The notes under the pieces are model-generated. The model ran no database searches, was not told the DNA's origin, and saw only the letters and a list, made by a program, of their open reading frames with translations. Positions 1 through 64,000 of a stretch of 64,000 nt of DNA are shown one piece after another. Positions within the stretch are counted from its first letter, which is position 1, and each line of letters begins with the position of its first letter. The translations under genes and the position numbers were made by a program. The stretch is from Sulfitobacter sp. 20_GPM-1509m (GTDB taxonomy: Bacteria > Pseudomonadota > Alphaproteobacteria > Rhodobacterales > Rhodobacteraceae). The DNA lies in contig NZ_JIBC01000014.1 in assembly GCF_000620505.1 (NCBI RefSeq), forward strand, positions 1 to 64,000, written 5' to 3'.

Positions 1-259
1 ATGTGGCGGCCTTTTTTAAAATATCGCGCTCCTCGGTGACGCGGGCCAATTCCTTCTTCACCCGACGGAGCTCGACGGCCAGATCCGCCTCCGCCTCTCG
101 AGCCTTGGCAGGCTTCGCAAACTGAGCCTTCCATGTGTAAAGCGACTTCGTGCTCACCCCTAGTCGCTCAGCCACTTCGCTGACCGCATAACCGCGGTCC
201 ACAACCTGCGCCACAGCGTCCCTTTTGAACTCATCTGTAAACCGTTTTTGCGATGACAT
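1..259 (-). CDS. IS3-family transposase OrfA, partial
   Basis: The reading frame starts at an ATG at 259 on the minus strand and continues past the window edge. The translation begins MSSQKRFTDEFKRDAVAQVV and goes on with GYAVSEVAERLGVSTKSLYTW, the helix-turn-helix typical of IS3/IS911 OrfA. A charged stretch with heptad-like spacing follows (ELRRVKKELARVTEERDILKK), matching the leucine-zipper region through which OrfA and OrfAB oligomerise. It binds the element ends and, after programmed frameshifting with orfB, forms the transposase. A possible AGGAG-like ribosome site lies just upstream. The frame is intact as far as it can be seen. Confidence 0.8.
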   Translation of the reverse strand, partial: MSSQKRFTDEFKRDAVAQVVDRGYAVSEVAERLGVSTKSLYTWKAQFAKPAKAREAEADLAVELRRVKKELARVTEERDILKKAAT

Positions 260-321
260 CCGCGCTTCTCCTTGGTTCCAAAATTACCAAGCAAAGCGTC
301 TACAAATCTAGGGGCACCTCA
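1..321 (-). mobile_element. IS3-type insertion sequence, partial (outer copy of a nested pair)
   Basis: On the minus strand the element appears to start at 321 with TGAGGTGCCCCTAG, followed by TTGTAGACGCTTT, and runs off the left edge of the window. The next element (322-511) has a closely matching terminus, so both belong to one IS3 subgroup. This copy is inserted inside the orfA of that second element, so it is the later arrival. Its far end, its orfB and any target duplication lie outside the window. Confidence 0.7.
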
Positions 322-452
322 TTCATCCATTTGTAGAGCGAGTAAGTGCTGACGCCTAACCGCTCTGAAACCTCACGAACGGCGTACCCACGAACTGCAA
401 TCTGATGCACAGCATCGCGCTTGAAATCTTCACTGAAATTTGGCTTCCCCAT
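322..452 (-). pseudogene. IS3-family OrfA, truncated by nested IS insertion
   Basis: The start is an ATG at 452 (minus strand) preceded by AAGGAGGCGG, a good ribosome binding site. The translation begins MGKPNFSEDFKRDAVHQIAV, followed by a helix-turn-helix GYAVREVSERLGVSTYSLYKWM, paralogous to the OrfA at 1-259. The frame then crosses directly into the terminus of the inserted IS and reaches a stop about 13 codons later. The product would contain only the DNA-binding helices, so the gene is taken as inactivated. Confidence 0.75.
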
Positions 453-511
453 AACCGCCTCCTTGCCTCAAAATTAGGGAAGAAAGCGTCTACAATACTA
501 GGTGCTATTCA
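322..511 (-). mobile_element. IS3-type element, left-end fragment interrupted by another IS
   Basis: The terminus at 511 reads, on the minus strand, TGAATAGCACCTAG then TTGTAGACGCTTTC. It aligns with the terminus of the neighbouring element at 321. About 60 bp of leader and the first 43 or so codons of orfA remain before the neighbour begins. The rest of this element may continue beyond the left edge of the window, on the far side of the inserted copy. Confidence 0.65.
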
Positions 512-561
512 GTTCGTTGACTAGACAAGGCGCAAAGACCTTTGTTGTCTGGCCTTCTTCC

Positions 562-2469
562 TCACGAGTTTTCGGCAAGGTCTCCCATAATTGGCTCTAT
601 TTCCTTTCGTAAGTAGATCGGACCCAGATCTATGCCGTCAGGTTGGAATGGAGCAATGTCTCGGTTCCAAAACGCTGCACGTATCGTGTTCCGGTGCCGA
701 CCTGTCTCTTCGGCAAGGATCGTCGGAGTGACGTATTTCTTTCGAAATGCTGCTATCTGGTCACTACTCATTTTCCATTGATCTCGCCCGGTTTTCAAAT
801 TTCGGGTCTGTGTCGCTTCGATATGCCCGGCCTCGATCAGCATTTGAAACGTTTTTCTGTCCCGCATCCCGATAGAGCGTGCAAAAACGGCAGCACTCAC
901 CAGTCCACCTTCGGGCAATTCTTCTTCGAGAATAGCGCCGTATCGCTCCACTTCGGCGACATTGAGAACTATCCCACCATAATCTTTCACCTCCGGCCGT
1001 TTGCCCGCCTGCAAATGCCCTTCTTGGATCGCTGAGATTACTCTACTGACCGTGATTCCGAGTCTCTTTTGAGCCTTTTGTATTGGCTCCCACCCTGCAG
1101 CGTCGGCTTTGAGGATGCGGGCAGACTGTTCCAAGTCTTTGACAAGCTTCATTCCATCTGTGAGCCGCCATGGTGAAAGAATGTTTTTGATCTTCGTTCG
1201 CGGCGTGAGCACCGAATCCGCTTCGAGGGCGGCTAGTTCGTACAATGTCGCACCCATGGCGCGAGACATTGCTCTCGGACCGACGCGCGTCGGTATTTCT
1301 TGCAACAGGTCTGCAAATCTCACCGCATCGAAGGTCTTTCGATTGTTTGGCCGATTGTCTTCCTTGGTGAAAGCACCAGCTTCGGTGAGAAGGTCGTTGA
1401 GTAGACGAGATCCAATCCCCGTTTCCTTCGCAGCTGTTCCCAGGGAATGAACGCGACGGGTCTTAACCTCTTGCCCGAGGACCACATCTCCAACTGCAAG
1501 TGGCCAGATGCGTAGGACATGCTCCAAAACGATGCCCCGGAAATCATCGAAACTTTGATCATCGCGATAATGGGTGTTCAACACATCATAAAGATACCCG
1601 AGTGCTTTACGCGTAACCAATTGCCCACCATCCCCTGCATCTGTCAGCTTTTCCAAGGCCTTAGTGATCGCGATGGGCCCACCAGAAGCGGCTTCGAAGC
1701 CCGCTGCCTTTGCGGCACGTTTACTTTCCTCTAGACCTTCTGCCCGTCTCAGTTCCGCGCCGAGCACTCTACAAATCGTCACGGCGGCAAAAAGTGATTG
1801 ATCCGCCAACCATGTCCCGTCTTGATGGTCGGAGAGCCGCCGGTCTAACCAGAAATCATACAGCGATGGTTGAATAAGGGGCTGGTCGAAGCCCCCGTCC
1901 ATGAGCTTCGGCAATATTTCCTGCAGGCGGGCACCAATATTGTCGCGGTTGAATGGTGAGGAATTTTCCCAGAGAGGCACCAGAGAATGGTTGTGCTGTA
2001 GGCAAACATCGACACCGCGAAATAGCCAGTTGCCTTGCATCACCATCTGTTTCAAGGGCACCCGTTGGCCTGCCGCCATGCCCCGTAAACAGAGAGGGCA
2101 GCCTCGGACGATCGGACTTCTAAGGGCGCGGGAAACCATCAATTCTCCACGGAAACGCATGCGAACGTCGCCAGCGTGATCTCCTGTCCAAGACATTAAC
2201 TGCGCAAGCTGCTCATCACTGAGTCCAGATTTTGTGGCGACGATCGCAATGGCATCAGGATCTTGAGTCAGAATCCGCTTTAAATTGGCGCCAATGTCTA
2301 GGGCGAACCCAATCGCATCGGTCCCATTCAGCGCCGACATGCGTGAAACAAAGGAAAAAAGTGTCTCGCGCTCGTGCGGCTCAACGGTCAGTGGAAGTTT
2401 TGTGGGCAATGAAGGGGACCGGGCGGAAGATGGTTTGGATTGCTGCGCGCGGGAATGACACGACAACAA
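562..2469 (-). CDS. tniQ: TniQ/TnsD-family target-site protein
   Basis: A 635-residue protein with the TniQ N-terminal region (about residues 25-170): LPLTVEPHERETLFSFVSRM, then a zinc-finger-like pair C124-x2-C127 and C156-x2-H159-x-H161. TniQ/TnsD proteins recognise the attachment site, or link to another target selector, and recruit the TnsC ATPase. The long C-terminal part holds several regions that look like DNA-binding helices, consistent with a TnsD-like length rather than the short TniQ of CRISPR-linked elements. The matching tnsA, tnsB and tnsC genes lie 17 kb away on the other strand, not in one operon with it. The start is uncertain: TTG at 2469 follows GAGGGG very closely. Immediately downstream are the nested IS elements and a possible hairpin (AGACAA...TTGTCT). 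Confidence 0.78.
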   Translation of the reverse strand: MLSCHSRAQQSKPSSARSPSLPTKLPLTVEPHERETLFSFVSRMSALNGTDAIGFALDIGANLKRILTQDPDAIAIVATKSGLSDEQLAQLMSWTGDHAGDVRMRFRGELMVSRALRSPIVRGCPLCLRGMAAGQRVPLKQMVMQGNWLFRGVDVCLQHNHSLVPLWENSSPFNRDNIGARLQEILPKLMDGGFDQPLIQPSLYDFWLDRRLSDHQDGTWLADQSLFAAVTICRVLGAELRRAEGLEESKRAAKAAGFEAASGGPIAITKALEKLTDAGDGGQLVTRKALGYLYDVLNTHYRDDQSFDDFRGIVLEHVLRIWPLAVGDVVLGQEVKTRRVHSLGTAAKETGIGSRLLNDLLTEAGAFTKEDNRPNNRKTFDAVRFADLLQEIPTRVGPRAMSRAMGATLYELAALEADSVLTPRTKIKNILSPWRLTDGMKLVKDLEQSARILKADAAGWEPIQKAQKRLGITVSRVISAIQEGHLQAGKRPEVKDYGGIVLNVAEVERYGAILEEELPEGGLVSAAVFARSIGMRDRKTFQMLIEAGHIEATQTRNLKTGRDQWKMSSDQIAAFRKKYVTPTILAEETGRHRNTIRAAFWNRDIAPFQPDGIDLGPIYLRKEIEPIMGDLAENS

Positions 2470-2611
2470 CCCCTCAATTGCTTCTTTGGTGCTGATCTAG
2501 GTCTGGATAGTCAATACCCACGAACGGCCATCTCGCTTCACAAGCCAAGACCCGCGTGTAGATGAACAGAATGGGTGGAAATCACTGGGCTGTTTCCCGA
2601 AAATCGAACAG
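2470..2611. other. Intergenic gap upstream of tniQ
   Basis: This is the upstream region of the leftward tniQ gene. I looked for repeats like those at 23394-23527 and saw none. It ends where an IS3-type remnant begins. No gene, tRNA or convincing promoter was recognised. Confidence 0.4.
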
Positions 2612-2765
2612 TGACGTAAGCTACGATTTTCCGTGTGCTGGTCTTCAAGCACGAGGAGATCAAAACATGTCGAAACGCAAGAACTATGACGGGAGCTTCA
2701 AGGCCCGGGTGGCGCTGGAAGCCGTCAAAGGCGAGCGCGCGGTGTCGGAGTTGGCCGCCGGATAG
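2612..2765 (+). mobile_element. IS3-family element remnant with 5' part of orfA
   Basis: An ATG at 2667, after the leader CGAGGAGATCAAAAC, begins MSKRKNYDGSFKARVALEAV and continues KGERAVSELAA before a stop at 2765. This is the N terminus of an IS3-family OrfA of a different subgroup from the copies at 1-511. The frame breaks off after 32 codons and unrelated sequence follows, so only a 5' fragment survives. The leader possibly starts at TGACGTAAGC near 2612. The fragment shows repeated IS traffic next to tniQ. Confidence 0.65.
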
Positions 2766-2772
2766 GCCCGTC

Positions 2773-2940
2773 TGTTGATTTCCGTGTCGGATTGACCCAT
2801 TTTTTCATCTGGCGCTGAGCCCTCTGCAACATGATAATCTCATGAAAAAGCGGCGGAATTCTTGATGCCAGTGGGTCAAGGCGTTTCGGAAAACTGGATC
2901 AATTCCTCGCAGAATTCCACACCACTGGACCCACCAACTG
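2773..2940. mobile_element. Possible IS21-type terminus remnant
   Basis: The stretch begins TGTTGATTTCCGTGTCGG followed by ATTGACCCA, which resembles the multi-repeat ends of IS21-family elements. Copies of a TGGGTCAA/TTGACCCA-like motif recur at about 2870 and 2925 (GTGGGTCAAGG; ACTGGACCCACC). No istA or istB remains. The call rests on motif resemblance only. Confidence 0.3.
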
Positions 2941-3089
2941 GGTCCGTGAGTCTGCCGCCGGAGTCCGCCGCAAATAACGGCACTCTCGCAACTTTGCAAA
3001 AAAAAACCGGTGCAACTCTGTTCCTTTGCTGTCAGTTCCGTGCCACGCTCAAGCTGAAATCGTGTTCACGCAACAAGGGAATACGCACT

Positions 3090-3899
3090 ATGGTCGATTT
3101 GGCGCATATAGATACTCTTACCTGTTTCAGATCCGACGTGCGCGACTATGCGATGCCGGAGCATGCGCATGAAGACCATGCGATGCTGTTGATCCCACTT
3201 GCCAGCACAATGACAGTTATAGATGCCGAGAAGGGTTTGAAACGGGCGCTTGAGCCGAAATTTTTTTACTTTGTGGACGCCGGCATTCCTCACCGGACCG
3301 AAGCGAACCGGGCAAAGCAAGAGCATATAACCTTCTACCTAAATTCGGAGTGGCTGGCGCATCTGCACCAAACAATGGGTGCCCGCCATGCGCACCGCGC
3401 CGGGATTTGGCGGATGAACGAAGATGTGGTCGATCTTTGCCGGATCATCCGACGCCGCAGCCAAGGCGGGGGGCTCCCGGCGGGGGAGGTACATTCCTTC
3501 GGGCAGTTATTTGCGAAGGAATGTGTCTTTCAAATTGAGGCACAGGAGCCTGCGGCTGTCGGGCATCCGCGTGATCACGGCTCCGAAATCGTGGATGCAG
3601 CGCTGGATGTTATGCAGGAGAGCCTTGAAACGGGCATCAGCCCGGAATCGTTGGCCGAGATGCTGGGCGTGTCTCGTAGGCATTTGTCGCGGCTGTTTCG
3701 CGAGAGGACCGGGAGGTCCATCGCCGGCACGCTGCGCGAGCTGCGGCTGACCCGGGCGCGGGAGCTATTGCGGGACACGCGCTGGACGATCCTTCAGGTC
3801 GCCATGATGTGCGGAATCGAGAATGCTTCGCAGTTCTCCATCGCTTTTAAGTCCCGCTTTGATCAGACGCCCTCGCAATTTCGTGCAGCGCAACGCTAG
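3090..3899 (+). CDS. AraC-family transcriptional regulator
   Basis: A 269-residue protein. Residues 1-100 form a cupin-like sensor half (MPEHAHEDHAMLLIPL, then a FFYFVDAGIPHR segment typical of AraC arm/cupin domains). The C-terminal 100 residues carry two helix-turn-helix units: SPESLAEMLGVSRRHLSRLF and TILQVAMMCGIENASQFSIA, followed by FKSRFDQTPSQFR. The start is the ATG at 3090, preceded by AAGGGA at 3075-3080; a longer in-frame extension back to 2862 crosses IS-remnant DNA and is unlikely. The gene lies 91 bp upstream of the TAXI-transporter operon in the same direction, so it probably controls that operon in response to the transported compound. The ligand cannot be read from the sequence. 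Confidence 0.88.
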   Translation: MVDLAHIDTLTCFRSDVRDYAMPEHAHEDHAMLLIPLASTMTVIDAEKGLKRALEPKFFYFVDAGIPHRTEANRAKQEHITFYLNSEWLAHLHQTMGARHAHRAGIWRMNEDVVDLCRIIRRRSQGGGLPAGEVHSFGQLFAKECVFQIEAQEPAAVGHPRDHGSEIVDAALDVMQESLETGISPESLAEMLGVSRRHLSRLFRERTGRSIAGTLRELRLTRARELLRDTRWTILQVAMMCGIENASQFSIAFKSRFDQTPSQFRAAQR

Positions 3900-3979
3900 G
3901 AAAGACCCAAACCGCAAAGCAATTTGGCCGGTGCTACAAAACCCACGCGCCGTAAACCTCCTAAGGTCGAGCCATAACT

Positions 3980-3985
3980 AGGAGG
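3980..3985 (+). promoter_or_regulatory. Shine-Dalgarno site of the TAXI binding-protein gene
   Basis: AGGAGG lies 5 bp before the ATG at 3991. This strong site fixes the start codon and fits high-level synthesis of a periplasmic binding protein. Confidence 0.8.
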
Positions 3986-3990
3986 TAAAA

Positions 3991-4986
3991 ATGACATATT
4001 CATTCAGAATGTTAGGTGCAGTGGTCAGCACGCTTGTGCTCGCTGGACCTGGGGTAGCCCAAAACCTGACGCTTGCAACCGGGGCAACCGGTGGGTCCTA
4101 TTATCCTATCGGTGTGCAAATCTCGACGATCGTGACCGAAGAGATGGCTGAAGACGGACTGCGGATCTCTCCTATTTCCACCGGAGGCTCGGCAGAGAAC
4201 GTCGACCTGATCGACACAGGCGAGGCCGAAATGGCGATCCTCATGGGGCTCTACGGCCGCGATGGCTATATGGGAACCGGAGTGAGAGAAGGGCGGCCCA
4301 AGGTTGAAAAACTGCGTTCTATTGCGTCACTTTGGCAAAACGTTGAACAGTTCGTCGTGCGCAAGAGCAAGATCAAGTCGGGGGACATGTCTGACATGAG
4401 CGCCTTCGGAAGTCAGTTCGTCATCGGACCTCGGAACTCAGGTACCGAAGGGGCGAGCCGACTGCTGCTGAACGCCAATGGCATCAACCCTGACGAAGCC
4501 TTCTCGGTTCTGCACATGAAATATGACGTAGCCGCAGAAGCCTTCCAGAATGGGCGCGTCGACGGGATGTATGCCAGTTCAGGTGTGCCAACGCCGTCTA
4601 TCGCGCAAGCCTATGTGACCTCTGGAGAGGATGTATCGCATCTCAATATCACCGATGAACAAATGGCCAAGGTCAATGCGATTGCCGGGGACATGTTTAC
4701 CCGGTTCACGATCCCCGCAGGAACCTACCAAGGGCAGACGGAGCCGATCCAGACAATCAAGGAGCCGAACCTGCTGGCGGTCAGTGCCGATGTGCCCGAA
4801 GAAACCGTCTACCAGATCACCCGGCTGATCTTCGCGAACCTCGAACGGTTGCACCAATCGTCCTCGGTAGCTAAGGAGATCCAGCTCGAGACGGCCCTAG
4901 ATGGGCTACCGGTGCCGCTGCACCCCGGAGCGATACGGTTCTATGAGGAACGCGGGATAGCCATCCCCGACCGGCTCCGCCCATAA
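3991..4986 (+). CDS. TAXI-family TRAP transporter solute-binding protein
   Basis: A 331-residue periplasmic protein. Residues 1-23 form a signal peptide with likely cleavage after GVAQ. The mature start NLTLATGATGGSYYPIG is the hallmark of TAXI (TRAP-associated extracytoplasmic immunogenic) proteins, which bind small carboxylates such as glutamate or 2-oxoacids and deliver them to a fused DctQM permease. A second typical block is STGGSAENVDLIDTGEAEMA. The permease gene follows directly. A long perfect hairpin sits between the two genes, consistent with the binding protein being made in excess. Three downstream enzymes (PhzF, RidA-like, esterase) share the operon, so the ligand is probably their substrate or a precursor of it; its identity is unknown. 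Confidence 0.92.
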   Translation: MTYSFRMLGAVVSTLVLAGPGVAQNLTLATGATGGSYYPIGVQISTIVTEEMAEDGLRISPISTGGSAENVDLIDTGEAEMAILMGLYGRDGYMGTGVREGRPKVEKLRSIASLWQNVEQFVVRKSKIKSGDMSDMSAFGSQFVIGPRNSGTEGASRLLLNANGINPDEAFSVLHMKYDVAAEAFQNGRVDGMYASSGVPTPSIAQAYVTSGEDVSHLNITDEQMAKVNAIAGDMFTRFTIPAGTYQGQTEPIQTIKEPNLLAVSADVPEETVYQITRLIFANLERLHQSSSVAKEIQLETALDGLPVPLHPGAIRFYEERGIAIPDRLRP

Positions 4987-4998
4987 CGCCATCTGCCC

Positions 4999-5045
4999 GC
5001 CGGAACGCATATGGACTGCCGCTACGGTAGTCTGTGCGTTCCGGC
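4999..5045 (+). other. Intra-operon hairpin between TAXI binding protein and permease genes
   Basis: Perfect 11-bp arms GCCGGAACGCA (4999-5009) and TGCGTTCCGGC (5035-5045) enclose a second stem, GACTGCCG/CGGTAGTC (one G-T pair) around CTA. No T-run follows, so this is unlikely to be a full terminator. It most likely protects the 3' end of the binding-protein message or partly attenuates transcription into the permease gene. Confidence 0.7.
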
Positions 5046-5061
5046 TCAAAGGACCGCTCTC

Positions 5062-6948
5062 ATGACCGACATTATCCAAAAAATCCGGCAAGAATCGCCG
5101 GCTGTGATGCTGTGGAGCCTTGCCGCGCTCGCGGCGATCGCCCTGCACGTCACCTGCATCCTGTTCGTGCCCGTGGCCGACACATTCCTGAACGCTTGGC
5201 ACCTTTCCGCGGTGATGGCTCTCGGGTTCTCGGCTCCTTTGGTTTTCGCCAGCAAGGTACGTAATCGAGTACAAAATGCCCTAGACCTCGCGCTGGCCTG
5301 TGCGGGATTTGTGACCGGTATCTATTTCATTCTCAACGAAGCGGCTGTTTTTGAACGTCACTACCTGACGGTGACTGATCAGCTGATCGCGTTGGCGGCG
5401 GTTCTACTTGTGCTAGAGCTCACGCGTCGTGCCGTCGGATGGTTAATCCCGGCTATCGCGGTCGTTGCCATCGCCTACGTCCTCTGGCTTGGTCCGTTGT
5501 TCGACGGGATGTTCTGGTTCGGTGGTCTTTCGACCTACCGCATGGCTTTCCGGGTGTTTTGGCAGGACGGTGCGTTGCTGGGCCCCACTGTAACGATCTC
5601 GGCCACAATCATTTTCATGTTTGTCCTGCTAAGCTCGCTGATGCGCTTCGCAGGGGCGACGGATTTCATTATTTCAGGCACCATGCGCCTGATGCGACGG
5701 ATCCCTGGAGGTTCGGCCCATGTCGCGGTCCTGTCGAGCGCTGCGATGGGCACAGTGAGCGGAAGCGCTATCGCCAATGTTACCGGTACCGGCACCATCA
5801 CGATACCGCTGATGAAGAAGGCCGGGCTTAGCCGGGAACTGGCGGGCGGTGTCGAGGCGGCGGCATCCACCGGCTCACAGCTTGCGCCACCGATCATGGG
5901 CGCGGGCATTTTCATCATGTCGGACTGGATAGGCGTGCCTTACACAGAACTTGTCCTGATCTCGATCATTCCGGCCCTGCTGTTTTTCTTCTCTATCTCC
6001 TTCAACATCCACCTCGAACTGAAGAAGGCCGGACTGCTGACACCGGTGCTGGAAGAGGATCTTCCGAAGCCGGTCGGAAAGGCCCAGGGGCTGGCTTTTC
6101 TAGGGCCAATCCTACTGTTGATCTTCCTGCTGACGATCGGATACTCGCCGGTTTATTCTGCCGCATGGACCTGCGGCGCCGTGATCCTTTGCAGCTTTTT
6201 CACACCAAACCGGCTCGGACCCTCCCGTTGGCTCGATATCGCGCGGGACACAATGCAGACGTTGCTGCCGACCGCAACCGTGCTGATCTGCGCTGGTCTG
6301 ATCGTTGTCTGCCTGGAAACTTCCGGGCTGGTGGTGGCAATGGCACAGTCTCTGAATGCACTAGGGCACGGTCAGCCGCTGCTGATCCTCCTCCTTCTGG
6401 CAGTTATTTCGTTGTTCCTCGGGATGGGGCTGCCGGTGACTGCCTCCTACATCGTCGTTGCAAGCTTTGGCGCGGCGGCGCTTACAAGCCTGGGCATCCC
6501 GCCAGTTGCAGCGCATATGGCGATCTTCTGGCTCAGCCAAGATAGTGTGCTGACCCCGCCAGTCTGCCTTGCCGCCTATGCTGCCGCGGGCATTTCCGGG
6601 GGGAATCCAGCCAAGACAGGCTTTAAAGCCATGCTGCTCGGGAAGGGCCTTTATCTGATGCCGGTGATGTTTGTCTTCCACGGTCTGCTCTTTGATCAAG
6701 GCGTAGGAACGGCCATTCTGGCAACTTTGATGGGAACGGCGGCCATCGCCGTATTCGCAATCGGCGTTGTCGGAATAGCCTTCGCGCCGCTGCGTTTGCT
6801 CGAACGGCTGACCTTTGGTTTATCTGCAGTCCTGTTGCTCTGGCCCTTGTTGGCGCTGCAGATCGTCGGGGCGGCTATCGCGACCCTGTTTCTTGTCATG
6901 AACTACGCCCGGTTGCGGGCCTCCAAACGAACGGAACAGACAGTATGA
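5062..6948 (+). CDS. TRAP transporter permease, fused DctQM (TAXI type)
   Basis: A protein of about 628 residues with many hydrophobic segments across its whole length. The first part holds the small-subunit-like (DctQ) helices and the rest the DctM-type transporter core, with GTVSGSAIANVTGTGTITIP and AASTGSQLAPPIMGAG, glycine-rich blocks characteristic of TAXI-TRAP permeases. It imports the solute captured by the upstream protein using the sodium or proton gradient. The ATG at 5062 is chosen because AAGGA lies 9 bp before it; the ATG at 5011 has no ribosome site and lies inside the intergenic hairpin. The stop codon overlaps the next gene by 4 bp. Confidence 0.9.
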   Translation: MTDIIQKIRQESPAVMLWSLAALAAIALHVTCILFVPVADTFLNAWHLSAVMALGFSAPLVFASKVRNRVQNALDLALACAGFVTGIYFILNEAAVFERHYLTVTDQLIALAAVLLVLELTRRAVGWLIPAIAVVAIAYVLWLGPLFDGMFWFGGLSTYRMAFRVFWQDGALLGPTVTISATIIFMFVLLSSLMRFAGATDFIISGTMRLMRRIPGGSAHVAVLSSAAMGTVSGSAIANVTGTGTITIPLMKKAGLSRELAGGVEAAASTGSQLAPPIMGAGIFIMSDWIGVPYTELVLISIIPALLFFFSISFNIHLELKKAGLLTPVLEEDLPKPVGKAQGLAFLGPILLLIFLLTIGYSPVYSAAWTCGAVILCSFFTPNRLGPSRWLDIARDTMQTLLPTATVLICAGLIVVCLETSGLVVAMAQSLNALGHGQPLLILLLLAVISLFLGMGLPVTASYIVVASFGAAALTSLGIPPVAAHMAIFWLSQDSVLTPPVCLAAYAAAGISGGNPAKTGFKAMLLGKGLYLMPVMFVFHGLLFDQGVGTAILATLMGTAAIAVFAIGVVGIAFAPLRLLERLTFGLSAVLLLWPLLALQIVGAAIATLFLVMNYARLRASKRTEQTV

Positions 6949-7823
6949 TTTCCCGCATGAGTTTCCCTATAGAACGCGCCGAATTTCAGATGGTGCGTGT
7001 TTTTCCGGACGGGCCGAACGGAGGAAACCCGGCACCAATCGGTCTTGGTTGTGACGGCATGTCGAGCGAGGATCTGCGCGCCGTCGCGCTAAAATACGGT
7101 CACGAGAGCGGGTTTGTCATGGCCACGACGCGTCAGGACGCTGACTTCCGCATGCGGTATTTCGTTCCAAATCACGAAATGGAAATGTGCGGCCATGCGA
7201 CGGTCGGGGCGCTCTGGCTGATGCGGCTACGTGGATATCTTGCCCCGGGGTCCTACACCATCGAAACGCTCAGTGGTCTGGTCGAAGCTGAAGTTCCAGA
7301 AGCGCAGGATATCACGATCAGTCAGCCGGAGGGCTCTACGGACGTATTGACGCGAGAGGAGAGAGCGGAAGTTCTGAAGGTGCTAGGCCTGGAGGAGGCA
7401 GACCTCGCCGCCGATGAAATCCTGAATGCCAGTACCAGTCGAGTGAAGACCTTGGTGCCAGTGCGCTCCGTCGACCGGCTACATGAAATACATCCAGATT
7501 TCGACCGAATGGCGGCAGTCTGTTTGGCCATTGACTCAACCGGCCTCTACCCTTTTGCGGTAGGAAATGCGGGTGAATTCCATGCGCGGCAGTTTCCGCG
7601 GGGATCCGGCTATGCTGAGGACGCAGCGACAGGAATCGCGGCTTCTGCTCTCTCTTATGGGCTCCTACACTATAATTTGGTAAGGCCTCATTCCGAGGTC
7701 ACAGTCCGGCAAGGTGAGGCAATGGGCTGCCCTTCACGTATCCAAGTCAAATTGGAGGAGAAGGGTTGCCGGCTGAGTGGATCCTGCATGCTGGATCATA
7801 GCTTGACCGTGGTTCCCGCATGA
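6945..7823 (+). CDS. PhzF-family isomerase/epimerase-like protein
   Basis: A 292-residue cytoplasmic protein with PhzF features: DGPNGGNPAPIGL near the N terminus, HESGFVM with the expected catalytic glutamate (about residue 55), CGHATVGALWLM, and the C-terminal motif DAATGIAASAL. PhzF proteins catalyse proton shifts, as in phenazine biosynthesis, and many catabolic relatives act as epimerases or isomerases of amino or hydroxy acids. The start overlaps the permease stop (ATGA) and its own stop overlaps the RidA-like gene, so translation is coupled through the operon. It probably rearranges the imported carboxylate. No phenazine genes are nearby, so a phenazine role is not supported. Confidence 0.85.
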   Translation: MISRMSFPIERAEFQMVRVFPDGPNGGNPAPIGLGCDGMSSEDLRAVALKYGHESGFVMATTRQDADFRMRYFVPNHEMEMCGHATVGALWLMRLRGYLAPGSYTIETLSGLVEAEVPEAQDITISQPEGSTDVLTREERAEVLKVLGLEEADLAADEILNASTSRVKTLVPVRSVDRLHEIHPDFDRMAAVCLAIDSTGLYPFAVGNAGEFHARQFPRGSGYAEDAATGIAASALSYGLLHYNLVRPHSEVTVRQGEAMGCPSRIQVKLEEKGCRLSGSCMLDHSLTVVPA

Positions 7824-8287
7824 ATATCGAGCAGCGCGCCACAGGACGGCTCCAAGCGCAGGGGCTGATCTTGCCGGATGAACCAGAGGCAATGGGGCGT
7901 TATGCGGTCTGGCGCCTCGACGGCGACCGTCTTTACACAGCCGGGCTCCTGTCCAGGACGGCTGATGGGGTCATACCCGGTCCGTTCGGTCCTCACGACG
8001 ATCCACTCCAGGCCAAGGAGGCGGCGAGGGTTTGCGCGCTCCGAGCACTTGCCGTAGCTCAGGCTGCCGTCGGATCTCTCGACCGTGTCGCAGGTGTTGC
8101 CGCACTGCGGGGCTTCATCGCCGCCAAACCAGATTTCACCCGGCATTCCCAAGTGCTCGACGCAGCTTCGGAAATCTTCGACTCTATTTTCGGTCCGGAG
8201 GTCCGCTGTATTCGCACCGCGGTCGGGGTCTCCAGTCTGCCTGCCGGGGGTGGGGTCGAGATCGAAGTAACCTTCGCTCTCAGATGA
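7820..8287 (+). CDS. RidA/YjgF-like protein (long, endoribonuclease-like subgroup)
   Basis: A 155-residue protein. The opening RLQAQGLILPDEPEAMGRYA and the block LQAKEAARVCALRALAVAQAAVG match the longer YjgF-like subgroup (about 150 residues) rather than the 125-residue RidA proper. Members deaminate reactive enamines/imines or act in catabolic operons with amino-acid-like substrates. It overlaps phzF upstream and the esterase downstream by 4 bp each (ATGA). The context suggests handling of an imine intermediate made by the PhzF-like or esterase step. I cannot identify the key arginine of RidA with confidence, so enzymatic activity is unproven. Confidence 0.78.
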   Translation: MNIEQRATGRLQAQGLILPDEPEAMGRYAVWRLDGDRLYTAGLLSRTADGVIPGPFGPHDDPLQAKEAARVCALRALAVAQAAVGSLDRVAGVAALRGFIAAKPDFTRHSQVLDAASEIFDSIFGPEVRCIRTAVGVSSLPAGGGVEIEVTFALR

Positions 8288-9246
8288 ACGCACCTTCTGC
8301 AGGGGAAGAACTCCCTTCCAAGCTGGACCGTGGAATGCTCCGCTATATCAAGGCGCTTTCCCGTGTCGCGGGTGATATGCCAACCGTATCGCCGCAAATG
8401 CGGCGGGAGGTGGCAGAAAAACAAGCACAAGTGATGAGAGCCGAATCCGACCCGCGGCTCGACGCAGACCGCGTGATCTGGATCAACAGTGAGCCTGTCC
8501 CGGTCCGAGTGCGACTGTTTCGGAAACGCGGCAATGGCTGCGGCCCCGCTCTTCTTTTCATGCATGGCGGCGGCTGGGAGATCGGCAGCCCTGAGACCCA
8601 TTGGGAGCTAACGGCGACATTGGCGATGAGGGCCGGTTTGTCTGTGATCTCGGTCGACTATGCGCTCGCACCAGAGCACCGCTTTCCAACGGCAAATCAG
8701 CAGTGCCAATCAGTGCTGCGCTGGATCCTGTCAAACGCGTCAGAGCTTAATGTGGATCGGAGCCGGGTGTTTGTGGGCGGCGACAGCGCGGGCGCTAACC
8801 TCGCAGCATCCTTAACGCTTTACGCGCGCAACGAGGGCTTCTCGCTGGCAGGACAGTTTCTAGCCTATCCCATCTGCGACTTCGACGTGACCCGCCCTTC
8901 GTATCGCACATGGGCGAACGGCCCACTCCTCACTGCGGCGCGAATGCGAAGCTGCATTTCGGCCTATTGCCCCGACACGCAGGTTCAGAGGACGAACCCC
9001 TTCGCGGCGCCCTTGCTGGCATCGAGCCACGCAGGACTGCCCCCTGCATATATTGCGCTTGCTGAATTCGATCCAGTACGGGACAGCGGGCTTGAATATG
9101 CCGGAGCCTTGAGGCGTTCCGGAGGAGCCGTGACCCTGACGGATGGGAAGGGACTGACACATGGCTACCTTCGGGCAGGAGCGTATTCCAAGGCTGCGGC
9201 GCGCGAGATTGACGCATTGTGCGACTGGCTCAAGGACCTGGGTTAA
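8284..9246 (+). CDS. Alpha/beta hydrolase, hormone-sensitive-lipase-type esterase
   Basis: A 320-residue enzyme with the HSL-family oxyanion motif HGGGWEIGSP at about residues 96-105, the nucleophile motif GDSAGAN with the catalytic serine at about 165, and the C-terminal catalytic histidine in THGYL. The acid residue is probably in EFDPVRD. Such enzymes hydrolyse short acyl esters, lactones or carbamates in the cytoplasm. The ATG at 8284 overlaps the stop of the RidA-like gene; longer in-frame starts lie deep inside that gene and are rejected. It is the last gene of the AraC-linked TAXI operon and likely opens an ester or lactone of the imported compound. Confidence 0.86.
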   Translation: MNAPSAGEELPSKLDRGMLRYIKALSRVAGDMPTVSPQMRREVAEKQAQVMRAESDPRLDADRVIWINSEPVPVRVRLFRKRGNGCGPALLFMHGGGWEIGSPETHWELTATLAMRAGLSVISVDYALAPEHRFPTANQQCQSVLRWILSNASELNVDRSRVFVGGDSAGANLAASLTLYARNEGFSLAGQFLAYPICDFDVTRPSYRTWANGPLLTAARMRSCISAYCPDTQVQRTNPFAAPLLASSHAGLPPAYIALAEFDPVRDSGLEYAGALRRSGGAVTLTDGKGLTHGYLRAGAYSKAAAREIDALCDWLKDLG

Positions 9247-9420
9247 GCCCTTTGCTACGCTCAATACCTCGCGGTGACCTGGGAGCTTGCGTCAGATGTA
9301 GAACGGCGTTGTTACAGAACTCTTGCTTGAGGCGTGACTTCCCCTTACCCCAATGTCACTATGCAACGCGAACGATCTTTGCGGTGCCGAGGGCGTTTGA
9401 CCTGCGTCCCTTTGAGCCCG

Positions 9421-9522
9421 CTATTTTAGGTTAGCTTTGTTCAGGTTTTGGTCCTTCATTGACCGGTTAACATATTCTGCTGGTGTCATACCAGCGAGGC
9501 TGGAATGTGGGCGGTGATACAT
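9421..9522 (-). pseudogene. IS3-family transposase (orfB) C-terminal remnant
   Basis: On the minus strand 33 codons read MYHRPHSSLAGMTPAEYVN and end LNKANLK-stop at 9421. The N/YHxRPHSSL...TPAE(Y/F) block is the C-terminal signature of IS3-family integrase cores. The frame does not extend upstream into DDE sequence, so only the last part of orfB remains. It could be the far end of an element related to the orfA remnant at 2667, but the intervening sequence is unrelated. Confidence 0.65.
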
Positions 9523-9823
9523 ATGGTCCTAAGAACCAGAGGACCAAAAGAACCGGGAGATACGTGAAACGCAAAATCCGCAAAGCCGACGTCCGTGACT
9601 TTTGCAGCATCGGTGAATGTGGGCTCTAACCGGACTTGCAGCGGTACGGCGCAGTAGGCCATAGCCAAGCCAGACCGACTGTCGCGAACGACCCCAAGTC
9701 GACCTTCAGGATCGAACTGCGTTGCTGCCGCGCAGCCAGCCAGAGCTGCCGTGGCTGCAATTGCGATCCCCGTTGGCGGTCGGAGTTCGACTATGCGGAC
9801 AAAACGGACGTCACCGAAAACGG
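9523..9823. other. Gene-poor gap
   Basis: This holds no credible gene, RNA or hairpin terminator. It separates the orfB remnant from the lysE-like gene, and together with 9247-9420 it looks like decayed mobile-element DNA. Confidence 0.4.
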
Positions 9824-10441
9824 TTATTTTTGCGACAGCAACAGCCGGAAACCGAACCCCGCGAAAAACAGGCCCGTGATGCCATCAATGAGTCGACGAC
9901 CCCTCAGATAAGCTGAACTTATACCGGGGCGGGCGAGGACGAGAGCGACCAGAGCATACCAGGCGACCGACACCATGACCATGACGGATACTGCTGCAAG
10001 CCCTTCTGTCCAGGCGGCATCGATGGGCAACGCCGTCGCGAAGATGCTTGTCACGAAGATGGCGGACTTTGGATTGGCAAGATTCGTCATGAGCCCAAGT
10101 CGATATGACCCGCCGATCTCGACCTGTTTCACCGCGGATTGACCGATGCGCGGGTTTGACGACCTGCGGGTTGACCAAAGCAGCCGCACACCGAGAAAAA
10201 TCAGATATGCACCGCCCGCCAGCTTCAGCAGGAGATAGGCGGTGGGAACGGCTGAAAACATGGCACTAATTCCGAGCCACCCTGCAAATCCCCAGACCAA
10301 GGTTCCGGTAGCGACGCCTGCAACTGCCGCAAGTGCCGCCATGCGGCTTCCTGAGAGTGCCGACTGTGCAACCACGAAGAAATTCGGTCCGGGCGTGGCC
10401 GCTGCAATGGCCCATATTCCAGCAATTGTTAGAAGATGCAT
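9824..10441 (-). CDS. LysE/RhtB-family amino-acid exporter
   Basis: A 205-residue integral membrane protein with about six hydrophobic segments. The N-terminal block IAAATPGPNFFVVAQSALSG is the diagnostic LysE/RhtB motif (TPGPN), and the central NLANPKSAIFVTSIFATALP matches the conserved NPK motif. Members export amino acids or small amines across the inner membrane. The gene stands alone, facing left, flanked by gene-poor DNA with decayed repeats, so it is probably cargo of the accessory region. The substrate cannot be predicted. Confidence 0.88.
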   Translation of the reverse strand: MHLLTIAGIWAIAAATPGPNFFVVAQSALSGSRMAALAAVAGVATGTLVWGFAGWLGISAMFSAVPTAYLLLKLAGGAYLIFLGVRLLWSTRRSSNPRIGQSAVKQVEIGGSYRLGLMTNLANPKSAIFVTSIFATALPIDAAWTEGLAAVSVMVMVSVAWYALVALVLARPGISSAYLRGRRLIDGITGLFFAGFGFRLLLSQK

Positions 10442-10794
10442 ATCACATGCCTTTCAGTCGACGATGGACACAATGGCAGTTCTGGCATCGAAGCTAACAC
10501 CTGACAAGCGCTACATCTTGCTGTTCCGGCAAGAAGGGTTCGACGCTGTAATGCGGCGACGCACCGTGTCGTGCGCTTGGCTGGCAACGGCGGACGTCGC
10601 TCGCGGCCCAAAGCTGCCCTCCACCATGCCTCCAGATGCTGCAGTTGCAGCCAGCTTTCCGCACATTCGCCACGCGTGCGAAATGGACATGACAGCAAAC
10701 TGCTAGAGTGCGGACACAATTGCGATTTACAGGAGCTGCGGGGAATTACATTCAAGCTATCGAATAACAAACCCTGGATGGCGGAAGTAGGCGT
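10442..10794. other. Gene-poor gap with a decayed repeat
   Basis: No credible gene was found. It carries one copy (10591-10618, CGGACGTCGCTCGCGGCCCA then AAGCTGCC) of a repeat seen again at 11615-11639. The rightmost part must hold the promoter of the gene at 10795, but no clear -35/-10 pair stands out. Confidence 0.45.
10591..10618. repeat. Decayed intergenic repeat, family A, copy 1
   Basis: The core CTCGCGGCCCAAAGCTGCC matches CTCGCGGCCCAGACCTGCC at 11621-11639 with few differences. Both copies lie outside genes. The repeat may be a vestigial palindromic element. Confidence 0.45.
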
Positions 10795-11571
10795 ATGAGC
10801 AAGACAACACTGCCGAATGGTTTGGAAGCCTTGATGACGGAATTGTCCTTAGCCGATGTCATGAGGTTGATAGAGCGCACGGCACGTTGGGTTGATCCTG
10901 CCACCTTTGACCTACTACCCGTCTGGTACCCCGAATTTGCGCGCAAGGTTTGCTTCTACAAATCGAACTGGTCTGAGCCGCAAATGAATACAAACAGGCA
11001 AACACGTCAGTCTGTTCATAAACAAGAGGGCAATCTAAACGCCAACAAAGCCCTTACTTATGCACTAGGATTACGCTCTAAAGGGCGTGAAGGATGGTCG
11101 TGTTGCCATCTTTGGGGGGTGGATGACCCCTTGTATCAGGAAACCAACGCAGTGGTGCAGGACCCCAAGTTCTTCTCTTGCGTAGCAAATATGGTGCTCC
11201 TGCCGACACCGCTAAAGGCCTTCACCGATACCGTACCAGAGGTTAAGGCTATGCTCCGGATCTGCGCGCGAAATATGTATGGCTGGCAATGTGACCATTT
11301 GAGCCAAGCTCCCGCAAATTCTAAGCTGGATGCATGGAGCGACTGGGATATCTATCCTCGTAGTTGGCCGAAAAAGGAAGGCGAGCCTGAGCCACTTGGC
11401 GTCATGGAGATCAATGACGATATTCGGGCTGCTGCGAACCGGCGATGGCAGTCGATACAAAAAGATCTGGATTTTGCAGGTCAATATTATCCCAAGGACG
11501 AAGTCCGTTCTGTCCTGGCTTATTGGGGCCTTGATCCGAGTAAACAGCTGAAAGATGCCCATAGTTGCTGA
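10795..11571 (+). CDS. Protein of unknown function with HNH-like core
   Basis: A 258-residue soluble protein that I do not recognise as a named family. The region WSCCHLWGVDDPLYQETNAV, followed about 15 residues later by CVANMVLLPTPLKAFTD, resembles the His...Asn-x-LLP-x-x-x-K pattern of HNH endonuclease folds, although the usual zinc cysteines are not obvious (CCH, CARN and CDH are candidates). A tryptophan-rich block near residues 180-200 follows. There is no signal peptide or membrane segment. Codon use is less GC-rich than in the flanking host genes, and the gene stands alone among decayed repeats, so it looks like transferred cargo. A defence nuclease or toxin is possible, but nothing nearby confirms this. 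Confidence 0.55.
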   Translation: MSKTTLPNGLEALMTELSLADVMRLIERTARWVDPATFDLLPVWYPEFARKVCFYKSNWSEPQMNTNRQTRQSVHKQEGNLNANKALTYALGLRSKGREGWSCCHLWGVDDPLYQETNAVVQDPKFFSCVANMVLLPTPLKAFTDTVPEVKAMLRICARNMYGWQCDHLSQAPANSKLDAWSDWDIYPRSWPKKEGEPEPLGVMEINDDIRAAANRRWQSIQKDLDFAGQYYPKDEVRSVLAYWGLDPSKQLKDAHSC

Positions 11572-11614
11572 TTCTTGTTTTACAATCATTGTGTGTGACA
11601 GCCAACTATTGCGA

Positions 11615-11639
11615 CGGATGCTCGCGGCCCAGACCTGCC
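11615..11639. repeat. Decayed intergenic repeat, family A, copy 2
   Basis: CGGATGCTCGCGGCCCAGACCTGCC is the partner of 10591-10618. It is followed by GTGCATTCGCTGCGTTGCAG, which is also repeat-like. It lies in the 188-bp gap between converging genes. Confidence 0.45.
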
Positions 11640-11759
11640 GTTGGCAGATGTGCATTCGCTGCGTTGCAGCTTCCCCGAAGCCGACGTTGGACACATTGTG
11701 CAGCATTGTGTTAGACGAAGGTCAGCAGAGCGGGACGGAGTTGCCATTGGCATCCGATC

Positions 11760-12143
11760 TCACAATGTGGCCAAGAGCGCTCTCGCTTCCACATCAACTT
11801 CCTCAGCCACGTCTTCATCAGAGGGCTGGTCTGCTAACCGAGCGATATCGGGTATCAATTGAGCCAGATCCACTGGCGAAAGCCTGCCGCAAAGCCTGCT
11901 CAAGACCCAGTATTTCCATACAGAATCGTCGGACACGAGCACTCTTCGGATATGTGGTACAATCTCAGGGCCAGAGCCGGAGAGAAGCTCAACCGTCTGA
12001 TCCGCCACCGGCCAGTTTATGTCCTGCAGCCACTCCAGCAACTCAGGCAAAATCGGATTGATGGCAGGAAATCCCGCTGCTCTCGCGCGGGCGATCGCAG
12101 CCAGGTCGAATTTGTCCTGGGGAACACAGCTTTGCAAATCCAT
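11760..12143 (-). CDS. DUF5071-domain protein
   Basis: A 127-residue soluble protein from the ATG at 12143. The block LLEWLQDINWPVADQTVELL, then IVPHIRRVLVSDDSVWKYWVLS, is characteristic of the DUF5071 family (HEAT-like helical domain). Some members sit next to polymorphic toxins and may act as immunity proteins, but no toxin gene is recognisable here. The frame remains open upstream to 12317, yet that extension overlaps a repeat copy and starts with cysteine-rich low-complexity residues, so the shorter start is preferred. The gene stands alone. Confidence 0.7.
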   Translation of the reverse strand: MDLQSCVPQDKFDLAAIARARAAGFPAINPILPELLEWLQDINWPVADQTVELLSGSGPEIVPHIRRVLVSDDSVWKYWVLSRLCGRLSPVDLAQLIPDIARLADQPSDEDVAEEVDVEARALLATL

Positions 12144-12180
12144 TGAGTCAAAAAATAAATGCAACCGTGTGACCGCAATG

Positions 12181-12202
12181 GGTTCAAGCGGACTTTTGCC
12201 GC
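12181..12202. repeat. Decayed intergenic repeat, family B, copy 1
   Basis: GGTTCAAGCGGACTTTTGCC ending in GC resembles the family B copies at 13943-13970 and 16834-16862 (core GGGCTCAAAGCGGACCTTCG then CCGC). It lies just upstream of the DUF5071 gene. Confidence 0.4.
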
Positions 12203-12338
12203 ACGCACAAGCATGATCGGAGCTGAACCTGATGGCAACGGCAGCTACGCGGACTAGCCTGACGTTCGCCGCAATGGTTCGAAGGTCTGCCTTCGCGGCG
12301 AGACTGAGAATGCACACCGCTCATATTGAAGCGCCTTT

Positions 12339-12785
12339 CTAGAGCCGGGCCGCGCGCAGAGCGAAGGCGCTGGCCGTGAGACCGAGCGCGATGCGGAGGG
12401 CGTGGGGGATCAGCCATGTCCGCAACGTCGCCGACACGGCTTCTGGCAAGATCGCTCCGCCGGCGAGGGCCGCATTTGTTGGCAGGTGATAGACCCCCGT
12501 GACGAGCACCAGACCCAGCATTGCGGCGGTGGCGATCGCCCACGGTCCGCGCGCGCCCCTTTCGCGCCGCGCCAGCCAGAGCGATCCGAGAAGACCCAGC
12601 AACGCGGGTCCCGCAACGACCGGTATGGTCCGCGCGATGAAGCCGCTGTTCAGGGGAAACCATGCCAGGAACTCGTCCGGCGGCAGGCTCGTCCAGTAGC
12701 CGCCGAAGGCGAGGCCGATGCAGAGCATCGTGCCGGTGAACGCGGCCGATCCAAGGACCGCCAGATAGGCGAGGCCAGCTCTCAT
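12339..12785 (-). CDS. DUF1772-type small membrane protein
   Basis: A 148-residue protein with four hydrophobic segments (residues about 5-25, 50-70, 80-97 and 120-140). The arrangement YWTSLPPDEFLAWFPLNSG and VYHLPTNAALAGG resembles DUF1772 proteins, distantly related to fungal anthrone oxygenases. Its start overlaps the stop of the upstream membrane-protein gene by 4 bp (ATGA), so the two are co-translated. The divergent MarR regulator is the likely controller. Membrane location is clear; an enzymatic role is inferred only from the family name. Confidence 0.72.
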   Translation of the reverse strand: MRAGLAYLAVLGSAAFTGTMLCIGLAFGGYWTSLPPDEFLAWFPLNSGFIARTIPVVAGPALLGLLGSLWLARRERGARGPWAIATAAMLGLVLVTGVYHLPTNAALAGGAILPEAVSATLRTWLIPHALRIALGLTASAFALRAARL

Positions 12786-13249
12786 CCGACGACCTTCCCT
12801 ACCCGGACCCGCCGGGCGCGCATTGCCATTCCGGCCTTCATGTTCAGCGCGAGCAGGGCGATGTTAAAGGCACCAGCGCTCAGTTCGACGATCTGCACGA
12901 TGGCAAAGGTCGCGTCGATGTGCCCGGCCTGCGCCCGCAACCCGAGGAATACGACGGAGGGGACGAGGACGAGCAGGCCGTTGGCCGCCGCGAGCGCCAT
13001 GCGGCGTCGTTTTGCCAGGATGGCGAGAGCCTTGGAGCGTCCCGCGAGACGTGCGCCGCTGGCCCCGGCGGCGATCATGGCGATCACGAGGACCGGCACC
13101 GCATAAAGAATCGCTGTGCGGACGGCGACGACACCAGCGGTGGACAGGGCGAGCTCGGCAGTTAGCGCCGAAACCCAGAAGGTTACGATAGTGAGAAGGG
13201 CCGCGGCGCCGGCGACGCCATGCAGCGCGATGAGGTTCGTTCGAGACAT
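12782..13249 (-). CDS. Four-helix membrane protein of unknown function
   Basis: A 155-residue protein with four hydrophobic segments at about residues 10-30, 42-62, 87-105 and 118-138, separated by short basic loops. It belongs to no family I can name. It is the first gene of a two-gene unit with the DUF1772 protein and starts 78 bp from the divergent marR-type gene. The gap contains repeated TATGCTAT boxes that may be the regulator's operator. A role in membrane stress or small-molecule efflux is a guess from the MarR context. Confidence 0.7.
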   Translation of the reverse strand: MSRTNLIALHGVAGAAALLTIVTFWVSALTAELALSTAGVVAVRTAILYAVPVLVIAMIAAGASGARLAGRSKALAILAKRRRMALAAANGLLVLVPSVVFLGLRAQAGHIDATFAIVQIVELSAGAFNIALLALNMKAGMAMRARRVRVGKVVG

Positions 13250-13265
13250 GCTGACCTCCTTTGAA

Positions 13266-13306
13266 TAGCACGCTATGCTATTTAATAGAGATAGACAGTA
13301 TGCTAT
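13266..13306. promoter_or_regulatory. Putative MarR operator region
   Basis: TAGCACGCTATGCTA at 13266-13280 is an imperfect palindrome with TAGCA/TGCTA arms. The octamer TATGCTAT occurs twice, at 13274-13281 and 13299-13306, 25 bp apart. The sites fall between the divergent membrane-protein operon and the marR-type gene, where autoregulating MarR proteins usually bind. Confidence 0.6.
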
Positions 13307-13326
13307 GCAAGGGCTATTCTGTCGCT

Positions 13327-13776
13327 ATGACCACCGACAACTTCGATCGCACCCGCTCAGCTGGCTATCTCGCCAATCATATGGCTCGCCTTTTCGCGCA
13401 GCGCCTGAATGAGCGGATCCGCCCGTTGGGTCTCGCGCCCGCGCAGTTCATGACGCTGCTGGAACTGTGGGAGGAGGACGGGCTGACACAACGCGAATTG
13501 TTCGAGCGTCTCGATGTCGAGCAGGCGACCATGGCCAACACCCTCGCCAGGATGGAGCGGGACGGGCTGATTGAGCGCCGGGCGCACGCGACGGACGCAC
13601 GGGCCAAGACAATTCACCTTACAGAACGGGCCCGCGACTTGCGCGACCCGGCGCAGGCCGCCGCTCGAGACGTGAACGCGATGGCCCTCGGGCACTTGAA
13701 CGGCGACGACCTCCATCTTTTCGTATCCACAATGCGCAGCGCGGTAGAGAGACTGAAGGCGGGAGAGGCCGATTAG
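13327..13776 (+). CDS. MarR-family transcriptional regulator
   Basis: A 149-residue protein with a winged helix-turn-helix: LGLAPAQFMTLLELWEEDGL, then TQRELFERLDVEQATMANTL (recognition helix) and a wing ARMERDGLIERRAHATDARA with the conserved D-x-R. MarR proteins are usually dimeric repressors released by phenolic or oxidising ligands. ATG 13327 is preferred to the in-frame TTG at 13261, since the latter would place the N terminus over the operator repeats. It is divergent from the two-gene membrane unit. Confidence 0.88.
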   Translation: MTTDNFDRTRSAGYLANHMARLFAQRLNERIRPLGLAPAQFMTLLELWEEDGLTQRELFERLDVEQATMANTLARMERDGLIERRAHATDARAKTIHLTERARDLRDPAQAAARDVNAMALGHLNGDDLHLFVSTMRSAVERLKAGEAD

Positions 13777-14223
13777 CGCATGGGCTCGAGGAAGGCCGAC
13801 GAGGCGTGCCGCGACCGCCTCGCGAGTTCCGATCTCGGGTAAGGGGCTGTGTCATAGCCGGCGCCCAGTTGGAGGCTAAAACCATGCGGGGCATGGCTCT
13901 CGGCTCCGGAGCGGCCATTCGACCGCGTCACCGCATCTGTCAAATGGGCTCGAACCTGACCTTCGCCGCGCAAGGCACCAAGGTCCGGTGAGCCGGACGA
14001 CACCTTCGCCGCAAAAAGCGGCAATGTCCGATAAGCGGATTTTTCGACCTTAGGCCCTTGAATCCCGATTTGCCAACCTCTGGCACCGTTACCTTTAGCA
14101 AAGAACGGCCGCTGCCAGAGTGGCCACGCTCTGGGCGTTGCGAGAAGTAAACGGCAATGGAGATCTAGAAATCGCCATTGCTGCTAGATTAGTTAACGTT
14201 ACGGTTTGTGCAGAGGTCAGATC
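13777..14223. other. Gene-poor gap with decayed repeats
   Basis: There is no convincing gene in 447 bp. It contains the family B repeat at 13943-13970 and a partial inverted copy near 14001-14030 (ACACCTTCGCCGCAAAAAGC, then GGCAATGTCCG). The right end approaches the 3' end of the GST gene. Confidence 0.5.
13943..13970. repeat. Decayed intergenic repeat, family B, copy 2
   Basis: AAATGGGCTCGAACCTGACC then TTCGCCGCG aligns with AAATTGGGCTCAAAGCGGAC then CTTCGCCGCG at 16834-16862, sharing the 13-mer GACCTTCGCCGCG. It is intergenic. Confidence 0.5.
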
Positions 14224-14856
14224 TCACCAGTCGATCGGACCCTCGGCCTCGCGGACCTTTCGGATTGTCGGGCGGGCTTCAATCTGCTCCATATACCTGC
14301 GGATGCTCGGATAGGCATCGAGTGAGAGCCCAGCCGGGACAGACCAGTTCAGGACGATCAATGCATATCCATCAATGACAGAGTAAGCGCTGCCGAGGAT
14401 ATAGGGTTGGCCGGCCAGCCGCTCTTCCAGCACGATGAGGCGGCGCGCCACCCGGTCTTCGTAGAACGCGACCAGACGCGCTCGTTCAGCATCCGTTTCA
14501 CCAAAGCCTTTGTAGATGTATTCGATGATTACGGGATGGAGGTCGGAGGCCACGAAGGCCATCCAGCTGTCCGCTTGTGCCCGCGCGAGGGTGCCAGGTT
14601 TCGGCAGAAGCGCCTTCTCTGGCACCAGATCGGCTATGTAGGATAGCGTTGCGGCATTCTGGGTCAGCACTTCGCCATCTTCGAGCACGAGAACCGGCGT
14701 CATCGACATCGGATTCAGCTTACGCACCTTCTGTGCAATGGGGTCGTCTTTGCGATCAAGATGTACTTCGATGGCCTCGTAGGCGACACCGGCATCCTCT
14801 AGGGCAAAATGGTTCGAGGTCGAACAAGCGCCCCGGTGGTAGTAAAGAGTAATCAT
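14224..14856 (-). CDS. Glutathione S-transferase family protein
   Basis: A 210-residue two-domain GST. The thioredoxin-like N-terminal domain (1-80) begins MITLYYHRGACSTSNHFALE; the active site is probably the CS pair typical of beta-class-like GSTs. MTPVLVLEDGEVLTQNAATL contains the cis-proline and the glutathione gamma-glutamyl-binding region (here QNAA instead of ESxA). The all-helical C-terminal domain follows. GSTs conjugate glutathione to electrophiles or reduce peroxides. The gene lies just downstream of the aldo/keto reductase on the same strand, 63 bp apart, and may be co-transcribed with it under TetR control. Confidence 0.87.
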   Translation of the reverse strand: MITLYYHRGACSTSNHFALEDAGVAYEAIEVHLDRKDDPIAQKVRKLNPMSMTPVLVLEDGEVLTQNAATLSYIADLVPEKALLPKPGTLARAQADSWMAFVASDLHPVIIEYIYKGFGETDAERARLVAFYEDRVARRLIVLEERLAGQPYILGSAYSVIDGYALIVLNWSVPAGLSLDAYPSIRRYMEQIEARPTIRKVREAEGPIDW

Positions 14857-14919
14857 TTAAGTTTTCCTGGTTATCGAAGAGGGAATGGGTATCTGCTGGG
14901 TGCCTAAGCGAACAGCAGG

Positions 14920-15972
14920 TCAGGCCACCGGTAAGTTCGGCATGTCGATGCGAGCATCTTGTCCGGCAGTGATCAGGCCCCGGATCCTGGGGTCGTTCAG
15001 AACCGTATTTGGAAAGACGTCAGGGATTGCGCTGACCTGATCAAGGCGGGTAATCTGTTCTGCCGACAAACACAGATCGGCGGCGGCCAAATTTTCCTTG
15101 AGCTGCGCCATGCTGCGCGGACCAATAATCGGGAAAATTCCCTTTGACGCGACCCACGCGATGGCGACCTCGCCAGGCGTGACCTCATGCTCCTTGGCCA
15201 CTGCAATCACGGTATCCAGAATTGCGGTGCGTTGCGCGGTGTCCTCTGGGTGGAAGGCGGCCCCGTTCAAGCCTTCCTCGCGACCCGTCTCGGACAGCGG
15301 TTTGCGGTACTTGCCTGTCAGGACACCCCCACCAAGTGGCGAGAAGGCGGTGATCCCGAGGCCCAAGCCGCGACCCGCATCGATCAATTCGGCTTCGGCG
15401 GTGCGGGCAACAAGGCTGTGTTCAAGTTGAAGGCCCGCGACCGGAACGGTCCCGCGCAGTTCCGCCAGCGTCGCCGCGCGGGACACCCGCCAAGCCGGGA
15501 AGTCCGAAAGCCCTGCGTAGAGGATCTTGCCTTGCCGCACGAGGTCTTCGAAGCCGCGCATAATCTCGTCCATCGGGGTCACACTGTCTGCAACGTGGAC
15601 CCAATAAAGATCGATCCGGTCGGTCCCCAGACGCTTCAGGCTCGCCTCGACCGAAGCGACCATAGCTTGTCGGCTATTGCCTGTTGTCAGCACATTTGCC
15701 GTCTCGTCGGTGGCAACCGCGAACTTCGTGCCCAGTACGAACCTGTCGCGGTGACCTTGCAGCATGTCACCAAGAAATTCCTCTGACTGGCCACTTTGGT
15801 AACCATTTGAACTGTCAAGGATATTGCCGCCTACTTCGGCGTAGGCATCCAGCATGCTTCGGGCTTCTGGCAATTCGGTGCCATGCCCCCAGCGTGTGCC
15901 GAAGTTAGAGGTGCCGAGCACCAGTTCGGACACCCTGAGCCCGGTATGTGCCCCAAAGAGTTTGTATCGCAT
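14920..15972 (-). CDS. Aldo/keto reductase
   Basis: A 350-residue NADPH-dependent oxidoreductase with AKR landmarks: LVLGTSNFGTRWG at the N terminus, the catalytic aspartate in NILDSSNGYQSGQSEE (the usual tyrosine is in GYQSG), the lysine in FVLGTKFAV, the histidine in DLYWVHVAD, and the cofactor region IGPRSMAQLKENL. The ATG at 15972 is preferred since TTGGAG precedes it with suitable spacing; in-frame starts at 15990 and 16029 lack this. It is divergent from the tetR-type gene, with two palindromes between. It probably reduces aldehydes or ketones for detoxification, paired with the downstream GST. Confidence 0.88.
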   Translation of the reverse strand: MRYKLFGAHTGLRVSELVLGTSNFGTRWGHGTELPEARSMLDAYAEVGGNILDSSNGYQSGQSEEFLGDMLQGHRDRFVLGTKFAVATDETANVLTTGNSRQAMVASVEASLKRLGTDRIDLYWVHVADSVTPMDEIMRGFEDLVRQGKILYAGLSDFPAWRVSRAATLAELRGTVPVAGLQLEHSLVARTAEAELIDAGRGLGLGITAFSPLGGGVLTGKYRKPLSETGREEGLNGAAFHPEDTAQRTAILDTVIAVAKEHEVTPGEVAIAWVASKGIFPIIGPRSMAQLKENLAAADLCLSAEQITRLDQVSAIPDVFPNTVLNDPRIRGLITAGQDARIDMPNLPVA

Positions 15973-16049
15973 TGTCGTCTCCAAGCTCATTTGGCGACAC
16001 CGCCCTTCTGGGCGGTCTGGCCTTTCCAATCCAACGCAGACTCGCTACA

Positions 16050-16089
16050 ATCGGATCACTGCTCCGATTTATATGTGGATCAGTGATCC
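16050..16089. promoter_or_regulatory. Twin TetR-type operators
   Basis: Two palindromes lie in the divergent gap. ATCGGATCACTGCTCCGAT (16050-16068) has arms ATCGGA/TCCGAT, and GGATCAGTGATCC (16077-16089) is palindromic around its central G. Together GGATCACTG and CAGTGATCC also form a larger inverted repeat. Their position, 30-70 bp before the tetR start and about 80-120 bp before the reductase, fits autoregulation and repression of the reductase/GST pair. Confidence 0.72.
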
Positions 16090-16120
16090 GTTTGTCAACG
16101 GGAAGACGTTGAGGCCATAA

Positions 16121-16678
16121 ATGCGTGCAGATGCAAAGAAGAATTACGAAAGCCTCCTCGCCATCGCGCGCGAGGTCATCACCGAGCAGGGGGTCGATGC
16201 ATCGCTCCGCGATATCGCGCGGCGCGCCGGGGTCGGGCTGGCAACACTCTACCGCCATTTTCCAACCCGCGAGGCCTTGTTGGAAGCACTGCTACGCAAG
16301 GCGCTCTGCGACCTGATCGCGCGGTCAAAGACCCTTTCGCGTGACCATCCATCCGACATCGCCCTAACGACGTGGTTCATTGAAGCGACGACATTCGTCC
16401 ACGTATTCAACGGGATCGTCGACCTGATGGCGAAGGCGCTCGCTGATCCCAGCTCCGCTCTGCACGACGATTGCAAGAACCTGCGCACGGCGGGGGCACA
16501 CCTCCTGCGCAGCGCGCAGCAAGACGGCGTTGCCCGCAACGATGTTGATGGAGAGGACCTTTTCGCCCTCATCGGCGCGGCCGGTTGGATAGGCGATCAG
16601 CCCGCCTTTGCAGGTCGGGCCGATCGACTGGCCAGCTTTATCGCCAGCGCTGTAATGCGTCGGCGGCAGGAGAGCTAG
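16121..16678 (+). CDS. TetR-family transcriptional regulator
   Basis: A 185-residue protein. The N-terminal helix-turn-helix is clear: LLAIAREVITEQGVDASLRD, then IARRAGVGLATLYRHFPTREALLEAL, ending in the TetR signature LYRHFPT. The C-terminal ligand-binding half contains no recognisable subfamily motif beyond the usual helical pattern. It is divergent from the aldo/keto reductase, with two operator-like palindromes between them, so it is the likely repressor of that gene and of itself. Confidence 0.9.
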   Translation: MRADAKKNYESLLAIAREVITEQGVDASLRDIARRAGVGLATLYRHFPTREALLEALLRKALCDLIARSKTLSRDHPSDIALTTWFIEATTFVHVFNGIVDLMAKALADPSSALHDDCKNLRTAGAHLLRSAQQDGVARNDVDGEDLFALIGAAGWIGDQPAFAGRADRLASFIASAVMRRRQES

Positions 16679-17123
16679 AGTTACGAGCGCTCCCGGACCG
16701 ATGTTGTCAAAGCTCAAACGAGTCGCTCAACCCCGGTCGACTTTGAGTATGGCACCTTTCATCCATCCGTTTGTCATCAGGAACATTCCTGTAACGCCCC
16801 AAAAGCTGCCGTTCGACCACGTCGCAGCAGCAAAATTGGGCTCAAAGCGGACCTTCGCCGCGGCTACACATCAAAAGATGGTCCGTTGCAGCTTTGAACG
16901 TTCGCTTTTTTCAGGTGCGCAGTTTGACATTGCATCCGCAGCGAATGCCCGCATTCCGCCCATTGTTGTTGGCGCTAGCTTTCAAGCCAATCCAATTTCG
17001 CGGGTGCAGCGAAAATTGGAAAGTCGGCCGAGCGGACCTTGATCCTGGCACCTGCTAAGCAGAATGTCATACTCAGGGCATGCTTTCCGCATGACGACGA
17101 TCCAAGGTGAGAAAGGAATGTGC
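16679..17123. other. Gene-poor gap with a decayed repeat
   Basis: This 445-bp gap has no credible gene. It includes the family B repeat at 16834-16862 and another GAGCGGACCTTGATCC fragment near 17031. It precedes a small membrane-protein gene. Confidence 0.45.
16834..16862. repeat. Decayed intergenic repeat, family B, copy 3
   Basis: It aligns with 13943-13970 over about 29 bp and shares GACCTTCGCCGCG exactly. It lies in non-coding DNA. Confidence 0.5.
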
Positions 17124-17345
17124 ATGATTGGACCAATGATCTGCATCGCTGGCATCGTGATCTGTATTGTGGGGGCCGTTCATTGCTGGGTGGTCTACCG
17201 GAAGTCTGTCCAGTGCGCCCGTGTTGATCCTCAACGGGTCAAAAGGTTTGTGGAAAGTGCGCCCCTGCATCTCCTCGAGGAACTGAAAACGAAGCGCCCG
17301 GTATGTCAGTGCTGCGGTACGCCTCTCAAGCTGCAAGGCAAGTAA
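17124..17345 (+). CDS. Small membrane protein with C-terminal zinc-ribbon-like motif
   Basis: A 73-residue protein from the ATG at 17124, with AAAGGA 6 bp upstream. Residues 3-25 form one hydrophobic helix (MICIAGIVICIVGAVHCWVV), then a basic linker and a soluble tail ending RPVCQCCGTPLKLQGK. The C-x-C-C-G cluster looks like half of a zinc ribbon or a metal/redox site. An upstream in-frame ATG at 17064 lacks a ribosome site. I know no named family. It stands alone in accessory DNA. Confidence 0.5.
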   Translation: MIGPMICIAGIVICIVGAVHCWVVYRKSVQCARVDPQRVKRFVESAPLHLLEELKTKRPVCQCCGTPLKLQGK

Positions 17346-17875
17346 TCGTGAAGGTTCTTCCAATCTGGCCAGGCGAGGGACCAATGGCGTCGCTGATCAA
17401 TCGTTCATGGGCGGCATGCCGAACGGCCCCTACAGCCTCGGTTAAGTTTGCAGCAGCGCCGCTAATCAAAATTAGTGGGTCGCATTGCTCATGCTGTTGG
17501 CGAAGTGCAGGCGTCGCCCAAAACACCTGGCCGGTCAGTCGTCCTCATATTTGCGAAAAACGGAACTGAGTTTCTTCTTTTAATAACAGTTAGTTAGAAT
17601 CACTTGCGGTGGTCCGAGCGCTATGGCATGGGCTCGCCGAATAATCGTCCACTCCCGATGGAATGGTGCGTCCCTACCTTGTCTGTCCTATGCGAGTGCC
17701 CGATGATACCTGCGCTACATACCCTTAGCTGACACTGAATTCTTCTTGGCCGGCCAGCCTCCGGCTCAGCGAGATGTTCGACGCACAGCGAACTCAGCAT
17801 TCCCTCCAATCCGAGGCTCTGCCCGCATGACCGCCGTCATGGCGGCTGGCGGAGCTATTACGAAAGACCGCATCC
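17346..17875. other. 530-bp gap upstream of the transposition genes
   Basis: No gene was recognised. This is where the outer end of a Tn7-like element might be expected upstream of its transposition genes, but I found no copies of the boxes seen at 23394-23527. It should contain the promoter of the AAA+ ATPase gene. Confidence 0.4.
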
Positions 17876-18973
17876 ATGCCCAAAATCCGCTTCATCCTGA
17901 GCGAACTGCCCAATCCCGCGCTGGAAGAGACCGCGATCATCGAGCGCCTCAAGTCATTCTATAACCGCTTGCAAGACAAGCGACAGAATGAAGAAGGCCT
18001 CTCCGAAGAGGAGCGTGCCGCCCGCAGTGAATTCTGGCATCACCAAGCGAACGAATTCCCAAAAGCGCTCGACACCCGCATCAGGCGGTGGGCGCATAAT
18101 ATCCGCCGCAACCATCTGAAGGAAGTAGAGCCAACCCGACTTTCAAAAGAAGATCGCGCGATGCTGGAAGGATGTCGGGAAGGTGCTGAGGTATTCGGGC
18201 TGCGCTCGGCACATCACATCGATGAGATCGCGGCTTCGCTTCATGCGGAGTTCCCCTGGATCTCGGAAGCGACAACCCATGTTTGGCGCAGCCTTCATCA
18301 TAACCTGGCAGGTGGCATGCCCGGCGCCCGATTTGCGCCAATTCTTCTCGACGGCCCGCCTGGAATCGGGAAAAGCGCATGGGCACGTCGTCTCGCGCAG
18401 CTTCTGGGAACTCCGGACATGATCGTAGACGCGACAGGTGAGAATGCCAGCTTCGGGTTTGTCGGCAGCCAACGCGGCTGGTCGAATGCCGGCCCTGGCA
18501 GGCTCATTAGCCTGATGCTGATGCGGCAGGTTGCAAATCCGCTCGTCATCATCGACGAGATAGAGAAGTCTGGCTCGGTCATGTCCGACAAGGGCCAGTC
18601 TTTCAGTCTGCCGAATGCGCTTCTCCCGCTGCTCGAGGAAATGACAGCCTGCCGATGGACTTGCCCCTATTTCCAGAACCAGTTCGATATGTCCTTCATC
18701 AACTGGGTCTTCACCTCCAATAGCCTGCGCGGCCTGCCGGAACCGCTCCTGTCTCGGATCCGCGTCTTCAGCGTACCGTCTCCCTCGCAGGCGCAGATCA
18801 ATGAACTCGTGCTCCGTGAGGCCTCGAAGCGGAAGCTGACATCCTCCATCACGGCGGCCATCACGACGGCACTGGCCGAAGCCTTTGAGGCAGGCCACCA
18901 GATCAACGTCCGGACCGTCAAACGGATGCTGGACCTTGGCTCGGATCAGCAGAATAGACCAGTCCTCCACTGA
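17876..18973 (+). CDS. Lon-like AAA+ ATPase encoded beside tnsABC
   Basis: A 365-residue AAA+ protein. Residues 1-130 are a helical, charged N-terminal region. Walker A is GPPGIGKS (160-167), Walker B IIDEIEK with D227/E228, and an arginine-finger segment LPEPLLSRIRVF lies near residue 300. The core is most like the ATPase of Lon, including a GSQRGWSNAGPGRLISLM loop after Walker A, but no serine-lysine protease domain follows. The gene is 319 bp upstream of the tnsA-like gene in the same direction. It is distinct from the TnsC-type ATPase at 22357. I infer an accessory role in transposition, such as remodelling of the transpososome, or a cargo function; neither is proven. Confidence 0.72.
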   Translation: MPKIRFILSELPNPALEETAIIERLKSFYNRLQDKRQNEEGLSEEERAARSEFWHHQANEFPKALDTRIRRWAHNIRRNHLKEVEPTRLSKEDRAMLEGCREGAEVFGLRSAHHIDEIAASLHAEFPWISEATTHVWRSLHHNLAGGMPGARFAPILLDGPPGIGKSAWARRLAQLLGTPDMIVDATGENASFGFVGSQRGWSNAGPGRLISLMLMRQVANPLVIIDEIEKSGSVMSDKGQSFSLPNALLPLLEEMTACRWTCPYFQNQFDMSFINWVFTSNSLRGLPEPLLSRIRVFSVPSPSQAQINELVLREASKRKLTSSITAAITTALAEAFEAGHQINVRTVKRMLDLGSDQQNRPVLH

Positions 18974-19292
18974 TTGATCTTGGGCGAGCCTCAGATTCTT
19001 TATTAATATTCAGTGGCTTAAGTGAGTTTTCCACATGTTTCGAAGCTGAGGGCGTCATTTCCAGTTGGGTTTTTCACCGACTTCCCAGAAAATAAGTGCA
19101 TGGCCAAGCTGATTATCATCAGGCGGGCCAGTACAGAATTTCGCCCAGAACGGGCACCAGAAGCAGAGGTACCGCCGCATCATCACACCTGTCACGCTAC
19201 TGATAGCGGTTGAGCGTGGCAAGAGTGGCGTGTCCTCTTGAAAAGAAACAAAAATGCACCCGGCGCAACGCTGTTCCGGGAACGGAAACGTC
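18974..19292. other. Gap between the AAA+ ATPase and tnsA
   Basis: A relatively AT-rich gap of about 319 bp with no gene recognised. It probably holds a separate promoter for tnsA-tnsB-tnsC. The string AATAAGTGCATGGC near 19090 only loosely resembles the inverted form of the right-end boxes. Confidence 0.4.
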
Positions 19293-20045
19293 ATGTCTGA
19301 CGATCAGACTATCGATCACGACAGCTGGAACTATTCTCCGGCAAAGCTGCCCAGGCAGTCCAAGATCAAACTCGGGCGGATCCACGGTGTCCTGCCTTTC
19401 ACCGGCGTTCGCAATCCCGGCTTCCGGAGCTCGAGCTCGCATCGGGTGTGGATGACCTACCGGACCATCGCGAATGACTTCCAACCCAAGTGCGGCATTG
19501 CCGAGAGTGCAGCGGAAGCCGCCGTCGCCCACGAGCTGCTGCTCTCGCCTCTCCTCTATGATCTGCAATTCCAGCCGCTGAAGGTCTATCTGCGTCCTGG
19601 TGACCGCAAAGGTCCTAGCTATACGCATGACCTGCTTGCCACTTTCGTGGATGGACGGCGCACGCTCATCTTCGTTCGCAACTCTGACAGCCTGCAAAAG
19701 CCTCGGACGCGGCGCGATATCGAAGCGATCCAAGCGGCGACACCCCCGAGCGCTGCAGATAGCATGATCATCGTCGATGCTGGCCGCTATTCGCGGCAGC
19801 GACGGGAGAACCTGTTCCGGCTGCATGAGGCCATCCAGACACCCGATCAGGAAATCGACGACATCGTGCTCTGGACCGCCTGCAACCATCGTTCGCTCTG
19901 GCTGATGCGTGATCTTTTTCCGCTGCTCGATTTGCCGCGGAAGACGGTCTTTAAGTCCTGCTACCGCCTGATCGCGTGTGGCGCCCTGCGTGCGAACCTC
20001 GATCATGTGATCGCGGAATGGTCGCGGGTCGAGGTTGCATCATGA
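19293..20045 (+). CDS. tnsA: TnsA-like endonuclease-fold protein with altered active site
   Basis: A 250-residue protein. ESAAEAAVAHELLLSPLLYD then FQPLKVYL and SYTHDLLATFVDGRRTLIFV matches the TnsA N-terminal PD-(D/E)xK nuclease domain. E71 (or E75) and D113 are in place, but the position of the usual E/Q-x-K catalytic strand reads F127-V128-R129. The C-terminal half (130-250) looks like the TnsA helical domain that contacts TnsB and TnsC. TnsA normally cuts the 5' ends during cut-and-paste transposition. The lost lysine suggests reduced or absent cutting. ATG 19293 follows GGAACGGAA; an in-frame ATG at 19254 is possible. Its stop overlaps tnsB by 4 bp. Confidence 0.75.
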   Translation: MSDDQTIDHDSWNYSPAKLPRQSKIKLGRIHGVLPFTGVRNPGFRSSSSHRVWMTYRTIANDFQPKCGIAESAAEAAVAHELLLSPLLYDLQFQPLKVYLRPGDRKGPSYTHDLLATFVDGRRTLIFVRNSDSLQKPRTRRDIEAIQAATPPSAADSMIIVDAGRYSRQRRENLFRLHEAIQTPDQEIDDIVLWTACNHRSLWLMRDLFPLLDLPRKTVFKSCYRLIACGALRANLDHVIAEWSRVEVAS

Positions 20046-22315
20046 CGATCGCGCCTCGCTACAACTTCGAAGCCGGAACCGAAATCGTGGTCCAGGGGCG
20101 CGACCTCCTGCTCCGCAAGGTCGGTTTGCAAGGCTATGAGCTGGCGGACCCGATGGGCGGCCAGATGAGTATCCTTGGGTTTTCGTCCTTCGTCGAAATG
20201 ATGAAATCCGGCGTCGTGACTTTCGCCCTTTCGCAGCTGTTGCCGGAGGGAAGTGCCAAGCTCAGGCTGGGTGGTCTGAGCGTCGCGGCCCAACTCTCCG
20301 ATGAGCAACAGACTTATGGCCGCTTCCACTACGCGGTATGCAGGGCGATCGACGAGCTCCATCGGCACCGGACCATTGTCGAGGGCAATGAGGACTTCCG
20401 GATTTCCATCGGCGCCTTGAACGCCCCCGTGAACAGGAAGTTTTTGCGTCCGCTCGTCGAAGCCTTTTTTGGCGAGCGCGTGCATCTGGGTGCAGCCACC
20501 TTGAAGGGCGGCCGGCAGAAGAGCTGGTTTCTCTACAAAGGGCGGACGCTGAAGAAATACTATGGGATTTATCAGGGTCTCCAGGACGGTGATGATGTCA
20601 TTGCCGGGTTGGCGAAACTTGATCACCTCAAAGGCAACGAGACACCGCGTCTGCCCCTGCGTTTGAAAGAACTCATGACAGAGGCGTGGGAGGAGATCGG
20701 CCTGGATCTCAAGGGACCGTCGGTGGCGAACGTGCATGGCTACCTTGCAGCGCTGATCAACAGGGAAAACCGGCAGCGGGCGCTTAACAATCTCCCCGCG
20801 CTCCAAGTCCCCTCGCATCGAACCGTTTTGCGTCACCGCAAGGAGCTGCTCACGCCGAGCGAATACATGGTCGCGACCAAGGGCGAGCGCTGTGCGCGCA
20901 ACAAGCGCGGACGCGGCAGTTCGGACGTGCGCGCCCTCATGATCGGCGAATTCTGTGAGATGGACGAATGTCGGGCGTCCCTGATTACCTCGGCCAAGGC
21001 CACGGGATATTGGCATACGCTCTCTGAAGATATGAAGAAGGCCATGGAATGGGCAGATGAGGAGATCCGCAGCCGCCTCAGCATCCTTGTGATGATCGAT
21101 GTCGCAACACGCATGCCGTTGGCCTGGGTTGTCAGTGACCAGCCAAAAGCCGAAGCCACGATGCAGCTGCTGCGGATGGCAACGCGTGACAAGACCCGCG
21201 AAAAGCGCATCTACGGTTGTGAGGGCGAGGCTATGCCTGCCATGGGGCTCGGCATGGTGCGCAATGACAATGGTACTGGCCTGAGGAACGCCGAGGTCAA
21301 GTCCGCGCTCATGGGGATCGCATCGGCGAATACCGATGTCCGGACCCACGCCTCCGCGGACAAGCCCTATGTCGAGCGCATGTTCGGCATCACGGAATCC
21401 GTATTGTTCAAACTGCTTCACGGCTACACGGGTCGCAAAGCAGGAGAGCTGCCTGGATATGACGCCAAAAAATCAGGCGTCCTGAACATCGATCTCCTCT
21501 ATGAAATCCTGACCAAGTTTTTCATCGACGAATACCCGTCCCTGAAACACATGGGCATCGGCATGGGCGGGCGTCGGCCTGCCGAGGTCTATAAAGAACT
21601 GAATGAGACCAGGGAGACATTTCGTCCTCTGGATAAAGATCGCCGTCGCATCCACTTGGGCTGGCCCTTCAAGTTGCAACCAAACGATGAGGGTGTGCGT
21701 GTGCTTGAAGGCCTCTTCTATTCGTCAGACGAGTTCCAGATTGCCCGCGAACAACACAAGGGCAAGGTCACCGTTTATATCGATCCGGACGATCTGAGCT
21801 TTGCAACCGCAGTGATCCCGCGTCCTCGAGAGCCATACGAGCTGGCACTCCAGACGACCGGCTTCGCTGATCTGACAGTATCCGAATTCCTGGAGCTGAT
21901 GACGCAGTACCGGCGCGAAAACCCCGAGTTGACAACGCTCTATGAAGATCGGATCGCAAAGGTTCGCCTCGAGAGACATGATCAGCTCAAGAAAATCGGC
22001 GTCGAGCGACGGCTGCCCAAGAGCTATGTCAGCGTGGAAGAAGCCCGCAAGAAGGCCAAGAGCCTGTTTGCCTCATCTCGGCTGGTCACTACGAACGTGC
22101 CGATCGACACGGTCGCCCCAGGAACTCTGGCCACCGCGATCTCGGGCCCGGGGATCCTGCCACTCGGCGGAGCAAGCCTCATCGATCACGAGCCTGCGGA
22201 GCCGACCTCTACGCCCGTAATACCAGCCAAGACATCGAAGCCCAAGGCGGAGAAACCTTCTTCGGAAACCCCTGTCAGGCTCGGCCGCCCCGCCCAGAAG
22301 GGCGAGCTCTCGTAA
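20042..22315 (+). CDS. tnsB: TnsB/TniA-type DDE transposase
   Basis: A 757-residue Mu/TnsB-type integrase. The N-terminal third has DNA-binding helices. The catalytic core contains D308 in EFCEMDECRASL, D409 in GMVRNDNGTGLR and E445 in DKPYVERMFGI, giving the D-35-E spacing of rve-fold transposases; VMIDVATRMPLAW is the usual strand after the first aspartate. A Mu-C-like barrel and a basic tail follow, ending with a lysine/proline-rich segment that may contact TnsC. It breaks and joins the 3' ends of the element. The start ATG at 20042 overlaps the tnsA stop (ATGA). The frame is intact. Confidence 0.9.
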   Translation: MTIAPRYNFEAGTEIVVQGRDLLLRKVGLQGYELADPMGGQMSILGFSSFVEMMKSGVVTFALSQLLPEGSAKLRLGGLSVAAQLSDEQQTYGRFHYAVCRAIDELHRHRTIVEGNEDFRISIGALNAPVNRKFLRPLVEAFFGERVHLGAATLKGGRQKSWFLYKGRTLKKYYGIYQGLQDGDDVIAGLAKLDHLKGNETPRLPLRLKELMTEAWEEIGLDLKGPSVANVHGYLAALINRENRQRALNNLPALQVPSHRTVLRHRKELLTPSEYMVATKGERCARNKRGRGSSDVRALMIGEFCEMDECRASLITSAKATGYWHTLSEDMKKAMEWADEEIRSRLSILVMIDVATRMPLAWVVSDQPKAEATMQLLRMATRDKTREKRIYGCEGEAMPAMGLGMVRNDNGTGLRNAEVKSALMGIASANTDVRTHASADKPYVERMFGITESVLFKLLHGYTGRKAGELPGYDAKKSGVLNIDLLYEILTKFFIDEYPSLKHMGIGMGGRRPAEVYKELNETRETFRPLDKDRRRIHLGWPFKLQPNDEGVRVLEGLFYSSDEFQIAREQHKGKVTVYIDPDDLSFATAVIPRPREPYELALQTTGFADLTVSEFLELMTQYRRENPELTTLYEDRIAKVRLERHDQLKKIGVERRLPKSYVSVEEARKKAKSLFASSRLVTTNVPIDTVAPGTLATAISGPGILPLGGASLIDHEPAEPTSTPVIPAKTSKPKAEKPSSETPVRLGRPAQKGELS

Positions 22316-22356
22316 CTACCGCCATCTCAACGAAGTCCAGCAATGCAAGGATACTC

Positions 22357-23331
22357 ATGAGTTTCATCGACCAGAACCGCGTCAACGCTTCACTTTCTCT
22401 GCAGCGTGGCCACTATACCTTCCCGCGCGCGGCAAAGCTCCGCGAAACTTTCGAAAACTGCCTGCACGACTACTACGTCAAAGCCACCATCGGCGGGCAT
22501 TTCGAAGTGCGCGGCATGCTGGTCACCGGAGAATCCCGGGTCGGCAAGACTTCCGAGACAGTCAGACTGATAGAGGAATTCAACGCCAGCATGACGGAAA
22601 TGCCCAACGGGAAGGTAAGCAAGATTATCTACTGCAAGCTGGATGGGTCGATCAGCTGGAAGGATCTGGGTCACAAGACTCTTGAGGCCCTCGGTTACTC
22701 CGCGAACCCCCGGCGCACCCAAGGGGAACTCTGGAATATGGTTCGCCACCAGTGCCGCGAACAGGGCGTCATCGGCCTCTACTATGACGAATGCCAGCAC
22801 GCCTTCACCTCTGGCAAAACGTCCAACGAGAAGCTCCTCGAGCGTTTCAAAGCACTGATGAAGGAGCCGGATTGGCAGTTGATGCTCATCTTGTCAGGCG
22901 TCCCGGTCTTGGCCGAGCATGTGAACTCTGAAGAGCAGATCGCCCATCTCCTCTCCCACATTCATTTCGAGCAGATCCACCTTGGTAGGTTTGCTGATCC
23001 AACAAGGGATCCCGACATGGTCGAGCTGAACAAGCTCGTCTATACCTATGCCGAGCGCGCCGATATCGATGTCGACGACCTCGTTGACGTCGATTTCTTG
23101 CAGCGCCTGGATTTTGCCTGCGCCTCACGCTGGGGCCTCGTCATCGAACTGCTGATCCGCGCCTACGGCTTGTGCAGACTTCATGGCCAGAAGACCGCCA
23201 CGATCGAGATGTTCTCCGAGGCCTATGCCCAGAACTCCCGACTGCCTCAGGGCTTGTGCCCTTTCACTGCGCCCGACTATCGCGAAATGATCGACGGCAA
23301 CAAACTCATGGAGATGGTGCTGGACGAATAG
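22357..23331 (+). CDS. tnsC: TnsC/TniB-type transposition regulator ATPase
   Basis: A 324-residue AAA+ protein with Walker A GESRVGKT (58-65) and Walker B GLYYDECQHA (D144/E145), matching TniB/TnsC proteins. These polymerise on target DNA, link the TniQ target selector to TnsB and impose target immunity. The short length is closer to Tn5053 TniB and CRISPR-associated TnsC than to the 555-residue Tn7 TnsC. It starts 41 bp after tnsB with AAGGA upstream. It is the last gene of the set; a strong terminator and direct repeats follow at once. No tniQ follows, unlike the standard order; the only tniQ is at 562-2469. Confidence 0.88.
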   Translation: MSFIDQNRVNASLSLQRGHYTFPRAAKLRETFENCLHDYYVKATIGGHFEVRGMLVTGESRVGKTSETVRLIEEFNASMTEMPNGKVSKIIYCKLDGSISWKDLGHKTLEALGYSANPRRTQGELWNMVRHQCREQGVIGLYYDECQHAFTSGKTSNEKLLERFKALMKEPDWQLMLILSGVPVLAEHVNSEEQIAHLLSHIHFEQIHLGRFADPTRDPDMVELNKLVYTYAERADIDVDDLVDVDFLQRLDFACASRWGLVIELLIRAYGLCRLHGQKTATIEMFSEAYAQNSRLPQGLCPFTAPDYREMIDGNKLMEMVLDE

Positions 23332-23360
23332 CGGCTGGCCAATACCGGTATGGACATTTC

Positions 23361-23387
23361 AGGGCTCGCATTGCGGGCCCTTTTTTT
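23361..23387 (+). terminator. Rho-independent terminator after tnsC
   Basis: The stem AGGGCTCGC/GCGGGCCCT around the loop ATT (one T-G pair) runs directly into seven T. It lies 30 bp after the tnsC stop and closes the AAA/tnsABC transcription unit. Confidence 0.88.
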
Positions 23388-23393
23388 GGCCCC

Positions 23394-23527
23394 TGCCGTG
23401 CATGCTTATGTGTCTGCTGTGCATGCTTATGGCTTGCGGTGAAAGGCGACATACGGCAAGTGTTTGAAATAAATGGTGTATTTATGCATTACTCAGCCAC
23501 CGAATCATCTGGGTGTGCAAACTTATG
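23394..23527. repeat. Direct repeats resembling TnsB-binding boxes at the element end
   Basis: TGCCGTGCATGCTTATG (23394-23410) and TGCTGTGCATGCTTATG (23415-23431) differ at one base and start 21 bp apart. A weaker third copy, GGTGTGCAAACTTATG, lies at 23512-23527. Tandem boxes of about 20 bp next to a terminus are typical of Tn7-like ends. They lie between tnsC and the first backbone gene. The precise terminus should be between about 23528 and 23600, but I could not fix a TGT/ACA end or a 5-bp duplication. Confidence 0.6.
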
Positions 23528-23600
23528 GTGCATTGGCAATTATCCTTGAGGCCTGACTTGCTTGCATACTTTGCGGAGCGGCCTGCGCAATCGGGGCGCT

Positions 23601-24065
23601 TCAGGCACGTGCACGGTCCAGTGGGAAGGTGACTGGCTCGAGCAGTTCTATGATGACGCCTCCGGGACCTTCGAAGATGGCATTGCGCACGTTCACTGCG
23701 GGGGTGCCGAGCGCCAGTGATTCAGCCTGTGTCAGTCGCGTCGCCCCTGCTGCAATGATGTGGCGGCTGGCGTTGTGCAGATCACTCACCGCCAGGCACA
23801 TATGCGCCAAGGCACCGGTTGCGACCTCTTGGCCTGGGGTGGCGCTCACGCCCTGCATCGGGATGGCGGCGTCCAGATCAAAGAGTTCGATCCAACTGCG
23901 CGCGTCGGCGCTTTGCATCATGACGGCGGTGTCGATTTTATATTCTGGCAAGTGCCAATGGTGAACCTTTTCGTAGCCGAGGGCCTGAAAGAAGGTCACG
24001 GCCTGTTCCAGGTCCGGTGCGCGCAGGGCGACGTGATGCAGGCCGATGAAGGGTTGATTGGTCAT
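23601..24065 (-). CDS. VOC/glyoxalase-family protein
   Basis: A 154-residue single-chain vicinal-oxygen-chelate protein with two beta-alpha-beta-beta-beta modules. Metal-ligand candidates are H10 in LHHVALR, E61 in SWIELFD, H88 in LAHMCLAV and E142 in GGVIIELLEP. VOC enzymes isomerise, open or dioxygenate a metal-chelated substrate; some give antibiotic or aldehyde resistance. It is divergent from the hxlR-type gene, which probably represses it. It is the first backbone gene right of the mobile element, whose end lies just behind its 3' end. Confidence 0.84.
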   Translation of the reverse strand: MTNQPFIGLHHVALRAPDLEQAVTFFQALGYEKVHHWHLPEYKIDTAVMMQSADARSWIELFDLDAAIPMQGVSATPGQEVATGALAHMCLAVSDLHNASRHIIAAGATRLTQAESLALGTPAVNVRNAIFEGPGGVIIELLEPVTFPLDRARA

Positions 24066-24113
24066 GGGAGCCTCTCTTATTTACAGGAGGCATACTGTGC
24101 GGAAGGGACCTGT

Positions 24114-24473
24114 GTGGACCAGTCTGACAATTTTGACATAGCTGCGCGCGGCTGGACGACTGTGCAGGGGCGCAACCGTGATGCCTTGCACGGATGGTGC
24201 GATCTCGCCGTGGGGGTGCAGGCGGTGCGGGGGCAGTGGAAAGCGTCGATCATCGTTGCGCTTTCCGAAGGGTCTGCAAGTCTGCCACAGTTGCAAAAGC
24301 GCTTGCCCGATGCCGCCCGCCGCGTGCTGGTGCGGGCGTTGCGACAGCTTGCGACCGATAAGCTTGTTGTGCGGACCGAAACGACACAGGTGACATATAC
24401 GCTGACACCGGACGGAGCCGCGCTGGCTGACATCCTGCGCGCGCTGGCCGAATGGCAGGCGCAGCGCGGGTAA
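24114..24473 (+). CDS. HxlR-family transcriptional regulator
   Basis: A 119-residue winged helix-turn-helix protein. WCDLAVGVQAVRGQWKASII matches the HxlR start, where a cysteine precedes a conserved GxWK block. SLPQLQKRLPDAARRVLVRA and LRQLATDKLVVRTETTQVTY then give the recognition helix and wing. HxlR-type regulators often sense aldehydes or redox state through the N-terminal cysteine. The start is the GTG at 24114, with GGAAGGGA just upstream; longer frames would run into the divergent VOC gene. It likely controls that VOC gene. Confidence 0.82.
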   Translation: MDQSDNFDIAARGWTTVQGRNRDALHGWCDLAVGVQAVRGQWKASIIVALSEGSASLPQLQKRLPDAARRVLVRALRQLATDKLVVRTETTQVTYTLTPDGAALADILRALAEWQAQRG

Positions 24474-24479
24474 ACGGCG

Positions 24480-25217
24480 TCAGTCCTTCAGCGTGTAGCT
24501 GGGCAATTGCAGGAACGCGTCTTTCAACGCATCACCCCACCCGTTCGAGATGGCCTGATAGACGCTGTCGGTGGCGTCGATGCGGGTCAGGCGCATGGGG
24601 TTCAGGCTGTCGCGGTCATAGATCATCAGATCAAAGGGGAGGCCGACGCTGAGGTTCGATTTGACCGTCGAGTCGAACGACACCAGCAGCAGTTTCACCG
24701 CGTCCTCAAAGCTCATCTCGCGGTCATAGGTCCGCACAAGGATGGGCTTGCCATACTTGGTTTCACCAATCTGGAAAAACGGCGTGTCGTCGGTGATCTC
24801 GATAAAGTTGCCTTCGGGGTAGATCAGGAAGATCGTCGGTTTGCCGGTCCCGATCTGGCCGCCCAGAATGACCGAGGCGCGGAACTGGTCCACTGCTCCC
24901 TGTCCGTTGGGGGACGAGTTTACGATCACTTCGTTCAGGGTTTCACCGACCAGACGGGCGACCTGGAACATGGTCGATTGGCGTAGGATCGAAGGGTCGC
25001 GTTCTTCGGCGGTTTTGGACCGTTCTTCCAGCAGGCTGATCATTGCCTGCGTGGTGGCAAGGTTGCCCGCGGTCATCAGAACGATGGACCGCTCCCCCGG
25101 CACGTCAAAACTGAACATTTTGCGGGTGACGGCAAAGTTGTCGACGCCGGCACTCGTGCGCGTGTCGGCCATAAAGACCAAGCCCTTATCAAGCCGCATC
25201 CCAACGCAGTAGGTCAT
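24480..25217 (-). CDS. anbu: Anbu, ancestral proteasome-like beta-subunit peptidase
   Basis: A 245-residue protein from the ATG at 25217 beginning MTYCVGMRLDKGLVFMADTR, typical of Anbu, with Thr2 as the expected N-terminal nucleophile after removal of Met1. The body has the Ntn-hydrolase sandwich, including VLMTAGNLATTQAMISLLEE and FFQIGETKYGKPILVRTYDR. Anbu is a HslV-related peptidase that assembles into helical or ring-like oligomers, and its genes are normally linked to an ATP-grasp, an alpha-E and a transglutaminase-like protein, exactly as here. The natural substrate is not settled. It is the last gene of the leftward operon. Confidence 0.9.
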   Translation of the reverse strand: MTYCVGMRLDKGLVFMADTRTSAGVDNFAVTRKMFSFDVPGERSIVLMTAGNLATTQAMISLLEERSKTAEERDPSILRQSTMFQVARLVGETLNEVIVNSSPNGQGAVDQFRASVILGGQIGTGKPTIFLIYPEGNFIEITDDTPFFQIGETKYGKPILVRTYDREMSFEDAVKLLLVSFDSTVKSNLSVGLPFDLMIYDRDSLNPMRLTRIDATDSVYQAISNGWGDALKDAFLQLPSYTLKD

Positions 25218-25251
25218 TTTGCAAAATCCAAAGAAGGTTCGTTGACGGTGA

Positions 25252-26049
25252 TTACTGCTGGACCTGCAAAGACACAATCATCGATTCGTCGGCAGAGCCC
25301 ATTCGCATGCCTTCTATGGGAGATGCTTCTTTTGCGTCACGGCCCACGGCGATGCGGATATAGCGTTCGTCCGGCGAAATGCCGTTAGAGACGTCGAAGC
25401 CGACCCAGCCCAGCGTGTCCAGATGCACCTCGGCCCAGGCGTGGCTGGCGTCCTGATCGACCTGATCGTCCATCATCAGATAACCCGAGACATAGCGCGC
25501 AGGCAGGCCCGCCAGCCGGGCTGCCGCGATGAAGATTTGCGCGTGGTCCTGACACACGCCCTTACCACCGGCCAGCGCCTCTTCGGCGGTGGTGGTGGCG
25601 TCGGTGTGGCCGGATTCGTAGGGCACCGCTTTCAGGATGGCGGCAGACAGCGCATGCAGTCCGGTCAGCAAGTCGTCATGTTTGTCCAGCGTGCGGGCAA
25701 ATGCCTTGATCTTGGGGCCTGCTTCGGTCGTCGATGTGGGCATCCGCAGCAGGTAAAGCGGAACGCGGCCATAGACCTTGCCAAAGACGCCGTGGGTGTC
25801 TTCGGTGTTGATGGTGCCCTGTGCGGTGATCTCTACCGCGTCGCCTTCGGGTGTGATCGAAACCAGGTCCGTCAGGTTGCCGTGGTGATCGGTATACGAA
25901 CACTCGATCTTGCCGCCGGTGACGGTCAGGGTCCAATCCGAGACAGATTGCATGTGCGACGCCACCGGCCGCAGCCGGATCTTTTGCAGCCCGTAGATGA
26001 CAGGTGCGTCATAGGCATAACGGGTCGTGTGCGTGACGTGCAGTTGCAA
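25252..26049 (-). CDS. Transglutaminase-like protein of the Anbu cluster
   Basis: A 265-residue cytoplasmic protein with an N-terminal beta domain (LHVTHTTRYAYDAPV) found in bacterial transglutaminase-like proteins and a papain-fold core. The catalytic triad is visible: Cys in GGKGVCQDHAQIFIAAARLA, His in DASHAWAEVHL and Asp in WVGFDVSNG. In this gene neighbourhood the enzyme is thought to make or break peptide or isopeptide bonds together with the ATP-grasp and alpha-E proteins. It starts 20 bp after the alpha-E stop and is followed by anbu. Confidence 0.9.
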   Translation of the reverse strand: MQLHVTHTTRYAYDAPVIYGLQKIRLRPVASHMQSVSDWTLTVTGGKIECSYTDHHGNLTDLVSITPEGDAVEITAQGTINTEDTHGVFGKVYGRVPLYLLRMPTSTTEAGPKIKAFARTLDKHDDLLTGLHALSAAILKAVPYESGHTDATTTAEEALAGGKGVCQDHAQIFIAAARLAGLPARYVSGYLMMDDQVDQDASHAWAEVHLDTLGWVGFDVSNGISPDERYIRIAVGRDAKEASPIEGMRMGSADESMIVSLQVQQ

Positions 26050-26069
26050 CTGATGTGTCCTGTCTGTGG

Positions 26070-27011
26070 TTAATAGTTGAAACGATAGTCTTTTTCGATC
26101 TGCGCGCCCAGTGCGCCGACATCCGAGATGATCGTACCCAGAACGTCGTGCAGGCCTTCTTCGATGATCGAATGAATGTCGCGTCCTTTCAGCCGTGCAG
26201 CCAGTCGGTCGGCCATGTCATGCGACGGGCGGCGGTCGTTGTATTCTTCGGCCAGGTAATCAAGGTTTTCGACAATCTGGCCTGCGCAGAAGGCCAGTGA
26301 TCGGGGCATCCGCCGGTCCAGCACCAGGAAGTTGGCGATATTGGTGGCGGTATAGTCCTCTTCCACGGCCCAGCGATAGGAACGGTGCGCCGAGACGGAG
26401 CGCAGCAGGGTTTCCCACTGCACGTTGTCCATGCGGCTGCCCACCAGCGACGGCGACGGCAGCAACGTGTAATATTTCACGTCGATGATCCGTGCGGTGC
26501 TGTCCATACGTTCGATGAAGGTGCCCAGACGGCAGAAATCATAGATATCGTTGCGCAGCATGGTGCCATGCAACGCCCCGCGTACCAGCGCCGATTGCTG
26601 GCGGATGATCGACAGCACCTCGGGCAGGTCGGTGTCGGGCACCGGATTTTTCAGCAGCTCGGTGATCAGCATCCACGTTTCGTTCACCGCGGACCACACT
26701 TCGGTGGTCAGCGCCGTGCGGACCAGCCGCGCATTGTCGCGGGCCTGCTTGACCACGGACAGAACCGACGACGGGTTGTCCGTGTCGCGCAGCAGATAGT
26801 CGATCACATTGGTGCTGTTGAATTCGGAATGTTTGGCGGTAAACCCCCTTTGGGCCGCCGAGGTCACAATGACCGATTTCCATTCGGTTTCGGTGTTTGT
26901 CGAACGTGTCAGGGCGATGCGAAATCCGGCCTCGATCAAACGGGCGTTGTTTTCCGCCCGCTCCAGACCCCGGAACATCCAGTACAGACCGCCTGCGGTT
27001 TTTCCCAGCAT
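26070..27011 (-). CDS. Alpha-E domain protein of the Anbu cluster
   Basis: A 313-residue, almost wholly helical protein. The start MLGKTAGGLYWMFRGLERAE is the signature of the alpha-E family (COG2307): LYWLGRYLERAE-like, with conserved arginines and glutamate. It has no known catalytic motif and is always coupled to the circularly permuted ATP-grasp gene, here separated by a single base. It probably forms a scaffold or carrier for the ligase in peptide synthesis. Confidence 0.9.
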   Translation of the reverse strand: MLGKTAGGLYWMFRGLERAENNARLIEAGFRIALTRSTNTETEWKSVIVTSAAQRGFTAKHSEFNSTNVIDYLLRDTDNPSSVLSVVKQARDNARLVRTALTTEVWSAVNETWMLITELLKNPVPDTDLPEVLSIIRQQSALVRGALHGTMLRNDIYDFCRLGTFIERMDSTARIIDVKYYTLLPSPSLVGSRMDNVQWETLLRSVSAHRSYRWAVEEDYTATNIANFLVLDRRMPRSLAFCAGQIVENLDYLAEEYNDRRPSHDMADRLAARLKGRDIHSIIEEGLHDVLGTIISDVGALGAQIEKDYRFNY

Positions 27012-27012
27012 A

Positions 27013-28437
27013 TCAGTCTTCCAATACCCATGTGTCTTTGGTGCCGCCGCCCTGGCTTGAGTTCACCACAAGCGACCCTTCTTTCAGCGCAACCCGCGTC
27101 AGCCCGCCGGGTGTGATGTTCACGCCCTCGGGTGACACCAGCGCAAAGGGGCGCAGGTCGACGTGGCGCGGGGCCAGCCCGGCGTCGGTAAAGATCGGCA
27201 CGGTGGACAGCGACAGCGTTGGTTGTGCGATATAGTTCGACGGACGCGCCTTCAGCTTGGCGGCAAAATCCGCAAGCTCTTGTTTGCTGGCGGCGGGGCC
27301 GACCAACATGCCGTAGCCGCCCGAACCGTGCACTTCCTTGACCACCAGGTCGGCCAGGTTGTCGAGCACGTATTTGAGCGAGTCCGCTTCCGAACAGCGG
27401 AAGGTCTGAACGTTCTTCAGGATCGCCCGCTCGCCGGTGTAGAATTCGACGATGTCGGGCATGTAGCTGTAGATCGCCTTGTCATCGGCCACGCCGGTGC
27501 CCGGAGCGTTGGCAATGGTGATGTTGCCTGCGCGGTAAACGTCCATGATGCCCGGCACGCCCAGCATCGAGTCCGGGTTGAACGTCAGCGGGTCCAGAAA
27601 ATCGTCGTCGATCCGGCGATAGATCACATCGATGACCTTGTGCCCCTGCGTGGTGCGCATGGCGATCCTGCCATCGACGATTCGCAGATCGTGCCCCTCG
27701 ACCAGTTCGACCCCCATTTGATCCGCCAAAAACGAATGTTCGTAATAGGCCGAGTTGTGAATGCCCGGCGTCAGAACCGCCACAGTGGGGCGGCCTTCAC
27801 AGCTGGACGGGGCACAGGCCGCCAGCGACCGGCGCAGGTTCTTGGGGTAATCGCTGACCGGCTGAACCTTGATCTTGCTGAACAGCTCGGGGAACATCTG
27901 CAGCATCGTCTCGCGGTTTTCCAGCATATAGCTGACCCCGGACGGCGTGCGCGCGTTGTCCTCCAGAACAAAGAATTCGCCCTCGCCGGTGCAGACGATA
28001 TCGGTGCCGACGATGTGGGTGTAAACATCGCCCGGCGGGGTGAATCCGATCATTTGCGGCAGAAAAGCGTCGTTGTTCTGGATCAGCTCGATCGGAACGA
28101 CACCCGCCCGCAGGATTTCCTGACGGTTGTAGATGTCATGCAGAAAGGCATTGACCGCACGCACCCGCTGGTCGATCCCGCGGCTGAGTTTGGTCCATTC
28201 CGCCGAGGTCAGGATGCGCGGCACCAGGTCGAACGGGATCAGCCGTTCTTCGGCATCGGCCTGTCCGTAGACGTTGAAGGTGATGCCTGTGCGGCGGAAG
28301 AAGGCTTCGGCCTCCTGGGCTTTGCGGGACAGTCGCGCGGTGTCTTGCCGCGAGAACCAAGCGTTATAATCGACATAGGGCGTGCGGACGCTGTCCTGCC
28401 CCATCATCTCGCTGAAATGCTGGCTTTGTGATGTCAT
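27013..28437 (-). CDS. Circularly permuted type 2 ATP-grasp protein
   Basis: A 474-residue protein (COG2308). Recognisable blocks are RGIDQRVRAVNAFLHDIYNR, DNARTPSGVSYMLENRETML, IDVIYRRIDDDFLDPLTF and VKEVHGSGGYGMLVGPAAS, with the ATP-binding lysine and glycine loop. ATP-grasp enzymes ligate carboxylates to amines or thiols through acyl phosphates. It is the first gene of the Anbu operon (ATP-grasp, alpha-E, transglutaminase, Anbu). The ATG at 28437 is chosen; a TTG nine codons upstream is possible. Confidence 0.9.
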   Translation of the reverse strand: MTSQSQHFSEMMGQDSVRTPYVDYNAWFSRQDTARLSRKAQEAEAFFRRTGITFNVYGQADAEERLIPFDLVPRILTSAEWTKLSRGIDQRVRAVNAFLHDIYNRQEILRAGVVPIELIQNNDAFLPQMIGFTPPGDVYTHIVGTDIVCTGEGEFFVLEDNARTPSGVSYMLENRETMLQMFPELFSKIKVQPVSDYPKNLRRSLAACAPSSCEGRPTVAVLTPGIHNSAYYEHSFLADQMGVELVEGHDLRIVDGRIAMRTTQGHKVIDVIYRRIDDDFLDPLTFNPDSMLGVPGIMDVYRAGNITIANAPGTGVADDKAIYSYMPDIVEFYTGERAILKNVQTFRCSEADSLKYVLDNLADLVVKEVHGSGGYGMLVGPAASKQELADFAAKLKARPSNYIAQPTLSLSTVPIFTDAGLAPRHVDLRPFALVSPEGVNITPGGLTRVALKEGSLVVNSSQGGGTKDTWVLED

Positions 28438-28740
28438 GACCCAAGAGTACAGCTTTGCGGTCAATGCGCAACTGCGCCGTTATTTCGACCCTTCTAAGCC
28501 CCCTGAATTGCTTAATTTTAAGGCAGGTGAAAAGGCCGCCAGCGGCGAAAACTAAACGCTGCCGTAGGGTCAATTGCGGGCGATGAGGGCAGGTGAGTTC
28601 GATGTTGAAATTCGGGGGTGAAATTCGCCCGATCCGACGGTAGCTGCATTTTTCCGACCAACCTGTCTCACAGACCCTTGGCAAGGAATGGCCTGGCGTG
28701 GTGTGGTCTGCAGCAACCTCTCAGGCTCAGGAACGCGCCC
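28438..28740. other. Divergent gap between the Anbu operon and the FAD oxidoreductase
   Basis: This 303-bp region must carry both divergent promoters. An AT-richer patch lies near 28500-28530. No gene, small RNA or clear operator is seen. Confidence 0.4.
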
Positions 28741-29952
28741 ATGACCACCGCCAGTTTTGCCCCGCCCCGACACGACAGCTATGATGTCATCCTGATCGGT
28801 GGCGCGATGTATGGATCATCTGTTGCGTGGTGGCTGACGCATCTGGGTTTTGACGGCCGTATACTGGTGATCGAACGCGACCCCAGCTATGCGATGTGTT
28901 CGACCGCGCACACCAACAGCTGCATCCGGCAGCAGTTCAGCAACGAGGTCAACGTGCGCATCTCGCAGTTCGGGGCGGATTTTGTCCAGAATATGCGCAC
29001 CCATATGGGTGACCCACAGGTGCCGAACCTGCCGATCCAGTCGTTTGGCTATATGTATCTGGCCGAAACCGAAACACAGGCCGAAAACCTGAAACAGGCG
29101 CAAGCGGTGCAGGCTGCGTGTGGGGCAGGGACGCGCCACATGACCGCCGCCGCGATCAAGGCAGCCTATCCGTTCTACAACACCGATGACATCATCGCGG
29201 GCAACCACAACCTGATCGACGAAGGTTACTTTGACGGCGGCACCGTGTTCGACTGGTTCCGCAAAGGTGCGCGGGCTGGTGGCGTGGAATATGTGGCGAA
29301 CGAGGTGACGGGGCTGACCCTGAATGCGGCAGGCACGCAAGTGACAGGCGTGACACTGGCCACAGGGCAAGTGATTGCCTGTGGCACTGTCGTGAACGCT
29401 GCGGGGCCGCGTGCCGCGCGGGTGGCGCAGATGGCGGGCATCCACTTGCCGGTTGAGCCGCGCAAACGCTTTACCTTTGTCTTTGCCGCAGCCCAGCGGT
29501 TGGACCGTGACCTGCCGCTGACCATCGACCCCAGCGGCGTGCACATGCGCAGCGACGGGTTGTATTACATGGCGGGCTGCCCGCCAGATGAGGATGGGGC
29601 AGTTGATGCCGACGACTTTGCCCCGGATCACAGCATCTGGGAAAACAAGGTCTGGCCGGTTCTGGCGCACCGCGTTCCGCAGTTCGAGCAGATCAAGCTG
29701 GTGAATGAATGGGTTGGTCACTATGCCTTTAACACGCTCGATCAGAATGCCATTCTGGGACCACATCCAGAGGTTTCGAACTTCATCTTCGTGAACGGGT
29801 TCTCGGGCCACGGCCTGCAACAATCCCCCGCCATCGGACGTGGCACCGCCGAGATGATCATACACGGGGCGTATCGGTCGCTTGACCTGACCTCATTCCA
29901 CTTTGACCGGATCGCACAGGGCGCAGGCTTTGTCGAAAAGGCCATCATATAA
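28741..29952 (+). CDS. FAD-dependent oxidoreductase (DAO/DadA family)
   Basis: A 403-residue flavoprotein. The FAD-binding Rossmann motif is DVILIGGAMYGSSVAWWLTH (one residue changed from GxGxxG), followed by an acidic strand end ILVIERD. The C-terminal block FSGHGLQQSPAIGRGTAEMI is typical of D-amino-acid/sarcosine-type and FOXRED1-like dehydrogenases. It would oxidise an amine or alpha-hydroxy substrate and pass electrons to oxygen or quinone. The gene is 11 bp upstream of a uronate-dehydrogenase-like gene and forms an operon with it. The substrate is unknown. Confidence 0.85.
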   Translation: MTTASFAPPRHDSYDVILIGGAMYGSSVAWWLTHLGFDGRILVIERDPSYAMCSTAHTNSCIRQQFSNEVNVRISQFGADFVQNMRTHMGDPQVPNLPIQSFGYMYLAETETQAENLKQAQAVQAACGAGTRHMTAAAIKAAYPFYNTDDIIAGNHNLIDEGYFDGGTVFDWFRKGARAGGVEYVANEVTGLTLNAAGTQVTGVTLATGQVIACGTVVNAAGPRAARVAQMAGIHLPVEPRKRFTFVFAAAQRLDRDLPLTIDPSGVHMRSDGLYYMAGCPPDEDGAVDADDFAPDHSIWENKVWPVLAHRVPQFEQIKLVNEWVGHYAFNTLDQNAILGPHPEVSNFIFVNGFSGHGLQQSPAIGRGTAEMIIHGAYRSLDLTSFHFDRIAQGAGFVEKAII

Positions 29953-29963
29953 GGGACTTATCC

Positions 29964-30803
29964 ATGCTGAACAAAATTGTACTGACCGGCGCCGCGGGCG
30001 CGTTGGGCCATGCCCTGCGCGAGCAGATGTCGAAAATGGCCAAGGAACTGGTGTCCACGGACATCGGTGAAGCGCAAAGCGATCTGTTGCCAAACGAAAC
30101 CTGGGTCACCGCCGATCTGGGCGATTTCGACCCCATCCTGAAGATGATGGAAGGCGCCAGCATGGTCGTCCACTTTGGCGCCATCGCCAACGAATCCGAT
30201 TTCGATTCGATCCTGCATTCCAACTTTCGCGGCACCTATAACATCTGGGAGGCCGCACGGCGGCATGGGGTGCAGCGGGTTGTCTATGCGTCTTCGATCC
30301 ACGCGGTCGGGATGTATCCCAAGAACCAGCACATCGGCGTCGACACGCCGCACCGCCCCGACACGTTTTACGGGCTGGCGAAATGCTTTGGCGAAAACCT
30401 GGGCCGCATGATGTGGGAGAAAAACGGGATCGAGGCGGTGTGTCTGCGCATCCTGTCCGCCGCCCCCGTGCGCAGCACGCGCGCGCTGGGCACCTGGCTG
30501 TCGATGCCCGATCTGGTGCATCTGGTGACCCGCGCGATTGATACGCCGACCACCGAATTCACGATCATTTACGGTGTGTCCAACAACGACCGCTGCCCGG
30601 TGGACAATTCGGGCGCGGCATTCCTGGGCTACAGACCGCAGGACAACGCCGAACAATTCGCCGAGGAAATCTTTGCCCAAGCGGCTCCGGCCGATCCGTC
30701 CGACCCCGCCCAGACGCGCCATGCCGGACCGTTTGCGACCATTCCCTTTGGTCAGGGCGTAGACCTGAGCAATATGAGCGGCAGTCAAAAGTCAGACGAT
30801 TGA
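29964..30803 (+). CDS. NAD-dependent sugar/uronate dehydrogenase-like SDR protein
   Basis: A 279-residue extended-type SDR. NAD-binding is in VLTGAAGALGHALREQM, followed by MVVHFGAIANESDFDSIL, a catalytic serine in VYASSIHAVGMYP and the YxxxK pair in FYGLAKCFGENL. These blocks closely follow bacterial uronate dehydrogenase (Udh), which oxidises galacturonate or glucuronate to the aldarolactone; NPxx-type differences at the C terminus leave the substrate open. It shares an operon with the upstream FAD enzyme, whereas usual udh neighbours (aldarate catabolism, TRAP genes) are absent. Confidence 0.8.
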   Translation: MLNKIVLTGAAGALGHALREQMSKMAKELVSTDIGEAQSDLLPNETWVTADLGDFDPILKMMEGASMVVHFGAIANESDFDSILHSNFRGTYNIWEAARRHGVQRVVYASSIHAVGMYPKNQHIGVDTPHRPDTFYGLAKCFGENLGRMMWEKNGIEAVCLRILSAAPVRSTRALGTWLSMPDLVHLVTRAIDTPTTEFTIIYGVSNNDRCPVDNSGAAFLGYRPQDNAEQFAEEIFAQAAPADPSDPAQTRHAGPFATIPFGQGVDLSNMSGSQKSDD

Positions 30804-30837
30804 CCCAAGCGGGCGACGTTTGCGCGCCGCCCCACCG

Positions 30838-31053
30838 TCAGCCTTCGTTCTTCATCTCGCGCAGGGTGTCCGCGACCAAAGCATTTGCGTGGCCATGCCC
30901 CATGTTGTGCTCGCTTTTCAGCCTGGCCACCAACTCCATGTGTTTGAGACCGGTTTGCGCGCGGATCAACGCTTTCCATTCTGCGATCGGGCGGCCGTAT
31001 TTTGCCTCGATAGACGGGAAATAGGACGCGGGGCCTTTAACGGCGTCTGACAT
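30838..31053 (-). CDS. DUF4287-domain small protein
   Basis: A 71-residue soluble protein. The sequence GPASYFPSIEAKYGRPIAEW, then LVARLKSEHNMGHGHANALVADTL, is the DUF4287 signature. Members are small helical proteins, sometimes joined to DUF5655 or to transport-related domains; no activity is established. It lies 135 bp downstream of pcaG on the same strand and may share the transcript, but a functional link with aromatic degradation is not shown. Confidence 0.8.
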   Translation of the reverse strand: MSDAVKGPASYFPSIEAKYGRPIAEWKALIRAQTGLKHMELVARLKSEHNMGHGHANALVADTLREMKNEG

Positions 31054-31188
31054 GAAACACCTCTGTCATTGGGGCGATACATCGCGGATTTTCGCGCCAG
31101 TGCGGCGCGCCGTCAAGCTCTGGTTGAAAATGCGAAAGCCCCCGCAGCGTGCTGCGAAGGCTTTTGCAGGGTCCCGAAGGTTTCGCCG

Positions 31189-31794
31189 TCAGATGTCGAA
31201 AAAGATCGTCTCGTCCGGCCCTTGCAAGTGGATGTCGAACAGATAGGTGCCATTGCCTTGTGGCTGTCCCATCAGCGTCGGCACCCGCACTTGATGTTCG
31301 ATCCGTTTCAGCACCGGATCGGCGGCGTTCGCTTCGGTTTCGTCGGCGAAATACATCCGCGTATGAAGCCCAAGGTTGATGCCGCGCGCCACGATCCAGA
31401 AGGTGATGTGGGGGGCCATCGGCGTGCCATCGCGGTTTTGTACGGCTCCGGGTTTGATCGTTTCGAACCGGAAGGTGCCGTCGTCCATATCGGTGGGGCA
31501 GCGGCCCCAGCCGTAGACGTCCGCATCAGCCCCGTCCTGGCCCGGATAAATGCCGTTGGCGTCCGCCTGCCAGATTTCCAGCAGCGCATCGCGAAGGGGG
31601 GTGCCTGTGCCGTCCAGCACGCGGCCCGTTATGGTGATCCGTTCGCCCTTGGGTGCGTCGCCCAGCATCTTGGTGCCCAGATCGGCATCGTAAACGCCGG
31701 TGATGCCGCTGAAATTCGGCGTCAGGCCGATGTGAACATAGGGGCCAGCCGTCTGCGATGGGCTTTCCTTCAGGTTCTCCAGTTTCTGTACCAT
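31189..31794 (-). CDS. pcaG: Protocatechuate 3,4-dioxygenase alpha subunit
   Basis: A 201-residue subunit of the iron(III) intradiol dioxygenase that opens protocatechuate to beta-carboxy-cis,cis-muconate. It begins with the alpha-subunit pattern SPSQTAGPYVHIGL, followed by the beta-sandwich GRVLDGTGTPLRDALLEIWQ. The alpha chain lacks the full set of iron ligands, as expected, since those sit in PcaH. The ATG at 31794 overlaps the pcaH stop (TGATG), so the two subunits are translationally coupled. A GTG one codon upstream is the only alternative. Confidence 0.94.
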   Translation of the reverse strand: MVQKLENLKESPSQTAGPYVHIGLTPNFSGITGVYDADLGTKMLGDAPKGERITITGRVLDGTGTPLRDALLEIWQADANGIYPGQDGADADVYGWGRCPTDMDDGTFRFETIKPGAVQNRDGTPMAPHITFWIVARGINLGLHTRMYFADETEANAADPVLKRIEHQVRVPTLMGQPQGNGTYLFDIHLQGPDETIFFDI

Positions 31795-32525
31795 CACAGC
31801 CCCTCCATCCGGTTTTCGAACATGGTCTGGCGCACGCCGCGCAGCACGATGTCGAACTTGTAGGCGCGTGCGTCCATCGGCACGGTGCGGCGCATGTCCA
31901 GCGCTGCCACCAGCGTTTCAATCGCCTCGCGTGACGGGATCGTGCCGACGATGGGGCATTGCCAGATCATGGGATCGTCTTCGAAATACATCTGGGTGAT
32001 CAGACGCTGGCCAAAGGACGCACCAAAGATCGAAAAGTGGATGTGTGCGGGGCGCCAGTCGTTGGGGCCGTTGGGCCACGGGTAAGGGCCGGGCTGAATC
32101 GTGCGGAATTCGTAGTTGCCGTGCGCGTCGGTGATGACACGCCCGCACCCGCCAAAGTTCGGGTCCAGCGGCGCCAGATAGCTTTCTTTCTTGTGGCGAT
32201 AGCGCCCTCCGGCGTTGGCCTGCCAGACCTCGACCAGCGCATTAGGGACACCGCGCCCGGTTTCGTCCAGAACGCGGCCATATACGATGATGCGCGGACC
32301 GATGGCCGATTGTCCCTCGCTGGCGAAGTTGTGGATCAGGTCGGCGTCCTGCGGGCCCAGGATGTCGCGGGTGAACACGGGTCCGGTGTCTTCGCTCAGC
32401 GTCGAGGGCATCGAAATGGGGGCTGCAGCGGGCGAGCGTTTGATGCTGGTTTTATACGGCGGCGTCAGCGCGGCAGGGTGCCAGCTGCGGTCACGATGGA
32501 ACAGGCCAGAGGTTTTATCCGTCAC
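31794..32525 (-). CDS. pcaH: Protocatechuate 3,4-dioxygenase beta subunit
   Basis: A 243-residue catalytic subunit. [20 protein letters not shown] is the intradiol dioxygenase core; iron ligands are the tyrosine in [10 protein letters not shown], the tyrosine in GPYPWPNG and the two histidines in [12 protein letters not shown]. With PcaG it converts protocatechuate to beta-carboxymuconate in the cytoplasm. The start overlaps the pcaC stop by 4 bp. It is the third gene of the leftward operon pobA-pcaC-pcaH-pcaG. Confidence 0.95.
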
Positions 32526-32902
32526 TGTGTGTCCTCCATTTCGGCGTAGGTCGCCTTGGCCAAGGCTATCGCGTGGTTGGCTTTGGGAACACCCGCATAA
32601 ATCGCAACGTGCTGGAACGCTTCGATCACGTCCTGTTTGCTGGCGCCTGTGCGGGCGGTGGCGCGGATGTGCATGGGGATTTCCGAAAAGTTGCCGGTCG
32701 CCGCCAGCAGCGCCAGCGTCAGCATCGACCGCTCGCGGCGGCTGATGGCATCGCTGGCCCAGACGGTGCCCCAGGCGGCTTCGGTGATCAGCCCCTGAAA
32801 GGGTTGATCAAAGTCGGTTTTGTTCGCCTCGGCGCGGTCGACGTGGGCATCGCCCAGCACCTCGCGGCGTACTTTCATGCCGGTGTCTGTCTTGTCGCTC
32901 AT
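32522..32902 (-). CDS. pcaC: 4-carboxymuconolactone decarboxylase
   Basis: A 126-residue AhpD-like helical protein. It begins [20 protein letters not shown] and carries [37 protein letters not shown] and [15 protein letters not shown], matching PcaC. It removes the carboxyl group from gamma-carboxymuconolactone to give beta-ketoadipate enol-lactone. It lies 10 bp after pobA and overlaps pcaH. The lactone-forming pcaB and the hydrolase pcaD are not in the window, so the pathway must be completed elsewhere. Confidence 0.93.
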
Positions 32903-32912
32903 GTGAGGATCC

Positions 32913-34082
32913 TCAATAGGGCAGGCCGACGTAGTTCTGGGCCATTACGGCCTGGGCGGCAGGGCTTTGACGCAAGAAGGCCAGCTCGGCCAGTTGCATT
33001 TTCTTGTCGAATTCGGACTGGCCCGGATATGTGTGCATCAGGTTCGAGAACCACCAGCTGAACCGCTCGGCCTTCCAGACGCGGGCCAGGGCGCGTTCAG
33101 AGTAGTGGTCGATGCCGTCGCTGTCATGGTCCAGATAGAACTGTTTCAGCCCGTTAAACAGGTAATGCACGTCGGAAGCGGCGGTGTTCAACCCCTTGGC
33201 CCCCGTGGGTGGGACGATATGGGCGGCATCCCCGCACAGGAACAAACGCCCCCAACGCATCGGTTCGGTCACGAAAGACCGCAGCGGTGCGATGGATTTT
33301 TCGATGCTTGGGCCGGTGATGATCGTGTCGGCGGCACTTTGCGGGATGCGACGTTTCAATTCGTCCCAGAATGCCTCGTCTGACCAGTCGTCGACGCTGT
33401 CGGTGGCGGGGCACTGGATGTAATAGCGGCTGAGATGGGCGTTGCGCATGCTGCACAGGGCGAAACCGCGTTCCGAGTTGGAATAGATCAGCTCGTCATC
33501 CACGGGCGGGGTTTCCGACAGGATGCCGAGCCAGCCAAAGGGATAGACCTTCTCGTATTCGCGCCGCTGCGCTTCGGGAATGGTTTTGCGGCTGACGCCG
33601 TGGAACCCGTCGCATCCGGCGACAAAGTCGCAGTCGATGCGGCTGGCCTGTCCGGCCTTGGTGTAGGTCACGTATGGCGCGTCGGTCTTGGCGTCGTGGA
33701 TCACGACATCTTCGACCTCGTAGATCGTTTGCAGGCCGGCCTTGTCGCGGGCTTCGTAAAGGTCGCGGGTCACTTCGGTTTGGCCATAGACCATGACAGA
33801 GCTACCGGTGTGTTCGGCAAAGTCGATGCGGAACATGTCACCGTCATATCCGACCATGGTGCCATCGTGAACAAAGCCTTCGGCATGCATCCGGTCGGAC
33901 ACGCCTGCCTGTTCCATCAAACCTACAAGCCCGCGTTCCAGCACGCCCGCGCGGATGCGGGACAGAACATAGGCTTGTGTCTTGCGCTCCAGAACGACAG
34001 CTTCGATGCCTTGCGTGTGCAAAAGTTGGCCCAAAAGCAGACCGGACGGACCCCCGCCGATAATGATAACTTGCGTTCGCAT
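32913..34082 (-). CDS. pobA: 4-hydroxybenzoate 3-monooxygenase
   Basis: A 389-residue flavoprotein that hydroxylates 4-hydroxybenzoate to protocatechuate using NADPH and oxygen. FAD-binding is GGGPSGLLLGQLLHTQGIEA near the N terminus, with DG in CDFVAGCDGFHGVSRKTIPE and the GD motif in LFLCGDAAHIVPPTGAKGLN. Length and motif order fit PobA (about 390). It is the first gene of the operon that feeds protocatechuate to PcaHG. A palindrome 52-79 bp upstream, shared with divergent pcaQ, is the likely regulator site. Confidence 0.95.
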   Translation of the reverse strand: MRTQVIIIGGGPSGLLLGQLLHTQGIEAVVLERKTQAYVLSRIRAGVLERGLVGLMEQAGVSDRMHAEGFVHDGTMVGYDGDMFRIDFAEHTGSSVMVYGQTEVTRDLYEARDKAGLQTIYEVEDVVIHDAKTDAPYVTYTKAGQASRIDCDFVAGCDGFHGVSRKTIPEAQRREYEKVYPFGWLGILSETPPVDDELIYSNSERGFALCSMRNAHLSRYYIQCPATDSVDDWSDEAFWDELKRRIPQSAADTIITGPSIEKSIAPLRSFVTEPMRWGRLFLCGDAAHIVPPTGAKGLNTAASDVHYLFNGLKQFYLDHDSDGIDHYSERALARVWKAERFSWWFSNLMHTYPGQSEFDKKMQLAELAFLRQSPAAQAVMAQNYVGLPY

Positions 34083-34133
34083 AGTGAGTTCCTCTTCCTG
34101 TTGCGAACTTAATGGTGTTTCTGCGCAAGTAAA

Positions 34134-34161
34134 TTGATATGTTTGGTCATAAACTTATCAA
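34134..34161. promoter_or_regulatory. Putative PcaQ operator
   Basis: A nested inverted repeat: TTGATA(T)GTTT, six bases GGTCAT, then AAAC(T)TATCAA. The outer and inner arms are both perfect. It lies between divergent pobA and pcaQ, 12 bp before the pcaQ ATG and 52 bp before pobA. LysR-type regulators bind such long dyads near the promoter they activate while repressing their own gene. Confidence 0.72.
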
Positions 34162-34172
34162 ACCTGGTAACT

Positions 34173-35084
34173 ATGATTGATCCACGCATCAAATTCCGCC
34201 ACATCCAGTGCTTTGTCGAAATTGTCCGGCAGGGCAGCCTGAAGGGGGCTTCCGAGCGGTTGAACCTGACCCAGCCCGGGGTCTCGCGCACGCTCAAGGA
34301 CCTTGAGGAAACGCTGGGTGCGATTCTGTTGGAGCGCGACAGGGGCGGTGTGACCCTGACCCCGCAAGGCGAGGTGTTCTGGCATTTCGCCCAGACATCC
34401 ATGGCCGCCCTGCAACAGGGGTTGGACGGTGTTGACCAGATGACACGCGGCGGTCGTACCGTGGTGGCCGTGGGCGCGTTGCCCTCGGTCGCGGCCAGCC
34501 TGATGCCGCAGGTGGTGGCGCATCTGGCAACAGCCGCGCCCAAAACGCAGATGCATATCGTCGAGGGTGCACATGGCGATCTGGTGGGACGGCTGCGGGC
34601 GGGGGCGCTGGACATGGTGATCGGGCGACTGGGTGCGGTCGAGACGATGCAAGGCCTGTCGTTCACCCAGCTTTACACCGAGGTTGTGGACATGGTGGTG
34701 CGCCCCGGTCACCCTTTGCTGCGCGCCCCGCAACTGGCATCCCTGCGTGACTGGCCAGTGATCTATCCGCCGCGCGACAGTGCAATTTACGGGTTGGTCG
34801 AAACCTTCATGCTGGCCAACGGCATCGGTGACTTGCCAGACAAACTGGAAACCGTGTCGGGGGCCTTTGCCCACGTCTACACACCCGCGTCGGATGCGGT
34901 GTGGATCATTTCGCACGGGGTGGTGGCCCCGGCGCTGGCGGCGGGGCGGCTGGTGCGGCTGCCGTTTGATACGGGGCCAACACGGGGGCCAATCGGAGTG
35001 ATGACACGCGCGGGGCAGTCCGCCAGTGCGGCGTCGGATACGGTGCTGTTGGCGGCGCGCAAGGTTCTGGCCGAGCGGGATTAA
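34173..35084 (+). CDS. pcaQ: LysR-type regulator of protocatechuate genes
   Basis: A 303-residue LysR-type regulator beginning MIDPRIKFRHIQCFVEIVRQ, the characteristic PcaQ start. The winged helix-turn-helix is GSLKGASERLNLTQPGVSRTL, followed by the linker helix and the two-lobe inducer-binding domain. PcaQ activates pca genes in response to beta-carboxymuconate or carboxymuconolactone. The ATG at 34173 is chosen over 34134, which would lie inside the operator dyad. It is divergent from pobA-pcaCHG. Confidence 0.92.
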   Translation: MIDPRIKFRHIQCFVEIVRQGSLKGASERLNLTQPGVSRTLKDLEETLGAILLERDRGGVTLTPQGEVFWHFAQTSMAALQQGLDGVDQMTRGGRTVVAVGALPSVAASLMPQVVAHLATAAPKTQMHIVEGAHGDLVGRLRAGALDMVIGRLGAVETMQGLSFTQLYTEVVDMVVRPGHPLLRAPQLASLRDWPVIYPPRDSAIYGLVETFMLANGIGDLPDKLETVSGAFAHVYTPASDAVWIISHGVVAPALAAGRLVRLPFDTGPTRGPIGVMTRAGQSASAASDTVLLAARKVLAERD

Positions 35085-35140
35085 CCCGCGTCGGGTCCGG
35101 CGGCGCGGTCTTGTGGGATGACCGCGCCGCCAGTTTTCGA

Positions 35141-36682
35141 TTAGTCGGAAATCGACCCTTCGTCGTCGCCGCGCTCGTGCATCTTGGCCTTGACCTTGCG
35201 GCCCACGATCAGGGGCAGGATAAAGCCGATGATCGCGACCAGCCACAGACCAATCGCCAGCGGGCTGTCGATCAGGGTGAACCAGTCGCCGTTGTCGATG
35301 GTGATCGCGCGGCGCAGGTTGTTTTCCATGGCGTTGCCCAGCAGCGTGCCCAGGATGATGGGCACCAGTGGCACGTCAAACTTGCGCAGCACCCAGCCCA
35401 GCAGGCCAAAGCCGATCATCACCAGCAGGTCGAAAGACGACCCCGAGATGCCGTAGATGCCGACAAAGGACACCATCGCCACCACCGGCATCAGGATGCG
35501 CGGCGGCACCATCAGCACGCGGGTGAACAGGCCCACCATCGGGATGTTCATCGCCAGCAACATAAAGTTGGCGATGAACAACGCGGCGATCAGACCCCAG
35601 ACCACATCGGGGTTCTGGGTGAACAGCAGCGGACCGGGTGTAATGTTCAGCGACAGCAGAACCGCCAGCAGAACCGCAGTGGTCCCAGACCCCGGAACAC
35701 CCAGCGCCAGCATCGGCACCAGCGCGCCACCGGCTGCAGCGTTGTTGCCTGCTTCGGGCGCCGCGACACCGCGCGGATCGCCTTTGCCGAAGGTCTTGCC
35801 ATCCTTGTCGACCAGCCGTTTCTCAAACGAATACGAGATGAACGACCCCAACGAGGCACCCGCACCGGGCAGAACGCCCGCGATAAAACCCAGAATCGTC
35901 GAACGGATCATCGTTGGCGTCGTTTGCTTGAGCATCGACATGGGCGGCGTCAGGCGGCCCACCTTGATCTTGGACGCGGACCCGCTGGCGTCACCGTGAC
36001 GATGCTCGAGGAAGATAAACACCTCGGACAGGGCAAACAGGCCCACGATGGCCACAAGGAAATCCAGCCCGTCGTAAAGGTGCACTTCGCCGAAGGTGAA
36101 CCGCGGCACACCGGTTTGCGTGTCGACGCCGATCATCGCCAGGCCCAGGCCCAAGGCAGCAGCAAAGGCCGACTTGGCCTGATTGGTCGACGACACGCCG
36201 CCCAGTGTCATGAAGGCCAGTGCAAACAGGGCGAAATACTCAGCAGGACCGAACAGCAGCGCGATCTTTACCAGTTGCGGCGCCAGAAAGATCAGCCCCC
36301 AGGTGGCAAAGAACGCGCCAACGAAAGATGCGATGCCGGAGAGGGCCAAAGCTTCGCCGGCCTGACCTTTTTTCGCCATCGGATACCCGTCAAGGCAGGT
36401 CATCATCGCCGGTTCGTCACCGGGAATGTTCAGCAGGATCGACGAGATCCGCCCGCCGTACATCGCCCCATAATAGACCGAGGTCAGCAGGATCAGCGAT
36501 GCGGTCGGACCCAGGCCAAGGGTAAAGGCCAGCGGGATCAGGATCGCCACGCCGTTCGATGGCCCAAGGCCGGGCAGCGCGCCCATAATCGTGCCCAGAA
36601 AACAGCCCAACAAGGCCAGCAGGATGTTCTGCCACGTCAACGCGATGGCAAAACCGTCAGCAAGAGATGCGAAGGTTTCCAT
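35141..36682 (-). CDS. tctA: Tripartite tricarboxylate transporter, large membrane subunit
   Basis: A 513-residue protein with about 12 hydrophobic segments. GTIMGALPGLGPSNGVAILI and GVLPGAGASLGSFISYSFEK are the two glycine-rich TctA signatures. It forms the translocation path with TctB and receives substrate from TctC. The start has GGAGG 8 bp upstream, and the gene is 12 bp after tctB. The substrate may be citrate-like or an aromatic acid; adjacency to the protocatechuate genes hints at the latter. Confidence 0.94.
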   Translation of the reverse strand: METFASLADGFAIALTWQNILLALLGCFLGTIMGALPGLGPSNGVAILIPLAFTLGLGPTASLILLTSVYYGAMYGGRISSILLNIPGDEPAMMTCLDGYPMAKKGQAGEALALSGIASFVGAFFATWGLIFLAPQLVKIALLFGPAEYFALFALAFMTLGGVSSTNQAKSAFAAALGLGLAMIGVDTQTGVPRFTFGEVHLYDGLDFLVAIVGLFALSEVFIFLEHRHGDASGSASKIKVGRLTPPMSMLKQTTPTMIRSTILGFIAGVLPGAGASLGSFISYSFEKRLVDKDGKTFGKGDPRGVAAPEAGNNAAAGGALVPMLALGVPGSGTTAVLLAVLLSLNITPGPLLFTQNPDVVWGLIAALFIANFMLLAMNIPMVGLFTRVLMVPPRILMPVVAMVSFVGIYGISGSSFDLLVMIGFGLLGWVLRKFDVPLVPIILGTLLGNAMENNLRRAITIDNGDWFTLIDSPLAIGLWLVAIIGFILPLIVGRKVKAKMHERGDDEGSISD

Positions 36683-36694
36683 GTGGGGGCCTCC

Positions 36695-37126
36695 TTAAAA
36701 TCCGAGGGGACCACGTGCGAGCGACAGGCCCAGCACGAGGTGAAAAATGACATAGATGCCCACCGATGTGCCGACACCCGTGGCGACCGAGGCCAGCAGC
36801 CCCGAGCCCAGACGCCAGGTCAGGTAACCGGCGGCAAAGCAGGTGGCGATGATGAACCCAAGCTCAGGCAGCAACTCGGCGTACAAGATCATCACGACAG
36901 CCGCCGCGAGGATCTCTGCCAGACGGCCAAGGCTGGGCCATGCCGGGGACGCGTCGGGCTTGAGCACAATCGCAAGCGAGCTGAGGCCAAGAATGGCGGC
37001 GATGATCAGAGGGAAGGCCTTGGGGCCTACGGCGTCGGACAGAAAGCTTTCTTCGATCGCGAGTGCGGCGAATGCAAAGCCGATCGCGAGAAGGATGCCG
37101 ACGACGCCAAAAATGCGATCAGACAT
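36695..37126 (-). CDS. tctB: Tripartite tricarboxylate transporter, small membrane subunit
   Basis: A 143-residue protein with four hydrophobic segments, beginning MSDRIFGVVGILLAIGFAFA, and the typical TctB block SDAVGPKAFPLIIAAILGLS. The start ATG at 37126 is preferred to an in-frame one 39 bp upstream. It lies between tctC and tctA, after a very strong hairpin in the tctC-tctB gap. Confidence 0.9.
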   Translation of the reverse strand: MSDRIFGVVGILLAIGFAFAALAIEESFLSDAVGPKAFPLIIAAILGLSSLAIVLKPDASPAWPSLGRLAEILAAAVVMILYAELLPELGFIIATCFAAGYLTWRLGSGLLASVATGVGTSVGIYVIFHLVLGLSLARGPLGF

Positions 37127-37167
37127 GGGATGATCCTTTGCTGGAATGTCGAGGGGATGATGCACGC

Positions 37168-37195
37168 GGGGCGCCGCAACGTGTTGCAGCGCCCC
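37168..37195 (-). other. Intra-operon hairpin between tctC and tctB
   Basis: 13-bp arms GGGGCGCCGCAAC and GTTGCAGCGCCCC (plus strand; one mismatch that is a G-T pair in the transcript) flank a two-base loop. No T-run follows on the transcribed minus strand. Such stems usually stabilise the upstream binding-protein message and lower expression of the membrane subunits. Confidence 0.75.
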
Positions 37196-37221
37196 TTGGG
37201 AAAAGCGGCAGTGACTGCGGC

Positions 37222-38220
37222 TTACTTGATGATGCCGATCTCGCGCGAGATGGCGGCGATTTCGGCGACGTTGTCAGCAACGAAAGCCTCGAACTCGGCG
37301 CCTTGCAGGTCCAGCGGGGCCAGACCGTTGTTCGCCATGACCTCTTTCCACTGGTCGCTGGCGTAAAGTTCACCGATCTTCGAGACCCAGGCGTCATAGG
37401 CTTCGTCGCTCATGCCGCCGGGGGCGTAGAAACCGCGCCAGTTGGCACCGATGGCGTCAACGCCCTGTTCCTTGGCTGTGGGGAAACTGGCGAAATCGCC
37501 TTCCAGACGCTCGGGCGACAGAACCGCAATAACGCGGATGTCACCGCTGTCCACGAAACCTTTGGCTTCGGAGGCGTCGCCGGTGAAGGCCTGGACCGAA
37601 CCGGCCAGCAGCTGGGTCACAGCCTCGCCGCCACCGTCAAAGGCGATGTATTTGACCGAACGCACGTCGTCGATGCCATAGGCATTCGCCGCGATCAGGA
37701 CTTTCAGGTGGTCCCAGCCGCCAACAGCCGAACCGCCCGCGACCGAGATGCTGGTGGGATCGGTTTTGATTTTCTCAAGCAGCTCGGGCAGGTCCTTGAT
37801 TTCGCTGTCTGCGGCCACGGCGATCACGCCATAGTCGGCACCGACAGACGCCAACCAGCGAACCTGGTCCATAGTGTTGCCCGGATAGGCGCCCTGCGCC
37901 AGACGTGTGGCCGTGGCGGACGAGGCTGCGACGATCAGGTCGTTGCTGTCATTGCGCTTGTTGACGACTTCGGCATAGGCCACGCCACCGCCGCCACCGG
38001 CAAGGTTCACGACTTGCATGGTCTTTTCGATCAGACCTTCGTCCTGCAGCATCTTGCCCACCTGACGGCAGGTGAAATCCCAGCCGCCACCGGGGTTGGC
38101 GGGGGCGATGCATTCGGGGCTTTCGGGGGTAAATCCCTGGGCCTGAGCGCCTGCGGCGAATGTCGCCATAAAGGCCGCGGCGATGGTCAGGCGGCTTGCC
38201 TTGGTGATCTTGCTGATCAT
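37222..38220 (-). CDS. tctC: Tripartite tricarboxylate transporter substrate-binding protein
   Basis: A 332-residue periplasmic protein. A signal peptide (residues 1-27, cleavage after GAQA) is followed by GFTPESPECIAPANPGGGWD, the conserved opening of TctC proteins, and by VAGGSAVGGWDHLKVLIAAN. It binds a carboxylate and presents it to TctAB. It is the first gene of the leftward operon tctC-tctB-tctA and divergent from tctDE. Its excess over the membrane subunits is probably ensured by the hairpin at 37168-37195. Confidence 0.92.
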   Translation of the reverse strand: MISKITKASRLTIAAAFMATFAAGAQAQGFTPESPECIAPANPGGGWDFTCRQVGKMLQDEGLIEKTMQVVNLAGGGGGVAYAEVVNKRNDSNDLIVAASSATATRLAQGAYPGNTMDQVRWLASVGADYGVIAVAADSEIKDLPELLEKIKTDPTSISVAGGSAVGGWDHLKVLIAANAYGIDDVRSVKYIAFDGGGEAVTQLLAGSVQAFTGDASEAKGFVDSGDIRVIAVLSPERLEGDFASFPTAKEQGVDAIGANWRGFYAPGGMSDEAYDAWVSKIGELYASDQWKEVMANNGLAPLDLQGAEFEAFVADNVAEIAAISREIGIIK

Positions 38221-38280
38221 GGGTGGTCCTCCACTTTATATGTGTCGGGCTGTCTCGATGCCCGAATTCCGTGCCAACGC

Positions 38281-38295
38281 ACTGCAAATTGCAGT
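38281..38295. promoter_or_regulatory. Putative TctD operator
   Basis: ACTGCAAATTGCAGT has perfect seven-base arms (ACTGCAA/TTGCAGT) around one base. It lies in the 161-bp gap between divergent tctC and tctD, about 60 bp before the tctC start, where the response regulator is expected to act. Confidence 0.55.
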
Positions 38296-38381
38296 CTCCT
38301 CGCGAATGGCTGATAAGACTTTAGGCGACAAAGCTGTCGTGAACCTGTCATGTGGGCGCAAGGCAGTCGGGGGAGAGGCTG

Positions 38382-39053
38382 ATGCGGGTTTTGATCGTGG
38401 AGGATGCCACCGATGTGGCCGAGGCTGTGGCCATTCGGCTGCGCAAGTCCGGCATGGCCTGCGATGTGGCCGATTGCGTCGCGACCGCCGAGGATTTTCT
38501 GGCGGTGCAGACCTATCAGGCGATTGTTCTGGACATCAACCTGCCCGACCGCAACGGCACCGCGCTGTTGCAGGACATGCGCGCACGCGGTGATCGCACG
38601 CCGGTTTTGATGCTGACAGCACAGTTTTCCGTGGACGACCGCATTTCGGCGCTGAACCTTGGTGCGGATGATTACCTTGTAAAACCCTTTGACCAGCGCG
38701 AACTGGACGCCCGCCTGCGCGCCCTTATGCGCCGCGAGGCCGCGCAGAAATCGGATGAGGTCACGCTGGGGCCGCTGCGCTTTTCGGCGGCTGCGCTGAC
38801 GGCGACGCTGGATCAAAGGCCGCTGGAACTGACCCGCCGCGAGGCAACGCTTTTGGGCATGCTCCTGCGTCATCAGGGGCAGGTCGTCAGCAAGCAGCGG
38901 CTCTATGACGGGCTGTTCGCCTTTGACGACGCGGATGTCGGGCTGAACGCGATCGAGCTTTATATCGCAAGGCTGCGCAAGAAGCTGACCCCATCACCGG
39001 TGCGGATCGAGACGCAGCGCGGGCTGGGCTACCGGATTTTCCAGGATGACTAG
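38382..39053 (+). CDS. tctD: OmpR-type response regulator of the transporter operon
   Basis: A 223-residue regulator. The receiver domain has the acidic pair in RVLIVEDATDV, the phosphorylation site in AIVLDINLPDRNG, the threonine in LMLTAQ and the lysine in DYLVKPFD. The winged-helix effector domain ends with IELYIARLRKKLTPSPVRIE. ATG 38382 has GGGAGAGG just upstream. Its stop overlaps tctE by 8 bp. It is divergent from tctCBA and very probably activates that operon when the substrate is outside. Confidence 0.92.
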   Translation: MRVLIVEDATDVAEAVAIRLRKSGMACDVADCVATAEDFLAVQTYQAIVLDINLPDRNGTALLQDMRARGDRTPVLMLTAQFSVDDRISALNLGADDYLVKPFDQRELDARLRALMRREAAQKSDEVTLGPLRFSAAALTATLDQRPLELTRREATLLGMLLRHQGQVVSKQRLYDGLFAFDDADVGLNAIELYIARLRKKLTPSPVRIETQRGLGYRIFQDD

Positions 39054-40434
39054 AACCCTGCGCGGCGGACCGCGGACATTGCTGGCGCGGGTGATGATCG
39101 GGGTTCTGTCGCTGCTGGCGCTGGGCGGTGTGGTGGTGGCGATTGCCACGTTTGAATACGGTCGCAGCGCTGCGAGGCAATCGTTCGACAGGTTGCTGGT
39201 GGGGGCGGCACAGGACATTGCGGAATCCATCAGCATCTCGGACGGTGCGCCGCTGGTCGATCTGCCGGTGTCCGCGTTCAGCCTGTTGTCGCTGGCCGCA
39301 GATGACCGCATTTTCTATGCGGTCCATGAAACCGATGGCAGCCTGTTGACCGGCTACGCGGGTTTTGACCTGCGCGGGGTGGCGCAGCAGGACCTGACCC
39401 AACCCGCATTTTTTGATGGCCGCATGCAGCAAGAGCCAGCCCGTTTCGTGACCGTGGCCCGCCCTTTTGCGGAGCGCGCCTATTCCGGGCGGATATTCGT
39501 CACGGTGGGTCAGACCCTGCGCGCGCGCAGTGCGCTGGCGCTGGATTTGACCACACGCGCGCTGATGCTGACGGGCGCGGTGGGGATTGTGCTGCTTGTC
39601 AGTGCCTTTCTGGTGATCCGCTCGGCGATGCGCCCGCTTGAGGGACTGACAGCCGAACTGTCGCGGCGCGATCCCTATGATCTGACGCCGATGTCTACAG
39701 GTGGTCCAGCGGAGATGGCAGTGATGGTGCAGGCGATGAACCGGTTCATGTTTCGTCTGGACCGGCAGGTGGGGGCGATGAAGAATCTGATTTCTGATAC
39801 AGCGCACCAGCTGCGCACTCCGGTCGCCGCGATCCGCGCGCAGGCCGAACTGGCGCTTGAGGACGACGAGGACAACCGCGCCCAACGATTGCAGCGGATG
39901 GTGGAGCGGACCCGGTCGCTGGGCACGTTGCTGGACCAGATGCTGTCGCGGGCGCTGGTCATTCACCGCACTGAAAACGCCGCACCCACACCGGTCGACC
40001 TGCGCGATATTGCACTGGGCGTGTTTGAAAGCGTCGAAGATGATCCTGATGCGCAGGTCCAGTTGAGCATTGGCGACCAGCCGGTGATGGTCATGGCAGA
40101 CGAGATTTCGATGGGCGAGGCGGTCAAGAACATGCTTGCCAATGCGGTGCGGCACGGGGTGGCCCCGGTGGTGATCGGCGTTTCGGGCGAGGGCGCGCAC
40201 AGCGAGATCTGGGTGCAGGATGCGGGCGGCGGCCCGCCTGCGGATGTGCTGACCACCATGGGGCGACGGTTTGAACGATCCGCCGCATCCAAAGGGAACA
40301 GCGCGGGGCTTGGCCTGTCCATCGTGCGCGCGGTGACCGAGGCCTTTGACGGTCAGATGCACATGGGCCGGGTCGCCGACGGGTTCCGCGTCACGCTGAC
40401 CTTTCCAGCCGGCGCCGAAGGGGGCCTCGTATGA
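39046..40434 (+). CDS. tctE: Sensor histidine kinase of the TctDE type
   Basis: A 462-residue membrane kinase. One hydrophobic segment lies near the N terminus (residues 13-35) and a second at about 170-190, enclosing a periplasmic TctE-type sensor domain. Next come the HisKA box ISDTAHQLRTPVAAIRAQAE with the phosphoacceptor histidine, and an ATPase domain with N-box MLANAVRHG and G boxes DAGGGPP and GLGLSIVRAV. It is translationally coupled to tctD upstream and to a periplasmic binding-protein gene downstream (ATGA overlap). Confidence 0.92.
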   Translation: MTRTLRGGPRTLLARVMIGVLSLLALGGVVVAIATFEYGRSAARQSFDRLLVGAAQDIAESISISDGAPLVDLPVSAFSLLSLAADDRIFYAVHETDGSLLTGYAGFDLRGVAQQDLTQPAFFDGRMQQEPARFVTVARPFAERAYSGRIFVTVGQTLRARSALALDLTTRALMLTGAVGIVLLVSAFLVIRSAMRPLEGLTAELSRRDPYDLTPMSTGGPAEMAVMVQAMNRFMFRLDRQVGAMKNLISDTAHQLRTPVAAIRAQAELALEDDEDNRAQRLQRMVERTRSLGTLLDQMLSRALVIHRTENAAPTPVDLRDIALGVFESVEDDPDAQVQLSIGDQPVMVMADEISMGEAVKNMLANAVRHGVAPVVIGVSGEGAHSEIWVQDAGGGPPADVLTTMGRRFERSAASKGNSAGLGLSIVRAVTEAFDGQMHMGRVADGFRVTLTFPAGAEGGLV

Positions 40435-41495
40435 TTGCCCTGATGCTTCGTCAGTTTGTTCTGGTCTGTCTGGGGCTGGTGATGTGGCTGCCCCGCGCCG
40501 ACGCACAGGAAGCGGTTGCACAATTCACCGCCCCCGGTGCCACGCCGGCCTCCGAACTGACCTTGCGGTCCACCACCGACATTGCCGTTCTCAGCCCGGC
40601 CTTGCAGGCCTTTGTGACGCTCTACCCGGGTATCCGTTTGAATTATGAACAATGGGGATCAAATGCACTCTATGCCGACAGTCTTGCGGCGTGCATGGGG
40701 GACACTCCCGCGGCGGACGCGGTGTTTTCGTCAGGGGTTCACCAGATGGTTGATCTGGTGAACCGGTTCTGTGCCGAACCATACCTCTCTGACCTGACAG
40801 CAGGCTTGCCCAAGGCGCGGCGCTGGCGGGACGAGCTGTGGGGCATTACCAAAGAGGCGGCGGTGGTGATCTACAACACCGATCTGGTTCCGCTGGACGA
40901 TGCCCCGCGCACACGGTTCGACCTGCTGGACCTGATGCGGCGCAAGCCCGCCACCTACAGCGGCAAGATCGCAACCTATGACATCGAGGAATCCGGTCTG
41001 GGCTATCTCTTTGCCTTCATGGACAGCCAGCAGGCGACCACCTTTGGCGGCCTTCTCGAAGGGTTTTCGCGCGTGGATGCGGTGGCAACGTGTTGTTCGG
41101 CCGAGATCATTTCGGGCGTGGACAGCGGACAGTACCTGTTGGCCTATAACGTGTTGGGGTCCTATCTGGATTTTGCATCCTTTCCCCGCGTCGGGGTGAT
41201 CTATCCGCAGGATTATACCCTGTTTCTGTCGCGGGCCTATATGATCCCGAAGACGGCAGAGAACCCGCAGAACGCCGCCTTGCTGCTGGATTTCCTGCTC
41301 TCCGGGCCGGGGCAGGCGATCTTGGCTGACAGCAATCTGGTGCAGCGTGACAGCGCCGACGAGACCGGGCTTGAGCAAAGCATCCAGCGGTATATTTCCA
41401 TTGATCCCACGCTTTTGGTGGCAATGGACAGGCAGCGGCGGCTCTTGTTCGAGGACAACTGGCGCACAACCTTTGACAGGGCCGGGCAGCCCTGA
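40431..41495 (+). CDS. Periplasmic substrate-binding protein linked to TctDE
   Basis: A 354-residue exported protein (signal peptide about 1-25, cleavage after ADAQ). The body resembles ABC-type iron/spermidine-binding (family 1-like) proteins: LRSTTDIAVLSPALQAFVTL, GITKEAAVVIYNTDLVPLDD and NPQNAALLLDFLLSGPGQAI. No ABC permease or ATPase follows. Its start overlaps the kinase stop by 4 bp, so it is made with the two-component system. I infer a sensory role: it would bind a ligand and signal through the TctE periplasmic domain. A transport role with unlinked partners remains possible. Confidence 0.82.
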   Translation: MIALMLRQFVLVCLGLVMWLPRADAQEAVAQFTAPGATPASELTLRSTTDIAVLSPALQAFVTLYPGIRLNYEQWGSNALYADSLAACMGDTPAADAVFSSGVHQMVDLVNRFCAEPYLSDLTAGLPKARRWRDELWGITKEAAVVIYNTDLVPLDDAPRTRFDLLDLMRRKPATYSGKIATYDIEESGLGYLFAFMDSQQATTFGGLLEGFSRVDAVATCCSAEIISGVDSGQYLLAYNVLGSYLDFASFPRVGVIYPQDYTLFLSRAYMIPKTAENPQNAALLLDFLLSGPGQAILADSNLVQRDSADETGLEQSIQRYISIDPTLLVAMDRQRRLLFEDNWRTTFDRAGQP

Positions 41496-41497
41496 GC

Positions 41498-43183
41498 TTA
41501 GTCCGCTGTGCGCGGCGGCGGTGTCCGGTAGGGGCCCGTTGCCTCGAACGCGCAGGCGTAGGACAGCAGGCTGTTGTCGTCATAGGCGCGCCCGGCAAAG
41601 GTCAGGCCCACAGGCATCCGGGTGTCGGCCATGGTTCCCATGGGCACGCTTACTGTCGGAATACCCAGGTGCCGGATCGCTAGGTTGCCATTGGCCACCC
41701 AGACCCCGTTGCGCCACGCCAGATCGGCAGAGGCGGGATTGGTGTCGGCATCCGCAGGCCCCACATCGGCGACGGTGGGAAAGACCACCGCATCAAGGCC
41801 AAGGCGCTCCATCCAGTCCTCAAGGTCGATGCGCCGCGTGTCTTCCAGCCCTTGCAGACCTTCGGGGAGTGTGGGGATGGTGGTGAAATCATCGACGGGA
41901 TGCGCGCGGGCGTGGGCGGGATAATGCGCGATGTCGTCGTCAAAACCGGTGTAGCGGTCGGGCAGGCTGCCCTTTGGCGCGGGAAAGATCTGTGCGCCGT
42001 CCACATCCGCAAGGCGGCTCAGGGACGGATCACCATTGGCGCGCAAAAAGTCGTCCCACCCCCAGACAGACAGGTCGACGATTTCACGCTTAAGGTAATC
42101 TGCCGACACCAGCCCGCGCGTGTGGATCTTGGGCGCGCCGGGCCGGTCGCCTTCGTAATTCGTGATGACGGGAAAGTCGACGATGACCACCTCGGCCTCC
42201 GCCTGTTCCAGTGCGCTGCGCGCCTGTTCCCACAGGGCAATCACCGACGCGCGTGTTTCGATGCGCTGGCCGGTGGGGCCGCCGATGCCTGCATCCTCGG
42301 CCGTGCCCGCCTTGGGGTCGGCGTTGATATACATCGCAGGCACGCCAAAACGTTTGCCGCGCAGCGAGGTCCCCGCCAGCGCCGCATAGGACGCAGGCCG
42401 CACATCGGATGCACGGGGCAGGCGCAGCCACGGTTGCGCGCGCCAGAAGTCGCCGCGTGTTTCGGGGTCGTCTGCCACGACCACGTCCAGCACCTCGAAC
42501 AGGTCCGCCATGGTGCGCGTGTGCGGAACAACAACGTCCATGGTCGGCACCAGCGGCCAGTTGCCCCGAACCGAGATCACGCCGCGGCTGGGCGTATAGG
42601 CGCAGAGCGCGTTGTTCGACGCAGGCGCGCGTCCGCTGGACCATGTTTCCTCGCCCAGACCGAAGGCGGCAAAGCTGGCGGTGGTCGCGGTGCCTGATCC
42701 GTTGGACGAACCAGAGGCAAAGGCGGCTGTCAGGTAGTCGGCATTATAGGGCGATTCCGCGCGACCATAGACGCCGCGCTGCATCCCGCCATTGGCCATG
42801 GGTGGCATGTTGGTCAGACCGATCAGCACCGCGCCGGCCTCGCGCAGCTGCGCGATGGCAAAGGCGTCGTCGTTGGCCTCCAGATCGGCAAAGGCGGGCG
42901 AGCCTGCAGCGACGGTCAACCCCTTGGCCTTGTAGCTGTCCTTGGCCGTGTAGGGGATGCCATCCAGCGGCCCGCGTGTCTGCCCAGCGGCGCGTCGCGC
43001 ATCCGAAGCCGCGGCGTCGGACAGCGCATCGGGGTTCAGCACCGGCACCGCGTTCAGGCAAGGGCCGCTGCGGTCAAAGCGCGCGATACGGTCCAGGTAG
43101 GTTTCAACCAGCGCGACGCTGGTGGTTTCACCTGTCTCCAACGCGGTGCGCAGGTCGGCGATTGTGGCCTCGACGACGTTCAT
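41498..43183 (-). CDS. Amidase-signature-family hydrolase
   Basis: A 561-residue enzyme of the amidase signature family. The catalytic lysine is in DGIPYTAKDSYKAKG; the serine-rich region AFASGSSNGSGTATTASFAA and LGEETWSSGRAPASNN supplies the two serines of the Ser-cisSer-Lys triad. The ATG at 43183 overlaps the stop of the agmatine-deiminase gene (ATGA), so the two are translated together. In the usual agmatine route N-carbamoylputrescine is cleaved by the nitrilase-type AguB, absent here; this amidase may replace it or act on another amide. Confidence 0.85.
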   Translation of the reverse strand: MNVVEATIADLRTALETGETTSVALVETYLDRIARFDRSGPCLNAVPVLNPDALSDAAASDARRAAGQTRGPLDGIPYTAKDSYKAKGLTVAAGSPAFADLEANDDAFAIAQLREAGAVLIGLTNMPPMANGGMQRGVYGRAESPYNADYLTAAFASGSSNGSGTATTASFAAFGLGEETWSSGRAPASNNALCAYTPSRGVISVRGNWPLVPTMDVVVPHTRTMADLFEVLDVVVADDPETRGDFWRAQPWLRLPRASDVRPASYAALAGTSLRGKRFGVPAMYINADPKAGTAEDAGIGGPTGQRIETRASVIALWEQARSALEQAEAEVVIVDFPVITNYEGDRPGAPKIHTRGLVSADYLKREIVDLSVWGWDDFLRANGDPSLSRLADVDGAQIFPAPKGSLPDRYTGFDDDIAHYPAHARAHPVDDFTTIPTLPEGLQGLEDTRRIDLEDWMERLGLDAVVFPTVADVGPADADTNPASADLAWRNGVWVANGNLAIRHLGIPTVSVPMGTMADTRMPVGLTFAGRAYDDNSLLSYACAFEATGPYRTPPPRTAD

Positions 43184-44211
43184 TGCGTGCGGGGTTTGGG
43201 CTGTTGCTGGGTGATGCAATGCACGCCACCGCCACGGGCAAACAGTTCGGTTGCATCGACACCCACGATCTCGCGGCCCGGATAGGCGGCGGCCAATATC
43301 TCTTGCGCCTGTGCGTCGGCGCGCGGCTCGTTGAAGGCGCAGGCAATGACCGCCTCGTTGATGACCAGATGGTTCACATAGCTCCAGTCGACAGGGCCGT
43401 GGGCGTCGGTCTGGGTTTCCGGCGCGGGCAGGTCGATGATCTCGAAGCTGCGGCCCTGGGCGTCGGTTTCCTGCGCCAGTTGCGCGCGGATGTCCTGCAT
43501 CACCTTATGGTCAGGATGGGCCGGGTCGCGCTGGTCGTGCAACAGGATCACGCCGGGCGACGGCATACAGGCGACAATGTCGACGTGCCCGCGCGTGCCA
43601 AAGGTTTCATAATCACGCTCAAGCCCGCGCGGCAGCCAGATCGCTTTGGTGGTGCCCAGCGTGCGCGCGATTTCCTCGGCCACGCGGGTGCGGTCGAGGT
43701 TGGGGTTGCGGCCGGGGTCCAGTTGCACGGTTTCGGTCAGCAGGATGGTGCCCTGACCGTCCACATGGATGCCGCCGCCTTCGTTCACCAGCAACGAGGG
43801 CACGACGGGGACACCTTCCAGATCGGCGATGAACCGCGCCAGATCACGGTCGTTGCCGCTGGCGGTCCAGTCGCCGCCACCCCAGCCGTTGAACACCCAG
43901 TCCACCGCCGCCAGCTTGCCGTCCGTGTCATGCACGAATGTCGGACCGGAATCGCGCATCCAGAAATCATCGATCGTGCGCTCGTGGATGGTGATTCCTG
44001 CCGACAACATCTGTTTGGCGCGCGCCATCTCGGTCGGGTCGACGACGATGGACACGGGCTGGAATTCAGCAATGGTGTTGGCCACATGGGCCCATGCGGC
44101 ATAGCCTGCCTCGCGTTCGGTCAGGGTTTCACCCAGCGTCTGCCCCTCGCGCGGGAAGGCCATCCAGATGCGATCCTGAGGGGCGGTTTCTGCGGGCATA
44201 AGCCAGGACAT
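43180..44211 (-). CDS. aguA: Agmatine deiminase-like enzyme
   Basis: A 343-residue enzyme of the porphyromonas-type peptidylarginine deiminase/agmatine deiminase family. It has DRIWMAFPREG, DDFWMRDSGPTFV, VNEGGGIHVDGQGTILLTE, RGHVDIVACM with the general-base histidine, and the nucleophilic cysteine in ARGGGVHCITQQQPK. AguA converts agmatine to N-carbamoylputrescine and ammonia. The start is MSWLMPAETAPQDRIWM at 44211, in a typical AguA position; in-frame codons upstream look unlikely. It is operonic with the amidase. Confidence 0.88.
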   Translation of the reverse strand: MSWLMPAETAPQDRIWMAFPREGQTLGETLTEREAGYAAWAHVANTIAEFQPVSIVVDPTEMARAKQMLSAGITIHERTIDDFWMRDSGPTFVHDTDGKLAAVDWVFNGWGGGDWTASGNDRDLARFIADLEGVPVVPSLLVNEGGGIHVDGQGTILLTETVQLDPGRNPNLDRTRVAEEIARTLGTTKAIWLPRGLERDYETFGTRGHVDIVACMPSPGVILLHDQRDPAHPDHKVMQDIRAQLAQETDAQGRSFEIIDLPAPETQTDAHGPVDWSYVNHLVINEAVIACAFNEPRADAQAQEILAAAYPGREIVGVDATELFARGGGVHCITQQQPKPRTQ

Positions 44212-44406
44212 GAGGCGGTTCCTTTGGTTCGGTGGCGGGGCTTGCAACAGCCGCCCGCGTGATCCCCGAGGTTAGACGGATTTCGCCGGAGTGTGTAAAG
44301 TCCCTTTGCACCATTTGCCACCAGCGCGGCCAATCACGGAACAGGGCGTTCCCTTTTGCCGTTCGCCGTGGTTCTGTCCGCGCGTAAACGAAAAGAGGTC
44401 AGTTGA

Positions 44407-45279
44407 ATGACAAAAGTCGGAATTATCGGCGTCGGGCTTATGGGGCACGGCATTGCAAAGAACATCCTGCAAAAGGGCTGGGACCTTGGCTTTTTGGACC
44501 ACGTCGGCAACCAGCCCACGGAAGATCTGGTCGCACTGGGGGGTGTCGCATGGGACAACGCGGCCAAGCTGGCGGAAACCTGTGATATCCTGCTGCTCTG
44601 TGTGACCGGCACGCCGCAGGTCGAGGATGTGCTGGTCGGCAGCGGTGCTGCACTTGCGGCCCTGCGTCCGGGGGCGGTGGTTGTTGATTGCTCGACCGCG
44701 ATCCCCAGTTCGACGCGTGCGCTGGCTGCACAAGTGCGCGAAAAAGGGTGCGATTTCGTTGATGCGGCCATGACCCGTACGCCCAAGGAAGCGGAAGAGG
44801 GACGGTTGAACCTGCTCGTTGGAGGGGAGGCCGCGACAATCGAACGGGTGCGGCCATTGTTCGACTGCTTTGCCGAGAACATCTTTGCCGCCGGTGGCGT
44901 CGGCAGCGGTCACCAATTGAAGCTGACGCACAATATCATCTCGCTGGGCACGGCGACGCTGATTGCCGAGGTGGCCGCCTGTGCCATCCAGGACGGCATG
45001 GACCCCGAGGCGATGGTCGATTGCCTGCGCAAGGGCGGTGCCGGCGGCGTCGCGTTGGAGCGGGTAGCCCCTTATATCCTGGAAGGCAGCACCGACGCGC
45101 TGCGCTTCTCGATCCAGAATGCGTTCAAGGACGCAGGCTACTACACGCAGATGGCCACGGAACTTGGCGCGGCCCGTTTGATGGCGCAGGCCGTGAACGA
45201 TACGCTGGCCGGGCTGGTCGAACGCGGCAACGGCGAGGCGTTTGTGCCGGAACAGGTGTCGTTGCTGCAAAAGCCGTAA
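44407..45279 (+). CDS. NAD(P)-dependent 3-hydroxyisobutyrate-dehydrogenase-family enzyme
   Basis: A 290-residue beta-hydroxyacid dehydrogenase. The Rossmann motif is VGIIGVGLMGHGIAKNIL; the substrate-binding block DAAMTRTPKEAEEGRLNLLVGG replaces the classic DAPVSGG; the catalytic lysine is in GSGHQLKLTHNII. Members reduce or oxidise 3-hydroxyisobutyrate, tartronate semialdehyde and related compounds. Following gene order, it is 45 bp upstream of a MaoC-like dehydratase in the same direction and may share a pathway with it. A ribosome site AAGAGGTC precedes the ATG. Confidence 0.85.
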   Translation: MTKVGIIGVGLMGHGIAKNILQKGWDLGFLDHVGNQPTEDLVALGGVAWDNAAKLAETCDILLLCVTGTPQVEDVLVGSGAALAALRPGAVVVDCSTAIPSSTRALAAQVREKGCDFVDAAMTRTPKEAEEGRLNLLVGGEAATIERVRPLFDCFAENIFAAGGVGSGHQLKLTHNIISLGTATLIAEVAACAIQDGMDPEAMVDCLRKGGAGGVALERVAPYILEGSTDALRFSIQNAFKDAGYYTQMATELGAARLMAQAVNDTLAGLVERGNGEAFVPEQVSLLQKP

Positions 45280-45324
45280 CGGGTGATCTGGTCTGACGGC
45301 TGTTTTGGCGGCAAAGGGGGAAAT

Positions 45325-46155
45325 ATGGACATTCAGCATCTGCGCAAGTGGATCGGGCGCACCGAGACACAATCCGAAGGGGTCACCCCGTCGCTGGTGC
45401 AGCGGTTCAACGCCACGTTCGACCGCGAGGGCGAGACGGGCGCGGGCAGCGCGGCGCCTCTGTTGGTGCATCTGTGTCTGGCGCCGCCCGCCGCCCCGAC
45501 ATCGCAACTGGGTCCTGACGGGCATCCGGCGCGCGGCGGCTTTTTGCCGCCCGTGCCCTTGCCTCGCCGGATGTGGGCAGGCGGGGCGTTCACCTTTCAT
45601 GACGTGATCCGCGTGGGCGAAACGGTCACCCGCACTTCAACCATTCAGGATGTGGTGGTGAAAGAGGGCCGCAGCGGCACCTTGTGCTTTGTGACCGTGG
45701 TCCACGAGATTGACAGCGACGGACGGGCGGTGCTGACAGAGCGGCAGGATATCGTGTATCGCGGGCCGGACCCTGAGGGTGCAGCGGCCAAAGCATTGCC
45801 TGCCGCACCGCATGGAGCGCACCGGGTGCAGGTCAATCCATCAGCGGCGCTGTTGTTCCGCTATTCGGCGCTGACTTTTAACGGTCATCGCATCCACTAT
45901 GACGCGCCCTATGTGCGCGACGAGGAAGGCTATCCGGGATTGATCGTTCATGGCCCGATGCAGGCGACGATGCTGGCGCAGTTCGCGGAAACCATAAAGG
46001 GCGCGCCACCCGCCCAATTTGATTTCCGCAGCCTGTCGCCGCTGTTCGATGATGCCGATTTCACCTTGAACGCGACCGTGGAAGGCGAGGGTCTGAGGTT
46101 GTGGACAGCCTATGTTGACGGCCCCGTGGCGATGGAAGCCACGGCGACGTGGTGA
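45325..46155 (+). CDS. MaoC/HTD2-type acyl-CoA (de)hydratase
   Basis: A 276-residue double-hotdog protein of the FAS1-like dehydratase group, similar in plan to mesaconyl-C4-CoA hydratase. The N-terminal half has LPRRMWAGGAFTFHDVIRVG; the C-terminal half RYSALTFNGHRIHYDAPYVR carries the hydratase motif with the catalytic aspartate/histidine, and GLIVHGPMQATML is conserved. It adds or removes water from a CoA ester. ATG 45325 follows AAAGGGGGA; a longer frame from 45283 overlaps the preceding intergenic DNA. Confidence 0.83.
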   Translation: MDIQHLRKWIGRTETQSEGVTPSLVQRFNATFDREGETGAGSAAPLLVHLCLAPPAAPTSQLGPDGHPARGGFLPPVPLPRRMWAGGAFTFHDVIRVGETVTRTSTIQDVVVKEGRSGTLCFVTVVHEIDSDGRAVLTERQDIVYRGPDPEGAAAKALPAAPHGAHRVQVNPSAALLFRYSALTFNGHRIHYDAPYVRDEEGYPGLIVHGPMQATMLAQFAETIKGAPPAQFDFRSLSPLFDDADFTLNATVEGEGLRLWTAYVDGPVAMEATATW

Positions 46156-46201
46156 GAGGGGAACGAAGCCTCAATCCCTGAAGCTTGCGGTTTCAGACGC
46201 A

Positions 46202-46597
46202 TTAGTCGCAAGCGGTCGCTTCAATTTCGAACAGCAGACCCGGAATCGCCAGACGGGTCACGCCGACAAGGGTCATGGGCGGAGCACTTTGCGCAGCCCC
46301 GAACCGCTGCCCCAGCACGTCGAAGTTCTTCAGCGCCTCATCCACATCCGTGGCGTATATCCCAAGGCGGGTAACATTGCTCAGGTCCATGCCTGCGGAG
46401 GTCAGAACCGCCTCAAGGTTCTCCAGTGCCAGGCCAATCTGGCCGCGCATGTCGCCGGGATGTTGCGGGTTTCCGTTCGCATCAACGGCGGTTTGACCGG
46501 CGCAGACGACCTGGCGGCTTGCGCCTTGGATGACCTCGGCCTGATTGTAACCCAGCTTTAGCGACCAGTCCCATGGATTGACGGCGGTACGTTGCAT
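46202..46597 (-). CDS. RidA-family protein
   Basis: A 131-residue protein with the RidA plan: VIQGASRQVVCAGQTAVDAN, DMRGQIGLALENLEAVLTSA and SAPPMTLVGVTRLAIPGLLF, ending EIEATA. The arginine of the active RidA site (GRPAR-type) is replaced by V-T-R-L, giving R about 118, so deaminase activity is plausible but uncertain. ATG 46597 has AAGGAGAAT just before it. It is divergent from the WYL regulator, with a palindrome between them. Confidence 0.85.
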   Translation of the reverse strand: MQRTAVNPWDWSLKLGYNQAEVIQGASRQVVCAGQTAVDANGNPQHPGDMRGQIGLALENLEAVLTSAGMDLSNVTRLGIYATDVDEALKNFDVLGQRFGAAQSAPPMTLVGVTRLAIPGLLFEIEATACD

Positions 46598-46642
46598 GAC
46601 AAAATTCTCCTTGTTGGGGGCAATGAAGAGTTTATGGAATTT

Positions 46643-46667
46643 AATGGTGCCAAAAGGTGTCACCATT
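46643..46667. promoter_or_regulatory. Putative operator between ridA and the WYL regulator
   Basis: AATGGTG and CACCATT are perfect seven-base arms around 11 bases. The repeat lies 18 bp upstream of the regulator start and 46 bp upstream of ridA, fitting control of both divergent genes by the WYL protein. Confidence 0.6.
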
Positions 46668-46684
46668 GATGCTATGCTGGTCAC

Positions 46685-47413
46685 ATGAACATTCGCACCC
46701 GTCATGACGCCATCGTGCGCAGCCTGCGCCGTTCCGGCACGGCAACGGTCGATGCGCTTGCCGTCGAGGTTGGCGCGTCGCGGCGCACGGTGTTGCGCGA
46801 CATCGCCGCCCTTCGCGATCAGGGATTTGTCATCCATTCCGAGCCTGGACGCGGGGGCGGCCTGCAACTTGATCCACAATCCATGCAGACCACGGCGCGC
46901 CTTGCCGTGGTCGAGGTCTTTGCCCTGCTGATCAGCGTCGCGGCAATGCGAGCGGCCGGGTTCCTCCCGTTTTCGGGGCTTGCGGATGCGGGCCTTGCCA
47001 AGATCGAAAAGACCCTGCCCGCAGAAAAGATACGCGACCTGCGCCGTTTTCTGGACTGCCTGCACGTGGGAAAACTGTCGCCGCTTCAGGACTTGTCAGA
47101 CATGGGGACGATCCACACCGATCTGTTGCCTGCTTTCGAAACGGCGTTCCTGGACCGTCGTCACCTGAAGTTTGGGTATCGTGACGCCAAGGGGCGACAG
47201 ACCTGCCGCGAAGTTGAACCACAGGCGATGCTGATCCTGCCGCCGCTGTGGTATCTGGTGGGTTGGGACCCTGCGCGCGCGGACTTCAGGCATTTCCGCA
47301 TGGACCGCATCAGTGCACCAACCGTCGTCGAGGGCACAAAGTTTCGGCAACGCCACGTGCCGTTTGAAAAAGACGTGTGCCCCTACAGCAGTTTGCTTCA
47401 ACGAAGCCCTTAA
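46685..47413 (+). CDS. HTH/WYL-domain transcriptional regulator (YafY type)
   Basis: A 242-residue protein. Residues 1-60 form a DeoR-like HTH (HDAIVRSLRRSGTATVDALA, then SRRTVLRDIAALRDQGF). Residues about 140-225 are a WYL domain, here with LPPLWYLVGWDPARADFRHF and the trailing MDRIS motif. WYL domains sense nucleotides or nucleic acids in some regulators. It probably controls the divergent ridA through the palindrome at 46643-46667. Confidence 0.87.
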   Translation: MNIRTRHDAIVRSLRRSGTATVDALAVEVGASRRTVLRDIAALRDQGFVIHSEPGRGGGLQLDPQSMQTTARLAVVEVFALLISVAAMRAAGFLPFSGLADAGLAKIEKTLPAEKIRDLRRFLDCLHVGKLSPLQDLSDMGTIHTDLLPAFETAFLDRRHLKFGYRDAKGRQTCREVEPQAMLILPPLWYLVGWDPARADFRHFRMDRISAPTVVEGTKFRQRHVPFEKDVCPYSSLLQRSP

Positions 47414-47525
47414 GCCGAGAGGCGATCCTGTTCTGGCAGGGACTGAAAAAGTGATTTGTGGTTTTCACCGGGGGGCAATTGACCACGCTCATGTCAAAGC
47501 CGTCTGACGTGCAATTTGGTGATAC

Positions 47526-47602
47526 TGGTCGGGCTGAGAGGATTCGAACCTCCGACCCCCTGCTCCCGAAGCAGGTGCGCTACCAGGCTGCGCTACAGCC
47601 CG
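47526..47602 (-). tRNA. tRNA-Pro (anticodon CGG)
   Basis: On the minus strand CGGGCTG...CAGCCCG forms the acceptor stem. The D arm is AGCGCAGCCTGGTAGCGC, the anticodon arm CCTGC-TTCGGGA-GCAGG places CGG at positions 34-36, and the T arm GGAGG-TTCGAAT-CCTCT is canonical. The 3' CCA is encoded (plus-strand TGG at 47526-47528). The length of 77 nt includes CCA. No integrase or attachment repeat is seen beside it. Confidence 0.97.
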
Positions 47603-47670
47603 ACCGTGAGGCCGCGAGGTAGCCTCTTTGCCCATATTTGGCAAGTCTGAATCGCCATCGGCACCTGAAA

Positions 47671-48567
47671 TCAGGGGCGGCGTGCGGCGATGGGAGGCGT
47701 GATGGCCGCGCCGGGTTTGGCGCCCGCCTCGCGGAAAACGATATACAACCCCGAGCCGATGATCAGCGCAGCACCCAACAGCGTCTGCCCTTTGGGGTAT
47801 TCGGAGAAGAACACGATGCCGAACAGTGTGCCCCAGATCAGCTGTGAATACTGCATCGGGGCAACCAGTGCCGCTTCGCCCCGTTTGAAGGCCTCGATCA
47901 TGCACAGCATGGCCACGAAGGAAAACAGCGCAACGATTGCCAGCCCGCCAAAGGCCGGCCCGCTGACCGGTTCAAAGGTGAACGGCATGACTGCACCCAG
48001 CAGCACGATGATGCCCAGCATCGGGTACAGGATCATCAGCGGCAGCCGTTCCGAGCCGCCGATGCGGCGGGATGAGATGTGGACCATCGCGTTGCCGATG
48101 GCCGAGGCCAGCGCCGCAGCATGGCCAATGTTCAGCGTGTTGGTGTCGGGACGCAGCACCACCAGCACGCCGGCCAGTCCCACCAGCACCGCCGTGGCAC
48201 GCCGCCAGCGCAGCACCTCGCCCAGCAGCGGGACCGCCAGCAGGGTGACCAACAGGGGTGCCGCAAACAGGATCGTATAGGCCTCGGCCAGCCGCAGAAC
48301 CAGAAACGCATAGAATGCGCCCAGCGTTGCCACCATCACCGCCACGACGCGGATCGCCATCCACAGCGGGTTGGCGGGACGCAGGGTGCCGGGGGTGGCG
48401 TCGCGGATCAACAGCAGGACGACATATGGCAGACCCAGCAGATAGGCAAAGAACGCGATCTGCACGGCGGGCAGCGTGTCGCCCAGCCATTTGATGATCG
48501 CATCATGAGCGGAATAGATCAGACAGCCCAGCAGGGCGATCAGGATGCCTTGGATATTGCGCGACAT
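47671..48567 (-). CDS. DMT-superfamily (EamA) transporter
   Basis: A 298-residue membrane protein with ten hydrophobic segments in two EamA repeats. Each repeat opens with the usual pattern (first GCLIYSAHDAIIKWLGDTLP; second VSGPAFGGLAIVALFSFVAM). It most likely exports metabolites or amino acids by proton exchange. The gene stands alone between tRNA-Pro and leuB. The substrate cannot be predicted. Confidence 0.9.
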   Translation of the reverse strand: MSRNIQGILIALLGCLIYSAHDAIIKWLGDTLPAVQIAFFAYLLGLPYVVLLLIRDATPGTLRPANPLWMAIRVVAVMVATLGAFYAFLVLRLAEAYTILFAAPLLVTLLAVPLLGEVLRWRRATAVLVGLAGVLVVLRPDTNTLNIGHAAALASAIGNAMVHISSRRIGGSERLPLMILYPMLGIIVLLGAVMPFTFEPVSGPAFGGLAIVALFSFVAMLCMIEAFKRGEAALVAPMQYSQLIWGTLFGIVFFSEYPKGQTLLGAALIIGSGLYIVFREAGAKPGAAITPPIAARRP

Positions 48568-48673
48568 GGGATGACCTCTTGGAACCTGCGTTCGGCTTGG
48601 CCGGATTCTCGGGGATCTTCAAGGGGTCGGATGCGTGCCCGCGCCGGATGGGCGGGCACGCAAGGGATTTCGC

Positions 48674-49780
48674 TTAGAGCGAGGCGTCGAGTGCTGCCAG
48701 AATGGCGTCGCCCATGCCGGTGGTCGAAACGGGTGTCACACCTTCTTCGCCCAGCAGGTCGGCAGTGCGCACACCATCGGCCAGTACCTTTTCAACGGCG
48801 GCTTCCAGACGGGCAGCTTCTTCGCCCTGATCAAAGCTGTAGCGCAGCGCCATGGCAAAGCTGAGGATGCAGGCGATCGGGTTTGCCTTGCCCTGACCCG
48901 CAATGTCGGGTGCCGAGCCGTGTACCGGTTCGTACAGCGCCTTGGGGCGGCCATCTGCGTTCGGTGCGCCCAGGCTGGCCGAGGGCAGCATGCCCAGGCT
49001 GCCGGTCAGCATCGCGGCGCAGTCGGACAGGATGTCACCGAACAGGTTGTCGGTCACGATCACATCGAACTGTTTGGGCGCACGCACCAGCTGCATCGCG
49101 CCGTTGTCGGCGTACATATGGGTCAGTTCGACATCGGGGTAATCGGTGTCGCGTACCTTTTGCACGACTTCACGCCACAGGATGCCGCTTTCCATCACGT
49201 TGGCCTTTTCCATCGAACAGACCTTGTTGTTGCGACGGCGGGCCAGTTCAAAGGCCGAGCGCGCAACGCGGTCGATCTCGGATTCGGTGTAGCGTTGCGT
49301 GTTGATGCCGACGCGTTCGTTGCCTTCTTCGAAGATGCCGCGCGGCTCGCCGAAATAGACGCCCGAGGTCAGTTCGCGCACGATCATGATGTCCAGACCG
49401 GCCACGATGTCCTTTTTCAGCGACGAGAAGTCGGCCAGCGCGTCAAAGCATTGCGCCGGGCGCAGGTTCGAGAACAGGTCCATTTCCTTGCGCAGGCGCA
49501 GCAGGCCACGCTCGGGTTTTACGCTGAAATCGAGGTTGTCGTATTTCGGCCCGCCCACGGCGCCCAGCAGGACGGCGTCGACTTGCAGGGCCTTGGCCAT
49601 CGTATCGTCGTGCAGCGGCGTGCCGTGCTTGTCATAGGCACAGCCGCCGACAAGGTCTTCTTCCACGTCAAAGGCCAGATCACGCTTGGCACCGAACCAG
49701 TCGATGATGCGTTTCACTTCGGTCATGACCTCCGGGCCAATGCCGTCCCCGGGAAGGATCAACAGGGAAGGGTTCGACAT
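48674..49780 (-). CDS. leuB: 3-isopropylmalate dehydrogenase
   Basis: A 368-residue enzyme of the third step of leucine synthesis, oxidising and decarboxylating 3-isopropylmalate with NAD. Motifs: [27 protein letters not shown] in the substrate loop, [24 protein letters not shown], and metal/cofactor region [20 protein letters not shown] then [20 protein letters not shown]. Length matches the family. GAGGAGAA precedes the ATG. leuD and leuC are 2.3 and 3.8 kb away in the same direction with three other genes between. Confidence 0.96.
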
Positions 49781-49845
49781 GGGTTTTCTCCTCGGAAAAT
49801 TGGGTTGAAAGGGGCGTAGCGCGACGGGTTGGAAGCGTCAAGTTG

Positions 49846-51024
49846 TCACCGTGCGAGGTCGACCCAGACAAGGCGGTGGCGGCTGGCCGTGGCAACGGTT
49901 TCGGCCAGCGGATCGGCAGACAGCGGCCACAGCACGCCGCTGTCTGTGACAGTCCAGTCAGAGGAGGGCAGGACATAGTCGGCGCGTAGGTTGCCCGGTG
50001 TCGGATCGTCCCAGTCTGCGGTGTCGGTGGCATCGCCTCCCGCTGCCGCACCGGCGCTGGTGGGGGCCGGATCGGTCAGGCGCGGATCGTCCAGCAGCGC
50101 GCGCATCACATGGCGGTGGCCGTCGCCCGCGTCGGGGTCCAGATTGGCATCGCCCAACAGCACAAGGCGGTCGGTGACCACCGGGCCGAAAGCGCCGTCC
50201 AGATAGAGCTGCCAGAACCGCGTTTCATCGGCGTTGCGCAGGCCGTTGCGGTCCTCGGGGCCGTCAAAGACGGGCGGGGTGGCGTGATAGGTCAGCAGGG
50301 TGATGCGGCCAGTGTCCGGCACATCTATGGGGACGACCCAGTGGCCGGTGGTGGAGAGGCGCTGGGCGGCTTGTGCCTCGGCGCTGGGAAATGGGCCCGC
50401 GTCCGTGCGGGGCAGGGTGGCGTCCGGCAGATCGGTCCACAGCAGTCCAGAGAAGTCGCGCACATCGTCGCGGGCCACCGGGTAACGCGAGAGGATTGCC
50501 ATGCCGCCCTGACCCGAGAATGCGCCAAAGCCCTGCGCATCGCGTTGCCCGCCCAGACGGCCATCGCCGTCCATATCCAGCCCCGTGGCCATGCCCGTGT
50601 TGGGGCGCAGTGCAAACTGGTGAGGATAGTGCAGGCCCCTGGCCTCGAGCGCCTTGGCAAAGGCAGCCAGTGCCGCGCCGGTCAGGTCATAGTCGAACCC
50701 CTGCAACGCCACGATGTCGGGCCGCGCGTGGATCAGAACAGTGATCACCGCGTTGATCTGTGTATCCTCGCCACCAGTGATGTCACGCAACAGCAACCCG
50801 GGGCCCCTGCGGGCCAGTTCGGTATTGTAGGTGGCAATGCGCAGGCTGTCGGCAACTGCGGGCAGGGCCATGAGCGCAAGGGCGCAGACCCAGGGGATCA
50901 GGCGACTTGGTAGTCGCTTTCCGCTTCGCGGGCATAGCTGCGACGGCGCTTTTCCTCGATCATGTGGGCGACCTTGCCCATCGCGATGCCGCGCATCAGA
51001 AGGCTGGCGGGTAAAAAGGCCCAT
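49846..51024 (-). CDS. Endonuclease/exonuclease/phosphatase-family exported protein
   Basis: A protein of the EEP fold: RIATYNTELARRGPG, ARPDIVALQGFDYD, MAILSRYPV, LTYHATPPVFDGPEDR (HATPP in place of HLxxPP), LLGDANLDP and a C-terminal DYVLPS...SRHRLVWVDL with the final histidine. The metal and catalytic residues are present, so it is probably a secreted phosphatase or nuclease. The start is unclear: the signal peptide coded from about 50901 (LIPWVCALALMALPAVADS) has only a CTG there, overlapping the upstream stop as CTGA; the first in-frame ATG is at 51024, deep in the previous gene. Confidence 0.75.
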   Translation of the reverse strand: MGLFTRQPSDARHRDGQGRPHDRGKAPSQLCPRSGKRLPSRLIPWVCALALMALPAVADSLRIATYNTELARRGPGLLLRDITGGEDTQINAVITVLIHARPDIVALQGFDYDLTGAALAAFAKALEARGLHYPHQFALRPNTGMATGLDMDGDGRLGGQRDAQGFGAFSGQGGMAILSRYPVARDDVRDFSGLLWTDLPDATLPRTDAGPFPSAEAQAAQRLSTTGHWVVPIDVPDTGRITLLTYHATPPVFDGPEDRNGLRNADETRFWQLYLDGAFGPVVTDRLVLLGDANLDPDAGDGHRHVMRALLDDPRLTDPAPTSAGAAAGGDATDTADWDDPTPGNLRADYVLPSSDWTVTDSGVLWPLSADPLAETVATASRHRLVWVDLAR

Positions 51025-51740
51025 AGGGTCATCGTCCAGATCAGGGTTTGCGGTTCATGCAATGTAATCGGACCTATCACCTGAGACGCCAGTTTGGCCA
51101 CTGCAGGCAATACGAAGGGCAGCAAAATACCCAGAACCATGTTGATCCGTGCATCGCGCTGCAACCGGGTCAACGCGTCGCCGCCTGCGGTCGGGTCGAA
51201 CAGCGGCAGGTTGATCCAGACGTTGAATGCGCCGTTGCGCGACGACGGCCAGCCGAACAGGCGCACCATCAGAACGAAAATGCCGCATGTGAACAGCGCG
51301 ATCAGATAGCTGAGCCCGGCGGCGGCGCGCACGATGCGCAAGGATGCTTCGGGCAATTCGGGAGGCAGGGCCAGAACCACAAGACGTACAGGTGAAAACG
51401 GGAAGTCGAGCACTTGTCCCACCAGACGCGCAACCGAAGTCGTGGCGCCGGTCATCAATGTGGGTTGCGTCAAGCCCGAGCAGATCACGGTCAGAAGGAA
51501 GACAGTGACAAAGGCCCCGCAGAACCGCAGGCGGTTCAATGGGGGTGCGTTGCGGAATTCAATGATGGACGGAAAGTTCGAGTTGTATTCGATGAACACA
51601 AGAAAGGCGGCCAACAGGGCAACAAGCAGAATGATCTGCGTGGTGTCAGCAGACACCCCCGGCAGCATCAGCGCCGGAGTGGCAATCATCAATGCCACCA
51701 AGAGACCGCGCATGGCGGCACCTGTCAGTCGTGCTATCAC
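50898..51740 (-). CDS. Multi-helix membrane protein of unknown function
   Basis: A 280-residue protein with about six hydrophobic segments (residues 10-30, 35-50, 73-93, 112-122, 137-160, 197-220 and 238-255 by eye). The cytoplasmic tail is charged (KVAHMIEEKRRRSYAREAES). I do not recognise a named family, though such proteins recur in Roseobacter genomes next to the EEP-type gene. Its stop codon overlaps the presumed start of that gene, so the two may act together at the membrane. Confidence 0.72.
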   Translation of the reverse strand: MIARLTGAAMRGLLVALMIATPALMLPGVSADTTQIILLVALLAAFLVFIEYNSNFPSIIEFRNAPPLNRLRFCGAFVTVFLLTVICSGLTQPTLMTGATTSVARLVGQVLDFPFSPVRLVVLALPPELPEASLRIVRAAAGLSYLIALFTCGIFVLMVRLFGWPSSRNGAFNVWINLPLFDPTAGGDALTRLQRDARINMVLGILLPFVLPAVAKLASQVIGPITLHEPQTLIWTMTLWAFLPASLLMRGIAMGKVAHMIEEKRRRSYAREAESDYQVA

Positions 51741-52053
51741 TTCTCGTTCCCTTCAAACTGGCCAGACGCGATACGTTGCCGCGAACTTGTTCCAACTTGA
51801 TTCCACCGTTTGTGGCGGCTTGCCTCATTATTGCCCGATTTGTGCCTTGTTTCACTGGTCGGCTCAAGTTCAGCTTAAACCAAACGTAAAACTTAAGGCA
51901 TTTTGTGGGAAAAGGTGGTGCCATCTTGCATCATAAATAAGACGCAATCTGGGCATTGTAGCACATGTTGTGTCCAATCCTTCCAGGCCACATAAAAAGG
52001 GCCGCAAGCATTGCTTGCAGCCCCGAAATTTCGTGCATCGTGAACTTCAGGTC
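51741..52053. other. Gap between leuD terminator and the membrane-protein gene
   Basis: A 313-bp region. The right part holds the leuD terminator; the left part is comparatively AT-rich and probably carries the promoter of the leftward membrane-protein/EEP pair. No gene seen. Confidence 0.45.
51999..52023 (-). terminator. Rho-independent terminator of leuD
   Basis: On the minus strand GGGCTGCAAGC, loop AAT, GCTTGCGGCCC (11 bp, one T-G pair) is followed by TTTTTATG. It lies 30 bp after the leuD stop. Confidence 0.85.
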
Positions 52054-52659
52054 TCAGACCCAGGGGCGCTCGGCGCTTGTTTTCGCTTCGTAGTTGGCGA
52101 TGTCGTCGGCCTTGGCCATGGTCAGGCCGATGTCGTCCAGACCTTCCATCAGGCAATGTTTCTTGAAGGGGTCGACGTCAAAGCTGATGACTTCGCCATC
52201 CGAAGTGGTGATCGTTTGCGCACCAAGGTCGACGGTCATCCGCGCGTTCGATCCTTTTTCGGCGTCCTTCATCAGCAGGTCGACCTGCTCCTGGGGCAGG
52301 GCGATGGGCAGGATGCCGTTCTTGAAGCAGTTGTTGAAAAAGATGTCGGCAAAGCTGGGGGCGATGACGCAGCGAATGCCAAAGTCCTTGATCGCCCAGG
52401 GCGCGTGTTCCCGGCTGGAGCCACAGCCGAAGTTGTCGCCCGTGACCAGGATTTCAGTGTTGCGGTAGGCGTCCTTGTTCAGCACGAAATCGGGGATCTC
52501 GTTGCGGTCGTCGTCATAGCGCATCTCGTCAAAGAGGTTCACGCCAAGGCCGGACCGTTTGATCGTCTTCAGGAAGTTCTTGGGGATGATCATGTCGGTG
52601 TCGATGTTGATCATCGGCATCGGGGCTGCAACCCCAGTGATTGTTTCGAACTTGTCCAT
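52054..52659 (-). CDS. leuD: 3-isopropylmalate dehydratase small subunit
   Basis: A 201-residue subunit that forms, with LeuC, the isomerase converting 2- to 3-isopropylmalate. Motifs: [40 protein letters not shown] and [20 protein letters not shown]. The start overlaps no gene; AAGGACACC lies before it. A strong terminator follows. It is separated from leuC by one glycosyltransferase-like gene. Confidence 0.96.
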
Positions 52660-52670
52660 ATCTGGTGTCC

Positions 52671-53486
52671 TTATGTCTGTCTGAAGGGTTTGCCGCCAAA
52701 GTCATGTTTGACCAGTGCGGCGATGTTGGCAATGAAAGAGCCTGCGTAGGGAATGTTGCGCCGATGGGCTGCGCGGATGCGGCTGGCGTACAGGTGGATG
52801 CATTGCGTGTCGTCGCGCAGCCACCCCTCCACGCCGCCGTAGGGGTTGAAGTAGATATCTGCCATCGACCAATGCACCGGATTCAGCACATGGCGCGGCA
52901 GCACGTGTTCGATCTCGCCGGTTTCGGTCAGCGCCCAGGTCAGTGCCTGCGGGCCGAAAACCGGCGGCACCAATTGCGCGGCCCCCAGCAGCTGTTCGCC
53001 TGCGGGCAGCGCCTCCAGCTTTTTGCGATGCGCCCGCTTTAGCCATGGCGGGACAAAGCCGGGGTCGTTCAGCCGGTTCAGCAGCAAGGCCAGCGCCGCG
53101 CTGTCTTTTGGCAGGCGCAGCACCGCGTTGTTCACCGTGGTGGGCGATTCGTATCCGACCAGATAGCCGTCTTTCGGTGTCAAAGGCCGGTGGCACAGGC
53201 AATCGGTGTCCACCCATGTCAGGTCGGTGTCCTGAACCATGTGCAGGCGGAACAGATCGGCAAAGACCGTGGGCGTGACCCGCCTCATAAGCTCATCCGA
53301 ATAATGATAGACCTCGGACGCATGGCGCAGCGTGACACCCTCGATCTGCGGATCAGGCAGGTCGTGGGTGTGGAACAGGGTCACGGGATGGCCGTGGTGG
53401 GCAAAGCTGCGCAAGGCCAGAAGGTCCAGCCAGCGCAGTTCCGTGCCGACCCAAAGCGAGCCGATAGGGGTATCGGCGGCGCTCAT
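52671..53486 (-). CDS. Glycosyltransferase-like protein inserted between leuC and leuD
   Basis: A 271-residue soluble protein. [20 protein letters not shown] and [20 protein letters not shown] are typical of GT32-like/alpha-1,4-galactosyltransferase-type folds, and [13 protein letters not shown] supplies a DxD-like metal motif. It would transfer a sugar from a nucleotide donor to a surface polymer. It ends 11 bp before the leuD start and lies in the same direction as leuC, so it may be co-transcribed with the leucine genes despite no obvious link. Confidence 0.72.
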
Positions 53487-53591
53487 GTACGGGCGGTGTC
53501 CTGTTGTGGATGAAGGCGCTGCATCACGCGGGCTTCCTTTGGCGGGTGGCCGGGCGACCCCGTGTGGAACGGGGCCGCCAAGTCCACTGGC

Positions 53592-55007
53592 TTACATCAG
53601 GTCGCGCACGTCGGTCAGCCGGCCTGTGATCGCCGCAGCCGCTGCCATCGCGGGCGACATCAGGTGGGTGCGTCCGCCCCGACCCTGACGGCCTTCGAAG
53701 TTGCGGTTGGACGTGGCCGCACAGCGTTCGCCGGGGCTGAGCTGGTCGGGGTTCATCGCCAGACACATCGAGCAACCGGCCAGACGCCATTCAAAACCCG
53801 CATCCTTGAAGATGTCGGCCAGACCCTCCTCTTCGGCCTGTGCGCGCACCAGACCGGAGCCGGGCACGATCATCGCGCGCATGCCGTCCTTGATCTTCTT
53901 GCCCTTCAGGATCGCGGCCGCGGCGCGCAGGTCCTCGATGCGGCCGTTGGTGCACGAGCCGATAAAGACGGTGTCGATTTCGACTTCGCTCAGCGGTGTG
54001 CCCGGTGTCAGGCCCATATAGTCCAGCGACCGTTGTGCCGCGTCGACCTTGCCGCCTTTGAAATCGCTGGCCGAGGGCACGTTCGCCGTGATCGGCAGAA
54101 CATCCTCGGGCGAAGTGCCCCATGTCACGACCGGGGCGATGTCTTCGCCTTTCAGGGTGATGACCTTGTCCCAATGGGCGTCCTCATCCGAGAACAGGGT
54201 TTTCCACCATGTGACTGCAGCTTCCCACTCTGCACCCTTGGGAGCGTGGGGGCGGCCCATGCAGTATTCAAAGGTCTTTTCGTCAGGCGCGATAAGGCCC
54301 GCGCGTGCGCCGCCTTCGATCGCCATGTTGCAGACGGTCATGCGGCCTTCCATCGACAGGTCGCGGATCGCTTCGCCGCAATATTCGATGACATAGCCGG
54401 TGCCGCCGGCGGTGCCGGTGACGCCGATGACCGACAGGGTGATGTCCTTGGCCGTAACACCGGGGCGCAGTTTGCCGGTGATCTCGACCTTCATGTTCTT
54501 GGACTTTTTCTGGATCAGCGTTTGCGTCGCCAGAACGTGCTCGACCTCGGATGTGCCGATGCCGTGGGCCAGCGCACCGAATGCGCCGTGGGTTGCCGTG
54601 TGGCTGTCACCGCAGACCACGGTCATGCCGGGCAGGGTCCAGCCCTGTTCGGGGCCGACGATGTGCACGATGCCCTGACGCACGTCGGACACGGGGTAAT
54701 AGTGAATGCCAAAGTCCTTGGCGTTCTTGTCCAGCGCCTCGACCTGGATACGGCTTTCTTCGTTCATCCCGCCGTTGGCGCGGTCCAGCGTGGTGGGCAC
54801 GTTGTGGTCGGGCACAGCAATGGTCTGCTGAGGCTTGCGCACGGTGCGGTTGGTCATGCGCAGACCTTCGAACGCCTGCGGGCTGGTCACTTCGTGAACC
54901 AGGTGGCGGTCGATATAAAGCAGGCAGGTGCCGTCGTCGGCCTCGTGGGCGACGTGGGCATCCCAGATCTTGTCATAAAGCGTTTTTGCGGATTTCGTAG
55001 GGGACAT
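53592..55007 (-). CDS. leuC: 3-isopropylmalate dehydratase large subunit
   Basis: A 471-residue iron-sulfur aconitase-family enzyme. It begins [20 protein letters not shown]. DYHxPT-like region is VPDHNVPTT; the [4Fe-4S] cysteines are in [16 protein letters not shown] and [20 protein letters not shown]; the C terminus [20 protein letters not shown] is conserved. It pairs with LeuD. Length fits the family. The start at 55007 has GAGAGGTCC upstream. Confidence 0.96.
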
Positions 55008-55332
55008 GAGGGACCTCTCCCGTATTTTGGATGCAGAAATGGCGTGGGGTTCGGGTGTGTGCGACGTTATAGTCGCGCCAGCACCGCGTGGGTCGCCCCG
55101 AAGAAGCGTTCGCGCAGCCGTGCGCGGTCGTCGATGTTAAAAAGACGTTTCATGGGCGAAGAGATACGCGCATGTCCCTTGTGGTGCAAGGTGGACTAAC
55201 AAAATCTGCGCCGATCCCCGAATGCCCGGCATTTGGTCCCAACCGCAGCATAACAGGGCAATTCGGTCATCGTGTTTGGCTTGCGCCGCATTGCGTCTAA
55301 GTGCAACCTGAACGCCAACGCTGGGAGTGCGC
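55008..55332. other. Upstream region of leuC
   Basis: It carries the divergent promoters of leuC and the MscS gene. A short frame at 55067-55153 (minus) is described separately. No terminator or riboswitch-like structure was recognised by eye. Confidence 0.4.
55067..55153 (-). CDS. Possible 28-residue peptide upstream of leuC
   Basis: From the ATG at 55153: [20 protein letters not shown] then THAVLARL-stop, 59 bp before the leuC start. It is arginine-rich, with four leucines. No ribosome site is evident, and no tandem leucine codons of the kind seen in classic leu leaders are present. It may be a chance frame. Confidence 0.25.
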
Positions 55333-56751
55333 ATGGAGAACACCACCGAGAAGGGAGCCAAGTTCGGGTTGGATCTGCTGGAAGCTATTCGGATCTCGGC
55401 AGGTACGGTTCAGTCCTTCCTTGTCAGCTTGATGCAACCTGGTTGGCGGCTCTATCAGGTGCTGATCATCCTCGGGCTGGCGGTGCTGTGCTATGGCCTG
55501 CACAAGTTCTCGGGGCATCTTCTGCAAAACTGGGTGCGCTCGCGCGAAGGCTGGAAGGCCTGGCAATTGCGCATGATCGTGCAGATCCGGCGGAGGTTGG
55601 GGCTGTTGTGGTATGCGCTGCTGGGCTGGTCGGTCTGGTTGGTGATGCAAGAGGTCACATGGCCTTCGCGTTCCTATCTGATCGGGTTGGCGGCAACGCT
55701 GGCGACAGCCTGGGCCTTCATCGGCTTTTCAGCACGGCTTGTGCGCAACCGGTTCCTGCGGCGGGCGGTGACCTGGGGCCTGTGGATATACGTCACGCTG
55801 TTTTACCTGAACATTTCTGACGAAGTGTCGCTGTTTCTGGATCGGATCGCGATCTCGGTCGGTGACTTCCGGCTGTCCCTGCTCACGCTGATTGTCGCGG
55901 CCGTGGTGATCGGCACATTGTTTACGCTGGCGCGGCTGGTCAGCAACACAACCGCTGCGACGATCCGCAAGAACGAAGATATCAGCCCTTCGATGCAAGT
56001 GCTTGCGGTCAAGGGCGTGCAGATTGGCCTGTACGGTTTTGCCTTTTTCGCAGGGATCAAGGCCGTTGGCATCGACCTGACCGGTCTTGCCGTCCTGACC
56101 GGTGCCATCGGTGTGGGTTTGGGCTTTGGTCTGCAAAAGGTGATTTCGAACCTCGTGTCGGGCGTGATCATCCTGTTGGACAAGTCGATCAAGCCCGGGG
56201 ACGTGATCAGCCTTGGCGATACCTTTGGATGGATTCAGACGCTGGGCGCGCGCTATGCCTCGGTCGTGACGCGGGACGGCAAGGAATACCTGATCCCGAA
56301 CGAAGACCTGATCACGGGTCAGGTGGTGAACTGGTCGCACTCCAATGATTTTGTGCGGTTGGACATCTATTTTGGCACATCTTACGACGATGATCCGCAT
56401 GAGGTGCGCAGGCTGGCCATCGAGGCCGCCAAAAGCGCCGACCGCGTGCTGAGCCACCGGCCGCCTGTCTGCCATGTCGTGGGATTCGGCGACAGCAGTG
56501 TGGATTACATCCTGCGCTTCTGGATCAAGGACCCCACAGGCGGGCTGACCAACATTCGCGGGAATGTCTATCTGGCGCTGTGGGACATCTTCAAGGAAAA
56601 CAACATCTCTATTCCCTTCCCGCAGCGCGAGGTGCGGATGCTGGGCAGCACGGGCAAGCAGAATTTCGGCGACGACGCCCCTGCGCCCGCGCCGGAGGAA
56701 GATGCGCCTGCGGAAAAGGACGACAAGGCGCCCGATACCTCGTTCGGTTAG
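55333..56751 (+). CDS. Mechanosensitive ion channel, MscS family
   Basis: A 472-residue membrane protein. Several N-terminal helices precede the MscS pore region: GLAVLTGAIGVGLGFGLQKV (TM3, glycine/alanine-rich) then ISNLVSGVIILLDKSIKPGD, a typical post-pore beta domain (GWIQTLGARYASVVTRDGKE) and the C-terminal alpha/beta cage. The last 30 residues are proline/alanine/acidic and likely disordered. It releases solutes on hypo-osmotic shock. ATG 55333 follows GGGAG; a GTG two codons upstream is possible. Confidence 0.92.
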   Translation: MENTTEKGAKFGLDLLEAIRISAGTVQSFLVSLMQPGWRLYQVLIILGLAVLCYGLHKFSGHLLQNWVRSREGWKAWQLRMIVQIRRRLGLLWYALLGWSVWLVMQEVTWPSRSYLIGLAATLATAWAFIGFSARLVRNRFLRRAVTWGLWIYVTLFYLNISDEVSLFLDRIAISVGDFRLSLLTLIVAAVVIGTLFTLARLVSNTTAATIRKNEDISPSMQVLAVKGVQIGLYGFAFFAGIKAVGIDLTGLAVLTGAIGVGLGFGLQKVISNLVSGVIILLDKSIKPGDVISLGDTFGWIQTLGARYASVVTRDGKEYLIPNEDLITGQVVNWSHSNDFVRLDIYFGTSYDDDPHEVRRLAIEAAKSADRVLSHRPPVCHVVGFGDSSVDYILRFWIKDPTGGLTNIRGNVYLALWDIFKENNISIPFPQREVRMLGSTGKQNFGDDAPAPAPEEDAPAEKDDKAPDTSFG

Positions 56752-57971
56752 TCCAGTGACAGCGCCTCTAGCGCCGCCTGGTTGCCGCCCTTGGCTGCCA
56801 GCTTGAGATATTTCAGATATGCTTTGGGGTCGGGGTCCAGACCGCTGTCACCGATGTAAAGCTGCGCCAGCACAAAGGCGGCAGAGGCATCGCCGGTCAG
56901 GGCGGCTTTTTCCAGAAAGGACTTGGCCTGCAGGGGATCGCCCGCACCCAGCGTACCGTCCACCAGCCATTGCCCATAGATGCGCTGGGCGGGAGGATAG
57001 CCTGCCTCGGCGGCGTCCAGCAGCAGCGCGCGGCCACGCTCTATATCGTCCGCGCCAGTGCCGCGCTCAATCAGCATCCGGCCCAGCGAATAGCCGCTGA
57101 CCATGTCGCCCAAGGCCGTCCCCTGTTCCAGAAGTTCGTGGGCGGCAGCAAGGTCGCGAATGGTATAGGTGCCCGTGCCATAGAGTGTCGCAAGGGCATT
57201 GTAGGCGATCGGATAGTGGTCATCGCGGGCAGCTTTGGTCAGCAACTCGAACGCGCGGGAATCGCCCCCTTTGTCATAGGCACGGCCCAGCTCGTAGCGG
57301 ATACGCGGCAGCACATCGCCCGCGGCATAGGCGTTCAGGCAGGCAGTTGTGGCGGTATCGGCGTCCATATCATCCCAGGCCACACCCGGCACAGGTGATT
57401 CGCCGTCATAGGGGTGTGCCGCCGCCGCGTCACAGGCGGCGATCCATTCGTCGCGCACCTCGGGTCCGCCTGCGCTGATTTTCTGAGCCTCGCGGGCGGC
57501 GTCAACCGCAATGCGCGACCCCGCCAGCGGGAAGGTGGCCTTTTGGTCGCCTGCCTGCAGGGTCCAGTCGCGCGCGGCCTGAAACAGTTCGACATCCTCG
57601 TCCGACAGGAAAAAGCTGTAGGACACCATGCCCGGCGCCTTGGGCCGCTCGCGGCGCAGTTGATCGCCGGTGACAGTCAGCGTGCGGGCCGAGCCGTCAG
57701 TCATGGTCAGGGTCGATGTGACGCTGTCCTGAAAATCTGTTCCGGGGATAACTGCGCCTATTGCGGTGTTTTTCCCTTCGGCATCCAGCACCATGATGGC
57801 AAAGCTGAAGTCTTCGAGGATAACGCCCGCAGTGTGGACGCCTTCGTCATACAGCAGGTCGCCGGGCTGGTGATAGTGCCATTCCTCGAACACAACCTCT
57901 TGGCCAGCCGCCAGACGGGCAGCGGCACATAGCGCCAGAACGGCGCAGAAAATTCTAACGATATGCGTCAC
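56748..57971 (-). CDS. Exported Sel1-repeat protein
   Basis: A 407-residue protein with a signal peptide (residues 1-23, cleavage after LAAG). Residues about 25-160 form a separate beta-rich domain (invasion-protein-like IalB-type sequence is possible but not certain). From about 200 to the end there are Sel1/TPR-like repeats, for example SRAFELLTKAARDDHYPIAY, AAHELLEQGTALGDMVSGYS and AKSFLEKAALTGDASAAFVL. Sel1 repeats mediate protein contacts in the envelope. The 3' end overlaps the end of the MscS gene by 4 bp, tail to tail. Confidence 0.82.
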   Translation of the reverse strand: MTHIVRIFCAVLALCAAARLAAGQEVVFEEWHYHQPGDLLYDEGVHTAGVILEDFSFAIMVLDAEGKNTAIGAVIPGTDFQDSVTSTLTMTDGSARTLTVTGDQLRRERPKAPGMVSYSFFLSDEDVELFQAARDWTLQAGDQKATFPLAGSRIAVDAAREAQKISAGGPEVRDEWIAACDAAAAHPYDGESPVPGVAWDDMDADTATTACLNAYAAGDVLPRIRYELGRAYDKGGDSRAFELLTKAARDDHYPIAYNALATLYGTGTYTIRDLAAAHELLEQGTALGDMVSGYSLGRMLIERGTGADDIERGRALLLDAAEAGYPPAQRIYGQWLVDGTLGAGDPLQAKSFLEKAALTGDASAAFVLAQLYIGDSGLDPDPKAYLKYLKLAAKGGNQAALEALSLD

Positions 57972-58210
57972 CAGATTGGTCCTTGTTGCCGCGTCAGCCT
58001 AGTTTAAAGAGGGCTTGGGGCTGCGCGCAAGTTAAGCAGCATTCAGTCTGCGGTCGGGAACATGTCAGCCATGCGTTGAAATCCGCCCTTTGGCTTGCTA
58101 CCTTAAGAGCATATCCCAGCGCCGGGGACCTGACGGCGCGTATCTAGGAGGGCAATGTCCTGTCAATCCACACAACGTCGGCACCGGCTGCCGGCCACAC
58201 GGGCGCACTG

Positions 58211-58576
58211 ATGAGCGCCGCAGCACCCGAAGCAGGCAGCGATGCGCAGCTGGCTTTGATCCTTTCTTCCCTTTCCGATGACAAAGCCGAAGATGTCGTG
58301 CAGATCGACCTGCAGGGCAAGACGGCCTTTGGCGACTATATGGTCGTCTGTTCGGGCAGGTCTTCGCGTCAGGTTTCCGCCATTGCCGAAAAGCTGTTGG
58401 TGCGCCTGAAAGAGGCATTCGGCCGCCCCGCGCGGATCGAAGGCAAGGACACGGGCGACTGGGTTCTGGTCGACACGGGTGATGTGATCGTTCACGTGTT
58501 CCGTCCCGAAGTGCGCGAGTTCTACCAGCTTGAAAAGATGTGGTTGGGCACAGGCGAAACACCCGCCGCCAGCTGA
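58211..58576 (+). CDS. rsfS: Ribosome silencing factor RsfS
   Basis: A 121-residue protein (DUF143/Iojap family). LILSSLSDDKAEDVVQIDLQ, FGDYMVVCSGRSSRQVSAIA and GDWVLVDTGDVIVHVFRPEV then REFYQLEKMW are diagnostic. It binds ribosomal protein L14 and blocks subunit joining in stationary phase. It is followed 7 bp later by rlmH, the usual partner. The nadD gene often found upstream is absent. Confidence 0.95.
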   Translation: MSAAAPEAGSDAQLALILSSLSDDKAEDVVQIDLQGKTAFGDYMVVCSGRSSRQVSAIAEKLLVRLKEAFGRPARIEGKDTGDWVLVDTGDVIVHVFRPEVREFYQLEKMWLGTGETPAAS

Positions 58577-58583
58577 CGCATCT

Positions 58584-59054
58584 ATGAAAGTTCATATCGT
58601 TGCCGTGGGACGCCTGCGTGGCGGCCCCGAGGCTGATCTTATTTCCGACTATCTGACACGATTCGACCGCACCGGACGGGCTCTGAGCCTGGGTCCGGCG
58701 CAGGTCGTGGAAGTGGATGACCGCAAGGGCGGTGGCATGGCCGCCGAGGCCGAGCTGTTGCGCCGCGCGGTGCCGAAGGGCGCGTTGCTGGCGGTGATGG
58801 ACGAACGGGGGCGGGTGGAATCGTCGCCAAAGTTTGCCGAACGTCTGGCCGGATGGCGCGACGGCGGGCGGTCCGATCTGGCGCTGGTGATCGGCGGGGC
58901 TGACGGGATCGACCCGTCGCTGCGCGCCGAGGCGGATTTTGCGCTGTCCTTCGGGGCGATGGTCTGGCCGCACATGCTGGTGCGCGTGATGCTGGCCGAG
59001 CAGTTGTACCGCGCCGCGTCCATCCTGGCCGGCGCGCCCTATCATCGGGATTAG
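58584..59054 (+). CDS. rlmH: 23S rRNA pseudouridine-1915 N3-methyltransferase
   Basis: A 156-residue SPOUT methyltransferase. It begins MKVHIVAVGRLRGGPEADLI; the knotted core has LLAVMDERGR, LVIGGADGID and the C-terminal MVWPHMLVRVMLAEQLYRAA, ending GAPYHRD, all typical of RlmH. It uses S-adenosylmethionine to methylate pseudouridine 1915 in helix 69. ATG 58584 begins 7 bp after rsfS. A GC-rich stem-loop repeat follows the stop. Confidence 0.95.
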   Translation: MKVHIVAVGRLRGGPEADLISDYLTRFDRTGRALSLGPAQVVEVDDRKGGGMAAEAELLRRAVPKGALLAVMDERGRVESSPKFAERLAGWRDGGRSDLALVIGGADGIDPSLRAEADFALSFGAMVWPHMLVRVMLAEQLYRAASILAGAPYHRD

Positions 59055-59056
59055 TT

Positions 59057-59105
59057 TGGGGCTCTGCCCCCGTCCTGTAGATGCCCCCGGAAATTTTTCC
59101 GCGAG
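59057..59105. repeat. Roseobacter-type intergenic module, copy 1
   Basis: GGGGCTCTGCCCCC is a short GC-rich hairpin and is followed by GCCCCCGGAAATTTTTCCG. The arrangement matches the module at 61357-61401. It lies just after rlmH and may act as a terminator. Confidence 0.5.
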
Positions 59106-59122
59106 AGTACACTGCGTGCCGT

Positions 59123-59827
59123 CTACTTTGACGATGCTGTGCCCATCAGGATCTTGCGCGAATGGGATGCAAACTCGCGCCGCCAGATCACGCCAAGCGT
59201 GAAGGCGGTGGCGATCATCAGCGGGATCGGTCCCAGCAGCCAGGCCGCCATGGCGATGCCGAAATAAACCGCGCGCAGGCCGCGGTTAAAGCTGCGGGCG
59301 GCGGTGATGTTGATCTCGGCGGACTGGTTGGCGCGGGGCAGGGCAATCGGGTCGTTCGGATCATTGGGCACCGAGGCCATGACCACGGCGGCGTAGCCGA
59401 ACAGCCGGTTGGACCAGACGAATTTCAGGAAGGCGTTGGTCAGGAACAGGCTGATGATCAGCAACTTGGCCTCCCATACAAAGATGGGTGCGGACGCCAG
59501 AACCAGATCGTTGGCGATATCGGTGATATGTTCAGCATTGCCGATCATCGCCAGTGCGCCGCCGATGGCAATGGCTGAGGTCGAGGCGAAGAAGGCCGTG
59601 CTTTGACGCAGGCTGGCCAGAATTTGCGCGTCGAAGATGCGGGGGGTACGGGTGATCATCTGGACCATCCATTCACGGCGATAGCCCGCCATGATGCGGG
59701 CTGTTGAAGGGTGTTTGGATGTGGTGCTTTCCACGCGCCAGCCGATCAGCAGCCATGCCGCGACAAGCAGGGCGAGGGCCACGTAGTCAAGCGTGCCAAA
59801 CAGGGCGAGGCGATTGGTCCAGGTCAT
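59123..59827 (-). CDS. DUF599-domain membrane protein
   Basis: A 234-residue protein from the ATG at 59827 with about four to five hydrophobic segments. YRREWMVQMITRTPRIFDAQ and ARSFNRGLRAVYFGIAMAAWL are typical of DUF599 (COG3821) proteins, which are conserved in proteobacteria but of unknown role. Divergent from glcD, whose promoter region carries a dyad. Confidence 0.87.
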   Translation of the reverse strand: MTWTNRLALFGTLDYVALALLVAAWLLIGWRVESTTSKHPSTARIMAGYRREWMVQMITRTPRIFDAQILASLRQSTAFFASTSAIAIGGALAMIGNAEHITDIANDLVLASAPIFVWEAKLLIISLFLTNAFLKFVWSNRLFGYAAVVMASVPNDPNDPIALPRANQSAEINITAARSFNRGLRAVYFGIAMAAWLLGPIPLMIATAFTLGVIWRREFASHSRKILMGTASSK

Positions 59828-59872
59828 GCTAGAGTGATAGGGTGTATTCCGGCCCCTTGTCACGCGGTGAAA

Positions 59873-59893
59873 TTGGTAATATTATTTTACCAA
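59873..59893. promoter_or_regulatory. Putative GntR-type operator before glcD
   Basis: TTGGTAA and TTACCAA arms surround seven A/T bases. The dyad lies 15 bp upstream of the glcD ATG and 46 bp from the divergent DUF599 gene. GlcC/FadR-type GntR regulators bind TGGT...ACCA dyads, so a glycolate-responsive GntR protein is a fair guess; no such gene lies in the window. Confidence 0.6.
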
Positions 59894-59907
59894 TAGGAGA
59901 AATTGCC

Positions 59908-61356
59908 ATGGAAATGCCGATCCCGAACCCTGCTGTTCTGGCCCGCAAGGACCGTGTGGTTGCGCGGTTGTTGCAGGTATTGCCTTCCGACGCCGTGATC
60001 AGTGACGTGGCCGAGACACGCGCTTATGAATGCGACGCGCTGACCGCTTATAAATGCGCGCCGATGGTGGCGGTTTTGCCCGCTTCAACACGGGAAGTTT
60101 CGGACGTGCTGCGCATTTGCCACGAAGAGGGCGTGCCCGTGGTGCCGCGCGGGTCGGGCACCTCGCTGGCCGGTGGCGCGCTGCCTACGGCGGATTGCGT
60201 TATTCTGGGCGTGGCGCGGATGAACGATGTGATCGAAACGGATTACGCCAACCGGATCATCCGCGTGCAGACAGGACGCACCAACCTGAGCGTGACAGGC
60301 GCAGTCGAGGAAGACGGTTTTTTCTATGCGCCGGACCCGTCCAGTCAGTTGGCCTGTGCCATCGCGGGCAATATCGCGATGAACAGCGGCGGGGCGCATT
60401 GCCTGAAATACGGGGTGACGACCAACAACCTGATGGGTGTCACGCTGGTGCAGATGGATGGCACTGTCGTCGAGATCGGCGGCGGCTATCTGGACGCGGG
60501 CGGGCTGGACCTGTTGGGTGTCATCTGCGGCTCGGAAGGACAGTTGGGCGTGGTGACCGAGGCGACCCTGCGCATCCTGCACAAGCCTGAGGGTGCACGG
60601 CCCGTGCTGATGGGCTTTGACGACAACGAGGTGGCGGGAGCCTGCGTGTCGGATATCATCAAGGCGGGCGTTCTGCCCGTGGCGATCGAGTTCATGGACC
60701 GACCCTGTATCGAAGCGACCGAAGCCTTTGCCGGGGCCGGATACCCGGATTGCGAGGCCTTGTTGATCGTCGAGGTTGAAGGCTCGGACGCCGAAATTGA
60801 CGACCAGCTGGCGCGGATCATGGAGATCGCGCGGCGGCACAATCCAGTGGAACTGCGCGAAAGCAAGTCGCCCGAGGAAAGCGCCCGCATCTGGCTGGGG
60901 CGCAAGAGTGCCTTCGGCGCGATGGGGCAGATCAACGATTATATGTGTCTGGACGGGACGATTCCGGTGTCGTCGCTGCCTTTCGTGTTGCGGCGCATCG
61001 GCGAGATGTCGGCGGAATACGGGCTGCGGGTGGGCAACGTGTTCCATGCGGGCGACGGCAACATGCATCCGCTGATCCTGTTCGATGCGAACAAGCCGGG
61101 CGATCTGGAGCTGTGCGAGACCTTTGGCGCCGAGGTGCTGAAACTGTGCGTTGAAGTGGGCGGCTGCCTGACCGGCGAACACGGGGTTGGTATCGAGAAA
61201 CGCGATCTGATGCATGTCCAGTACAACAAGGACGATCTTGAGGCCCAGATGGCGGTGAAGGACGTGTTCGATCCACAATGGCTGCTGAACCCTGCCAAGG
61301 TCTTTCCGCTGGACGCCTCGGATGCGCGCCGCAGGATCGAGATGGCGGCGCAATAG
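59908..61356 (+). CDS. glcD: Glycolate oxidase FAD subunit GlcD
   Basis: A 482-residue FAD-linked oxidase. FAD-binding type 4 blocks are VPVVPRGSGTSLAGGALPTA, YAPDPSSQLACAIAGNIAMN and GSEGQLGVVTEATLRILHKP; the C-terminal cap ends with VFHAGDGNMHPLILFDANKP and GGCLTGEHGVGIEKRDLM, the metal/substrate site. With GlcE and GlcF it oxidises glycolate to glyoxylate at the membrane. The ATG at 59908 follows TAGGAGA. Length matches the family (about 480-500). Confidence 0.95.
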   Translation: MEMPIPNPAVLARKDRVVARLLQVLPSDAVISDVAETRAYECDALTAYKCAPMVAVLPASTREVSDVLRICHEEGVPVVPRGSGTSLAGGALPTADCVILGVARMNDVIETDYANRIIRVQTGRTNLSVTGAVEEDGFFYAPDPSSQLACAIAGNIAMNSGGAHCLKYGVTTNNLMGVTLVQMDGTVVEIGGGYLDAGGLDLLGVICGSEGQLGVVTEATLRILHKPEGARPVLMGFDDNEVAGACVSDIIKAGVLPVAIEFMDRPCIEATEAFAGAGYPDCEALLIVEVEGSDAEIDDQLARIMEIARRHNPVELRESKSPEESARIWLGRKSAFGAMGQINDYMCLDGTIPVSSLPFVLRRIGEMSAEYGLRVGNVFHAGDGNMHPLILFDANKPGDLELCETFGAEVLKLCVEVGGCLTGEHGVGIEKRDLMHVQYNKDDLEAQMAVKDVFDPQWLLNPAKVFPLDASDARRRIEMAAQ

Positions 61357-61401
61357 GGGGCCAGCCCCCTGACCCCCCGGGATATTTGGAGCCAAAAGAA
61401 G
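61357..61401. repeat. Roseobacter-type intergenic module, copy 2
   Basis: GGGGCCAGCCCCCTGACCCCCC, then GGGATATTTGGAGCCAAAAG and AAG. This GC-rich stem plus ATATTTGGAGCCAAAAGAAG is a common intergenic filler in Rhodobacteraceae (from memory, not looked up). Here it also supplies the glcE ribosome site. Confidence 0.6.
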
Positions 61402-62517
61402 ATGATGACACCGCAGAGCGAAAAAGAGCTGGCCGGGATGATTGCGGGGGCCACGGGGCCACTGGCCGTGCAGGGTGGCGGCACACGCGGCTTTGCGGGG
61501 GCGGGTGATGTGCTGTGTTCTGCAGGGCTGGCCGGGATCACGTTGTACGAGCCGGGCGCCTTGACGCTGGTGGCAGGTGCCGGCACCCCGGTGACCGAGA
61601 TCGAGGCGGCGCTGGCGGCGGAACATCAGCGGTTGGCGTTCGAGCCGATGGACCACCGTGCGCTCTTGGACACCACAGGCACACCGACCATTGGCGGTGT
61701 GATGGCGGCCAATGTCAGCGGACCGCGGCGAATCGCGGTGGGCGCTGCGCGTGATTTTGCGCTGGGCGTGCGGTTCGTCGATGGCACGGGGCGGATCGTA
61801 AAGAACGGCGGGCGGGTGATGAAGAACGTCACCGGCTATGATCTGGTCAAGTTGATGTGCGGGTCGTTTGGCACCCTGGGTGTGCTCAGCGAGATTTCGA
61901 TGAAAGTGCTGCCAGCGCCCGAGACCGAAGCCAGTCTGGTGATTGGCACTGAGCTTGCCGAACAGGCGGTCGCGGCGCTGTCGCGTGCCTTGGGATCGCC
62001 CTTCGAGGTTACGGGGGCGGCTTTTCTGCCGGACCGGGGCGCAGTGGTGCGGATTGAGGGATTTGAAACCTCTGTCGCTTATCGGTTGGGGGCGCTCGAA
62101 GGTATTCTGAGCGGCTTTGGCGAAATCGAACGGCTGAACGCCGACGCGTCGCATGCCCTGTGGCGCGGGGTGCGGGACGTGCAGCCCTTTGTCGGGCGCG
62201 CGGGAGATGTGTGGCGTGTGTCGGTCAAGCCTGGGGATGCGCCCGGGATTGTCGCCGCATTGCCCGAGGGAGCGGACTATATGCTGGATTGGGGCGGTGG
62301 CCTGATTTGGGTGCTCTGTGCTGCAGGCACGGATTTGCGCGCGAAACTCGCGCCGTTTGCAGGGCACGCGACCCTTGTGCGGGCCGACGCGGGCGTGCGG
62401 GCGCGGCTGGGTGTATTCCAGCCCGAGGCACCCGCGCTGGCCGCGTTGACGCAAGGCGTGCGTGCGCGGTTCGACCCGCGCGGGGTGCTGAACGGTGGCG
62501 GGGTGAAAGCGGCCTGA
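61402..62517 (+). CDS. glcE: Glycolate oxidase subunit GlcE
   Basis: A 371-residue FAD-binding protein. LAVQGGGTRGFAGAGDVLC and TPTIGGVMAANVSGPRRIAV with VMKNVTGYDLVKLMCGSFGT are the PCMH FAD-binding blocks of GlcE. It has a shorter cap than GlcD. It is required for glycolate oxidase activity together with GlcD and GlcF. Its stop overlaps the next small gene (TGATG). Confidence 0.94.
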   Translation: MMTPQSEKELAGMIAGATGPLAVQGGGTRGFAGAGDVLCSAGLAGITLYEPGALTLVAGAGTPVTEIEAALAAEHQRLAFEPMDHRALLDTTGTPTIGGVMAANVSGPRRIAVGAARDFALGVRFVDGTGRIVKNGGRVMKNVTGYDLVKLMCGSFGTLGVLSEISMKVLPAPETEASLVIGTELAEQAVAALSRALGSPFEVTGAAFLPDRGAVVRIEGFETSVAYRLGALEGILSGFGEIERLNADASHALWRGVRDVQPFVGRAGDVWRVSVKPGDAPGIVAALPEGADYMLDWGGGLIWVLCAAGTDLRAKLAPFAGHATLVRADAGVRARLGVFQPEAPALAALTQGVRARFDPRGVLNGGGVKAA

Positions 62518-62885
62518 TGGTGTTCTGGATTGCTCTGTTCGTGGTGGTCTTTGGCTTTGGTCCATGGGTGTTCCTGCGGCTGATGCATCTGACACCATCC
62601 TCTGCCGTCTTTGCCAGACTGGTCGCCTTTGTGGTGATGGCAGCGGCGGCAAGCCTGTGGTTGCGATTTCTGGCACCGGTTCCGTGGGGCGTGAATGTCT
62701 GGGCGACGTGGACCGGCATGATCCTGATCTGGACGGCGTGGATTGCGGTGCTGGCGCTGGCGGCGCTGGCCTTGCGACAGGTGGATCAGGGTCCCGCTAT
62801 GCGACGCTGGACCGGTGTGATCGGTGCAATGGGCACAACGGTGCCGTGGTTCGGTCTGGCCTCGGCCCGGCTGATGAGCAGTTGA
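62517..62885 (+). CDS. Small four-helix membrane protein within the glc operon
   Basis: A 122-residue protein with four hydrophobic stretches (about residues 3-22, 33-52, 62-84 and 95-115). The ATG at 62517 overlaps the glcE stop, and glcF begins 10 bp after its stop, so it is part of the operon. I know no named family. It could anchor the soluble GlcDEF complex to the membrane or aid electron transfer to quinone, since none of the three subunits has an obvious membrane helix. Confidence 0.75.
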   Translation: MVFWIALFVVVFGFGPWVFLRLMHLTPSSAVFARLVAFVVMAAAASLWLRFLAPVPWGVNVWATWTGMILIWTAWIAVLALAALALRQVDQGPAMRRWTGVIGAMGTTVPWFGLASARLMSS

Positions 62886-62895
62886 AAGAGAGACG

Positions 62896-64000
62896 ATGCA
62901 AACGACCTTCACACCCGAACAGTTGCAGGATCCAAAGATTCAGCGTGCCAACCAGATCCTGCGGTCTTGTGTGCATTGCGGGTTCTGCACTGCCACCTGT
63001 CCCACCTACCAGGTGCTGGGCGACGAATTGGACAGCCCGCGCGGGCGCATCTACCTGATCAAGGACATGCTGGAAAACGAACGGGTGCCGGATGCCAAGA
63101 CGGTGGGGCACATTGACCGTTGCCTGTCGTGTCTGGCGTGCATGACCACATGCCCATCGGGGGTGCATTACATGCATCTGGTGGATCAGGCGCGGGAATA
63201 TATCGAGGACCGCTACAAACGCCCGTTCAGCGACCGCGCCCTGCGCTGGGTTCTGGCGCGGGTGCTGCCCTATCCCACGCGGTTCCGGGTTGCTCTGCTG
63301 GGGGCCAAGATGGCGCGACCCTTTGCGCGGTTGCTGCCCGATCCGCGTCTGCGTGCGATGATCGCGATGGCGCCGAAACAGGTGCCGCCCGTCAGCCGCA
63401 ACGACGACCCGCAAAGCTTTGCGCCGGTGGTGCCCCGGATCAAGCGTGTGGCGCTGATGACCGGCTGTGCGCAAAAGGCGCTGAACACGGACATCAACGA
63501 TGCCACGATCCGCCTGCTGACACGGCTGGGCTGCGAGGTGGTGGTGGCGAAAGGGGCGGGATGCTGCGGGGCGTTGACCCATCACATGGGCAAGAGCGGG
63601 GAAAGCCACGCGGCGGCGGCCAGAAACATCACGGCCTGGACCGCCGAAATGGACGGCGACGGGCTGGATGCGATTGTGATCAACACCTCGGGCTGTGGCA
63701 CCACGGTAAAGGACTATGGCCATATGTTCACGCGCACCGATATGGAAGGTGACGCCAGGCGTGTGGCCGAAAAGGCGATGGATATCAGCGAGTTGCTGGT
63801 GCAGCTGATGACGCCGGAGCATATCGCGCGCAGCCCGAACATGGCGGCGATGGGCATCGCGGGGACGGATGCCACGGGGCCGGGCGGCAATGAACGTGCG
63901 GTCACCGTTGCCTATCACGCGGCCTGTTCGTTGCAGCACGGTCAGCAGATCAAGACCCATCCGAAAACCTTGCTCAAGATGGCCGGATTTGGCGTGGTCG
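62896..64000 (+). CDS. glcF: Glycolate oxidase iron-sulfur subunit GlcF, partial
   Basis: The first 368 codons are visible and continue past the edge. Two [4Fe-4S] motifs CVHCGFCTATCP and CLSCLACMTTCPSG lie in the N-terminal part, followed by the first cysteine-rich CCG-type domain (KGAGCCGALTHHMGKSGESH and VINTSGCGTTVKDY), and the start of the second (YHAACSLQHGQ). It passes electrons from GlcD/E to the quinone pool. AAAGAGAGAC precedes the ATG. Confidence 0.94.
   Translation, partial: MQTTFTPEQLQDPKIQRANQILRSCVHCGFCTATCPTYQVLGDELDSPRGRIYLIKDMLENERVPDAKTVGHIDRCLSCLACMTTCPSGVHYMHLVDQAREYIEDRYKRPFSDRALRWVLARVLPYPTRFRVALLGAKMARPFARLLPDPRLRAMIAMAPKQVPPVSRNDDPQSFAPVVPRIKRVALMTGCAQKALNTDINDATIRLLTRLGCEVVVAKGAGCCGALTHHMGKSGESHAAAARNITAWTAEMDGDGLDAIVINTSGCGTTVKDYGHMFTRTDMEGDARRVAEKAMDISELLVQLMTPEHIARSPNMAAMGIAGTDATGPGGNERAVTVAYHAACSLQHGQQIKTHPKTLLKMAGFGVV

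Follow-up and report, generated by a model that had tools for sequence, protein, structure and literature searches.

Gene content of the locus

The window, a 64,000-nucleotide stretch of DNA from Sulfitobacter sp. 20_GPM-1509m, contains four consecutive rightward open reading frames for a Lon-like ATPase, TnsA, TnsB and TnsC, with a 4-bp overlap between tnsA and tnsB and a 41-bp gap before tnsC, exactly as the original prediction described. The features of the locus are:

562–2469, minus strand: TniQ/TnsD-like target selector (635 aa; PF06527, 64.1 bits, cut-off 27)
2862–16678: cargo between TniQ and the ATPase (open reading frame and domain searches)
17876–18973, plus strand: Lon-type AAA+ ATPase without protease (365 aa; predicted three-helix bundle plus AAA+ module)
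19254–20045, plus strand: TnsA-like protein (263 aa; assigned from an alignment of homologues with PF08722 matches and from position)
20042–22315, plus strand: TnsB transposase (757 aa; ATG at 20042; D308/D409/E445 invariant)
22357–23331, plus strand: TnsC/TniB AAA regulator (324 aa; PF05621, 41 bits, cut-off 22.4)
23397–23538: transposon right end (repeats at 23397, 23418 and 23514; terminal CATTGGCA; pattern scan, terminus read at 23538)
23539–23543: target-site duplication ATTAT (partner at 605634–605638 of contig C3 of the same genome, G000, beside tRNA-Arg(CCT) and the left end)

The TnsC/TniB and TniQ/TnsD assignments both stand above the family cut-offs, and the TniQ is 44% identical to the one adjoining tnsABC in locus L092. 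TnsB carries a DDE triad, D308, D409 and E445, that is invariant across a 17-row alignment; its rve match in the Pfam search lies under the cut-off. The candidate TnsA has no Pfam match of its own, a weak NCBIfam match (E = 0.016) and no solved relative in a profile search against solved structures. PF08722 matches 8 of 16 aligned TnsA proteins (best E = 1.4e-5), the window protein itself not being among them. The cargo comprises an AraC-type regulator, a TAXI-type TRAP transporter, PhzF-like and YjgF-like proteins, an esterase, a LysE transporter, a TetR regulator and further open reading frames. The tniQ gene had been overlooked in the original prediction, as had the right end and target duplication (23397–23543).

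Element ends and attachment site

Six further aligned loci share with the window this layout of right-end repeats behind tnsC. A left end with the identical 5-bp ATTAT lies 12 bp behind tRNA-Arg(CCT) on contig C3, and this left end, TGCCAATGCCAATGTACCATAAG, forms a terminal inverted repeat with the inverted right end of the window, TGCCAATGCACCATAAG; the two contigs are separate in the assembly and not joined, with ATTAT on both sides. The insertion is site-specific, behind the conserved gene tRNA-Arg(CCT), and the empty site is present in the same-genus genome G294. The ends, the duplication and the empty site therefore place the ATPase inside a Tn7-like insertion. The window holds most of such an insertion, TnsABC plus TniQ, behind tRNA-Arg(CCT), and the predicted Tn7-like module is confirmed by TnsB, TnsC, TniQ, the ends and the site-specific insertion alike.

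A second ATPase-bearing element occupies an nrdJ site in genome G254, where about 23.5 kb separate TGT and ACA ends, with a GGCCA duplication and an inverted end match of 24/24. The far end was found as an inverted copy of the near end in G254 and G138, and was not found in this way at five nrdJ loci without tns genes. In the search for left ends, a first fixed repeat pattern gave no match; a looser pattern recovered an end in one nrdJ locus, its remaining matches being noise-like.

These elements resemble the Tn7-like transposons described in the available portions of PMC8649781 and PMC10293859 in TnsB, TnsC, TniQ and a candidate TnsA, in ends with repeated sites, in the 5-bp duplication, in the choice of a site behind a conserved gene (tRNA-Arg or nrdJ in the present case) and in cargo that includes defence genes. 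They differ in the additional, portable Lon-type AAA+ gene, of which those portions make no mention.

A Lon-type ATPase without protease

The ATPase matches AAA (PF00004) at 38.2 bits against a cut-off of 21.2, and its best curated relative is Lon (TIGR00763, E = 4.7e-19, residues 156–302 only). The predicted model aligns to residues 433–731 of LONP1 (Z 22.4, rmsd 2.8, 271 residues), and on this model the protein is Lon's three-helix bundle plus AAA+ module. A protease domain is absent: the reading frame stops behind the AAA+ small domain, and the stated part of LONP1 is what the model corresponds to. Both proposals of the original prediction, a protease-less Lon-type ATPase and one of a different family from TnsC (AAA PF00004/Lon as opposed to TniB PF05621), are thus borne out.

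Walker A and B are conserved as in Lon, and conserved Asn and Arg positions may correspond to sensor 1, the arginine finger and sensor 2. W202, invariant in 18/18 sequences, aligns with a Tyr of the Lon encoded by the same genome, which we take to be the pore-loop-1 residue; it would supply the pore-loop aromatic that is a threading feature of ClpX-like remodellers. The ATPase therefore shares with LonA the helical bundle, the AAA+ module, both Walker motifs and an aromatic at the pore-loop position, but it lacks the N-terminal substrate domain as well as the protease and is borne by a transposon. From its fold, the protein would be expected to form a hexamer that threads, unfolds or remodels protein without degrading it.

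Linkage to Tn7-like elements

The linkage of the ATPase to Tn7-like elements is real: of 87 ATPase places, 11 have a TnsB place no more than 10 kb away (0.17 expected) and 24 have one no more than 50 kb away (0.84 expected). Seen from the transposase, the ATPase occurs within 50 kb at only 20 of 114 TnsB places. In six elements (the window, L069, L168, L070, L072 and L074) the ATPase gene immediately precedes tnsA and shares its strand; the last three of these have TnsB proteins 18–19% identical to that of the window. Conserved linkage, on which the original prediction was premised, therefore stands in that the arrangement is not a one-off, and falls short in that the data do not support a core gene.

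The surroundings of 61 copies were examined in a set of 292 genomes. The ATPase is often the first gene behind an attachment gene, in 29 of the 61 (21 nrdJ, 8 tRNA-Arg). The original prediction would also have been weakened by a gene widespread without tns genes. This is partly the case, since 63 of 87 copies, many on short contigs, have no TnsB match within 50 kb on their own contig, yet 42 of the 61 either follow nrdJ or tRNA-Arg or have a tns or TniQ gene no more than 15 kb away. The other 19 have neither a known attachment site nor a nearby tns gene, three of them with less than 300 bp of upstream sequence. By eye, insertion-sequence-like genes follow several solitary copies, which may therefore be truncated elements; a function independent of transposition is also possible.

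The position beside the attachment site in these 29 copies would suit a target-selection partner of TniQ, as the original prediction had considered, or a marker gene of the attachment site. We regard either as very improbable, because ATPases 93% identical to each other sit in elements at nrdJ (G138) and at tRNA-Arg (G214). Moreover, the copies of the window and of G024 (L069/L148) lie on the side of the tns genes and distant from the attachment site, and 6 of 40 nrdJ flanks have an end-like sequence with no nearby ATPase match. TnsF of Tn6022, according to the accessible text of PMC10293859, is likewise an accessory gene of some Tn7-like elements, but it is a tyrosine-recombinase-like target selector, whereas the ATPase is common to several targets.

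Exchange between elements and comparison with ClpX

ClpX remodels MuA, and by analogy the original prediction proposed a transpososome remodeller. In a dedicated form of this role, the ATPase would disassemble the TnsB strand-transfer complex as an element-encoded counterpart of the ClpX that acts for Mu and CAST. Consistent with this are the same-strand slot before tnsA across divergent lineages, the conserved pore-loop aromatic, and the presence of the ATPase in L069 (= G024) and L168, the closest assessable relatives. Distance matrices point weakly the same way: ATPase and TnsB correlate above chance (r 0.27–0.51). A precedent is offered by PseCAST, whose integration is raised by ClpX, hypothesised to aid post-transposition disassembly (PMC12326709, available portion). 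Like ClpX with CAST transposases in that portion, the ATPase would be an AAA+ threading machine tied to transposition and could act alike, but it is element-encoded, belongs to the Lon rather than the Clp family, and gives no sign of transposase-specific matching.

Other observations make the dedicated role unlikely. The ATPase is missing beside three TnsABC sets whose TnsB is 48–54% identical to that of the window: no match at E 1e-20 was found in G145 or G090, and in G270 the only match is on another contig. By the same distance-matrix correlation, which does not reconcile trees, TnsA, TnsB and TnsC agree tightly among themselves (r 0.82–0.98), in contrast to the ATPase with TnsA, TnsB and TnsC (r 0.17–0.51). 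The expected co-evolution of ATPase and TnsB is accordingly weak, and these correlations, with the three absences, do not support a core, co-evolving gene. By eye, the C-terminal tails of TnsB, the only part inspected for a shared recognition tag or degron, contain none and track TnsB lineage rather than ATPase presence. Hosts, furthermore, carry ClpX anyway.

The 93% identical ATPases of G214 and G138 accompany TnsB proteins that are 16% identical, and the DNA match is confined to the gene, from 17 bp before its start to 24 bp before its stop. Elements that differ in attachment site and have unrelated TnsABC have exchanged the ATPase. Together with the absences beside relatives of about 50% identity and the lack of a TnsB tag, this exchange leaves a dedicated transpososome remodeller unsupported. 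Swapping of the motor among related elements suggests a useful helper gene, not a fixed machine part.

Neighbouring genes and selection

The ATPase could instead be plain cargo: a gene of benefit to the host, or of defence type, carried near the left end by chance and sometimes accompanied by metallophosphoesterases and DUF6634 proteins. Of 61 copies, 12 have a metallophosphoesterase (two modelled kinds) no more than about 4 kb away and 13 have a DUF6634 gene nearby, and such runs also occur on Paracoccus and Ketogulonicigenium plasmids. Five nrdJ copies (G120, G042, G261, G194 and G143) have no tns or tniQ gene within the 31–52 kb around each. The dN/dS is 0.09–0.19 among five nrdJ copies whose available sequence contains no tns gene (L079, L082, L084, L111 and L113; L079 and L113 end near a contig edge). 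However, ATPase dS is below nrdJ dS in 10/10 pairs, which dates transfer of the copies after the divergence of their hosts; the low dN/dS is therefore no proof of tns-independent function in the solitary state. Beyond weak AAA matches, the ATPase resembles no defence family, and random cargo would not usually occupy a slot immediately inside the end at two attachment sites, or the one ahead of tnsA. We consider plain cargo a serious alternative, though a doubtful one.

Membership of a defence system was rejected, PADLOC giving the ATPase weak AAA matches only; the neighbouring phosphoesterase has a weak PDC-S10 match (E 3.4e-6, 54 residues). Phage origin was also rejected: the PHROGs match is to a long unnamed family and covers the AAA+ part, with three loci in viral contigs.

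Proposed role and significance

The reading we favour, at somewhat better than even chances, is that the Tn7-like elements of Rhodobacterales carry the ATPase as a portable accessory, a Lon-type AAA+ protein without protease that probably helps the element settle or persist. The gene lies within the element ends and frequently comes first inside the attachment-site end; its product retains the conserved ATPase and pore-loop positions. The ATPase accompanies very different TnsABC sets, which makes the TnsB of one lineage a less likely partner than a conserved host protein or some trait shared by all these elements. The ATPase would probably remove or remodel a protein complex or a defence factor of the host. 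The conserved slot could also stem from descent of the left end rather than from function.

A bolder proposal, unlikely in our view, is that a protease-less Lon could serve as a general-purpose unfoldase for post-transposition complexes whatever the TnsB lineage, an exchangeable counterpart of ClpX that would free the element from the host's own. In human cells, added ClpX raised integration by wild-type PseCAST but brought cytotoxicity with it (PMC12326709, available portion). An element-borne unfoldase swapped among Tn7-like lineages would offer a natural alternative to ClpX for testing. The open-access literature, to which our search was confined (subscription papers lay outside its scope), yielded no paper on DUF6634, on nrdJ with Tn7-like elements or on a Lon-like ATPase with a transposon, and a Lon-like gene in Tn7-like elements is absent from the titles and abstract openings among the open-access matches listed. 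Even as mere cargo, the gene is a clear case of modular evolution, since it travels by itself between unrelated transposons yet retains an end-adjacent slot, and the two attachment sites documented here, nrdJ and tRNA-Arg, are places where the function of the ATPase can be tested.

Window element and its limits

An ORF check of the window reproduced exactly the four rightward genes and the spacing that had been predicted. The features of the element are as follows.

17876-18973, +, ATPase (AAA+, 365 aa, nearest to Lon)
19254-20045, +, TnsA-like protein
20042-22315, +, TnsB, third ORF, identified by DDE residues
22357-23331, +, TnsC, fourth ORF, identified by TniB family
562-2469, -, TniQ, fifth core gene
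23397 (one mismatch), 23418 and 23514, TGTGCA-CTTATG repeats behind tnsC, from a pattern scan
23538, terminus of the transposon right end, which reads CATTGGCA and is followed by ATTAT
Contig C3, directly after ATTAT, left end TGCCAATGCCAATGTACCATAAG, matching the window's right end in inverse orientation

The second ORF appears TnsA-like via its homologues: PF08722 is matched by 8 of 16 aligned proteins, the window protein itself not among them. Metabolic, transport and regulatory genes fill the stretch from TniQ to the ATPase, and, the TnsA active site aside, the element shows the tested features of a Tn7-like transposon. With up to two mismatches the repeat pattern matches 9 times in the whole window vs 3.4 in shuffles, so the evidence lies in the tight clustering of the repeats and in their arrangement behind tnsC, which recurs in six other loci.

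The LacI-tRNA-Arg(CCT) stretch of G294, a same-genus genome with an empty site, was recovered on contig C3 (605161-605628) of the genome that contains the window, with ATTAT at 605634-605638, seven bases behind the tRNA. A VOC gene lies ~160 bp behind the tRNA in G294 and also flanks the window's right end. Given the matching ends, ATTAT on both sides and the G294 arrangement, the insertion most likely spans C3:605639 to C12:23538 (C12 being the window contig), across a contig gap. C3 terminates in an ORF that reads like a transposase. Because TniQ occurs on both contigs (the C3 copy with an internal stop), the insertion may be either a single long element or two elements in tandem. Tandem insertions do seem to exist, since in L168 (Thioclava sp. 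SK-1), L090 and L092 a right end is followed after a few bases by an apparent left end. The left half of the insertion (L260 4090-12880, on C3) carries a C5 methylase, AIPR, DUF4420, Z1 and a GHKL-type ATPase, which looks like a restriction-like defence cluster.

A Lon-type ATPase lacking the protease

The ATPase structure predicted from 18 sequences (mean pLDDT 84.7) comprises a three-helix bundle and an AAA+ module, and its residues 8-365 align to human Lon 433-731 (Z 22.4, rmsd 2.8, 271 residues). The original prediction of a Lon-like protein without a protease domain is borne out: Lon is the nearest relative, and the modelled chain stops after the AAA+ module. The protein resembles Lon yet fails as a Lon protease. 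Conservation across 59 sequences is 97-100% for Walker A, Walker B, Asn282, Arg294 and Arg346, except for one Walker A proline (92%) and one Ile (93%); we read Asn282 as sensor 1, Arg294 as the arginine finger and Arg346 as sensor 2. W202 (97% of the 59; 18/18 in a smaller alignment) aligns to the Tyr of the RTYIG motif in the own-genome Lon, which we take to be the pore-loop-1 residue. A Lon-type fold with conserved motor positions and no protease thus suggests a protein built like a protease-free threading motor, and from the model we infer ring formation and unfolding.

Distribution and genomic position

Across 292 genomes of the order, Rhodobacterales judging by the named relatives (cut-offs E 1e-20 for the ATPase, 1e-3 for TnsB), 61 have an ATPase match, 82 a TnsB match and 35 both (Fisher p 4.5e-8). 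A TnsB place lies within 10 kb of 11/87 ATPase places (0.17 expected from density) and within 50 kb of 24/87 (0.84 expected); an ATPase is found within 50 kb of only 20/114 TnsB places. We examined 61 ATPase places in this set (the window, L069-L147, L162 and L167; matches <280 bits left out): 21 follow nrdJ, 8 follow tRNA-Arg and 16 have a tns/TniQ gene within 15 kb, with at least one of these in 42 and none in 19. Among 27 further places in named records, one of which (L182) duplicates L115, the counts are 4, 2 and 8.

The ATPase is encoded immediately 5' of tnsA on the same strand in the window, L069, L168, L070, L072 and L074, and at the side remote from tnsABC in several other elements. 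An apparent transposon end separates nrdJ from the ATPase, and G254 holds a complete element at nrdJ, with TGT...ACA ends ~23.5 kb apart, and the duplication GGCCA; it opens with the ATPase and closes with tnsABC-tniQ. The G138 element measures 16.3 kb between its ends and has a less clear-cut duplication. The 31-52 kb inspected around five nrdJ-linked ATPase copies on long contigs (G120, G042, G261, G194 and G143) contained no tns genes, and several solitary ATPase copies are directly followed by insertion-sequence-like genes. The nearest relatives that can be judged carry the ATPase; three of the next ones (TnsB 48-54% identical) lack it beside their TnsABC. End-like matches (E ≤0.01) occur in 6/40 nrdJ flanks with no nearby ATPase match, a top-of-list sample from 280 genomes with nrdJ, and in none of 200 shuffles, so elements at this site need not carry the ATPase.

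In Rhodobacterales, Tn7-like ends of several types seem to land frequently on the 3' side of nrdJ, the gene for B12-dependent ribonucleotide reductase: the end model matches in L278, L279, L282, L283, L296 and L302, the last perhaps with two ends in succession, and ends were seen by eye in L265, L270, L281, L290-L292 and L301. IS66-like genes may be a second kind of ATPase carrier; in L108, L115, L123 and L179 the ATPase has a tnpB-like gene 2-122 bp upstream on its own strand (a fragment in L064), and a tnpA-like gene precedes tnpB in L064, L115, L123 and L179.

A wider genome contig scan gave at least 80 loci, at least 22 of which (L168-L189; Rhodobacterales and Martelella) read as this family. 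The others among the matches listed share 23-33% identity over the AAA+ part and are probably Lon, the short L218 (50%, Martelella) excepted. A remoter relative (37% over 241 residues) is encoded on a Cereibacter sphaeroides plasmid (L068 11626-12819), with no annotated tns gene in the surrounding 25 kb.

Exchange between elements and possible function

In a set of 21 elements, a few of the genes being partial, ATPase identities correlate with those of TnsB (r 0.51; 0.27 without near-duplicates), TnsA (0.38; 0.17) and TnsC (0.43; 0.25), vs 0.82-0.98 among the three Tns proteins. All ATPase correlations exceed chance (p up to 0.04), which points to some shared descent, and the pairs SK-1/G024, G024/window, G192/G177, G253/G046 and G254/G138 are close in both proteins. 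Exchange is nevertheless evident: ATPase and TnsB identities are 93% and 16% for G214 vs G138, and 70% and 18% for G177 vs G254. The G214/G138 DNA match (88%) runs from 17 bp before the start codon to 24 bp before the stop, indicating transfer of the gene alone. Of the proposed co-evolution with TnsB, weak shared descent (0.27-0.51) thus stands, and exchange dominates over matching.

The ATPase does not seem tailored to a single TnsB, because distances and C-terminal TnsB tails show no close matching. Nor does it look matched to one target, contrary to its suggested role as a target-selection partner: G214 carries it at tRNA-Arg and G138 at nrdJ. Most likely it is an accessory motor, which would remodel a protein shared by many hosts or elements. 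It may have a general ClpX-like role in transposition; according to one study, ClpX raises integration by the CAST element PseCAST in human cells, and clpX deletion in E. coli lowers CAST-dependent selection phage propagation ~200-fold for one TnsB variant (PMC12326709). The main rival to an accessory motor is a cargo role, perhaps together with the metallophosphoesterase and DUF6634 genes found near 12/61 and 13/61 ATPase copies. ATPase dN/dS (0.09-0.19) indicates purifying selection, but does not separate these readings because the spread of the copies is recent, ATPase dS being below nrdJ dS in 10/10 pairs. A run of metallophosphoesterase, ATPase, DUF6634, metallophosphoesterase and a small protein (hypZ) recurs in L065 (18857-22634), L066 (10860-14634), L073 and L174, two of them plasmid-borne.

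The consulted sections of two Tn7-like element surveys (PMC8649781, PMC10293859) make no mention of such an ATPase gene, and no title or abstract start among the matches listed in a literature search describes one. In the nearest named relative (L168), the ATPase-tnsABC module is preceded by type I-F CRISPR-Cas genes (421-8425) for Cas2-3, Cas8f and a Csy2-like protein; the presence of Cas3 suggests that this set is defence cargo and not a transposition guide.
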